Assembly: GCA_958445065.1 (NCBI GenBank)
Contig: CAUCQW010000023.1
Location: forward strand, 1-35,529
Direction: 5' to 3'
Length of the DNA stretch: 35,529 nucleotides
Source: an uncultured Collinsella sp.
GTDB taxonomy: Bacteria > Actinomycetota > Coriobacteriia > Coriobacteriales > Coriobacteriaceae
This document shows, piece after piece, positions 1-35,529 of this stretch (position 1 is its first letter; each line of letters starts with the position of its first letter). Below the pieces are notes generated by a model that worked only from the letters and a program-made list of their open reading frames with translations, was not told where the DNA came from and did not search any database. A program made the position numbers and the translations under genes.

Positions 1-472
1 TAGCGCGCGGCGGCGCCCCAGCACAGGCGATGCAGATGACATCGAGGGCCCTGGGGGTCGAGGCCTCCATCACCGACATCCAGAACACCGCGGCGCACGC
101 GAGGGCGGTGGGAACCGCACCCCTGAGGCCCACCCGCCGCGCAACTGAGAAGAGTGCGAGCGCACCAGCTACATCAATGAGTACGAAAAGGGCGCGAAGG
201 GCGGCCTCCCCCATCAGATCGTGCACCATGGCGAGCAGGACGCAGACGGGCCATTGCTGGCAGATATAGGGCAGCTGAGCGTGAAGTGTCAGGGGGTCGG
301 TCTCCGGCACGCGTCCGTTTTCGAGAATCCACCTCCCGGCGGCGATCATGTATCGCGCGTCGGGGCCGAACAGGCCCCCGGACATCGATACGGCCCAGAG
401 GCCGATGATTGCGGCCGAGGCAACCGCAAGATAGGCGCATACCGCCGACGCTCGTTGGGATTCCGATGACAT
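1..472 (-). CDS. Multi-pass membrane protein, glycosyltransferase-39-like N-terminus (partial)
   Basis: This minus-strand reading frame is open from an ATG at 472 to the left edge (157 codons), so the C-terminus is missing. The start is supported by GGAG five bases upstream. It begins MSSESQRASAVCAYLA and has a hydrophobic helix at about residues 10-30, then a loop with DARYMIAAGRWILENG followed by a VPETDPLT stretch and more hydrophobic segments. The pattern of an Asp in the first outer loop, then 'G-x-I-L-x-x-G-x-(I/V)-P-x-x-D-P' resembles the N-terminus of GT-C/family 39 polyprenyl-phosphate sugar transferases. That is a family resemblance only, as the catalytic core cannot be checked. It lies downstream of the pilin-like gene on the same strand but is separated from it by a strong terminator, so it probably has its own promoter or depends on read-through. 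Confidence 0.6.
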   Translation of the reverse strand, partial: MSSESQRASAVCAYLAVASAAIIGLWAVSMSGGLFGPDARYMIAAGRWILENGRVPETDPLTLHAQLPYICQQWPVCVLLAMVHDLMGEAALRALFVLIDVAGALALFSVARRVGLRGAVPTALACAAVFWMSVMEASTPRALDVICIACAGAPPRA

Positions 473-496
473 GGATGCTCCGATGCAAATTTCTCC

Positions 497-537
497 GAAA
501 AAGAAAACCCCGCCCCGGCAGTTGAGTCGGGACGGGG
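497..537 (-). terminator. Rho-independent terminator after the pilin-like gene
   Basis: On the minus strand the stem CCCCGTCCCG / CGGGGCGGGG (ten pairs, one G-T) closes a ten-base loop and is followed by TTTTCTTTTT. It lies just after the stop of the pilin-like gene and before the start of the membrane protein at 472. Confidence 0.85.
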
Positions 538-561
538 CCAAAGGGGAAGGCGTATTTGCGT

Positions 562-807
562 TTACGCCGGCAACGAGTAGCCGTTGGTGCCGATCTTGCC
601 TACAACGTTGGTGGCCATAGTGATGACGTCCCGGAGCTTGCCGGAGTAGGCGGAGAGGACGGTCACGAGGGCGAGGGCGAGCAGGCCGATGAGGATGATC
701 ATCTCGGTGGAGATGACGGCACCGAACTTCTCATTGGCTGCGCGACGCACATTGTAGGTCTTGGCCGCGAGATACGTGGCCGTGGCGTTCATGGTTGCAG
801 AATCCAT
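562..807 (-). CDS. Small pilin-like (Flp/type IV-like) membrane protein
   Basis: The protein has 81 residues, starting at an ATG at 807 with AAAGGAG upstream; a longer frame toward 954 has no ribosome site. It has a short, charged, Ala-rich leader (residues 1-27), then FGA-VISTE at 28-35 and one hydrophobic helix at about 34-54, ending in a polar tail. If prepilin peptidase cuts after Ala30, Glu35 falls at +5 of the mature protein, as in type IV and Flp/Tad pilins. This is inferred from pattern, not from a clear family match. No pilus assembly ATPase or prepilin peptidase is in the window. A strong terminator follows. The start lies 117 bp from a block of 10-bp-phased repeats shared with three other intergenic regions. 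It could also be an unrelated single-pass membrane peptide. Confidence 0.75.
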   Translation of the reverse strand: MDSATMNATATYLAAKTYNVRRAANEKFGAVISTEMIILIGLLALALVTVLSAYSGKLRDVITMATNVVGKIGTNGYSLPA

Positions 808-923
808 GATGCGCTCCTTTCGGTTAGGGGGTTCGAGTCTTTGGCCCCCGTCGACACGATAGGGGCTTACTTCCTGCCCCACGAGATAGATTCTGCTCCC
901 GTAAATGCGTCCGTGAGGGGCCA

Positions 924-953
924 TTTGGTGCCAAGTGGTGACAAACGGTGACA
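924..953. promoter_or_regulatory. 10-bp-phased direct repeats GGTGCCA/GGTGACA/GGTGACA (copy 1)
   Basis: GGTGCCA (927-933), GGTGACA (937-943) and GGTGACA (947-953) occur in tandem with exactly 10-bp spacing; GGGGCCA at 917-923 is a weaker fourth unit. It sits between the pilin-like gene (minus, start 807) and the toxin-antitoxin operon (plus). One-turn spacing of a heptamer suggests a multimeric regulator binding one face of the helix. The 808-1275 interval has no gene; besides this block I see only the GAAC-like palindrome at 993 and the operator at 1235. Confidence 0.6.
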
Positions 954-992
954 CGGGAATGCGTAGGTAGGCTATAACGTACGTTGCCGTAC

Positions 993-1004
993 AAACACAT
1001 GTTC
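993..1004. promoter_or_regulatory. LexA-like palindrome AAACACATGTTC (imperfect GAAC-N4-GTTC)
   Basis: AAAC-ACAT-GTTC differs by one base from the Gram-positive SOS box core GAAC-N4-GTTC. Two exact versions (GAACACTTGTTC) lie near the repeat copies at 2473 and 20579. The family link to LexA is inferred from the motif alone. Confidence 0.35.
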
Positions 1005-1234
1005 GTCTAGCATTGATGCCAACTGTACCCTGGCAGTCTCTAATCGTACGGTTCGGCGCAGCGCCGGAGTCGATGCGTTGATGGCTGTGAGTATTTAAAC
1101 AAGAGAAAAATGGGGCACGGCAGATACACGCTATCGAAACAGCCGATGAGATCGATCTCAGGAACGTCCCGAGCCCCCGCTTGGCGCCTTCTTAAAACGA
1201 CTTTCCGTGCGGACTCGATTATATGAAGTTCATT

Positions 1235-1260
1235 GATATGATAGGATTTCATATCATATC
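1235..1260. promoter_or_regulatory. Operator-like perfect inverted repeat before the toxin-antitoxin operon
   Basis: GATATGATA (1235-1243) and TATCATATC (1252-1260) form a perfect 9-bp inverted repeat with an 8-bp spacer. It ends directly against the Shine-Dalgarno site GGAAGGAG (1261-1268). A ribbon-helix-helix antitoxin is encoded downstream, and such proteins commonly autoregulate by binding palindromes at this position, so this is the likely operator. Confidence 0.6.
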
Positions 1261-1275
1261 GGAAGGAGAATGGGT

Positions 1276-1536
1276 ATGAGCCAGATAGGGGTTCACCCCA
1301 GAATCAGCAGACGACACCCCGAGGTGGCCGAAGCTGACGTAATCAGCGCGATGCGGTCGATGATTCGCTACAAGCAGCGTGGTTCGGGAGAGTGGATAGC
1401 CGTGGGTATGGATTCGCGGAACAGACTTGTCGAGCTTGTCTACATCTACGACGCCGACGATGACTACTTCTTTGTCTATCACGGGATGACCCCGCCGAGC
1501 GGCAAGACGCTCAGGGAACTCGGCTTGGAGAGGTGA
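1276..1536 (+). CDS. Putative toxin of a type II toxin-antitoxin pair (first gene)
   Basis: A protein of 86 residues. I chose the ATG at 1276 because GGAAGGAG ends seven bases before it; an in-frame ATG at 1270 is too close. The sequence opens with HPRISRRHPEVAEADVISAM, then has WIAVGMDSRNRLVELVYIY and ends with a VYHGMTPP segment. Small proteins with this shape (HP...EVxxxDV..., then a strand with 'AVGxD.xxRxVELV', then 'FH/YHGMTPP') are found next to antitoxins in actinobacteria and resemble DUF4258/BrnT-like RNase-fold toxins; this is recollection, not a search. The stop overlaps the start region of the ribbon-helix-helix gene that follows, so the two are co-translated. The operator palindrome upstream supports an autoregulated module. 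Confidence 0.7.
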   Translation: MSQIGVHPRISRRHPEVAEADVISAMRSMIRYKQRGSGEWIAVGMDSRNRLVELVYIYDADDDYFFVYHGMTPPSGKTLRELGLER

Positions 1537-1541
1537 TTTGG

Positions 1542-1814
1542 ATGAACGTGAACGATTTCATGGCAAAGCACGGCATCGCCGATGCGGACCTCGACCGCAT
1601 GGCCGCGCCCTACGAGGACGGCAGCTTCGAACCCGAGCCCGAAGGAACTGTGTTTAGCGGCTCCCATCTCGATGCCGTTGGCACTCGCCGCGTAACGGTG
1701 GTCTATGATGCGAAGGACACGCAGAGAGTTGCGCTGATTGCCCGAAGTAGAGGCGTGAAGCCGTCCGCAGTCTACAGGGACGCGCTCGAGTACTACCTCG
1801 CCGCGCAGTCCTAG
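1542..1814 (+). CDS. Ribbon-helix-helix (CopG/BrnA-like) antitoxin
   Basis: A protein of 90 residues starting at ATG 1542, eight bases after GGAGAGG; an overlapping GTG at 1533 is possible but has no spacing for a ribosome site. The C-terminal half (RVTVVYDAKDTQRVALIARS, then GVKPSAVYRDALEYYLA) has the strand-helix-helix layout of MetJ/Arc/CopG DNA-binding domains: one basic beta strand, a helix, a 'G-V/x-x-S' turn and a second helix. The acidic, Pro-Glu-rich N-terminal part (residues 18-35) probably binds and blocks the toxin encoded six bases upstream. The toxin-first order is less common than antitoxin-first but is typical of BrnT-BrnA-like pairs. Confidence 0.8.
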   Translation: MNVNDFMAKHGIADADLDRMAAPYEDGSFEPEPEGTVFSGSHLDAVGTRRVTVVYDAKDTQRVALIARSRGVKPSAVYRDALEYYLAAQS

Positions 1815-1824
1815 TTGCAAGCAT

Positions 1825-1849
1825 CCGATCCATGGGTCTTATGGATCGG
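1825..1849 (+). terminator. Hairpin after the toxin-antitoxin operon
   Basis: CCGATCCAT (1825-1833) and ATGGATCGG (1841-1849) form a perfect 9-bp stem with a 7-base loop, eleven bases after the antitoxin stop. The following AAGTATTATTC is only weakly T-rich, so termination may be partial. Confidence 0.5.
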
Positions 1850-1898
1850 AAGTATTATTCTGGTCGCTTAGAAAACCTGAATGTATGGAAACGTTCAG

Positions 1899-1957
1899 GA
1901 TGCAAGCAAAGGGGGCGGGGTACCGTGTGGTGCCCCGCCCCCTTTGCTTCCTGCATC
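1899..1957. terminator. Long GC-rich hairpin between convergent genes
   Basis: GCAAAGGGGGCGGGG and CCCCGCCCCCTTTGC pair over about 15 bp, with an outer GATGCA/TGCATC pair at 1899-1904 and 1952-1957. It lies between the antitoxin (plus) and the HNH gene (minus), so it probably stops transcription from both sides even without a clear U run. Confidence 0.6.
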
Positions 1958-2000
1958 GTGCCGTCGCCCGCTTGTCTACGAGATTGGCGTCTGAGAACCG

Positions 2001-2402
2001 TTACTCCTCGTACTTGTTTCCCTTCCCGCAGTTGCAGTCCTCGCAGAGAGTCTGAAGGTTGCTCATCACGGACTTTCCCCCGCGCGAGACGGGCTTTATA
2101 TGGTCGACGTGGAGCTTCACCCCGTCTTCGCGTCCGCGTCCGCACTTGACGCACCTGAAACCGTCCCGGCGCAGCACGTCATAACGCATCGCGCGCGTCA
2201 CATTTGCGTGCTCCTCGTCGTTGACCATGCGGCGATCCTGGTACTCCAGGCGACGCTTCTCCCGCTCCTTCTTCTTTTTCGATTTGCGATGCTCCTTCAA
2301 TAACATCGTCAGGATTGCCTCCGCGGCCCACAACGCGACAACGATCTGCAGGAGCGGCAATAGAGACCGCATTACCTGTGTGGCGGGACCCGACGTTTCC
2401 AT
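2001..2402 (-). CDS. Membrane-tethered HNH endonuclease
   Basis: The protein has 133 residues, with AGGAGG six bases before the ATG. Residues 13-35 (LLPLLQIVVALWAAEAILTM) are a single hydrophobic helix, followed by a very basic linker (RKSKKKKEREKRR). The C-terminal half is a clear HNH nuclease: FRCVKCGR, then LHVDHIKPVSRGGKS, NLQTLCEDCNCGKGNK. The His in VDH, the Asn in NLQ and the two CxxC pairs that hold the structural zinc are all present, so it should be an active metal-dependent DNA nuclease. A membrane anchor on such a small HNH protein is unusual and suggests action at the inner face of the membrane, for instance on incoming DNA; that is inference. It is divergent from the 2578 operon, with the second phased repeat and a GAAC palindrome between them. 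Confidence 0.85.
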   Translation of the reverse strand: METSGPATQVMRSLLPLLQIVVALWAAEAILTMLLKEHRKSKKKKEREKRRLEYQDRRMVNDEEHANVTRAMRYDVLRRDGFRCVKCGRGREDGVKLHVDHIKPVSRGGKSVMSNLQTLCEDCNCGKGNKYEE

Positions 2403-2472
2403 GAACTGCCTCCTAATTGGGGGATATACGCCACAAGTCTAAGCTCCTGCAGATGCCGCCGCCCCTCCACTT

Positions 2473-2489
2473 GGTGCCAAGGGGTGACA
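2473..2489. promoter_or_regulatory. 10-bp-phased direct repeats GGTGCCA/GGTGACA (copy 2)
   Basis: GGTGCCA at 2473-2479 and GGTGACA at 2483-2489, again 10 bp apart, lie in the divergent interval between the HNH gene (start 2402) and the 2578 operon. Confidence 0.6.
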
Positions 2490-2497
2490 CCCGCCCT

Positions 2498-2509
2498 GAA
2501 CACTTGTTC
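2498..2509. promoter_or_regulatory. LexA-like palindrome GAACACTTGTTC
   Basis: An exact GAAC-N4-GTTC palindrome nine bases after the phased repeat. The 15-mer CCTGAACACTTGTTC is repeated exactly in front of the VaFE adhesin gene (20492-20506). Confidence 0.45.
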
Positions 2510-2577
2510 ATAGCCTCCCGCACGCCTGCCCTCCAAACGATGATTGGATCATCGAGAGACCGGACGGAGGAGGAATT

Positions 2578-3291
2578 ATGGCAGAGATGCTTAATCTGGA
2601 TATGCTTCCCGATTGGCTGAGGGACATGGATGTCGGCGCGTCGGTGAGGCCCGGTGCAGATGGGAGCGCCCTTCCCTGCCTCACATGGTGTGGCAGCTTC
2701 ACGGTCCACGGCCTGGGATTCCACGCGATGAGCGGGACGACGACCGATTTCGCAATGGCCTGGCCTTTCGGCAACGGGGGCTGGCAGGTCCTGCAAGACT
2801 CCTACGACATCTACGACCCTATCGCCGGGCAGGACGGCTATATCGAGCCCGATAACCTCAACGACATCTTGGGTGAGAACGGCTACAGCTCTCTCAGTTC
2901 CTTTGTCGCGTTAGAGGGTAAATGGTGGCGCGAGGCCCTGACGTGCGCCGTCGCGGCCAAGTGGTGCAGGGAACGCTATTCGGTCCCCCTGACCTTTGCC
3001 GACGGGCACGCGGCGCTGTCGCGCCTCGTCTCCTGTGCCGCCGCGTTCTATCCGGATGCGGATAGGGCGCTGCTTGGCACAACGATTGCGCGGGAGATGG
3101 CCTGCCAGGAGAAAGACTACAACATGGCCGCCTACGGCACATCGCGCGAGCTCAAGGACACGCAGATCCGCTCAGGCGGCGTGGTTCCGCAGAATTCGGT
3201 TGGCCATGCGATAGGCATGGCGCCAATGGGCGGAATGACACCCCTACAAGACCCGGAAACGAAAGGCCGCGGGCCCAAGTTCGGCCATTGA
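2578..3291 (+). CDS. Uncharacterised 237-residue protein, first gene of a three-gene operon
   Basis: The ATG at 2578 is preceded by GGAGGAGG, so the start is firm. I do not recognise the family. There is no signal peptide or membrane helix. The first half is rich in Gly, Trp and Asp (WCGSFTVHGLGFH, then AMAWPFGNGGWQVLQ, SYDIYDPIAGQDGYIEP), and the middle is helical and Cys/Trp-rich (GKWWREALTCAVAAKWCRER). The last 25 residues are Met/Gly/Pro-rich and end in a basic KGRGPKFGH tail. The next gene starts 21 bases after the stop with no terminator, so it belongs with the two paralogous genes that follow. The promoter probably lies in the interval holding the phased repeat and GAAC palindrome. Confidence 0.85.
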   Translation: MAEMLNLDMLPDWLRDMDVGASVRPGADGSALPCLTWCGSFTVHGLGFHAMSGTTTDFAMAWPFGNGGWQVLQDSYDIYDPIAGQDGYIEPDNLNDILGENGYSSLSSFVALEGKWWREALTCAVAAKWCRERYSVPLTFADGHAALSRLVSCAAAFYPDADRALLGTTIAREMACQEKDYNMAAYGTSRELKDTQIRSGGVVPQNSVGHAIGMAPMGGMTPLQDPETKGRGPKFGH

Positions 3292-3312
3292 TGACAGAAA
3301 GGACTGATGGCA

Positions 3313-4809
3313 ATGTATGAGAGGGTATGGGAAGGTGCGGCGCCCGGCCCGGACGGGACCGAATGGGACCTCACACTCGAATTTAACGAGGATACAGGAC
3401 TGTTCCGAGTCTGCGGCGCGCTGGACGGAGAGGCTCCCCAGATCCACGAGTGCGCCGACCCGGTGGTATCCGGCCACATGGCGAGGTCTGAATTCGATCG
3501 GCCGGACAGCCCCGAAATGATGGCGCTCATCCCTCCCGCTCCTCTGGAGATGCGGGGCAGGTTCGCCCCCTTCTCATCCCCCGACCAGATCGTCTCGGGC
3601 TCATGGCGCACCCCTCGTGATTGGCCGGATGCGCGAAAGGACGAGACGGTCAGAGAGCTCCGTTTTAGAAGAAACGACATTGTGAGATTGACCGATGACG
3701 TAAATCCCAACCGACTGGCCACCATGGAGTGCTCAAGGCTTCTGAACGGCATGTACGGAGATCCGTCCCGCTGGCCGCGGCGCGCTGTCGACGCCGTGCT
3801 CCGCTATCCGCGTGGCACTATGCCCGGAAACAGATACCATGACCCAAGGCTCAGTGGCGCCTTGCTTCCACCAGAGTTCTCTGCCGCCATCATGCGCGTA
3901 GGAAGCGCGTTGGCGGGCAGAGCCCTGGGCTATCGCGATGCGGTATACGCCCTCTACGAGAAAGCTAAGTCCGACGGCCTGTATATAAACCGGGACTGGA
4001 AAGACTGTTTCGGCGTCATTCCAAGCGTGGACGCGGCTCAGTTTATCAGGGAGCTATCCGAAGGCGACATCGTTACCCTATCGCTTGCCGCCTGCTTCAG
4101 CTCAATCGGCGGAAGCGCAGTGGAGCTGGGAGATGTCCGGGTCGACCTCAAATCTGCCGTCTGGTTTAGAGATGTGCTCCAAAACGAAAACTTCCTGCAC
4201 GGACCGTTAGATGGTCATGCCTTGGGAAAGCTCCAGATCGGGGAGCTGGAGGAATACCTCGTGCAATCCGCAAAAGGGCTCCTGCACACAGCCTGGACCG
4301 GCGCCTTCCTCGATGGCGAGTACGAGGTGGGCCCTGAGGGCGAGTCGGACCGGGTTCTCATCTCAGCAAAGGTGGTTGATGAGGGCGACTGTATGGATGA
4401 GCGCGGACTTCTTCAAAGGAGCTGCTCATGGGTGGTCGTCTCCTGGTCTAAATCGGAGGACGTCTATCATGTCGAGTTGTGGCAAGCGCCAAAGTATCTC
4501 GCGAACGACCGCAAGAGCAGCAAACAGGCCTGGAGAGAACGGGACAGCACCTTCGACTCGTTCCAGTCACAATTCATGCCGGACATGCGCACCATGCCGA
4601 TGGCCATGGACGGTAGTGAGCCGGCGGCCTTCGTCAACGCCCGCTATGCGAGCGACCCGGACCGGCTGCTCAAGGAACGCGCCTACAAGGGTGCCCGAGA
4701 TAAGGTCGTGCCCGGCACGAAGTCGCTTAAGGAGAACCTGGCGAAACTCGATACGAAGATAAATGTAGATCGAAAGCAAGGCACTGGGAGCCGTGGTCAA
4801 CATGTATGA
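3313..4809 (+). CDS. Uncharacterised 498-residue protein, tandem paralogue 1
   Basis: I chose ATG 3313 because AAAGGA ends nine bases before it and because the resulting MYERVWEG aligns with MYEKVWSG of the next gene; ATG 3307 is also possible. No known domain is recognised. It shares a full-length pattern with its neighbour: FNEDTGLF near residue 25, a CADP motif, GRFAPF with IVSGSW and DWP near 85-105, CSRLLNGMY, YRDAV, then a C-terminal VVSWSKSEDVYHVE and FVNARYAS. It has no signal peptide or membrane segment, so it is either cytoplasmic or exported by another route. The C-terminus carries PGTKSLKENLAKLD followed by a basic tail, a motif also found in both Fic proteins of this window. The end overlaps the next start, which suggests translational coupling. 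Confidence 0.85.
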   Translation: MYERVWEGAAPGPDGTEWDLTLEFNEDTGLFRVCGALDGEAPQIHECADPVVSGHMARSEFDRPDSPEMMALIPPAPLEMRGRFAPFSSPDQIVSGSWRTPRDWPDARKDETVRELRFRRNDIVRLTDDVNPNRLATMECSRLLNGMYGDPSRWPRRAVDAVLRYPRGTMPGNRYHDPRLSGALLPPEFSAAIMRVGSALAGRALGYRDAVYALYEKAKSDGLYINRDWKDCFGVIPSVDAAQFIRELSEGDIVTLSLAACFSSIGGSAVELGDVRVDLKSAVWFRDVLQNENFLHGPLDGHALGKLQIGELEEYLVQSAKGLLHTAWTGAFLDGEYEVGPEGESDRVLISAKVVDEGDCMDERGLLQRSCSWVVVSWSKSEDVYHVELWQAPKYLANDRKSSKQAWRERDSTFDSFQSQFMPDMRTMPMAMDGSEPAAFVNARYASDPDRLLKERAYKGARDKVVPGTKSLKENLAKLDTKINVDRKQGTGSRGQHV

Positions 4810-6307
4810 GAAGGTGTGGAGCGGGAAGGTCGAGGGCTGCGAGATCTCCCTCGACTTCAACGAGAAGGACGGCCTATTCAGCTATGTCGCGAAAAAGGAC
4901 GGTGCGATAACGTGCGAGCGCCACTGTGCCGACCCGATGGATGCAGGCCTCATGGACGGACCCGGGGTCGAATGGGATGGCAAGACGCCCCTTGTCCCCA
5001 GCGCCTCGGAGATTAAATTCGAGGGCCGTTTCGCGCCCTTCCACACGCTCGAGGAGATTGTGGGTGGCACCTGGCTATCCCCCGCTGACTGGCCGGGTTT
5101 CCGAAAGGCGATGGCAGTCGATGAGCTGGCGGGCCGCATGACCCGGATCGCGAGGAGCTATGCAGGCGATCGCGCGCCGGACGAGGCGTACATGAACTTC
5201 GGCCTCATCGATTGCTCGAAGCGCCTGAACGCGATATACGAAAACCCCGACAACTGGCCGAATCGTGCATTTGAGTCCCTGTTCACTGTGACCGGGTACA
5301 AGGAGCTCACACTCGGCAAGAGTTTCGCCTTCAGCGACCACTATCTGCTCGCCGACCCGCACAAGATGCCCAGGCAGGTCGTCAAGCAGATTTGCATGAC
5401 GGCTGCGAACGGAAGACAGGAGCAACCCTCATATCGAGATGCCGTGGTTAGCCTATGCAGGCAATCGCGCGTGGAAAACGGGGGTAACGCCGATTCGTTC
5501 ACCGTCCTGCCCTTTGTTAAGGTGGGTGCGTTCATAGACGAAATCCGCAAGTCGGACAGGATTCACGTTGACCTGTATGCCGACTTCAACGGCGACAAAG
5601 TGCCGATGGCTCATTTGGGCAAAACGGCGATCACTCTCAATGAGATGGATGCCGAGAGAATAAGGCTGAACATTGACAGGGCTCACGAAAAGCATAGTTA
5701 CTACTGGTCGATAAGGGGGAAGGGCGCCTCCTCCAAGCTGGATTATTCGCTCCGCATGTTCGAACTAACCGAACTGGTCGCCGCCATCAAATCATGTGCC
5801 GACTGGAGCCTGTTCTTCAACCATTGCGTCTGCCTTCCGGATCTCGGTTATGACCTCGATTCCGACGGCCCGTCCGACCGCGTGCTCCTTGCCTGCGGCA
5901 TGAGCGAATGGCGCTCGGACGACGCCCGGGAGTGGATGGCCGTTTCGCGCTCGAAATCAGATCGTCTTTACCATATCGAGCGTATCGACGCATGGGATTC
6001 CTACGAAGGGCCTGAATTCGAGGTCACGGAATCGAGTGCAACGAAAACCTACCCGAGCGATCTCATCGACCAGATTGCGGCAGACCATAACGGGTTCAGG
6101 GAGACGGATGGCGTGCCGCCCTTCATCAATGCGCGATATGCCGCCCAACTCGAGCATTTGCGCGAAGTCTACCCCCTAAAGCAGAAGGTCCCGGAGAAAA
6201 CGCCTGGCACTGCGGCATTGAAGGACGGACTTGCGAAGCTCGAGAAGAAGGCTGAACCCAAAAAGACACCAAGCCACAACAAGCGACCGGGCTATTTCAC
6301 TTATTAA
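4802..6307 (+). CDS. Uncharacterised 501-residue protein, tandem paralogue 2
   Basis: The ATG at 4802 lies inside the end of the previous gene (8-base overlap) with GGGAG 11 bases upstream; a GTG at 4793 is less likely because the ribosome site would be too close. The protein is a diverged copy of the previous one: FNEKDGLF, CADP, GRFAPF, IVGGTW, DWPGFRKA, CSKRLNAIYENPDNWPNRA, YRDAVVSL, VSRSKSDRLYHIE, FINARYAA. The family and function are not recognised. The C-terminus has PGTAALKDGLAKLEKKAE and then a Lys/Pro-rich tail ending PGYFTY. It is the last gene of the operon, and a bidirectional terminator follows directly. Confidence 0.85.
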   Translation: MYEKVWSGKVEGCEISLDFNEKDGLFSYVAKKDGAITCERHCADPMDAGLMDGPGVEWDGKTPLVPSASEIKFEGRFAPFHTLEEIVGGTWLSPADWPGFRKAMAVDELAGRMTRIARSYAGDRAPDEAYMNFGLIDCSKRLNAIYENPDNWPNRAFESLFTVTGYKELTLGKSFAFSDHYLLADPHKMPRQVVKQICMTAANGRQEQPSYRDAVVSLCRQSRVENGGNADSFTVLPFVKVGAFIDEIRKSDRIHVDLYADFNGDKVPMAHLGKTAITLNEMDAERIRLNIDRAHEKHSYYWSIRGKGASSKLDYSLRMFELTELVAAIKSCADWSLFFNHCVCLPDLGYDLDSDGPSDRVLLACGMSEWRSDDAREWMAVSRSKSDRLYHIERIDAWDSYEGPEFEVTESSATKTYPSDLIDQIAADHNGFRETDGVPPFINARYAAQLEHLREVYPLKQKVPEKTPGTAALKDGLAKLEKKAEPKKTPSHNKRPGYFTY

Positions 6308-6319
6308 ACCAGACTAAAG

Positions 6320-6344
6320 AAGAGGGCCCCATGAGGGCCCTCTT
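6320..6344. terminator. Bidirectional terminator between convergent operons
   Basis: AAGAGGGCCC (6320-6329) and GGGCCCTCTT (6335-6344) form a perfect 10-bp stem with a 5-base loop. It lies between the stop of the second paralogue (plus) and the stop of the last Tat protein (minus). Confidence 0.85.
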
Positions 6345-6345
6345 G

Positions 6346-9183
6346 CTAGTTCTTATTCGATGAGACGCCGTCGTAGTCGGCTCGCTCCACCCTCATGTAT
6401 ACGCAGGTGTCGCGTGTCGGCGTGACCTTCGTCATCTGGGAATCGGAATCCTGTGAGGCAAGCCATGCTACGGCGCGAAAGCCCGTCCAGGTTCCGTCCT
6501 CCATGCTGGCGTACACCCTGCCCATGGGCCTTGCGAGCGTGACCGACTCACCGAGATAAAGCGCCTTGTGGGCGGGCCCGTCATCGCCGATAGCGGGAAG
6601 GCCGATGCCGTCAAGGGCATGCCTCTCGTCGGACAGCCCGAAATCCGGCAGGGTCCATGATTCGGCAAGCGGGGCGGTCGATTCGGGCGAAGTCCTGAGC
6701 ACAAGCTCCGTGGTGTCCACGGAGTCATCGGTCAAGGCACACCTGAGTGTCAGGCGGTTGCGGGCGTAGAGATGAAGCTCATCGCCCGCCGACAGCTCGG
6801 AACCTCCGTAGGGCGCAGTGAGCCCTTTGTCCGTGAACCAGCCCGTGAACCCTGTGCTCGGGTCCTCATCGAAATGGTCGTTGAGGTTGCAATGGGTTTT
6901 AATAGCGGCAGACGTGGCGTCGTCGCTTGCCGTATGGGGTCCAGCCTGAGCCGTCTCGGTGAACACAACGGACTCATCGTCGATACCGTCGGCATGGTAG
7001 ACGACCTTGATGCCGCCGACATGAACGGGTCCGGCAGATACCGAGCCGTGGAAACGGTGGACGAGCGGCGAATCGAAGTCGATACCGCTTCGCAATGCCG
7101 TGGGGAACACCTGCTGGACCACACAGGAAAGATAGCGTCCCGAAAGCGAATCGAGCTCCAGCTCCGTTAGGCTGAGCTCCCTCAAGCCTTTCGAGAACTC
7201 GCGCCGTACCGTAGCGCCCTTCGGTTTCGGAATCAGATCGACCTGGACGCAGCGCAGCTCGTTGACGCCCTTTAGATCGCCGAAGCCATTAACGCTCGTG
7301 AAATCGAGATCGTGCCCAGAGACAAACCCCCCGGTCCATGACAAATTTGAGTTGAACGCCCTGACCTCAAGGTCGAAATGTTGGGATACCTCGCCGGTAA
7401 GCCATACCTTGACGGCACTCCAGCGCAAGGACTTGCCGCCCTCGCCGATTCGGGCGCCATCTGCGGCGGCATCGCTCCATTCGCCGCCCTTTGCAAGCAT
7501 GCTGTAGCAGATCGAGCCTTGCCAGGGGGAGCCGTCCAGGCGAAGCGAGATCGCCTCTATGCACATTTTGGCCGACATATTCATGCCCACATGCCGATAG
7601 GCGGGACAGTCGGGCATATCACCGAAGTTCGACAGATGGCACGACCCGATGACGGACGCACCGGAGCAGTCAAGCGGAACGTCATCTGTGTCGGCATAAT
7701 ACCAGCGGTACATAAAGTCGGATACGGCAGTCCCGCCATTGTTACCCTTGACGTCCGACCAGTTATGGCACGGCGTACATGAGAGGAGCGGATCCGAACA
7801 CGTCACCGTCTCGCCGGCCCCGATCTCCTTTGACCCGTCATTCAGGCTCAGCGAACCCGTGAACGGGACCTCTTCGACGACCCAGGCCGAGGCACGGTCT
7901 CCCGCCACGCCCCCCTTGTAGCCATTATGGAAGAGGTTCAATTTAAATGGCCTTGTTTGTGTTGCGTTCGGCCTGTTCACGCATAGCCCCGATGCGTCGC
8001 TGATGATCGCGACCGCGCCGTCTTCGAATAGGGACGTTCCTTCGGAAAACGCCTTTGTAACCCACCAGGCGCTCGCCCTCGAAGCGACTCCGGCCCTATG
8101 GATCTCGAACGGCTGCTTGTTCGCGACGTGGTTGAATTCCTTTCCGTCCCAAGGGCCTCCCCCTAGGGCATTGACGGCACAGGACGCGTCGGCCACATGG
8201 GCCGGTCGGAACGTCGTGAGAAACCCGGGGACGGGCCCCCAGTCATCGAAATAGGAATCGTCGCGAACTTTCGAGAATTCAGTCAAGAAGAGCTGATTGT
8301 AATTGCCTTTGAATATCTGCTGGAATAGGCCCGTGCAATCTTTAATTGAGGCATTTCCGACATCCCAGTTCAGGGAGTCATCGTCTGCCGCATGGACGCG
8401 ACAGACGATGACCTGGATGTCCTCGCTGGTTAGGTACGTTTGCTCCACGGTAGAGGTCAGCCAGCCGGTTTGAGAGTGGAGGGCGTCGACCGTCTCGTCA
8501 TGCGAAACCCCCTCGACGTAGATATTGAAGATGTTGAGGTCCGCGCACCATCTATGGGACACGTCCTTCGAGGTGCGCCTGTACCATTTCCCCGTGTCAT
8601 GGTATTGATAGTGCTTCCAGCCGGTATCGTGCCGACCGGTGCCGACCCCAAGTTCCTCATTGGTCAAATTGCCATCAAAGGTGACTATGTTATTTTCCTG
8701 CTCGTCCTCCTTGATTGCCCCGAGGTTATCATGGTCCGCCGCAAACCATATGCGTTTTCCGTTGGGGTTGTAGTTAGTGTCTCCGCAGGCAGTCAGCGGA
8801 TAAAAGGAGAGGTGGAACCATAGCTCGTTCTCATAGTCGCACTCGACCTGTAAATTCAGGGCGTATCGTAGGATCTGGACGTAGGCATAGCGGAAGGCAT
8901 ACCATTCAGTCCATCCATTTGCCCACCCCATGCATTGATTTACGGGATTCGACCTACCCCTGCAGCAGTTGATCTTGCCGTTGATCATCCCGTACATGTC
9001 CCAGGCTCCCTGGTTGATACGGGCATTCTGGCCCCAGTAGTCCCATCCGAGCGCGTCATTGGCGCCCAACAATCCCAGCCCGGCCGCAACTGCCAGGGCG
9101 GCGAACAGGCCCCGCCTGCTAAGCGGGGTTTCCATTAAAGACTTGTCGGCCGGTTTCTCACAATTGCTTTTGTCAGCCTTCAT
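6346..9183 (-). CDS. Tat-exported multidomain lectin-like protein A (last gene of array)
   Basis: A protein of 945 residues; the start has AGGAGG seven bases upstream. A twin-arginine signal (SRRGLFAAL at 22-30, hydrophobic to about 42) predicts export of the folded protein. A conserved N-terminal module (about 48-325) contains CDYENELWFHLSFYPL. Residues 330-440 have ricin-B-like features (DASGLCVN, LNLFHNGY, SAWVVEE). Residues 528-650 resemble clostridial hydrophobic-W (ChW) repeats (YRHVGMN, IEAISLRLDG, VKVWLTGE, LSW). Residues 725-810 resemble the Listeria-Bacteroides/InlB repeat (VVYHADG, GFTGWFTDKG, LHLYARN). A conserved C-terminal domain follows. There is no LPXTG or membrane anchor, so it is either secreted or held by carbohydrate binding. 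It is the only member whose C-terminal domain lacks the poly-G tract (residues 909-918 read ASQDSDSQMT), so its C-terminus is fixed. Confidence 0.85.
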   Translation of the reverse strand: MKADKSNCEKPADKSLMETPLSRRGLFAALAVAAGLGLLGANDALGWDYWGQNARINQGAWDMYGMINGKINCCRGRSNPVNQCMGWANGWTEWYAFRYAYVQILRYALNLQVECDYENELWFHLSFYPLTACGDTNYNPNGKRIWFAADHDNLGAIKEDEQENNIVTFDGNLTNEELGVGTGRHDTGWKHYQYHDTGKWYRRTSKDVSHRWCADLNIFNIYVEGVSHDETVDALHSQTGWLTSTVEQTYLTSEDIQVIVCRVHAADDDSLNWDVGNASIKDCTGLFQQIFKGNYNQLFLTEFSKVRDDSYFDDWGPVPGFLTTFRPAHVADASCAVNALGGGPWDGKEFNHVANKQPFEIHRAGVASRASAWWVTKAFSEGTSLFEDGAVAIISDASGLCVNRPNATQTRPFKLNLFHNGYKGGVAGDRASAWVVEEVPFTGSLSLNDGSKEIGAGETVTCSDPLLSCTPCHNWSDVKGNNGGTAVSDFMYRWYYADTDDVPLDCSGASVIGSCHLSNFGDMPDCPAYRHVGMNMSAKMCIEAISLRLDGSPWQGSICYSMLAKGGEWSDAAADGARIGEGGKSLRWSAVKVWLTGEVSQHFDLEVRAFNSNLSWTGGFVSGHDLDFTSVNGFGDLKGVNELRCVQVDLIPKPKGATVRREFSKGLRELSLTELELDSLSGRYLSCVVQQVFPTALRSGIDFDSPLVHRFHGSVSAGPVHVGGIKVVYHADGIDDESVVFTETAQAGPHTASDDATSAAIKTHCNLNDHFDEDPSTGFTGWFTDKGLTAPYGGSELSAGDELHLYARNRLTLRCALTDDSVDTTELVLRTSPESTAPLAESWTLPDFGLSDERHALDGIGLPAIGDDGPAHKALYLGESVTLARPMGRVYASMEDGTWTGFRAVAWLASQDSDSQMTKVTPTRDTCVYMRVERADYDGVSSNKN

Positions 9184-9253
9184 CTACGCGCACCTCCTAC
9201 AAGGGACGCGCGCGGGCTCGGGACGGAGGCCGCACCTCCGTCCCAGATGATAT
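9184..9253 (-). repeat. 70-bp repeated spacer with hairpin and ribosome site (B/A)
   Basis: This spacer is one of three 70-bp relatives. On the coding strand it holds the hairpin GGGACGGAGG-N5-CCTCCGTCCC (9220-9244), then AGGAGGTG and GCGCGTAG abutting the next ATG. In the reading frame one base off from gene B it has no stop until the TAG that touches the ATG of gene A. Confidence 0.8.
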
Positions 9254-12061
9254 TTACCTCTTTGCGCTGGCGACGCCGTCTGAATCGGCGTAGCGCCACC
9301 TGATGTAGAGCGTGGTGTCCCGGACCATCTTGATGCTCTGCAGGGACGACCCCCCCCCCGCCTTATCGGTCAGGTAGGCGTCGCACACGATATGCCTCCA
9401 GGTGCCGTCTTCCATCTTGCGGTAGGCGTCAGCAGGTGCCGCGAGCGAGATGCGCTCGCCATAGTAGACGGCCATGTGACCGGCGCCGTTGTCGCCGATG
9501 GCGGGAAGCCCGATCCCATCGAGGCTATGGGATTCAGCCAAACCGGTGTAGTCGGGCAGCTCGAGCGCGCCCTCCACGGTTGCGGCATCGTCCTTGGGCT
9601 CGGACACGTAGACGGCGCCCTCCTCCGGCTCAAGGGAACCCTTGGCATACTCGATATGCAGGGTGCAGCGGTTGCGCGCATAGAGATGCAGCTCGTCGCC
9701 CGCCGACAGCTCGGATCCTCCGTAGGGTGCGGTCAGTCCCTTGTTCGTGAACCAGCCCGTAAGGCCCATGCCGGGGTCCTCGTCGAAGTGGTCGTTAAGG
9801 TTGCAGTGCGATTTAATCGCGGAAGACGTGGCGTCGTCGTTTGCTGTATGGGGTCCGGGCTGAGCCGTCTCGGTAAACACAACGGACTTGTCATCGAAGC
9901 CGTCGGCATGGTAGACGACCCTGATGGCGCCGATAAAGAGAGGCGTGGAGGAGGTCACCGTTCCCCTGTAGCGCTGAGCCGCGCTATGCAGTGAATCGGT
10001 GGTCGCGTAAGCGGCGTTTCGCACGAGGCAGGTCTGTGCGTATACGTAGCCTGTGGCATCGTCCGGCAACTGGACCTTAAGGCTATTTGAAAAATCAGCG
10101 AGCAACTTGATAGCGCCGACAGGGCGCGGAACAGCTTCCACCTGGAACGCGATAAGTCTCTCCCCTGCAAAAGTGATCTCGGGGGCATGCTCGGCATCGA
10201 CCTTGAAGGACTCATGGCGCAGTCCCCAACCGGTCTTTTCGGTGCAGCAGCGGATCGAGAGATCGAATTCATCCGATACATCGCCCTCGAGCCAGATCTT
10301 GATTCCCCAGATACGAGATTCATCAGAAAGCTCGGTCCACTGGCCGTCTCTGTAGGTCTCCGACCAGCCTCCATCTGCGCCCTTTAGAATCGAATAGCAG
10401 ATCGAGCCCGGCGCGTCGGCGGAAGCCAGCTTCAAATAGAACCCTCTCATGAGGTTAGCCGCCGCGAAGGGAAAGCCTATCAGGCGGTTGGCGGCAGTCT
10501 CCTTGAACCAATGCAGTCCCCAGGGGGCCTGCGAGGCGCCACCGACGATATCGAGGGAGGCTGAACGGACCCCGGCATCCGAATCGCACAGGATAAATCT
10601 CGTGAGGTGTTCAACGGAAAGGGTCTTATAGATATCAATCGGCGTACAGCTCGAAGACGGGTCCCCTATCTCAATCTCTTTGGAGTCATTCGATGGCTCC
10701 TTGAACGAGACATCGCCCACGAACACGACCTCGTCGGCTTTCCAGTCGACACTTGAAACACCCTTGGTGCCGTTCCGGGTGCCGCTATGCCATAGGCAGA
10801 CATCCGCGCCGTCGCTTTTAACCGACTTTGTGAGCGAGATGCAGAGCCCTGTTTCATTGCTCACGATCTGCGAATAACCCTCCTCAGACTTGAGGCTATC
10901 GGTCACCCAGAAATTGCAGAAATTCGAGGCTTGCGGATTATGCCAGACCCAGAGTTTCTCAAAGTAGGCATTTGAGAAGCCGGAATCCACATTGGGATAC
11001 GCATCTGCGGACAGTCCCTTTGAGATGATCCCTCGACCCGACTCGGCGTACAGGGTTGAGTTCCAGCCCTTGAAACAGACGGATTTCAGGCAGTGTAGGA
11101 AGTCGCCGTACTCATCGCATGCGTTGCCGAGCTCCACGGCAAAGTTGCCGTCAGTCGTGCCGGCTCCGTCCTTCTTCTGGCAAAGCCTCGACCACTCTCC
11201 TGAACCATCGCCGCGAATCACCAGGTCAGAGTCGCTGTAGCGATTGGAAAGGGATACAATCGCACCAAATAGGTCATATCGGTTCCTGATGGCGATCTTC
11301 TCGAGCTTTACGCTCAGGTCCCCGCCCGCATCGTCATGCGTATTCATCCCCTTTTGCACGCATGCAATATGGCCCGCGTTGTTGAAGTCAAACGGTGTGT
11401 CCGCGCCATATCTTTGCCCGAAGGCGTTGTATCCGTTTACGACGATGTTGAACAGATATATGTTCGCCCCCAGCGTTCTGGTCGACTCCGTCGCGCCTTT
11501 CCTCTCCAGCCATCCGTAGCTGGGATAGCCAAAGGTGTGCATGGCGGTATCGTGACGGCCGTATCCCGCGCCTAGGAATGTATTATCGAACGCGAAGCGT
11601 CCCGTCTCGGTCTTCCAGTAGGCACCGTTCCAGTAGTACTCAATATAGTTGTCTTGATAGCGTGGGTACCAAAGCCGGTGCGTGTTGAGGTTATTCGTGT
11701 CGCCGCATTGTGAAAACGGCTGCATGCAACACCATTCGTATAGGGGGTTTGAATAGTTGGAAGAGAGCTCCACTGCCATCGCGACTCGAAGTGTCTGGCC
11801 TGCATGGGCATCCCATTCGAGCCAATGCGTCGCACAGCCGAAGCCGTTACCGTTGTAAAGGGCTCCGTTATTCCAGTCACCCCAATAGTAATGACCGCCG
11901 CGCCCCGCGCCATGGCTATCATCCGTATCCGCGTATGCAAGGCCGGCAAGGCCGAGCCCGGCAGCAATCGCCAGCGCGGCCAGCAGGCCGCGTCTCGATA
12001 TCGGTGTTCCATTTTTCTCAGTGTCTGCTCGGTCCTCATTCCGAACATCGAGACCGTTCAT
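9254..12061 (-). CDS. Tat-exported multidomain lectin-like protein B
   Basis: A protein of 935 residues; GGGAGGTG precedes the ATG. The Tat signal is at 22-30 (SRRGLLAAL), with a likely signal-peptidase site after AYA (residue 44). It has the array's common layout: a diverged N-terminal module, a ricin-like region with ETGLCISL and VCLWHSGT, a ChW-like region with GFYLKLASADAPGSICYS and IKIWLEGD, an InlB-like repeat (VVYHADGFDD to LHLYARNR) nearly identical to that of protein A, and the conserved C-terminal domain. The C-terminal domain contains a 10-G run (coding strand) encoding AGGGSS. At this length the frame continues through MVRDTTLYIRWRYADSDG to a natural stop AKR, 70 bp before gene A. 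It is probably a surface carbohydrate-binding protein. Confidence 0.85.
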   Translation of the reverse strand: MNGLDVRNEDRADTEKNGTPISRRGLLAALAIAAGLGLAGLAYADTDDSHGAGRGGHYYWGDWNNGALYNGNGFGCATHWLEWDAHAGQTLRVAMAVELSSNYSNPLYEWCCMQPFSQCGDTNNLNTHRLWYPRYQDNYIEYYWNGAYWKTETGRFAFDNTFLGAGYGRHDTAMHTFGYPSYGWLERKGATESTRTLGANIYLFNIVVNGYNAFGQRYGADTPFDFNNAGHIACVQKGMNTHDDAGGDLSVKLEKIAIRNRYDLFGAIVSLSNRYSDSDLVIRGDGSGEWSRLCQKKDGAGTTDGNFAVELGNACDEYGDFLHCLKSVCFKGWNSTLYAESGRGIISKGLSADAYPNVDSGFSNAYFEKLWVWHNPQASNFCNFWVTDSLKSEEGYSQIVSNETGLCISLTKSVKSDGADVCLWHSGTRNGTKGVSSVDWKADEVVFVGDVSFKEPSNDSKEIEIGDPSSSCTPIDIYKTLSVEHLTRFILCDSDAGVRSASLDIVGGASQAPWGLHWFKETAANRLIGFPFAAANLMRGFYLKLASADAPGSICYSILKGADGGWSETYRDGQWTELSDESRIWGIKIWLEGDVSDEFDLSIRCCTEKTGWGLRHESFKVDAEHAPEITFAGERLIAFQVEAVPRPVGAIKLLADFSNSLKVQLPDDATGYVYAQTCLVRNAAYATTDSLHSAAQRYRGTVTSSTPLFIGAIRVVYHADGFDDKSVVFTETAQPGPHTANDDATSSAIKSHCNLNDHFDEDPGMGLTGWFTNKGLTAPYGGSELSAGDELHLYARNRCTLHIEYAKGSLEPEEGAVYVSEPKDDAATVEGALELPDYTGLAESHSLDGIGLPAIGDNGAGHMAVYYGERISLAAPADAYRKMEDGTWRHIVCDAYLTDKAGGGSSLQSIKMVRDTTLYIRWRYADSDGVASAKR
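9350..9359 (-). repeat. Homopolymer tract, 10 C (10 G on the coding strand), in gene B
   Basis: A run of ten C at 9350-9359. At ten G the gene reads AGGGSSLQSIKM and keeps the conserved C-terminus. The same codons in genes C and D have nine. Runs of this length slip readily during replication. Confidence 0.9.
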
Positions 12062-12131
12062 CTACGCGCACCTCCCGCAAGGGACATGCGCGGCCTGGGG
12101 ACGGAGGCCGCGCCTCCGTCCCGATTCGTAG
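12062..12131 (-). repeat. 70-bp repeated spacer with hairpin and ribosome site (C/B)
   Basis: The second copy of the spacer: hairpin GGGACGGAGG / CCTCCGTCCC (12098-12122 on the plus strand), then GGGAGGTGCGCGTAG before the ATG of gene B. As sequenced, gene C is translated through it in the shifted frame. Confidence 0.8.
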
Positions 12132-14980
12132 TTACTTCTTTGCCGTGGCGACGCCGTCCGAATCGGCGTAGCGCCACCTGATGTAGAGCGTGGTGTCCCG
12201 CACCATCTTGATGTTCTGCAGGGACGACCCCCCCCCGCTCTATCGGTCAGGTATGCGTCGCACACGATATGTCTCCAGGTGCCATCGCCCATCTTGCGGT
12301 AGGCGTCTGTCGGCGTAGCGAGCGAGATGCGCTCGCCGTAGTAGACGGCCATGCGGCCGGCACCGTTGTCGCCGATGGCGGGAAGTTCGATACCGTCAAG
12401 GGCATGTGACTCGATATCGCCCGAAAAGTCCGGGAGTCCAAGGGCACCCGAGATAGATGCCGCCCCGTCCTTCGGCTGCGATTTATAATCGACCCCATCC
12501 TCCGGTCTCAGGGATCCGTCGGCATAGTCAATCCTCAGCGTGCAGCGGTTGCGGCCGTAGAGGTCGAGTTTCTGGCCTCTGTCGAGGTCGATGCCTCCAA
12601 AGGAGTCAATAAGCTCCCTGGTCGTGAACCAACCGGTGAAGCCGCTAGAAGCAGTGTCGCCAAAATGCTCGTTAAGGTTGCACACGGCCTTTACCGCCGC
12701 CTGCGTGGCGGCATCGGATGCCGTGTACTTGCCCGGGTCAGCGTGATCGATATAGACGATATGCTCATCGTCGACGCCGTCAGCGTAGTAGGTGATGAGC
12801 GATTTCTTTGCGCAATACTTAACGCTGGGTGTGACGATGGTGCCGTGGAAACGGTGGACGAGTGGCCATACCTCGGCTGTGCCTGAGCGCTTCTCGGTTT
12901 TGAATTCCTGCTGGACGGCACAGCTCAGGTACATTCCGTCCACAGCACCGGCCTCGTCCTCGGTAAGTTCGAGCATCTGCGCGTCACGCGAGAACTCCTT
13001 GACGAGCACGGCATCTGTCGGCTTCGGTATAAGGTCGACCTGGATGCAGCGCAAGGTCTTGCCCGCCACGCCCACTGCAGGGGCGCTTTCAGCATCCGTG
13101 GCGCTCACATAAGTTCGACACCACGACACATCACTTTGGAACGCGCGAACCTCAAGGTCGTAGTGACGTGCGACCTCACCCTGGAGCCAGACCTTGATCT
13201 GGCTCCAGCGCAGGCTGGCGCCGCTTTGACCGATCCACTCGCCGTCGATGCGGGCGTCAGACCACGTCCCGCTGTCGCGGGATAGCGCCATGTACCCGAT
13301 AGATCCCTCATAACCCGTTCCCTTGAGGTAGAGACGGAACGCCTCGAGCACGTAGTCCGGGTTGAAGTTCGTGCCAACGTGGCGGTAGGCGGGGACTTCC
13401 ATGAAGTCGCCCGTTTTGGAGATGTGGGCCTGACCCATGACCACGGCGTCCTCATCGGGTGCTGGATCTGGCGTCTTCGCAGCGTACCAGCGATAGATCA
13501 TCGCAGTCGGCTTTCCCATCGTTTCCCACAGCTCCTTTTTGGCAGGATAGCAGGTGGCGAAGGGGTCGCCGCAGGTCGGGGCCTGGGGCCAAGTGATTTC
13601 TTCGGCGCCACTATTTAGCTCTAGCTTGCCTGTAAAGGGAACCTCCTCGATGACCCATTCGGAAGCCTTATTCTTTTGCGTATCCGAATCATAGCCATCA
13701 TGCCACATGAATAGCTGTGTCGGTTTGGCGGTCGTGCCGCCATAGCGGTTCACAGCCTGCCCCGACGCATCGCTGATGACCTGTACGGCATTTTTAGTGC
13801 CGTCGGAGTTCCATTTATCGACAAGCCACCATCCGCAGGTGCGGTCAGCGACAGTATATTTGCAGATGACGAATTCGCGTTTGGTGCTCGTCCTGATGTC
13901 AGTTCCGTCGAAGGGGCCGCCGCCCCACGCATTGAGGGCCGCAGAGCCATCCACGACATGGGCGGGACGGAAGGTGATGAGATAGCTTTGGTCGGCATCC
14001 GCATAGTTGCCGCCAATCTCCTGGTAGTTCGCGAACTCAGTCAGAAACAGCTGGTTCAAATTCGGCTCGGGCCTGGTCTTGTCATTTCCCGCAAAGAGCT
14101 CCTGCTGGTAGATCGGCGTGCGATTTGATGACTTGGCGTTGCATACGTCCCAGTTGAGTGAATCGTCAGCGGCGGCGTGAACACGGCAGACCATCCCGAA
14201 GAAATCCTGACGCGACCCGTGCGGAATTGCGGGGAAGCTGGTCGCGCACCAGCCCGTTCCAAATGCCTTGGCGCCCCATTCGCTGTGCCAGACCTTATCG
14301 ATTCTGATGTCTCGGAGCTCGAGCCATGCTGCGAAACTGTGCGAAAAACCGCTGCCCGTTCGGCGATACCACTTGGAAGTGTCCTTGTAGGAGCGGCGCT
14401 CCCACCCGGTGTTGAATGTCGCTTGCTGGCCCGGGGACGGACAACCGGCATAGTTATTCGTGAGGTCGCAGTTAAAGTCAAGAATCTTATGGGAGTCATC
14501 GGGGGCATCCTCATAAATGCGCCCGCGGTTGTCGTCCTCGCCGTTATCGTACCAGAGGCGGTGAGAGGTGCCGTAGTTTGTGTCGCCGCAGGCCGAGAGC
14601 GGATAGAAGCTGAGGTGGTACCACAGCGTGTTCTCATAGTCACACTCGATTTGCAGGTTGAGGGCGCAACGGAGCTGCTGGGTTCCCGGCCAACATGTCC
14701 ATTCGCACCAGCTTGTTGCATAGCCCATGCACTTGGCGCTGGGGTTCGTATACGACCTACTCCTGCCAACATGGCCTTTTAGCATGCCGTATGCGTCCCA
14801 AAATCCCTGTCCAATACCGGCGTTTTGGCCCCAGTAGTCCCAACCAAAAGCATCATCGGCGCCAAGCAATCCCAACCCAGCTGCGACTGCTAAAGCGGCG
14901 AACAGGCCTCGTCTGCTAATCGGGGTTTCCTTTAAGGTCTTATCGGCAGCGGTCTTGCTTTCGTATTTCTCAGCCTTCAT
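12062..14980 (-). CDS. Tat-exported multidomain lectin-like protein C, C-terminus frameshifted at a poly-G tract
   Basis: As sequenced it has 972 residues. The Tat signal is at 22-30 (SRRGLFAAL); the N-terminal 130 residues are close to protein A (WDYWGQN, CDYENTLWYHLSFYPL). It has a ricin-like region (DASGQAVN, LFMWHDGY, ASEWVIEE), a ChW-like region (YRHVGTN, IKVWLQGE), an InlB-like repeat (ITYYADGVDD, GFTGWFTTREL, LDLYGRNR) and the C-terminal domain. In the last domain a run of nine G (12228-12236) shifts the frame after DRAGGG, replacing the conserved end with 54 Arg/Ser/Pro-rich residues ending HVPCGRCA. With ten G the protein would have 949 residues and end ATAKK at 12132. The shifted stop TAG touches the ATG of gene B. 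It is either a phase-variable form or a homopolymer sequencing error. Confidence 0.85.
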   Translation of the reverse strand: MKAEKYESKTAADKTLKETPISRRGLFAALAVAAGLGLLGADDAFGWDYWGQNAGIGQGFWDAYGMLKGHVGRSRSYTNPSAKCMGYATSWCEWTCWPGTQQLRCALNLQIECDYENTLWYHLSFYPLSACGDTNYGTSHRLWYDNGEDDNRGRIYEDAPDDSHKILDFNCDLTNNYAGCPSPGQQATFNTGWERRSYKDTSKWYRRTGSGFSHSFAAWLELRDIRIDKVWHSEWGAKAFGTGWCATSFPAIPHGSRQDFFGMVCRVHAAADDSLNWDVCNAKSSNRTPIYQQELFAGNDKTRPEPNLNQLFLTEFANYQEIGGNYADADQSYLITFRPAHVVDGSAALNAWGGGPFDGTDIRTSTKREFVICKYTVADRTCGWWLVDKWNSDGTKNAVQVISDASGQAVNRYGGTTAKPTQLFMWHDGYDSDTQKNKASEWVIEEVPFTGKLELNSGAEEITWPQAPTCGDPFATCYPAKKELWETMGKPTAMIYRWYAAKTPDPAPDEDAVVMGQAHISKTGDFMEVPAYRHVGTNFNPDYVLEAFRLYLKGTGYEGSIGYMALSRDSGTWSDARIDGEWIGQSGASLRWSQIKVWLQGEVARHYDLEVRAFQSDVSWCRTYVSATDAESAPAVGVAGKTLRCIQVDLIPKPTDAVLVKEFSRDAQMLELTEDEAGAVDGMYLSCAVQQEFKTEKRSGTAEVWPLVHRFHGTIVTPSVKYCAKKSLITYYADGVDDEHIVYIDHADPGKYTASDAATQAAVKAVCNLNEHFGDTASSGFTGWFTTRELIDSFGGIDLDRGQKLDLYGRNRCTLRIDYADGSLRPEDGVDYKSQPKDGAASISGALGLPDFSGDIESHALDGIELPAIGDNGAGRMAVYYGERISLATPTDAYRKMGDGTWRHIVCDAYLTDRAGGGRPCRTSRWCGTPRSTSGGATPIRTASPRQRSNYESGRRRGLRPQAAHVPCGRCA
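12228..12236 (-). repeat. Homopolymer tract, 9 C (9 G on the coding strand), in gene C
   Basis: A run of nine C at 12228-12236, one shorter than the homologous run in gene B. It moves translation into the alternative C-terminal frame. Confidence 0.9.
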
Positions 14981-15050
14981 CTACGCGCACCTCCCGCAAG
15001 GGACATGCGCGGCCTCGGGACGGAGGCCGCACCTCCGTCCCGATTTGTAA
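14981..15050 (-). repeat. 70-bp repeated spacer with hairpin and ribosome site (D/C)
   Basis: The third copy of the spacer: hairpin arms at 15017-15026 and 15032-15041, then GGGAGGTGCGCGTAG before the ATG of gene C. Gene D as sequenced reads through it to the TAG next to the ATG. Confidence 0.8.
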
Positions 15051-18000
15051 TTACTTCTTTGCCGTGGCGACGCCGTCCGACTCCGCAAACGCCCATACGG
15101 AATATACGGTCGTGTCGCGTTCCATCTTGATAGTCGTGAGAGGCGACCCCCCCCCGCCTTATCGGACATGTAGCCCTTGAAGACGAGGCGGCGCCACGTT
15201 CCGTCCTCCAGCTTGGTGAAAACGTCAGCCGATCCGGCGAGCGTTACAGACTCGCCGCGGTAGAAGGCCGCGTGCGCCACCCCGTCATCGCCGATGGCGG
15301 GCAGGTCGATCTTGTCGAGCCGGTGTTTCTCATTACGTCCGGTAAAGTCGACCAGGCCAAGCGCGCCGTCAATGACCTCGGCCCTATCGCTCGGCTTCTT
15401 CCTGAAGACGGTTCCAGCGTCGGGCTCGACCGATCCTTCCGCATATTCGATACGCAAAGTGCAGCGGTTGCGCCCATACAGCTTCAATGCGCCCTTCTCG
15501 GGAATCTCAAGGGAGGCAGCTGGATTGACTAAAGCGGCATCCTTGAACCATCCAGTGAAACCTGAGGCGGCATCCTCCCCGAAATGGGCATCGAGATTGC
15601 ATGGCTTCTTCCCAGCCGCCTCAAGTGCCGCATCTACAGGCGCGTAGGTGTCACCTGAATGGACATTGGAATCTCGATATACAAGGTGAGCCTCATCGAT
15701 ACCGTCCGCGTAGTACTCGACGCAAACAGTTTCGACCTTGCTCGGCTTTGACACCACAGTTCCCTTGTAGCGGTCGGTCCAGACCGTCACGTCTGTGAAG
15801 GGGACGGTGCGAATGCCGAGCATTGCGGCGGCGTAGATATAGCCCGCCCCCCAGGACTCGTCGACCGTAAAATCCTCGTCGCCTGAGAACTCGCGCACGA
15901 CGCGTCCGTTTTCCGGTTTCCTGATGAGATGGACATTCAGTCCGGCGATCTTTCCGGTCAGCCCTTCGGAGCGGGCGGGCACGCCGACCATGGACCATAC
16001 CTGTCCGGTGTGGTCCGCGCGCTCCGCTTCGCAGGATACGTTGGCGCCCTTGGTGTCGGAGGCGTAGGTCATGAGGCCGCCCGTCCATTGGCTGCGGACA
16101 AGGACGCCCCCCTCCGCTTCCTCTATCTGCCATTTCGGGCCCAAGCCGTCGTTTCTCTGCCAAATCTGTACGTTGTGGTTCGAATAGACGTCAATGAGCC
16201 AACCGTAGGTATTCGCGATATAGGTGGTGCCGGACACGGTTTCCTGGACGAGGAACTGCTGCGCGATAGACGAGTTCGTCGTCCAGAGCTCGACGTTCTG
16301 GCCGTTGACGTTGCCCTTGTTGCCCCCATCGTAGACATCGAGGCAGAGCCCGGAGGGGGTCCGGAACTCAAACCAGCCGGTCTGGGGAGATTCATCGCCT
16401 GATGTGATGTTCGCGCCCGCCGCCGGCGCGCCCTCGGCGGTGCCGGAATTGGAATAGTACGGCCCAACCCAGCCGAGGCCGCCCACGAAGGCGCGATAGC
16501 AAAGGTCGTAGTGCTTCGAGATCTCGCCCTCGAGCCAGACCTTCACCTGCGCGATGGGCGACGAGGAGGACTCGAGGATGCGGGCGCCGTCGGAGCCCTC
16601 GATCCACTCGCCTCCGGCCTGGGGACGTGCGGCATAGTGGATGGAGCCCGGGAACTTCGAGCCCTCGATCCTCATTTCGAGATTATGGATTGAATGCCCG
16701 CCGTGCGGCCAGCCGATATGGCGGTGCGATGGACATTCCAGCTGCTTGCTATCCCAGGTGACGACGCCGCAGGATGCCATAATGACCGCATCCGAGTCGT
16801 CGGTGACCTCAGCCTCAACGTCAGTCATGTAGAGCCGGAAGATGGGATAGACGGGCAGGGAGGACTCGTTGACGGAGTCCCTGATATAGCCCAGGGGTAG
16901 GATCATCTGCGTATCGTCGCCGATCCTATTGTGCCACCCCTGAATCTCAACAGTCTCGCCCACCTTCATGAGGTCTTTCGACAGGGCGACGCTGCCGTGA
17001 CAGCACGCCTCCTCCAGCATCCATTGGGCACCCGCCTGCTGGCCCCATCGCCCGGGGCAGGCCGCGCTGTAGACCTGGGGGTTGGCGCCCTTGCCGGTGC
17101 TCCAGAGATCCAGCCTCTGTCCGTCGGCGTCAGAGGTGAAAAACCAGCACTTGTGATCCGTCTCGCTCGTAATGGACGGCTCGTGGTGGACCCACCAAGA
17201 GTTTGTGAGGTTGGTGGACTCGCGGTTTCGCCAGATTTCCGCATGTCCCCTATTCATGGTCGGAGCCGTATGCCCCTTGTTGTCCAGGCCGCGATCGAGG
17301 CCTGGACCGAGCATATTCGCGACGCAGAAGGTGAACGTGCCCCTGCCGTCATTTTTGTTGGGCTTCATCATCCAATTCTGGTTGACGCCCTCGTAGTCCG
17401 TCCAGATGACGACCTGACGCCCATTCTCATAGGACGCGATCGCATTGTTGTTGGAGTCGACGACCCCCTGGGAAAGGTCCAGCCTCATCTCGGGCGCGCA
17501 TACCGGGATGATCTTGAAGATGCCGCCCATGATGGACATGTCGTTCTCGAGATATATCTTCTCGACGTTGATGGCCATGTCGTTATCTGGTGCATAACGG
17601 CGAAACTTGATGTCGTCTGGGTTTTTATTTGCAGGAACTCCGTTCACCCAGACATTCCAGATATCCATGCGAGCCTTAACTTTCTCATCATGGGGTTTCG
17701 CCTGGCGACGAACGAAGGTATCGCATCCGGGACCCTCGTAGAACCCGTTGACGAGCCAGCCCTTGCTCCAGCCGCTGTTGATGAGGTTGCCCTGGAACCA
17801 GCCGACCTGCCTATCGTTGAGGAAGACATAGCTTTTGTTGTCGTCGCCGTCCGATGCGCCCAGCCAAAGGGGTTTGCCGTAGCTCGAGTCGAGGGAGGCG
17901 CAGTAATAGAACGGGCGAAAGACGATGTGGTCATAGAGCTCATCGGACCAGTCGCACTCAACCACGCAGGCGAACTCGGCCTGCAGCTTCTGATAACCGT

Positions 18001-18343
18001 ACCTATCGACATTCCAGGCGCCGGCATTCGTCGACTTCCCGAAGAAGTAGTCGTTTACCCCGCGATCGGCATGGGGATGCGTGATCTCGCCCGAGATATG
18101 GCCGTTCACCCATTTGTTGCCGATCCACTGCCCGAGCCCGAAATTCTGCGCGGCGAGGGCATATGCCTGGGTGCTCGATAGGATGCCAAGCCCGGCTGCA
18201 ACCGCGAGGGCCGCGAAGAGACCGCGGCGCGAAATGGGCGCGGAGATTCCGGCGTCGGATCCGTCGCCATGGGGTCGGCCTTCATTTCCGGTCGCCTTGT
18301 TCGCTTCAAAGCGGGCGATTCCCTTTTTATTTCGGGAGCCCAT
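14981..18343 (-). CDS. Tat-exported ricin-lectin protein D, C-terminus frameshifted at a poly-G tract
   Basis: It has 1120 residues as sequenced. I chose ATG 18343 (GAGGGG eight bases upstream, one base after the preceding stop) over an ATG at 18379 inside the previous gene. The long N-region is followed by a Tat signal (SRRGLFAAL at 38-46, with a likely cut near QAYA). A first ricin-like module spans about 285-445 (RLDLSQG, VNQNWMM, QRLDLWSTG, AQWMLEE). A ChW-like region is at about 538-625 (SHRHIGWPHGG, VKVWLEGE, GLGW). A clear ricin-B domain is at about 655-785 (GLCLDVYDGGNKGN, VELWTTN, QIWQRNDG, QVWSM). An InlB-like repeat is at about 875-960. Nine G at 15147-15155 shift the frame after DKAGGG; ten G would give 1097 residues ending at 15051. 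It heads the tandem array and is probably a glycan-binding surface protein. Confidence 0.85.
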   Translation of the reverse strand: MGSRNKKGIARFEANKATGNEGRPHGDGSDAGISAPISRRGLFAALAVAAGLGILSSTQAYALAAQNFGLGQWIGNKWVNGHISGEITHPHADRGVNDYFFGKSTNAGAWNVDRYGYQKLQAEFACVVECDWSDELYDHIVFRPFYYCASLDSSYGKPLWLGASDGDDNKSYVFLNDRQVGWFQGNLINSGWSKGWLVNGFYEGPGCDTFVRRQAKPHDEKVKARMDIWNVWVNGVPANKNPDDIKFRRYAPDNDMAINVEKIYLENDMSIMGGIFKIIPVCAPEMRLDLSQGVVDSNNNAIASYENGRQVVIWTDYEGVNQNWMMKPNKNDGRGTFTFCVANMLGPGLDRGLDNKGHTAPTMNRGHAEIWRNRESTNLTNSWWVHHEPSITSETDHKCWFFTSDADGQRLDLWSTGKGANPQVYSAACPGRWGQQAGAQWMLEEACCHGSVALSKDLMKVGETVEIQGWHNRIGDDTQMILPLGYIRDSVNESSLPVYPIFRLYMTDVEAEVTDDSDAVIMASCGVVTWDSKQLECPSHRHIGWPHGGHSIHNLEMRIEGSKFPGSIHYAARPQAGGEWIEGSDGARILESSSSPIAQVKVWLEGEISKHYDLCYRAFVGGLGWVGPYYSNSGTAEGAPAAGANITSGDESPQTGWFEFRTPSGLCLDVYDGGNKGNVNGQNVELWTTNSSIAQQFLVQETVSGTTYIANTYGWLIDVYSNHNVQIWQRNDGLGPKWQIEEAEGGVLVRSQWTGGLMTYASDTKGANVSCEAERADHTGQVWSMVGVPARSEGLTGKIAGLNVHLIRKPENGRVVREFSGDEDFTVDESWGAGYIYAAAMLGIRTVPFTDVTVWTDRYKGTVVSKPSKVETVCVEYYADGIDEAHLVYRDSNVHSGDTYAPVDAALEAAGKKPCNLDAHFGEDAASGFTGWFKDAALVNPAASLEIPEKGALKLYGRNRCTLRIEYAEGSVEPDAGTVFRKKPSDRAEVIDGALGLVDFTGRNEKHRLDKIDLPAIGDDGVAHAAFYRGESVTLAGSADVFTKLEDGTWRRLVFKGYMSDKAGGGRLSRLSRWNATRPYIPYGRLRSRTASPRQRSNYKSGRRCGLRPEAAHVPCGRCA
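15147..15155 (-). repeat. Homopolymer tract, 9 C (9 G on the coding strand), in gene D
   Basis: A run of nine C at 15147-15155, in the same codons (AGGG) as the runs in genes B and C. Confidence 0.9.
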
Positions 18344-18344
18344 A

Positions 18345-18728
18345 TCAGTATCCCCTCGACTTGATGGCAGACAGGCCACAGCACAAGGCCACCGCCAGAT
18401 AGACGGCAGCCTGGTACAAATCCAGCCTCATGGATGCAAGCACGCATGCCGCGAGCCCGAACAAGGATGTAAGTGCGTAAAAGCGCCAGTCGTCGACCTT
18501 TCGCGCTATAAGGGCGAAGGTAAATATGGCGACGGGGATCCAGATGGTCTCAACAGACCCTCGCGACAGGTAGAACAGGGCGGCCCGCTTGCCCATCACG
18601 GGCATGATGTTGACGATGATGGAATAGGCCGAGTATGCGCAGGCGGGCAGGAGGGTCGCGGAAGACACCGCCGCCGAGAGTGAGAGCTCATCCTCATCGG
18701 GCCCCATAAGTGAAAGGTTATCCAGCAC
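18345..18728 (-). CDS. Small four-helix membrane protein, first gene of the Tat-lectin operon
   Basis: A protein of 127 residues with a GTG start at 18728; GGAGG lies seven bases upstream. After an acidic N-terminus (GPDEDELSLS) it has four hydrophobic segments at about 19-40, 53-75, 81-99 and 104-122, with a KRAALFYLSRGS loop between the first two. I recognise no family. The stop is one base before the ATG of protein D, so the two are coupled. Its position suggests a role in export, anchoring or modification of the Tat proteins, but this is inference from context only. The promoter probably lies in 18729-18921, which also carries the third phased repeat. Confidence 0.8.
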   Translation of the reverse strand: MLDNLSLMGPDEDELSLSAAVSSATLLPACAYSAYSIIVNIMPVMGKRAALFYLSRGSVETIWIPVAIFTFALIARKVDDWRFYALTSLFGLAACVLASMRLDLYQAAVYLAVALCCGLSAIKSRGY

Positions 18729-18870
18729 TCGATATCCTCCAAGGAACTACGTTTGCCGTCAGTTGGTCGGGGCCTTGTGGCGACCAGCCCGCCACTGGCC
18801 CATGGTCGCCCATGGGCATTCGGCCCCATCAATAGCGTAAGACGACAATCTGCTCAGTGCCGGGCGGTTT

Positions 18871-18887
18871 GGTGCCATTGGGTGACA
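18871..18887. promoter_or_regulatory. 10-bp-phased direct repeats GGTGCCA/GGTGACA (copy 3)
   Basis: GGTGCCA at 18871-18877 and GGTGACA at 18881-18887 lie in the divergent interval between the Tat-lectin operon (start 18728, minus) and the first Fic gene (plus). No GAAC palindrome is seen at this copy. Confidence 0.6.
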
Positions 18888-18921
18888 GGCCGAGCGTGAA
18901 GGGAAGCTATCCTGGGGTAGA

Positions 18922-19941
18922 ATGTCCCTAGAAATCGGCACGTCTATCGGAGTATTCGGATATATGTTTAACAAATTATTCAATTTGCTTGCTGGGACCA
19001 AAAAGGAAAAGAACCTCGCCGATAGCTCGCGTACAGATATGCCCCTGAGCCGGGAATTACAGCGGCAATTTGTCCGCAGCTATATCGAACAGACCGCCTC
19101 CGAGCGCGAAGGCGGCATCCCGAATGGCGTGTACGAGACTTCTATCGTCTCTTTCGTGTTCAACCATGAAAGGATTGAGGGCAGCTCCCTCACGGAATGG
19201 CAGACAAGGACGGTTTTCGAAACCAGGGATACCGTTCTCGCGGACTCGACTACCCCCGGAAACGTCCGCGAGACGGCAAACCATACGAAAATGTTCGATT
19301 TCCTTTTCGATTCGCTGGACAGGGAGCTGACCCCCGAATTCATCAAGGAGATCCATCTGCAACTCATGGCAGGGGTAATGGACGTGCCCGGCCAGTGGAA
19401 GATTCTGGGCAACGGCGTGGGAAGCGTCATCACGGCACGCCCAGAGGAGGTTCCCTCGCTAATCGACCGCCTGGTCACGGAATACAACAAATACGAGCCG
19501 TCCCTGGAGAACATCGTCAGGTTCCACGTTCGATTCGAGACGATCCACCCCTTCCCGGACGGTAATGGAAGAGTCGGAAGGGCCATCGCCTTTCGTGAAT
19601 GCCTGCGAGCCGGACTCATTCCCTTTATCGTGACGGACGCCTCGAAGGAAACCTATTACGCCTCCCTAGATGAGTTCAGGGCGGGGACTACAACACCACT
19701 TATTTCCTATGCCGAGGCAATGCAGGTCGATTTCGTTTCCACGATAGCGCCCATGCTCGCCGACCGCTCTCTGTCCGACAGCCTACTTGGGAAATTGGGC
19801 ATAGAGAGGCCGAACTTCAAGGATGACGCCGGCTTTGTCGGCCCTTCCACAAAATCGTTGAAATCCAGCCTCGAATCAGTCGAAAACTCTGGATCCGAGA
19901 TCGAGTCCGATCATAAGACGCATCGCACTCGTCGGATTTAG
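18922..19941 (+). CDS. Fic-domain protein (AMP-transferase type), copy 1
   Basis: A protein of 339 residues. The complete Fic active-site motif HPFPDGNGRVGR is at 209-220; in this family His209 is the catalytic base, and the enzyme moves AMP or another nucleotide phosphate onto hydroxyl groups of target proteins. The upstream inhibitory segment reads NHERIEGSS (81-89). Class II Fic proteins normally have Ser or Thr four residues before the Glu; here that position is His82, so self-inhibition may be weak or different. The N-terminus (GVFGYMFNKLFNLLAG) is mildly hydrophobic. The C-terminus has STKSLKSSLESVEN and a basic tail ending HRTRRI, matching other proteins in the window. The start at 18922 has only a weak GGGG site; ATG 18964 is an alternative. 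No separate antitoxin gene is seen. Confidence 0.85.
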   Translation: MSLEIGTSIGVFGYMFNKLFNLLAGTKKEKNLADSSRTDMPLSRELQRQFVRSYIEQTASEREGGIPNGVYETSIVSFVFNHERIEGSSLTEWQTRTVFETRDTVLADSTTPGNVRETANHTKMFDFLFDSLDRELTPEFIKEIHLQLMAGVMDVPGQWKILGNGVGSVITARPEEVPSLIDRLVTEYNKYEPSLENIVRFHVRFETIHPFPDGNGRVGRAIAFRECLRAGLIPFIVTDASKETYYASLDEFRAGTTTPLISYAEAMQVDFVSTIAPMLADRSLSDSLLGKLGIERPNFKDDAGFVGPSTKSLKSSLESVENSGSEIESDHKTHRTRRI

Positions 19942-19956
19942 CCCCAAACAATGATA

Positions 19957-19979
19957 GGACCGTTCTTCCCGAACGGTCC
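19957..19979 (+). terminator. Hairpin after Fic copy 1
   Basis: GGACCGTTC (19957-19965) and GAACGGTCC (19971-19979) form a perfect 9-bp stem with a 5-base loop, 15 bases after the Fic stop. No U run follows. Confidence 0.55.
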
Positions 19980-20089
19980 CAAACCCGGCTTCAGGGCACG
20001 GTGTCGTGGCATTTCAGCGATGAGAGCACTGCGCCCTTTATTACTCAATGCTCAGATTCTCAGAAACGGTTTTTGGCCTGCAACCGGCT

Positions 20090-20365
20090 TTAACAATCGA
20101 CGAAACGAACGGGGACGTCCATGGGCAACGGCCCACGGGTCGTGACCTTAATCGTTCCGAAGCTCGAATTCAGAACCTTTCGATGGGCGATATCGGCGGG
20201 CATGCGAAAATAGTCCTCATTGTCGATATGTACGGTGCAGGTGGGCCACCCTCCGCATGTGACGACAACCAGCTCCCCCACCTCGGTAACGCTCTCGAGA
20301 AACTCACGGACCGTCATGCTGCGGCCCGATGAGTTAGCGCCCATGCCGAAATTGAATTCATTCAT
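20090..20365 (-). CDS. Uncharacterised 91-residue protein
   Basis: The ATG at 20365 has GGAGG at normal spacing (seven bases), which favours this strand over an overlapping plus-strand frame. The sequence begins MNEFNFGMGANSSGRSMTVR, then FLESVTEVGELVVVTCGGWP, and ends VTTRGPLPMDVPVRFVDC. It looks like a small mostly-beta protein with three Cys and no signal or membrane segment. I do not recognise it. It is convergent with the Fic gene and divergent from the VaFE adhesin, sharing with it a 345-bp intergenic region that carries a phased repeat and a GAAC palindrome. Confidence 0.7.
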   Translation of the reverse strand: MNEFNFGMGANSSGRSMTVREFLESVTEVGELVVVTCGGWPTCTVHIDNEDYFRMPADIAHRKVLNSSFGTIKVTTRGPLPMDVPVRFVDC

Positions 20366-20494
20366 TTATTTGCCTCCGGTAGCTCGTTGACGAGGGCGCG
20401 TTCGCGCCATTGTTCCGTAGTCGCCAGATGGCCGGCCGGATGGCTATCTCTATTAGTTTACTACGGGCAGGTTTGCTGGGGCTCGGAAACGCCT

Positions 20495-20506
20495 GAACAC
20501 TTGTTC
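20495..20506. promoter_or_regulatory. LexA-like palindrome GAACACTTGTTC
   Basis: An exact GAAC-N4-GTTC palindrome about 200 bp before the VaFE start, inside a wider pairing CTCGGAA...TTCCGAG. It is identical over 15 bases to the site at 2495-2509. The 20366-20710 interval has no gene; this site and the phased repeat are its only recognisable elements. Confidence 0.45.
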
Positions 20507-20578
20507 CGAGTCCATATCCAATCGAGCGCTCCCGTTAGTGTGGAAACGATAGGTCCGTTCCGCACCGCACGCGCAAAC

Positions 20579-20599
20579 TGTCACCCTGTGGCACCAAAT
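20579..20599. promoter_or_regulatory. 10-bp-phased direct repeats GGTGCCA/GGTGACA (copy 4, minus orientation)
   Basis: Read on the minus strand, GGTGCCA-CAG-GGTGACA with the same 10-bp period. Its distance to the VaFE start (112 bp) nearly matches the 117 bp from copy 1 to the pilin-like start, with the same orientation relative to the gene. Confidence 0.6.
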
Positions 20600-20710
20600 C
20601 GGTGCTCATGGCGCCGATGCCGGCGGTACGTTAGACCATGGGGGCGCATGCCAATAAATGTAGCCAGAAATCCGCGTCCCCTCTCCGGTAACCGAGAGAA
20701 TGGAGCAGTC

Positions 20711-23700
20711 ATGCGACCTGGAGGAAAGATGAAGGAGTGCGCCGGCAAGCTCTTCGGCCGCATCGGCGCCCGTCTCAAGAAAGGCGCGGTCATCGGTACG
20801 GGCGCGGTGCTCATCGCGAGCCAGGTGCTCTCCGTCGTGCCGGCGCCGACCGCGGCATATGCCGCATCGTCCGAGACGATCACTCGCGGCGAGCGCGTGA
20901 ACTACGGCGGCTACTACATGTACAATTCGACGACCTCTGAGGGTACCCCGGCGATCTGTCTTGACCCGGCGAAGCGCCACCCGCTCGATGCCATGACGGC
21001 CACCGCACAGCTGCCCATTGAAACCGACTGGACCAAATGCTACACGGGAGGCGGCGGTGATCAGACCCGGATAGACCGCACCGACGGGATGGCGAGGGTC
21101 CTCTACTACGGTCCCACGGGTCCTGGTTTCGAGGAGGCGAAGGCAAAGGGCCTGTGGAACTTCAACTGGTACGACGGCACACCCCTGGACTACAGCAAGA
21201 TGCTCGCTATCCAGCACATCGCCCTCTCGGCCCTCTCGAAGAGCTCCAGCCAGTACGGTATGCAGGGCACGACGGCCGCGTTCCGCAACTGGTGCTATAA
21301 GACCATCCTCTACTACAACGGCAATATCAACGCGGGCACATTCCTTGCAAATCTGGACAAGAATCTGCCGGGACCCGCACCCCAGTCCTTCAAGAACTCA
21401 ATCTACTTGGTCAACTACGGCACCGGCACCCAGTGCCTCATCACCTTCCACAACAAGGGCAAGATGAAGCTCAAGAAGAGGAGCTCGAACCCCGGCATCT
21501 CCGATAACAACCCCTGCTACTCGCTCGAGGGTGCGACCTACGGTGTCTACACCGATTCGGGCTGCACCCAGCAGGTGGGCACCCTCTCATGCAACGCCTC
21601 CGGCGACTCCAACGTGATCGATATCGCGCCGGGCACCTACTACGTCAAGGAGACCAAGGCGGGAAAGTCCTATGCGCTCGATGAGGGGATCCATAAGGTG
21701 AACGTGTCGGGTGGCCAGACGGCGACCGTGAACGTCACCGATGCCCCCCAGAACGACCCTGCCGACATGCTGGTCGCCAAGGTCGATGCCGAGACGGGCA
21801 AGGCCTCCCCGCTCGGTGCCGGCACGCTCGCGGGCGCGGAGTTCACCGTCAAGTACTACGACGGCTTCTACACACAGGAGAACCTGCCCGAGAAGGCCAC
21901 GAGGGCCTGGATTCTGAAAACGGATGAAAACGGCCGAACTTCTCTTGCGCGTGTAACACTTGACAAGGACAAGTACTTTGTTTCGGGTGACAGCTTCTAC
22001 ACAAGCACAAATGGGAACATAACCCTTCCAATTGGTACTGTAACCGTTCAAGAGACAAAAGCTCCAAGCGGGTACCTGCTTTCTGATAATTCAGTTCACA
22101 TTCAACAAATTACATCTAACACTACGACAGAGCGTGTAACGACCTTCGTTGAGCCCAGCGAGGACGCCCCCACTGTGCGCGAGCAGGTGAAGCGCGGGGA
22201 TATCGCCTTCAACAAGGTCCACGGCGAGGATATGACCGGCCTCGCGAACGTCCCGTTCAAGATCACCTCCAAGACCACGGGCGAGAGCCACATCGCCATC
22301 ACCGATGCGAACGGTATCCTGACGACCGAGTCCTCGGCCTGCCCGCATACCCAGAACACCAACGGTAACGATGCGGCACTCAACGCCGACGGCACCCTCG
22401 ATGAGTCGAAGCTCTCCATCGACAACGGCCTGTGGTTCTCCGGATCGAAGGGCGCGCAGACGACGGCTGACGACTCCAAGGGCGCGCTTCCGTATGACAC
22501 ATACACCTTCGAGGAGCTCCGCTGCGCCTCAAACGACAGCCTCAACCTCGTCAAGTTCGAAGTGACCGTGAGCCGCGACGCCTACACTATCGACCGCGGC
22601 ACCGTGGACGACAACCCCATCGAGATTGGCACGACCGCGACCGACGCCGCAGACGGGGACCATAAGCTCCTGGCATCGAACCAGGCCGAGATCGTCGACA
22701 CGGTTACCTACAAGGGCCTCAAGAAGGGCCTGGAGTATGAGCTCTCCGGCACCCTCATGGACGCCAAGACCGGAGAGGCGCTGAAGGACGTCGCCGGCAA
22801 GGAGATCACCGCCACGGCCAAGTTCACGCCCAAGGCATCCAGCGGCAAGCAGAAGGTCAAGTTCAAGTTCGATGCCACGCTTCTCGGTGGCCATAAGGCG
22901 GTCGTGTTCGAGCGCCTCTACCTTGAAGGCAAGATCCAGGCGTCACACGAGGATCCCGAGGACGAGGACCAGACTGTCGAGTTCCTGCCCGTCAAAATCG
23001 GAACCACCGCGACCGACGCGGCAGACGGGGACAAGACCATCGGGGTCGGCAAGGCCGTAACCATCGAGGACGAGGTCTCCTACGAGAATCTCGCCACGGG
23101 CCGCGAGTACACCGTCACCGGCACGCTGATGGATTCCGAGACCGGAGAACCCCTGAAGGACGCAGGGGGCAATGCCGTGAGCGCATCCACGACCTTCGAG
23201 CCCGAGAAAACCGAGGGTAAGGTGAAGGTGACGTTCTCGGTCGACACCTCGACCCTTTCCAATAAGAAGCTCGTCGTGTTCGAGAAGCTCGCGGCAGATG
23301 GCAATGTCATCGCCAGCCATGAGGACCTGACGGACGAGGGGCAGACCGTCGAGGTCGTTCCTCCCGAGATCGGCACGTCTGCGGCCGATGGCGCCGACGG
23401 CGACAAGGAGATCACCGCCGACGGCAAGGCCTCCATCATCGACGCCGTCAAGTACACGGGCCTCGTCCCCGGTACCGAATACGAGCTCCAGGGCACCCTC
23501 ATGGACGCCGAGATCGGCGAGGCGCTGAAGGGCGCCGATGGCAAGGAGATCACCGCCACGGCCAAGTTCACGCCGCAGTCCCAGGACGGCACCCAGGACG
23601 TGACCTTCACGTTCGATGCAAGCGAGCTGGGCGGCGCCAAGGCGGTCGTATTCGAGAAGCTGTTCGTCGACGGCACGCTAATCGGATCCCACGAGGACCC

Positions 23701-24556
23701 GACCGATGAGGGACAGACGGTCGAGATCTCCCCGAGCCTCAAGACCACGGCGGCCACTATCCAGGGCAGCAAGGTCGTGAAGCCCGAGGACGAGGTCGCC
23801 ATCGTCGACACCGTCCACCTCAAGGGGCTGCGCCCCGGCCAGAGCTATACGCTCACAGCATCGATCAACAAAAAGGCCGATGGTACGCAGCTCACGCTCG
23901 CGGACGTGAAGGACGCCTCGACCCTTGCCGGCAATGGAATCCAGAAGGGCTCCACTGGTACCGCATCCGGCACCGACCTCTCGAAGGCGCTCGTCGACGT
24001 CACCGGGACGGGCTCGTTTGTCAGTATTCCCGAGGGCGCCAAGCTCTCCAAGAACGATGACGGGACCTACACGCTCACGATGCCGGGCGCGACGCAGGAC
24101 GCGGTCGACATCGTAACGAAGCTGAGCGGCAGCCAGGTGAAACTCGAGCCTTCCGATAAGGGTGACAAGGCGGACGGCGACGGCACGGCAGCGGGTTCGG
24201 AATCGAACGTGGAGAACTCGACGCTGGGCACCTACGAGGTCATCGCCAACGGGCAGGTGCGCTTCACCCCCGCCGTGTCCGATCTCGACGTAGATGTCCC
24301 CATGGTGTTCAAGGCCTCCGACGTGGCAGGTCAGCAGGCGGTCGTGTTCGAGAGTCTGCAGCGCGACACCGATGGCAAGGAGATCTCCAAGGAGACTGAC
24401 CTCGAGGATACCGACCAGACTATCGATATCGAGAAAGCCCCCGAGGGCAAGAACCTCGACCAGACCGGCAACTGGATCCTCTACGCGGCAATCGCTGCCG
24501 GAGTCGCGGCCTGCATCGCCGGTATCGTCCTGATCCATCACAAGCGCAAGATCTAA
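20711..24556 (+). CDS. VaFE-repeat surface adhesin with thioester domain and sortase-type tail
   Basis: It has 1281 residues from ATG 20711 (GGAG five bases upstream); ATG 20729 with GGAGG is an alternative. The signal peptide ends near AAYAA (residue 52). A thioester domain at about 57-245 has Cys83 (AICLDP) and Gln168 (LAIQHIAL), the expected pair for a Cys-Gln thioester that can bond covalently to host amines. SpaA/CnaB-like domains follow: about 252-345 (SLEGATYGVY, YYVKETKAG), 352-480 (VQETKAPSGY) and about 495-630. Three VaFE repeats of about 120 residues start near 637 (IGTTATDAADGD, VVFERL, SHEDPEDEDQTVE), and a diverged fourth follows. The tail is LDQTG (1249-1253), a hydrophobic helix and HHKRKI: an LPXTG-like sortase signal with Asp at the second position. 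No sortase is in the window. An AT-rich patch lies inside the second CnaB domain. Confidence 0.9.
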   Translation: MRPGGKMKECAGKLFGRIGARLKKGAVIGTGAVLIASQVLSVVPAPTAAYAASSETITRGERVNYGGYYMYNSTTSEGTPAICLDPAKRHPLDAMTATAQLPIETDWTKCYTGGGGDQTRIDRTDGMARVLYYGPTGPGFEEAKAKGLWNFNWYDGTPLDYSKMLAIQHIALSALSKSSSQYGMQGTTAAFRNWCYKTILYYNGNINAGTFLANLDKNLPGPAPQSFKNSIYLVNYGTGTQCLITFHNKGKMKLKKRSSNPGISDNNPCYSLEGATYGVYTDSGCTQQVGTLSCNASGDSNVIDIAPGTYYVKETKAGKSYALDEGIHKVNVSGGQTATVNVTDAPQNDPADMLVAKVDAETGKASPLGAGTLAGAEFTVKYYDGFYTQENLPEKATRAWILKTDENGRTSLARVTLDKDKYFVSGDSFYTSTNGNITLPIGTVTVQETKAPSGYLLSDNSVHIQQITSNTTTERVTTFVEPSEDAPTVREQVKRGDIAFNKVHGEDMTGLANVPFKITSKTTGESHIAITDANGILTTESSACPHTQNTNGNDAALNADGTLDESKLSIDNGLWFSGSKGAQTTADDSKGALPYDTYTFEELRCASNDSLNLVKFEVTVSRDAYTIDRGTVDDNPIEIGTTATDAADGDHKLLASNQAEIVDTVTYKGLKKGLEYELSGTLMDAKTGEALKDVAGKEITATAKFTPKASSGKQKVKFKFDATLLGGHKAVVFERLYLEGKIQASHEDPEDEDQTVEFLPVKIGTTATDAADGDKTIGVGKAVTIEDEVSYENLATGREYTVTGTLMDSETGEPLKDAGGNAVSASTTFEPEKTEGKVKVTFSVDTSTLSNKKLVVFEKLAADGNVIASHEDLTDEGQTVEVVPPEIGTSAADGADGDKEITADGKASIIDAVKYTGLVPGTEYELQGTLMDAEIGEALKGADGKEITATAKFTPQSQDGTQDVTFTFDASELGGAKAVVFEKLFVDGTLIGSHEDPTDEGQTVEISPSLKTTAATIQGSKVVKPEDEVAIVDTVHLKGLRPGQSYTLTASINKKADGTQLTLADVKDASTLAGNGIQKGSTGTASGTDLSKALVDVTGTGSFVSIPEGAKLSKNDDGTYTLTMPGATQDAVDIVTKLSGSQVKLEPSDKGDKADGDGTAAGSESNVENSTLGTYEVIANGQVRFTPAVSDLDVDVPMVFKASDVAGQQAVVFESLQRDTDGKEISKETDLEDTDQTIDIEKAPEGKNLDQTGNWILYAAIAAGVAACIAGIVLIHHKRKI
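21910..22145 (+). other. AT-rich, codon-atypical patch inside the VaFE gene
   Basis: From about 21910 to 22145 the gene uses A/T-ending codons (for example GTAACACTTGACAAGG, ACAAGCACAAATGGG), whereas both flanks are strongly GC-rich. The frame stays open. The patch encodes the second half of the second CnaB-like domain (about residues 400-478). Confidence 0.7.
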
Positions 24557-24577
24557 GGCGCTTTCGCTATAAAGCCA

Positions 24578-24615
24578 AAGGGCCCCGCTCACACGAGCGG
24601 GGCCCTTCTCTTTTT
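24578..24615. terminator. Strong bidirectional terminator after the VaFE gene
   Basis: AAGGGCCCCGCTC (24578-24590) and GAGCGGGGCCCTT (24595-24607) form a perfect 13-bp stem with a 4-base loop, then CTCTTTTT. It also serves the convergent toxin gene on the minus strand. Confidence 0.9.
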
Positions 24616-24669
24616 GAAAGGAGCTGTCGGTTTGTAAGGGGTTTTCCATGCGCCCCCATCGGGATGCGA

Positions 24670-24987
24670 CTATGAATGCGGGATATTCTCGTGGTCGAAC
24701 ACGCCGACCATGCGGATTCGGCGGTTTCTCTCGCGGATAAAATACACGACCAGGACATCGTCGTCGTAGGTATGGGCCTCACGGTGCTTGCCGTCAGAAT
24801 AGGGCGGATGGACGAGAACGTGGTCGTCCCATCCGCTTTCCTCTATCATTCCGGTGCGGCCGAGTTCATCAATACATCCCTTGACCGCGTTGACGACTTC
24901 CACGTATTCGGCATGGGAGTATTTCGGCTTCAGCACGACGAGCGTTTTCCAAAAGGAGGCGGGAACCTTGACATCGTAGCGGTTCAC
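24670..24987 (-). CDS. RelE/YafQ-like toxin of a type II toxin-antitoxin pair
   Basis: A protein of 105 residues with a GTG start at 24987, overlapping the antitoxin stop by four bases (GTGA) with AGGAGG seven bases upstream. The ending (HPPYSDGKHREAHTYDDDVL, VVYFIRERNRRIRMVGVFDH) has the basic strand pattern of RelE-superfamily mRNA interferases, where a late Tyr/Arg/His-rich strand forms the active site. The N-terminal part is helical (FWKTLVVLKPKYSHAEY). The exact subfamily is unclear. The downstream position, after a RelB/DinJ-like antitoxin, is the usual order. Confidence 0.75.
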   Translation of the reverse strand: MNRYDVKVPASFWKTLVVLKPKYSHAEYVEVVNAVKGCIDELGRTGMIEESGWDDHVLVHPPYSDGKHREAHTYDDDVLVVYFIRERNRRIRMVGVFDHENIPHS

Positions 24988-25301
24988 TGCCCGACCTCCT
25001 CGGGCTCGATGCCCATCTCCGCAAGTATGCCTGCCGGTATCTCGAGCGGGTCCTCCCCGGAATCGTCCTCAATCAAACCGTACTCCTGGGCCTCGGCACG
25101 AAGCATCGCTACGCGCACTTCCTCCGAGTAGAGGCGGCCGGATGGCGATGAGAACAGGCCGTCGAAAGGCGTCCTGCCGGTCTGGGCAACCTGATTGACC
25201 ATAATGCGCATCGCATACGGCGTCGTGAGACCGCTCCTGGCGAAAGCCCTGTCAGCGCGGTCCTTCACCTCATCGGGGACGTTCAGCTGTATCAGTGCCA
25301 T
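24984..25301 (-). CDS. RelB/DinJ-family antitoxin
   Basis: It has 105 residues from ATG 25301, six bases after GAGAGGTG; an in-frame GTG at 25310 falls within the ribosome site. The N-terminus (MALIQLNVPDEVKDRADRAF, then SGLTTPYAMRIMVNQVAQTG) is a ribbon-helix-helix DNA-binding fold typical of RelB/DinJ: beta strand, helix, 'G-L-T/x-x-x-A', helix. The C-terminal half is acidic (EDDSGEDPLEI) and should wrap and inhibit the toxin encoded next. The AT-rich interval upstream (25302-25350) probably carries the promoter and operator. Confidence 0.8.
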   Translation of the reverse strand: MALIQLNVPDEVKDRADRAFARSGLTTPYAMRIMVNQVAQTGRTPFDGLFSSPSGRLYSEEVRVAMLRAEAQEYGLIEDDSGEDPLEIPAGILAEMGIEPEEVGQ

Positions 25302-25306
25302 ATATA

Positions 25307-25630
25307 TCACCTCTCAATATGATAATGACATACTATCGCATAATCATAGTACCCAAAAGCCTTTCGTTTAGATGCGATGTTGCCGCCTTGATATCCCCAT
25401 TTCCATGTGGTCACCCTTTGGAAAGGCGGCAAAGCTCGTATCAGCCCGGCAACATATCGCAAGATGCCGCGCGCCAGGCGCAGGAGCGCGCCAAGCAGAA
25501 CGAGCAGCCCGACTCCCCTATAAAGACATGTCCTCTTCCCGAAGTGATCCAGTCGTATTATCAGGAGCAGGGCGAAGTAAAATCGACCGAAGAGCGAGAT
25601 GGCGTGGAGCAAACTCACACCTGGTTCCAT
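25307..25630 (-). CDS. Possible small membrane protein
   Basis: This open frame of 107 residues starts at ATG 25630 with no clear ribosome site. It has hydrophobic stretches FGRFYFALLLIIRL (about 14-27) and a Leu/Arg-rich RGVGLLVLLGALLRLARGIL segment. Its TGA overlaps the ribosome site of the antitoxin gene, which would fit coupling. The only support is hydrophobicity and position; it may be chance, and the 25302-25659 interval would then hold only the antitoxin promoter. Confidence 0.3.
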   Translation of the reverse strand: MEPGVSLLHAISLFGRFYFALLLIIRLDHFGKRTCLYRGVGLLVLLGALLRLARGILRYVAGLIRALPPFQRVTTWKWGYQGGNIASKRKAFGYYDYAIVCHYHIER

Positions 25631-25659
25631 AGAGCCGGTCCATCTTTTCCGCTTCGGGC

Positions 25660-26844
25660 CTATTTCGTGGCGCCGCAACCGGAGCAGCGGTAGCCCGTGA
25701 TAATCTGCTTGGTCCCGGTCTGCACCTGATATTGCTCTTGATGCGTAACGGCATCGTGGTGAACAGTTACTTGGGGTGTATAAATAGAGTATGAACAACC
25801 GGTGCTATCTTGATGATTGATGGCGTCAGTGAGAGAAGTGGTTACATAACCGTCAGAGAATCTAAACTCATCGTAGCCAGCACTAACCGTCTCATCCCAT
25901 GCAGCCTGATCGACCACAGTTCGAGTGCGAGTCTCGTACACCGGTTCGCTACGGTCTTGCGCCTGCCACGTATGCTCATGAGAGGGCTTTGAGGTAGAGC
26001 CTGAGGACGGCTTGGAGTCCGACTTGGACGGCGCGGAGCTAGAGCCTGTCGACGGCTTCACGGCATCGGCCTTCTTTTCCTCGGCCTTCGCGGCGCTGTC
26101 GGTCGCGGCGTCCTTCTTCTCCTCCACCTTCTCCTTGTCGGCGGCAGGGGCCTTCGAGGCGTTGTCGGTGACCTTGTTCACCACGTCCTTGCCGGCATCC
26201 CCCGTTAGCGTGCCGTCGCCCTTGGAGATGGCATCGTTCACCTTGTCGAGGACCCCATCGATGTCGTCCTGGGTGACGTCCCCGGCGGGCTTGGTCTCGC
26301 CGGTGAAATCAGTGCAGCCAGAGCCCTTGTGGTCGCCTGGGACGGCCTGCTCGCCGCCGCCGGAGGGGGTGGTGATGGAGCCGTCCGGGTTGATGATGGG
26401 GATCGCGGTGATCTCCCAGGTGCCCTCGGTAAGACGCACGCTGTCCTTGCCCTCGATGGCGTCGGATGCCGGCGTGGCATGGTAGAACTCGGTGCCCACC
26501 TCGGCGCCGTCGGTGCAGACATAGCGGGTGATGAGGGGCGAGGAGTCGGCCGTCACGCCCTCGGCCTCGATCTTGACGGTCCAATCAACCGTCGACTCGG
26601 CCTTATCCGAGACCTGCTTCTTGTTGGCACCAGTGCCGGCCTCGACCTTGGAGGACTCGGGTGTGGGTGTGAAGGCGGCGGTCGCCCATGCGCCGCCGAG
26701 CCCCAGCCCCGCGACGACGAGCGCGACCGCGGCGCCGATGGCGACCTTCCGCTTCAAAGGCATTGTGCCGCCGCCGTCTCCATCGGGTACGAGGTTGAGT
26801 TCCTGGTCCAGCTCGTCCTGGGGTTTGTTGTCGTTCTCATCCAT
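25660..26844 (-). CDS. Single-pass membrane protein with long linker and C-terminal metal-ribbon-like domain
   Basis: It has 394 residues, with a weak GAAAGG site before the ATG. A short acidic cytoplasmic part (1-30) is followed by KRK and one membrane helix (about 34-57), so most of the protein is outside. The outer part has a beta-rich module (about 80-180, WTVKIEAEG, SVRLTEGTWEITAIP), then a low-complexity Ala/Lys/Asp/Ser linker (about 190-295) that probably spans the cell wall. It ends with SHEHTWQAQDRSEPVYETRT ... TGYRCSGCGATK. The H-x-H-x-W at the start and C-x-x-C at the end of this domain resemble small zinc-ribbon modules of secreted Gram-positive proteins. No enzyme motif is seen, and the function is unknown. 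Confidence 0.8.
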   Translation of the reverse strand: MDENDNKPQDELDQELNLVPDGDGGGTMPLKRKVAIGAAVALVVAGLGLGGAWATAAFTPTPESSKVEAGTGANKKQVSDKAESTVDWTVKIEAEGVTADSSPLITRYVCTDGAEVGTEFYHATPASDAIEGKDSVRLTEGTWEITAIPIINPDGSITTPSGGGEQAVPGDHKGSGCTDFTGETKPAGDVTQDDIDGVLDKVNDAISKGDGTLTGDAGKDVVNKVTDNASKAPAADKEKVEEKKDAATDSAAKAEEKKADAVKPSTGSSSAPSKSDSKPSSGSTSKPSHEHTWQAQDRSEPVYETRTRTVVDQAAWDETVSAGYDEFRFSDGYVTTSLTDAINHQDSTGCSYSIYTPQVTVHHDAVTHQEQYQVQTGTKQIITGYRCSGCGATK

Positions 26845-26881
26845 GATGTTGCCTTTCTCTAATCCCCTATCGGATTCTATT

Positions 26882-27250
26882 CTATCGTTCGGACATGATG
26901 ATCTCGGCCACGCGATCGACCCGGACGCCGCTTGCGATCATGTCCAATGTCGTGACTATGCGAGCCTTCTGCACGGGTCCCAGGGAGCGGATCGTCTTGG
27001 TCTCGGACAGGCCCAGCGCGCGGAGTAGTGTTCTCGCACCTACCGCCCCCACGCCGGGACAATTCTTGAGGAACGCAAACATTCTGATTTTAGCTGCGAC
27101 GCGGCTCTCATCGTTGAGCACATCGACAGGGGCTATCTCACCTGCCTTGAGGCGCTCCTTGAGAGCGGCGCGCTCCCGGCGCACCTCTACAGAGCGTTCA
27201 CGGCCCTGATCAGATATTTGCTTTGAGTAGCGAATTGAGTCATTCGGCAT
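26882..27250 (-). CDS. mihF: Actinobacterial integration host factor (MihF/sIHF) homologue
   Basis: A protein of 122 residues; AAGGAG lies eight bases before the ATG. It matches the remembered pattern of the actinobacterial IHF family: RRERAALKERLKAGEI in the first helix, then RMFAFLKNCPGVGAVGARTL and LRALGLSETKTIRSLGPVQK. The CPGVGAVGARTL segment is the helix-two-turn-helix used for sequence-independent DNA binding. Proteins of this family are nucleoid-associated and in mycobacteria support phage integration and chromosome shape. The presence of this gene is one reason to place the host in Actinobacteria. In many relatives mihF is next to gmk; here it is not, so it may be an extra copy in an accessory region. 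Confidence 0.85.
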   Translation of the reverse strand: MPNDSIRYSKQISDQGRERSVEVRRERAALKERLKAGEIAPVDVLNDESRVAAKIRMFAFLKNCPGVGAVGARTLLRALGLSETKTIRSLGPVQKARIVTTLDMIASGVRVDRVAEIIMSER

Positions 27251-27527
27251 GGCACCGTCTCCTTAAATCCCTATTGCGGACTGATGGGCGCCCTGAATAG
27301 TGGCGCATTGACGGTGTCGATTACCTTAAACCACTTATACCCCATGATGGTCGCAAAAACAAGGAACTTTACCCTTCTTCCGGTAAGGGGCACTTCTTTT
27401 ACGGCCGTTGTAGGGCATCTGGAGGCGTGTGTCCTGCTGGGGAACTGCAATGCTGTTATCGGGCACTCAATTATCCTAGAATACGAAATCGACAAGTGCT
27501 CGGCATGAAGATCCCGAGGGATGAACA

Positions 27528-28394
27528 ATGATTATCTCCTCAAACAAGATGCAGACGCTCAAGGCGGCGCCGAATTCAGCCTATGAGGTCATCCTTCCGG
27601 AGTTCCTCTACCAGTCGAATAAGATCGAGGGATCAAACTTCACGCTCGATCAGATCGAGACGTTCTATGCAACGAACAGGGTGACGGGAGACCACTATTT
27701 AGACGACATTATTGAAACCAAGAATTCCTTCAAGATGTTCGACCGAATGGTCGATACACTTGGAGTTGAGTTGACGCCGGAACTCCTCATTGAATTCGAG
27801 ACTATCCTTCACATGGGCACGACCATGGCGGCCAATGGGGAAAGCGGGCATTTCAAGTACATCACCAATCGAATCAGAAACAGTTCGGTGCGGGTCGCCC
27901 TCCCGAGCGACATACCGACTGCCATACCGCAGCTGCTCGCCGAATGGGACGGCAGCCCGAAGGACTTCGAGTCGATCTCTCGTTTCCACGCAAAGTTCGA
28001 GCGCCTGCATCCTTTCCAAGACGGTAACGGGCGAATCGGTCGCCTCATTATGATGAAGCAGTGCATCGAAAACGGTGTCGACCTAATCGTCATTGACGAA
28101 AAACATGCGGACGAGTACAAGAGCTGGATGGAGATCGCGCAGACTCAGGGCAATTTCCGCTTCTTCGATGAGGTTCTTCGGAAGTGCCAATCCTCCTTTG
28201 ACGCCAGAATACACGAGATAGGGGCTGACATCCTCATCCAACACACCCCTGAGACTCTTGAGGAAGGAAAGCGCTCAATCGACCCTTCCACTCTGTCGAC
28301 CGCCAAGATCCAGACAGGCTTAAAGGTTCTCGAAAATGAAGGCCGAGCAGCTGGCGCGCCTATGAGTAAGGGGCATAACCCTTACGGCGTATGA
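27528..28394 (+). CDS. Fic-domain protein (AMP-transferase type), copy 2
   Basis: A protein of 288 residues with a GAGGG ribosome site. The active-site motif HPFQDGNGRIGR is intact at 161-172. The N-terminal inhibitory helix reads SNKIEG (30-35) and fits the class II pattern (S/T)xxxE(G/N), so this copy should be self-inhibited until activated, unlike copy 1. It is shorter than copy 1 and only moderately similar (both have 'E-T-x-N/H ... K-M-F-D'). The C-terminus has STAKIQTGLKVLENEG followed by GAPMSKGHNPYGV, matching the motif seen in copy 1 and the tandem paralogues. The codon use is slightly less GC-rich than that of the genes to its left. Confidence 0.88.
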   Translation: MIISSNKMQTLKAAPNSAYEVILPEFLYQSNKIEGSNFTLDQIETFYATNRVTGDHYLDDIIETKNSFKMFDRMVDTLGVELTPELLIEFETILHMGTTMAANGESGHFKYITNRIRNSSVRVALPSDIPTAIPQLLAEWDGSPKDFESISRFHAKFERLHPFQDGNGRIGRLIMMKQCIENGVDLIVIDEKHADEYKSWMEIAQTQGNFRFFDEVLRKCQSSFDARIHEIGADILIQHTPETLEEGKRSIDPSTLSTAKIQTGLKVLENEGRAAGAPMSKGHNPYGV

Positions 28395-28555
28395 TTGGCG
28401 ATTTGACAGTTAGACGAATAGGCGCATTGTAGAGGCACAATACCGGGACCATAACTGAGACTCGGGGCCACGAGCAAACGCAAGGATTTAGGCTCTATTA
28501 GACAAAGATTGACATAGGTGACTTTGAAGGTCGAAGTCGTTATTCCATGAATTGA

Positions 28556-28595
28556 AGCCAGTCCATATTGATACGTACATGGATATGGACTGGCT
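28556..28595. repeat. Perfect 13-bp inverted repeat between Fic copy 2 and the methylase remnant
   Basis: AGCCAGTCCATAT (28556-28568) and ATATGGACTGGCT (28583-28595) are separated by 14 bases. It lies between convergent genes and could be a bidirectional terminator, although no U run follows. The rest of 28395-28652 shows nothing I can name. Confidence 0.5.
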
Positions 28596-28652
28596 TTGCT
28601 GGACTATAAATAGTATGTCGTATTCACAGTTCAAATATACTTTATTGGGAAA

Positions 28653-29918
28653 CTAGACTAGGTTTATGTGGCTGTATCTTGGCTCAATGTCCAGCTGACC
28701 CAGCATAGGCGTGTCATTCAACTTGGCCACTTCGTCTGCAAGCGTAGACGTTCCTTTTATGAGACGGTTGATGTAAGGCTGAAGTTTTTTTCTAGATTTA
28801 TCTGATAGCTTAGGAATCTTGATATTCAGAAGTGCGTTATCGGGAATCTCCGCAAGTCCATCTGACCCCGTAGCAAGTCCACGCATTTGGCTGTTCCAGC
28901 TTTCCGTTGTTAGATAGGCTACAAGGTCAGTCAAACACTCTTCAGATCCAACCTTTATTCTAATTCTCTTGCAACCGTTCGTAACGATTCCATTTTTCAA
29001 TGAGTCCGGGACAACAAACCATTTATCCACAGATGACCAAATGCCTCCAACAAAAATATCTTTAGAACGAGCAAGATGCTTGGCTCTCGAGGGCAGTTGC
29101 CAACCCATTAGAGGGCTTGGCCAGAAAGAGCCATTTGAAATGTGCGAAATATCGATATAGTTGTATTTTTCAGATGATTTGATCTTCAGCTTTTTGCCGC
29201 TATCGCAAATTCCCTCCTGAATAACGTCTGCTATATCACCCAACGTGTAGTGATCTTTTTCCTGAATCCTACTTAAATGGAGTTGATTTTTTTCACACCA
29301 GTATTTCGGATCAAGCGAGAGACTTTCTGAGTTCAAAATTCTATGAAGGGGTATGGCCCAACCGGTTCCATCGGTATAGCAATCTCTTCGACCGGTCAAT
29401 AGCCATGGATGATCAAGCGCCGCAGCCGAATTAAGGACACCCATGCGAACCTTCTCAAAATCAGCGTCAACGATCAGGTTTCCCTCAGCATCCACCATCA
29501 GTGCTCCGTCACTTTGATCACGAAGGTAGGTAGTCTCCTGCCGCTTGTTGCCCGCGGACCAACCCAGCTTATCAATTACCTGAAAAGCTATAGACGAGTC
29601 CTCCAAGTCCTTTAGGCTTTCGGCCTCTTGCTCAAGCGAATCCATAAACACGATGCTTGCACTAACATCGGCCCCGCTTGATTTAAATGCGAAACGAGGA
29701 AGGGCGATAATCGCGGCGATGCTAACTTTTCTCAGTAGCCACTCTCTGAATGTTCGAAACTTTGAGCTTGTATTTCCTAAATATCCATTAGGGAGAATCA
29801 AAGCAATTCTGCCGCCCGTTTTTCTGCAAAGTCGGACACACGCCTCTGCAAAGAGAATACCGAGCTCCTGCTTACTTTCTAATTCCCCTATCTTATGATT
29901 ACTTCCTATTAGGAACAC
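28653..29918 (-). pseudogene. N-6 adenine DNA methylase (type I restriction HsdM-like), N-terminus lost
   Basis: The open frame has 421 residues from a GTG at 29918, without a good ribosome site, and a stop lies just upstream in frame. It opens with GSNHKIGELESKQELGILFA, which in intact N-6 methylases follows directly after the catalytic NPPF motif. Here the preceding residues are FLI instead of NPPF, so the SAM-binding half and the motif itself are gone. The rest fits the C-terminal part: GGRIALILPNGYLGN, then ALPRFAFKSSGADV and SIVFMD, and a specificity-like region. Base composition is more AT-rich than the chromosome to the left, so the gene was itself acquired. The break falls where the conjugative-element sequence begins. 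It should be inactive. Confidence 0.8.
29903..29915. other. Palindrome TTCCTATTAGGAA at the breakpoint; candidate element boundary
   Basis: TTCCTA-T-TAGGAA is a perfect palindrome exactly where the methylase homology ends (the Gly of NPPFG). It may be a recombination core or attachment site. To its right, 29919-30109 holds only a terminator and AT-rich leader. Confidence 0.35.
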
Positions 29919-29981
29919 TGTAAATACAAGGCTTTTCGGAGCCTACAAACCAGAAAAAATAATATTTGATCTATCACATTA

Positions 29982-30024
29982 CGCAAAAAGCCGTCCGGCA
30001 TGAAAAACGGGCGGCTTTTTTGCG
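29982..30024. terminator. Rho-independent terminator at the left end of the ICE segment
   Basis: CGCAAAAAGCCGTCCG and CGGGCGGCTTTTTTGCG pair around a roughly ten-base loop, with A and T runs on both sides, so it can act in both directions. It isolates the ParB-like operon from the methylase remnant. Confidence 0.8.
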
Positions 30025-30109
30025 TGGATAGACGGAAAGGAGGCACAAAAATAACTACAAAATTTTAGCGTTCAAATTTGTGCAACTTTAACGAAAAGGA
30101 GGATCGTAA

Positions 30110-31555
30110 ATGGCCGATGAAAAACTGAACACAGGCCCTGCGGAGAATACTTCCCCGGAGGCCGCCGAGCCTATCACCACACCTGAACAGGCCGTAGCGT
30201 CTGAGCCCCGGCAGGAACATACCGGGCCTACCATACCTGAGCCCGGCGATGTGGTTGTGTCCTTTGACAAAATCAATGAGCTTATGGCGGAAAAGAGGCA
30301 GAACGCCCGCGCCGAAGTCGAAAAGGCGGAAACTCCAGAAACGCCGGAGGCAGCAGCCCCCGGAGAAACACCGCAGCCCGCCAATACGGAGGAGCCGAAA
30401 AAGCCGCGCCGTGGTCGTCCACCGAAAGTAGAAAAGGCCGCGACTGAAAATCAGAAAGCGGAGAAATCGGCTGGGGCCCGCAAGGGCCGCCCACCCAAGG
30501 CGGATAAGGCGGCCCCTGACAAGCCCAAGCCGTCCAAACGAGACAAAGTGTCCCGAAGTGACGGAAAGGCCCCGGATGCCAAGGAGCCCGTAAAGCCCAC
30601 ACAGGATACGGCACCGAAGGAAGCTGCTGTGGAACAGACGACTCCCGAGCCGACTACACCGCCCCGCCCGGTTGAGGAAGGCAAGCTGGTTTATCTGAAA
30701 CTTTCCGAGGTTCATCCGTTTCACACATTCCGTCCGCACCCCTTTAAGGTACGGGACGATGCGAAGATGCAGGAAATCGTTGCTTCTATCCGCGTAAACG
30801 GTGTAATGGTTCCCGGTCTTGCCCGCCCGGAGAAAGATGGAAACGGCTATGAAATTGTAGCGGGCCATCGCCGTACCCACGGCAGTGAACTGGCGGGGCT
30901 GGAGGAAATGCCCTTTATAGTCCGTGAAATGACCGACCACGAAGCGGTACAGGCCATGAAGGACAGCAACAAGCAGCGTGACGGGATGCTCCCCAGCGAA
31001 TTGGCCGCGCTGCTGGAACTCGAGGTTGAGGACATCAAGCATCAGGGCGGGCGGCTGAAAGGTGTTGCGGAAGGCGATGTCGGGAAACGCTCGGTTGAGA
31101 TTGTAGGCGAGGCGCATGAAATGAACTATAAAAAGGTCATGCGCTACTTGCGGCTCAACTCCCTTGTGCCGGAGCTTCTGGATAAGGTAGACGATAAAAA
31201 GATGGGCTTCATGCCTGCCGTGGAGCTTTCCTACATCAAACCGAAAAATCAGAGGCTTATTGCTGTTTCCATTGACGGGGAGCAGGCTTCGCCCTCGCTG
31301 GCCCAGGCTAAACGGCTCCGGGAGCTGGATAAGGAAGGCAAGCTTAACGGCGATGTCATTGACGGTATCTTATCAGAACAGAAAAAGGAGGATCGAGGCG
31401 TGATTATTTCTACTGCGGAACTGGAAAAGTATTTTGGCAAGGAGGTCACTCCCGCCAAAATGAAAGAACAGATTATGTCCCTGCTGGATGACTGGAAAGA
31501 AAAACAGCCGCCGGAGCTGGCAAAAGCCCCGAAAAAGCAGGAACTTGACAAGTAA
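30110..31555 (+). CDS. ParB-like partition protein of an integrative conjugative element
   Basis: A protein of 481 residues; AGGAGG precedes the ATG. The first 190 residues are low-complexity Pro/Ala/Lys/Glu and hold two AT-hook-like motifs, RRGRPPK (100-106) and RKGRPPK (124-130). From residue 193 it has a ParB/Spo0J N-domain: LKLSEVHPFHTFRPHPF, VNGVMVPGLARP and the ParB box GHRRTHG (252-258), which binds CTP in this family. A helix-turn-helix part follows (SVEIVGEAHEMNYKKVMRYL). No ParA gene is present upstream, although such elements often have one, so the left end may be truncated. Copies of a 23-bp near-palindrome lie inside and after the gene and may be its binding sites. Confidence 0.88.
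   Translation: MADEKLNTGPAENTSPEAAEPITTPEQAVASEPRQEHTGPTIPEPGDVVVSFDKINELMAEKRQNARAEVEKAETPETPEAAAPGETPQPANTEEPKKPRRGRPPKVEKAATENQKAEKSAGARKGRPPKADKAAPDKPKPSKRDKVSRSDGKAPDAKEPVKPTQDTAPKEAAVEQTTPEPTTPPRPVEEGKLVYLKLSEVHPFHTFRPHPFKVRDDAKMQEIVASIRVNGVMVPGLARPEKDGNGYEIVAGHRRTHGSELAGLEEMPFIVREMTDHEAVQAMKDSNKQRDGMLPSELAALLELEVEDIKHQGGRLKGVAEGDVGKRSVEIVGEAHEMNYKKVMRYLRLNSLVPELLDKVDDKKMGFMPAVELSYIKPKNQRLIAVSIDGEQASPSLAQAKRLRELDKEGKLNGDVIDGILSEQKKEDRGVIISTAELEKYFGKEVTPAKMKEQIMSLLDDWKEKQPPELAKAPKKQELDK
30536..30558. promoter_or_regulatory. ICE palindrome copy a (inside the ParB-like gene)
   Basis: CGAGACA-AAG-TGTCCCGAAG; the left arm is degenerate in its first three bases. It encodes KRDKVSRS of the linker in the ParB-like protein. 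Confidence 0.5.
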
Positions 31556-31558
31556 CAA

Positions 31559-31581
31559 CTTCGAGACACTTTGTCCCGAGG
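31559..31581. promoter_or_regulatory. ICE palindrome copy b (after the ParB-like gene)
   Basis: CTTCGAGACA-CTT-TGTCCCGAGG, four bases after the ParB-like stop. Confidence 0.6.
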
Positions 31582-31599
31582 GCCCCGCCCTCGCGCAGA

Positions 31600-31763
31600 G
31601 GCTCTGGTGGTATATATCCCCCGTCGCCGCCTGTTTTTTAGTACAGCCGGGAGTGGGCCGTCAAGGGTGCAGCGCACCGCCGTTTTCGGCGGCTCGCCCT
31701 TGACGGTCTGCCCCGGCTGTGCTATTTCCCCGGCAAGCGGCGGGGGTATATCCTCCAGAGCCG
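31600..31763. other. Large nested inverted repeat; candidate structured RNA or origin
   Basis: Four arm pairs nest concentrically. The outer pair is GGCTCTGGTGGTATATATCC (31600-31619) with GGGTATATCCTCCAGAGCC (about 31745-31763); next CAGCCGGG (31644-31651) with CCCCGGCTG (31711-31719); then CCGTCAAGGG (31658-31667) with CCCTTGACGG (31697-31706); the centre is CCGCCG-TTTT-CGGCGG (31677-31692). It fills most of the 283-bp gap between the ParB-like and DUF4406-type genes and holds no protein gene I can support. A long nested stem could be a transfer origin, a single-strand origin or a structured RNA. Confidence 0.65.
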
Positions 31764-31765
31764 CC

Positions 31766-31789
31766 CCCTTTCCCAAGACTGGGAAAGGG
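31766..31789. repeat. Hairpin after the nested repeat
   Basis: CCCTTTCCC (31766-31774) and GGGAAAGGG (31781-31789) form a perfect 9-bp stem with a 6-base loop, 50 bp before the DUF4406-type start. Confidence 0.6.
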
Positions 31790-31838
31790 CGTGGGGTTTG
31801 GGTTGAACTTTCTTATTAAAATATCGGAGGTATGAACG

Positions 31839-32180
31839 ATGAAACGACCCCTTGCTTATATCACCGCTGCATGGCTCGGCGGCGATAGCGAAAACGCAGA
31901 ACTGGCGGCGCAGTATTGCCGCACCGTGTATGAGGCAGGCTTTTCTCCTATTTGCCCGCCCCTGTACTTGCCCCTGTTTCTCAATGATGCTGTTCCCGAG
32001 GAGCATAAAAGCGGCATCGACATGAGCCGTGACCTGCTCCGCCGTTCTCATGTGCTGGTTGTTTGCGGGCACAGTATGACCGAAGCCATGAAAAATGATA
32101 TTGCCGTGGCCCAGCGGCTGGGAATTACGGCAACAACCCTTGAGGGCATCCTGACCGTCAAGGGACAGGGCCGCCGCTAA
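31839..32180 (+). CDS. DUF4406-type small ICE protein (nucleoside deoxyribosyltransferase-like fold)
   Basis: A protein of 113 residues with ATCGGAGGT before the ATG. RPLAYITAAWLGGDSENAEL, CRTVYEAGFSPICPPLYLP, then DMSRDLLRRSHVLVVCGHSM and AQRLGITATTLEGI. The layout of an N-terminal beta strand with a Gly-Asp turn, a helix, 'F-x-P-I/V-x-P', and a C-terminal strand with 'D-x-L-L' resembles DUF4406/DUF7768 proteins that have a deoxyribosyltransferase-like fold and are common in this gene position of Clostridia conjugative elements. The biological role there is not known. The stop overlaps the ArdA ATG by one base (TAATGG), so the two are coupled. Confidence 0.75.
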   Translation: MKRPLAYITAAWLGGDSENAELAAQYCRTVYEAGFSPICPPLYLPLFLNDAVPEEHKSGIDMSRDLLRRSHVLVVCGHSMTEAMKNDIAVAQRLGITATTLEGILTVKGQGRR

Positions 32181-32893
32181 TGGCAACCCTGTTTGAAGCC
32201 TACGTTACCAACGCCGGAAGGTACAGCGAGGGCCAGCTTGTGGGTGAAACACTGAAATTTCCCACAACCGCCCAGGAGGTGGAGGCTCTCTTGAAACGGA
32301 TCGGCGTAGATGGCGTCCGCTATCAGGAAATTTTTATTACCTCTTTCGATGGGGATGTGCTGGGGCTCTATGACCATTTGAGCGAGTATGAAAATCTGGA
32401 CGAGCTTAATCATCTGGCCTGCCTGCTTTCCGAGCTTACCTCATCGGAGCTGGAAACACTGGAGGCCGTCCTCGACAGCGGCGATCACTGTTCTTCGGTG
32501 CGGGACATCATCAATCTGACACAAAATCTGGACTGTTACGGCTTTTACCCCGGCGTATCCGATGAGGAAACGCTGGGGCGTATTTATGTGGACGATCTGG
32601 AAATGTTGGATGTGCCGGATCAGGTAAAACCGTATTTCGATTATGAGGCGTATGGCCGGGATGCCTGCATCCACGAAAACGGCCATTTTGCCCCGGGCGG
32701 CTATGTTGTCAAAGAAAGCGATCATTTCGTGGAAGTGTATCACGGCTTGCAGGATATTCCCAAGGAGCATAAGGTATTCTCTTTCCCGAAGCTCTCTATC
32801 CGGGAGCAAATGGCCGCTTATCAGGAAATCATAGACGGTTCTTCTTTGGAGGGCTACCGTCAAATGCAGAAAAAAGACCGTGGGGATCGGTGA
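32180..32893 (+). CDS. ardA: Antirestriction protein ArdA
   Basis: A protein of 237 residues, very acidic, as expected for an ArdA that mimics B-form DNA and blocks type I restriction enzymes during entry of conjugative DNA. Recognisable features are FEAYVTNAGRYSEGQLVGE at the start, EIFITSFDGD, LGLYDHLSEYENLDELNHLA (the ArdA 'Y-E-x-L-x-E-L-N' region) and DCYGFYPGVSDEETLGRIY. It continues through FDYEAYGRDACIHENGHFAP to a C-terminal part. ArdA normally has about 160-180 residues; this longer form is usual in Firmicutes elements. It is expressed with the upstream DUF4406-type gene. Confidence 0.9.
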   Translation: MATLFEAYVTNAGRYSEGQLVGETLKFPTTAQEVEALLKRIGVDGVRYQEIFITSFDGDVLGLYDHLSEYENLDELNHLACLLSELTSSELETLEAVLDSGDHCSSVRDIINLTQNLDCYGFYPGVSDEETLGRIYVDDLEMLDVPDQVKPYFDYEAYGRDACIHENGHFAPGGYVVKESDHFVEVYHGLQDIPKEHKVFSFPKLSIREQMAAYQEIIDGSSLEGYRQMQKKDRGDR

Positions 32894-32898
32894 TGGCA

Positions 32899-32921
32899 CT
32901 TCGAGACAAATTGTCCCAAGG
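32899..32921. promoter_or_regulatory. ICE palindrome copy c (between ardA and pcfB)
   Basis: CTTCGAGACA-AAT-TGTCCCAAGG, six bases after the ardA stop and directly before the pcfB ribosome site GGAAGGAGGTGG. Confidence 0.6.
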
Positions 32922-32936
32922 AAGGAGGTGGTGTAA

Positions 32937-33416
32937 CTGATTGATGAAGATATTTCCCGGCGCACGATAGCCATATCCGTAAAAACAACCAAGCTGACGG
33001 CGCGGGGACTGGCGTATGTGCTGGGCATGGTGGGCCGGAAGATCCGCAAGGCATACCGTGGGCGGCAAGTACCACATGGCAAACAAAGTGTGCGAAAGCT
33101 CATGGCCCACGGCACAGCCACAAACAGCATTGAGCTATCCGGGGATGCCAAGTCCTTTGACCGCGTGGCCCGGAAATGGAATGTGGACTATGCGTTCTAT
33201 AAAACCGGGCCGGACAAATACCTGTTGTTTTTCAAGGCTGGACAGGCAGACGCGATGACCGCCTGCTTTTCCGAGTACTCCCGGAAGGTGTTAAGCAAAG
33301 CAAAATCGAACCGTGTTCCCATCCGGGAACAACTGAAACAGGCGGCAGATCAGCTTTCCAAAGAAAAGCCGAAACAAAAAGAACGTGCAAAGGAGGTGGC
33401 CCATGAGGACAGATAA
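32937..33416 (+). CDS. pcfB: PcfB-family conjugation protein, apparent CTG start
   Basis: A protein of 159 residues. No ATG, GTG or TTG exists in frame between the preceding stop and a GTG at 33018, which would cut away a conserved region. A strong site (GGAAGGAGGTGG) ends about six bases before CTG at 32937, giving LIDEDISRRTIAISVKTTKL, which matches how PcfB/DUF3801 proteins usually begin. PcfB helps bring the relaxase-DNA complex to the coupling protein in Gram-positive conjugation. The N-terminal region TTKLTARGLAYVLG is typical; the middle has SIELSGDAKSFDRVARKWNVD and a YAFYKTG...LLFFKAG segment; the C-terminus is Lys-rich. The end overlaps the VirD4 start. Confidence 0.8.
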   Translation: MIDEDISRRTIAISVKTTKLTARGLAYVLGMVGRKIRKAYRGRQVPHGKQSVRKLMAHGTATNSIELSGDAKSFDRVARKWNVDYAFYKTGPDKYLLFFKAGQADAMTACFSEYSRKVLSKAKSNRVPIREQLKQAADQLSKEKPKQKERAKEVAHEDR

Positions 33417-35238
33417 GATCAGAAAATATCTCATCCTAAACATTCCCTATCTGTTCATCCTGTGGGCGTTCCTCAAGCTGGGGACAGCCTACCGGCTGGC
33501 GGCGGGTAACGATTTTGCACATAAGCTCATCGGGCTGGGCCAGACGATTGGCCCGGCCTTTGCTGACTTTGCGCCCGGTTTAGTCCCGCTGGATTGGCTT
33601 GTCGGTATTGTAGGAGCCGTTGGTTTCCGGCTGCTGATCTATTTCAAAAGCAAGAACGCTAAGAAGTTCCGGCGGGATGCAGAATACGGCAGCGCCCGGT
33701 GGGGAACGGAAAAAGACATCAAACCGTTTGTCGATCCGAAGTTTGAAAACAACGTGATTTTGACCGGGACGGAGTTTCTCACGATGAACACCCGCCCGAA
33801 AATCCCCGCAAATGCCAGAAACCTGAATTGCTGTATTATCGGCTCGTCCGGCTCCGGCAAAACCCGCTTCTGGCTTACGCCCCAGCTTTTACAGGCTCAT
33901 TCCTCTTATGTGGTGGTCGATCCGAAAGGCGGTGTGCTGGGACAGGTCGGGGCTTTTCTGCAAAAACGCGGGTACAAAATCAAGGTGTTCAACAGCATAG
34001 ATTTTTCAAAATCCATGCAATATAACCCGCTGGCGTATATCCGCAACGAGGCCGATATTCTGAAATTCGTGGATGCCCTGATTTCCAACACCAAGGGCGA
34101 AGGCAAGGAAGGCGATCCATTCTGGACAAAATCGGAAACGCTTTTGTACTGCGCCCTGATTGCCTACATCATTTTCGAGGGGCCTGCCGAGGATCGGAAC
34201 ATGAATACCCTTGTGGATATGATTTCCGGCATGGAGGTCAAGGAGGATGACGAGGATTTTATGAACGCGGTGGACTATATGTTTGCCGGGCTCGAAAAGC
34301 GCAAGCCGGATTGCTTCGCGGTCAAACAGTATAAAAAGTACAAATTGGCCAGCGGCAAGACGGCAAAAAGCATTTTGATTTCCTGCGGTGCGCGACTGGC
34401 TCCCTTTGACATCCCGCAGCTTCGTGAAGTCATGGCCTATGACGAATTGGAGCTTGACCGCATCGGAGATCGGAAAACAGCGGTATTCTTCATCATTTCC
34501 GATACCACGCAGACCTACAACTTTTTAGTGGCGCTTGCTTTTTCGCAGATGTTCAACCTCCTGTGTGAACGGGCGGACAATGTTCACGGTGGCCGCCTGC
34601 CGCACCATGTACGAGTGCTGTGGGACGAGGCAGCCAACACGGGACAGGTGCCCCAGCTCGAAAAGCTGGTCGCGGTTATCCGCTCCCGCGAGGTGAGTCT
34701 TTGCCTGCTGTATCAGCAGTTGGCACAGTGCAAGGCCATTTACGATAAACACGCCGAGACAATCCTCGGCAACATGGACAGCGTGGTGTTCCTCGGTGGC
34801 CGCGAAGCCAGCACCATCAAGGAAATATCCGAGAACTGGTTGGGAAAAGCCACAATCAGTATGCAGACCGACAGCCGCTCCCGTGGCCAGTCGGAAAGCT
34901 ACAGTCAAAATACCCAGCGGCTGGGCCGGGAACTGATGACCCCAGCCGAACTTGCAACCATGCCGGGAGACAAATGTATTTTGCAGCTTCGGGGCCTGCC
35001 CCCGTTCTTCTCTCCCAAGTATGATCTGAAACGGCATCCGAACTACCGTTATACAGCGGAGGCCGATAAACAGAAAAACGCTTTTGACCTCGACAGGCTC
35101 ATTAACCGCCGCAGGCGGCCCGGTCTGAACGAGGTGTGTACGATGTATGAGGTGGCTGTGCCGGACGATGCACTCACGGAAGAGGACGAGGACATCCTCA
35201 ACTATGATGACATCGACGATCCAGACGCCTTTGCATAA
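33403..35238 (+). CDS. VirD4/TraG-type type IV coupling protein
   Basis: A protein of 611 residues from ATG 33403 with AAGGAGGTG five bases upstream; it overlaps pcfB by 14 bases. Two N-terminal membrane helices (about 11-30 and 62-82) anchor a cytoplasmic ATPase. Walker A is GSSGSGKT (147-154), followed by VVVDPKGG; the Walker B region is VRVLWDEAANTGQVPQLEKL, followed by SREVSLCLLYQQLAQ. The end is acidic (TEEDEDILNYDDIDDPDAFA). This family links the relaxosome to the type IV channel and pumps the DNA strand. The length matches Tn1549-like Firmicutes elements. Copy d of the ICE palindrome and a terminator follow. Confidence 0.95.
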   Translation: MRTDKIRKYLILNIPYLFILWAFLKLGTAYRLAAGNDFAHKLIGLGQTIGPAFADFAPGLVPLDWLVGIVGAVGFRLLIYFKSKNAKKFRRDAEYGSARWGTEKDIKPFVDPKFENNVILTGTEFLTMNTRPKIPANARNLNCCIIGSSGSGKTRFWLTPQLLQAHSSYVVVDPKGGVLGQVGAFLQKRGYKIKVFNSIDFSKSMQYNPLAYIRNEADILKFVDALISNTKGEGKEGDPFWTKSETLLYCALIAYIIFEGPAEDRNMNTLVDMISGMEVKEDDEDFMNAVDYMFAGLEKRKPDCFAVKQYKKYKLASGKTAKSILISCGARLAPFDIPQLREVMAYDELELDRIGDRKTAVFFIISDTTQTYNFLVALAFSQMFNLLCERADNVHGGRLPHHVRVLWDEAANTGQVPQLEKLVAVIRSREVSLCLLYQQLAQCKAIYDKHAETILGNMDSVVFLGGREASTIKEISENWLGKATISMQTDSRSRGQSESYSQNTQRLGRELMTPAELATMPGDKCILQLRGLPPFFSPKYDLKRHPNYRYTAEADKQKNAFDLDRLINRRRRPGLNEVCTMYEVAVPDDALTEEDEDILNYDDIDDPDAFA

Positions 35239-35241
35239 ACG

Positions 35242-35264
35242 CTTCGAGACAAAGTGTCCCGAAG
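35242..35264. promoter_or_regulatory. ICE palindrome copy d (after the coupling protein gene)
   Basis: CTTCGAGACA-AAG-TGTCCCGAAG, a near-perfect 23-bp palindrome with one mismatch, four bases after the stop. Confidence 0.6.
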
Positions 35265-35274
35265 TTTGTAACCT

Positions 35275-35298
35275 GCCGCCTGCAAGGGCGGCTTTTTT
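35275..35298 (+). terminator. Terminator between the coupling protein and Maff2 genes
   Basis: GCCGCC (35275-35280) and GGCGGC (35287-35292), then TTTTTT. The stem is short (6 bp), so read-through into the Maff2 gene is likely. Confidence 0.7.
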
Positions 35299-35333
35299 GT
35301 TATCGGGAAAATCCCGGAGAAATGGAGGTTTAT

Positions 35334-35529
35334 ATGGCATTTTTCTCATCTGCAATCGACACTTTACAGACCCTCGTTATTGCTCTCGGTGCTGGCCTTG
35401 GCGTGTGGGGCGTGGTTAATCTGCTGGAGGGCTACGGCTCGGATAACCCGGGCTCCAAGTCCCAGGGCATGAAGCAGCTCATGGCGGGCGGCGGCATCAT
35501 CGTCATTGGCACCACACTGATCCCTCTGC
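35334..35529 (+). CDS. Maff2-family membrane protein of the conjugative element (partial)
   Basis: Sixty-five codons from ATG 35334 (GGAGG about seven bases upstream) to the right edge; the C-terminus is cut off. The sequence MAFFSSAIDTLQTLVIALGA, GLGVWGVVNLLEGYGSDNPG, SKSQGMKQLMAGGGIIVIGT is the typical Maff2 pattern: two hydrophobic helices around a 'Y-G-x-x-N-P-x-x-K-x-Q-G-x-K-Q-L-x-A-G' loop. In Clostridia elements this small protein always follows the VirD4 gene and precedes a TrbL-like gene; it is probably a VirB2/pilin-like part of the channel (inference from position and shape). Confidence 0.9.
   Translation, partial: MAFFSSAIDTLQTLVIALGAGLGVWGVVNLLEGYGSDNPGSKSQGMKQLMAGGGIIVIGTTLIPL

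Follow-up and report, generated by a model that had tools for sequence, protein, structure and literature searches.

Length-variable G tracts near the 3' ends of tandem lectin-like genes in a Collinsella-type gut bacterium, and a possible frame-gated relay of translation

In this study, we analyzed a 35,529-nucleotide stretch of DNA (the window) in which four successive genes, D, C, B and A, are best explained as an array, in a gut bacterium of Collinsella type, that encodes lectin-like proteins carrying Tat-type leaders. Genes D, C and B each have a G tract near their 3' end whose length appears to vary among relatives. We lean, with somewhat more confidence than doubt, toward C-terminal phase variation that works together with a frame-gated translational relay. 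We infer the relay part from sequence and predicted folding only.

The array and its G tracts

The array comprises the following features, in the order of its genes:

14981..18379, minus strand: gene D, first of the array, with a Tat-type leader and a ricin-B-like lectin domain; assembled with 9 G, giving the alternative tail
15147..15155, minus strand: G9 tract of gene D (coding-strand G run)
12062..14980, minus strand: gene C, with a Tat-type leader; assembled with 9 G, giving the alternative tail
12228..12236, minus strand: G9 tract of gene C (coding-strand G run)
9254..12061, minus strand: gene B, with a Tat-type leader; assembled with 10 G, in frame to its own TAA at 9254-9256
9350..9359, minus strand: G10 tract of gene B (coding-strand G run)
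6346..9183, minus strand: gene A, the last of the array, without a G tract at the site; both alternative frames hit stops
6320..6344, minus strand: terminator-like hairpin directly 3' of gene A, followed by CTTTAG

The runs of 10, 9 and 9 G in B, C and D lie exactly where the original prediction had placed them and, as it had also claimed, each specifies AGGG at one shared position of the C-terminal domain, where gene A has no run. The tract is predicted to lie just before the last strand of that domain. With 10 G the protein keeps the usual ending (..RDTTLYIRWRYADSDGVASAKR), the tract standing 31 in-frame codons ahead of the stop, and with 9 G it acquires about 54 Arg-rich residues and a TAG stop immediately before the next ATG, both as had been proposed. 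The claim of an open alternative frame with a common end point held for the 9-G frame but had overlooked the third frame (8 or 11 G), which is likewise open and whose stop overlaps the next start as ATGA.

No run of at least seven G or C was found in the window besides the three tracts, and eight-G words occur seven times versus 2.09 expected, a number reached by 1 of 100 shuffles. Simple codon drift as the basis of tract conservation was considered and rejected. The runs are unexpected from drift alone because GGG makes up 16% of Gly codons in eight window genes, fourfold-site identity is 27-44% between B, C, D and the D genes of two Collinsella aerofaciens assemblies (L001 versus L002: 91%), and, at shared glycines, 7 of 19 GGG codons of D are also GGG in each of those two D genes, with the whole run nevertheless kept.

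The description of these as Tat-lectin genes, which came with the original prediction, was upheld for the leaders and in part for the lectin assignment. Proteins A-D share a twin-arginine leader with a hydrophobic stretch (SRRGLxAALAxAAGLG, by eye on the alignment), as is characteristic of Tat substrates, and may accordingly be exported. A Pfam lectin match above cut-off was obtained only for D (PF14200, 31.6 bits versus a cut-off of 25.6), with none for A, B or C at E 0.01; among 29 aligned homologs, PF14200 was matched by four, and other weak matches were to ChW in 13 and to Flg_new in one. The structure model of C resembles beta-trefoils such as MOA and ThreeFoil, although the models are poor (mean pLDDT 53 and 66, the latter for C), and a search of solved structures by sequence gave no match at E 0.1. 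The likeness to ricin-B-type beta-trefoil lectins (PF14200, PF00652) lies in the D domain, the four matching homologs and the modeled fold of C, and the difference is the lack of a Pfam lectin match at E 0.01 in A, B and C. A surface location of the array proteins is putative.

Tract length among relatives

Relatives of the array were sought in both cellular and viral sequences. Protein B alone found no relative in the genome contigs, and the alignment-based contig search returned five loci: two in Collinsella, two in Gordonibacter without a run of at least seven G or C, and one partial match. Two relatives in genome G005, whose ends were read, have no G run at the tract site. The viral contigs yielded one distant relative, also without a run of at least seven G or C, and 13 stretches with the tract-context pattern, none of which matched A-D by tblastn at E 1e-5.

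A larger comparison was possible with 201 homologous public proteins (all 76 of one search together with the best 120 of 375 and the best 120 of 413), which were sorted into families on the residues before the tract and thus independently of frame. An earlier sorting had recognized the A family by its in-frame motif, and re-sorting all 201 on the pre-tract residues gave the same totals plus P0078. The A family, without a tract, was in frame in 34 of 34 proteins. All three frames were found in the D family (37 in frame, 64 in the 9-G-type and 20 in the 8/11-G-type frame), the B/C family (3, 17 and 3) and a further family, ECWL (7, 4 and 4), counts that come from a non-redundant database and are not population frequencies. 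Eight D-like proteins with an A-type ending were all in frame (8, 0 and 0). These eight are among the 55 proteins scored as in frame, as is at least one protein, P0016, in which no glycine run is visible.

More than one frame occurred in 15 of 17 D-family groups, each defined by 250 identical residues up to a point about 15 residues ahead of the tract. P0108, P0111 and P0110, for example, are identical over 927 pre-tract residues and read as G10, G9 and G8; their longest contigs are of 9685, 9684 and 9683 bases, respectively. Inferred from proteins on the assumption of an uninterrupted run, the lengths in the 121 D-family proteins were 6 G in three, 7 in eight, 8 in 17, 9 in 61, 10 in 28 and 11 in two, with two left without a call. 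The same D tract also differs between the C. aerofaciens assemblies, being G9 in L001 and G10 in L002. Tract length polymorphism is therefore well supported by assemblies and proteins, as is the original proposal of phase-variable C-termini. Three features of C-terminal phase variation are present at the level of the tract: a 3'-end homopolymer, differences in its length, and alternative C-termini without an early stop.

Three other explanations bear on this variability. The first is that homopolymer errors arose in sequencing or assembly, with a true length of 10 throughout and all others miscalled. The variation is indeed all at a G homopolymer and known from assemblies and proteins, and a study of Bifidobacterium G tracts warns, in the excerpt available, that annotated lengths can be wrong (PMC9187656). 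However, 9 G is the commonest D-family length, about twice as common as 10 G, and a run kept despite codon drift, followed by a conserved junction, would lack an explanation. Moreover, a spread of inferred lengths from 6 to 11 is wider than short-read consensus error usually gives. The evidence from assemblies and proteins makes sequencing or library error an unlikely source of the lengths, and we regard this explanation as improbable.

Neutral decay, in which redundant genes tolerate frameshifts at a mutable site as pseudogene-like lesions, we consider slightly less probable still. In its favor, a G8 run in the last gene of L002 is the site of an unrelated frameshift, which L001 lacks. Against decay, 194 of the 201 homologs have at least 900 residues, within a search that returned a limited length range and would hide strongly truncated proteins, and none of the 111 sorted alternative-frame tails ends early: all reach the junction, 84 with 69-73 residues and 27 with 70-72 residues past the anchor, and none is shorter. 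The junction has, in addition, been retained though synonymous sites drifted. The third explanation is programmed recoding, by which the G run would cause ribosomal frameshifting or transcriptional slippage and one genotype would give all tails, DNA length mattering little. Long G runs can promote such slippage, but the DNA itself differs among assemblies, which recoding neither needs nor predicts, and we give this explanation hardly any credence.

The junctions behind the tracts

The junction behind each tract had escaped the original prediction. The features of the three junctions in the window are as follows:

15051..15053, minus strand: TAA ending D in the 10-G frame, 70 nt ahead of the ATG of C
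15017..15041, minus strand: hairpin H1 of the D>C junction, from RNA folding
14984..15011, minus strand: hairpin H2 of the D>C junction, holding the Shine-Dalgarno sequence GGGAGG (14990-14995) of C
14978..14983, minus strand: TAG adjoining ATG at the start of C; the 9-G-frame stop abuts the start, and the 8/11-G frame stops as ATGA
12132..12134, minus strand: TAA ending C in the 10-G frame
12098..12122, minus strand: hairpin H1 of the C>B junction, from RNA folding
12065..12092, minus strand: hairpin H2 of the C>B junction, holding the Shine-Dalgarno sequence of B (12071-12076)
12059..12064, minus strand: TAG adjoining ATG at the start of B
9220..9244, minus strand: hairpin H1 of the B>A junction, from RNA folding
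9187..9214, minus strand: hairpin H2 of the B>A junction, holding the Shine-Dalgarno sequence of A (9193-9198)
9181..9186, minus strand: TAG adjoining ATG at the start of A

In all five junctions compared (window, L001 and L002), the two alternative frames end with TAG abutting ATG and with ATGA, arrangements not seen in the 10-G frame, whose stop lies 70 nt from the next ATG and precedes both hairpins. The five are related by ancestry. Open alternative frames as stand-alone proof were rejected, openness being common by chance: both were open in 9-24% of simulations and at 10 of 115 ORF ends.

Folding of the three window junctions gave z values of -4.1 to -5.8 (0 of 200 shuffles each). The predicted energy of the 42-nt H2 region was -19.2 to -22.1 kcal/mol. 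Whole start regions had -34.5 to -45.2 kcal/mol at the five junctions, and values of -30 or below occurred in two of 46 control starts, which were taken from mechanical ORF finding. Opening the Shine-Dalgarno sequence would cost 8.9-10.6 kcal/mol at all five junctions, compared with a control median of 3.2 and at least 8.9 in two of 46 controls. Its predicted unpaired probability was 0.17-0.33 at the junctions, with two of 46 controls lower (0.1 or less), and rose from 0.2 to 0.81-0.89 once the upstream sequence was counted as covered by a ribosome. Burial of the Shine-Dalgarno sequence is thus predicted to be unusual at the junctions, though not unique to them.

A full-length RNA model of the junction, run against 43 genomes, matched at tract junctions only (E <0.01): three in the window, one in G001 and one in G002. 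Weaker matches were obtained in G043 (E 0.025) and G016 (E 0.030), stricter filters applying above 40 genomes. H1 contains a mismatch in both L001 and L002. Among 50 inferred sequences, the outer pairs of H1 are often broken and the loop-adjacent pair of H2 is broken in six. Compensatory changes were evaluated in 85 frame-2 tails and 23 of 27 frame-3 tails, a set in which one divergent sequence may be misaligned; they were rejected as strong evidence because they are few and inferred from protein tails.

Among the hallmarks of translational coupling with Shine-Dalgarno unmasking, a stop adjoining or overlapping the next start is present in the two alternative frames, and sequestration of the Shine-Dalgarno sequence is predicted by folding. 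A simpler reading is plain C-terminal phase variation, in which slippage exchanges a complete last strand for either of two basic tails, with effects on binding, export or stability, and the hairpins contribute to mRNA stability or to ordinary, ungated coupling. The same tract-variability evidence favors it, as do the precedents in Helicobacter canadensis and Neisseria gonorrhoeae discussed below. It leaves unexplained, however, that the alternative frames should both stop precisely at the next start codon, as well as the predicted Shine-Dalgarno burial and the tract-less last gene, and we consider it a serious but minority contender.

A candidate relay and comparison with known systems

For the preferred reading, phase variation with a relay, we propose the following mechanism. 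The G tracts close to the 3' ends of D, C and B would be hypermutable and change length, most likely by slipped-strand mispairing. In frame (10 G), the protein would be complete and the ribosome-binding site of the next gene would stay closed. Out of frame, the tail of the protein would be basic and unstructured, and ribosomes would translate across both hairpins, open H2 and re-initiate on the next gene. In this way they would move along the array as far as the first in-frame gene, leaving the genes behind it largely silent; the last gene, A, would need no tract. As assembled, with 9 G in D, 9 in C and 10 in B, D and C would be made with altered tails, B would be complete and A would be low. 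The consequence of the tract may fall as much on the downstream gene as on the tail.

Potentially, the array is a stochastic selector, in which slippage at each 3' tract sets the point where translation along a polycistronic message ends; it would yield one complete lectin-like protein per cell, that of the first in-frame gene, with earlier ones faulty and later ones scarce. We put this extension forward tentatively, as less probable than not; it would give near-mutually-exclusive paralog expression without a recombinase, invertible DNA or a promoter switch. If the relay is real, a single-base indel in one gene governs translation of the next, and a chain of such indels would select one paralog per cell. 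Variable expression would then arise in a new way, by joining a slippery tract to a coupled start, neither of them out of the ordinary. Contingency loci would also be indicated for Collinsella, a genus of the human gut on which the literature searched yielded no such description, and variation of the exported lectin-like proteins could be tested with simple reporters and with metagenome reads that already exist.

No description of a tract-gated array was found in the literature searched, and its components have counterparts in several systems. C-terminal phase variation is known in H. canadensis (PMC2823697) and N. gonorrhoeae (PMC5320596), where, according to the excerpts available, a 3'-end homopolymer likewise gives different C-termini in three frames and one frame sometimes fuses with the next gene. 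The array described here differs in having the tract at the same codon in successive paralogs, and in both alternative frames stopping on the next start, whose ribosome-binding site is predicted to be buried in the hairpin that precedes it. The sortase-dependent pili of Bifidobacterium breve (PMC9187656) offer a likeness in poly-G replication slippage in surface-structure genes of a gut commensal; as excerpted, the tract there is an ON/OFF switch of pilus expression, whereas the tracts of the present array stand at the 3' end, so placed that a protein would appear in every state. Adjoining or overlapping stop and start codons are shared with translational coupling by termination-reinitiation, as the available portions of two reports describe it (PMC3711429, PMC5972666). 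With coupling by Shine-Dalgarno unmasking, the likeness is a downstream site predicted to be closed unless translated through. Translational coupling is normally fixed; the difference here is that tract length would switch it on or off.

The four-gene array and its G tracts

Four consecutive genes on the minus strand of the window, read in the order D, C, B, A, have in common a C-terminal domain and a Tat-type leader (SRRGLxAALAxAAGLG).

Genes and G tracts of the array
14981-18379, minus strand: gene D, first in order
15147-15155, minus strand: G9 tract in gene D
12062-14980, minus strand: gene C, second in order
12228-12236, minus strand: G9 tract in gene C
9254-12061, minus strand: gene B, third in order
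9350-9359, minus strand: G10 tract in gene B
6346-9183, minus strand: gene A, last in order, lacking a G run at the tract site

The original prediction of runs of 10, 9 and 9 G in B, C and D, encoding AGGG at the same point and missing from A, was correct in every location, and no further run of at least seven G or C exists anywhere in the window. Its description of the array as Tat-lectin genes holds for the leaders of all four proteins and for D, whose ricin-type lectin domain scores above the Pfam cut-off, but the Pfam search found no lectin domain in A, B or C. The structural model of C (mean pLDDT 66) is similar to beta-trefoil lectins, among them Marasmius oreades agglutinin and ThreeFoil, and weak matches among 29 aligned homologs were to ChW (13), PF14200 (4) and Flg_new (1). 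Two Collinsella aerofaciens assemblies (L001 and L002) provide the nearest loci that contain the array. A relative of the C-terminal domain was identified in 3 of 43 genomes of the genus, the same three being those found among 65 of the family, and one database protein, P0131, is attributed by name to a Collinsella sp. genome. On these grounds the window probably comes from Collinsella or a near relative. The divergent neighbours on the plus strand encode a Fic-domain protein (18922-19941) and an adhesin-like protein of 1389 residues that carries thioester, SpaA and T-Q ester-bond domains (20387-24556).

D and the corresponding C. aerofaciens genes agree at 43-44% of fourfold sites, and where both have glycine, 7 of 19 GGG codons are kept; among B, C and D the agreement at fourfold sites is 27-39%. 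Upkeep of the tract by codon drift alone was rejected, as the whole run is retained despite this divergence; its retention in all compared genes suggests selection for the G run. The 3' ends of B and C are nearly identical, and gene conversion between 3' ends may have contributed to that retention.

Tract length variation among homologs

Three protein searches, two of which contributed their best 120 of 375 and best 120 of 413 matches, produced 201 distinct homologs. Sorted by tail, 84 were in the 9-G-type frame, 27 in the 8/11-G-type frame and 55 in frame (the 10-G frame), with 34 A-type. These counts demonstrate that variants exist rather than their frequencies, since the database drops identical proteins. 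P0078, which lacks the anchor (the DGTW residues ahead of the tract), is an 85th protein in the 9-G-type frame. A second sort used the residues before the tract and was hence blind to frame.

Frame-blind sort (in frame / 9-G-type / 8/11-G-type)
A family: 34/0/0
D family: 37/64/20
B-C family: 3/17/3
ECWL, a further family: 7/4/4
D-like proteins with an A-like ending (eight): 8/0/0

Assuming an uninterrupted run, the residue pattern of the D family (n=121) corresponds to 6 G in 3 proteins, 7 in 8, 8 in 17, 9 in 61, 10 in 28 and 11 in 2, with 2 undetermined. More than one frame was present in 15 of 17 D-family groups, each defined by identity over the 250 residues that end at the anchor. The homologs P0108, P0111 and P0110, identical across 927 pre-tract residues, read as G10, G9 and G8, and the longest contig for each measures 9685, 9684 and 9683 bases, respectively, as if one contig differed in the tract only. 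The D gene tract is G9 in L001 and G10 in L002, these genes being 97% identical. Together with the three frames among the 201 proteins and the uniformly in-frame A family, this makes phase variation, as originally proposed for the C-termini, a reading of the tracts that is well supported at the level of assemblies and database proteins. Slipped-strand mispairing is an established mechanism for homopolymer tracts of this kind, and we infer that it generated the length polymorphism.

Leaders and C-terminal domains are mixed in P0063-P0068 and P0029-P0061, for example a D-type leader with a C-type C-terminus, and one A-type ending is joined to several leaders, which suggests either recombination between paralogs or assembly chimeras. 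The last array gene of L002 has a G8 run at another site (L002:12572-12579), where L001 has G6 and then A, and the gene is out of frame there; from this comparison, the run is an independently arising tract. Other loci also have runs. G9 or G10 runs occur just before the pilin segment at L049:2095-2104 and 4981-4989 (G001:C90) and L037:2016-2024 (G002:C23). The genes concerned have N-termini resembling Flp/Tad pilins, with Pfam scores short of the cut-off, and are candidate phase-variable pilins in Collinsella. At L046:2028-2035 (G001:C44), a G8 run directly follows a signal-peptide-like stretch and the next 835-residue open frame is in a different frame, so that the gene looks switched off in the G001 assembly. 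A G9 run at L012:2340-2348 (G005:C2) lies just ahead of the Tat-type signal of a further exported protein, which adjoins two relatives of the D/C/B/A family. A C run of 9 in G002 (L036:1907-1915) versus 12 in G001 (L047:2070-2081) is one codon apart in what looks like the same locus.

Junction geometry and predicted hairpins

Ten G place a TAA stop 70 nt ahead of the next ATG at all five junctions, namely the three of the window and those of L001 and L002. Nine G lead to a TAG immediately before that ATG, and 8 or 11 G to a TGA overlapping it (ATGA). The open 9-G frame with a common end point anticipated for B, C and D was borne out each time, and the lengths of the 84 and 27 alternative database tails fit these stops, none being shorter. 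In gene A, and likewise in the corresponding L001 gene, each alternative frame contains a stop; a terminator-like hairpin lies immediately 3' of gene A. Both alternative frames were open by chance in 9-24% of simulations and at 10 of 115 ORF ends; open frames are therefore common by themselves, and the argument rests on the combination of features.

The intergenic RNA is predicted to fold into two hairpins: H1 immediately follows the 10-G stop, and H2 holds the Shine-Dalgarno (SD) sequence of the next gene. Folds of the three window junctions had z values of -4.1 to -5.8 (0 of 200 shuffles as good for each), and the 42-nt H2 region has a predicted folding energy of -19.2 to -22.1 kcal/mol. Start regions of the five junctions fold at -34.5 to -45.2, values of -30 or lower being reached by 2 of 46 control starts. 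Opening the SD is predicted to cost 8.9-10.6 kcal/mol at 5 of 5 junctions (control median 3.2, with two of 46 at 8.9 or more), and its mean unpaired probability is 0.17-0.33 (control median 0.42, with 2 of 46 lower, at 0.1 or less). If the upstream sequence is taken as covered as far as 12 nt beyond the 10-G stop, the SD is predicted to be still closed (0.2 unpaired); with coverage to just before the SD, it is predicted to be open (0.81-0.89 unpaired).

A covariance model of the junction, run against the window and 43 genomes, gave full-length matches (E below 0.01) at each of the three window junctions and at one site in G001 and one in G002; all other matches in these genomes were weak (best E 0.025). 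On the reverse strand of the window there were also partial matches (best E 0.0018), each to a single palindromic hairpin from these junctions. Substitutions were deduced from 108 protein tails (50 distinct), a procedure that leans to the reference. One A-U pair of H1 became G-U in 5, G-C in 2 and C-G in 1, one of H2 became G-U in 14 and G-C in 3, and unpaired positions varied about twice as often as paired ones (0.103 versus 0.053). Broken pairs among the 50 numbered 14 and 11 for the outer two of the extended H1, 6 for the loop-adjacent H2 pair and 0 to 4 for others, and L001/L002 have a mismatch inside H1. The pair-keeping substitutions are only supportive of the hairpins.

A proposed relay and known systems

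The relay that we propose, in which the tract frame gates translation of the next gene, builds on three observations (tracts that differ in length between assemblies, three alternative tails, and the position of the stops relative to the next start) and on one prediction, the burial of the SD in H2. Tract length would alter by slipped-strand mispairing; out-of-frame translation would open H2, feeding the next gene, and in the in-frame state H2 would stay closed. With the tract lengths as assembled, the first protein to be complete would be that of B, and A would be low. The first in-frame paralog would then be expressed nearly to the exclusion of the others, which also requires the tailed proteins to be inactive, an assumption on our part. 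The model of B, which is in frame, shows a last strand (917-924; its blocks at pLDDT 50-65) and the tail in that of C is without confident structure (pLDDT 25-35), although neither model is good and pLDDT is also low over much of the last domain of C ahead of the tract.

No tract-gated relay was described in the matched titles and abstracts of open-licence papers on Collinsella phase variation or homopolymeric tracts, on coupling together with homopolymeric phase variation, or on mutually exclusive slipped-strand arrays. In Bifidobacterium breve, pili are reported to be switched ON and OFF by poly-G tracts, and the authors also caution about annotated G-tract lengths (PMC9187656). Gating of the next gene by the tract may be the element that the Collinsella array adds to phase variation.
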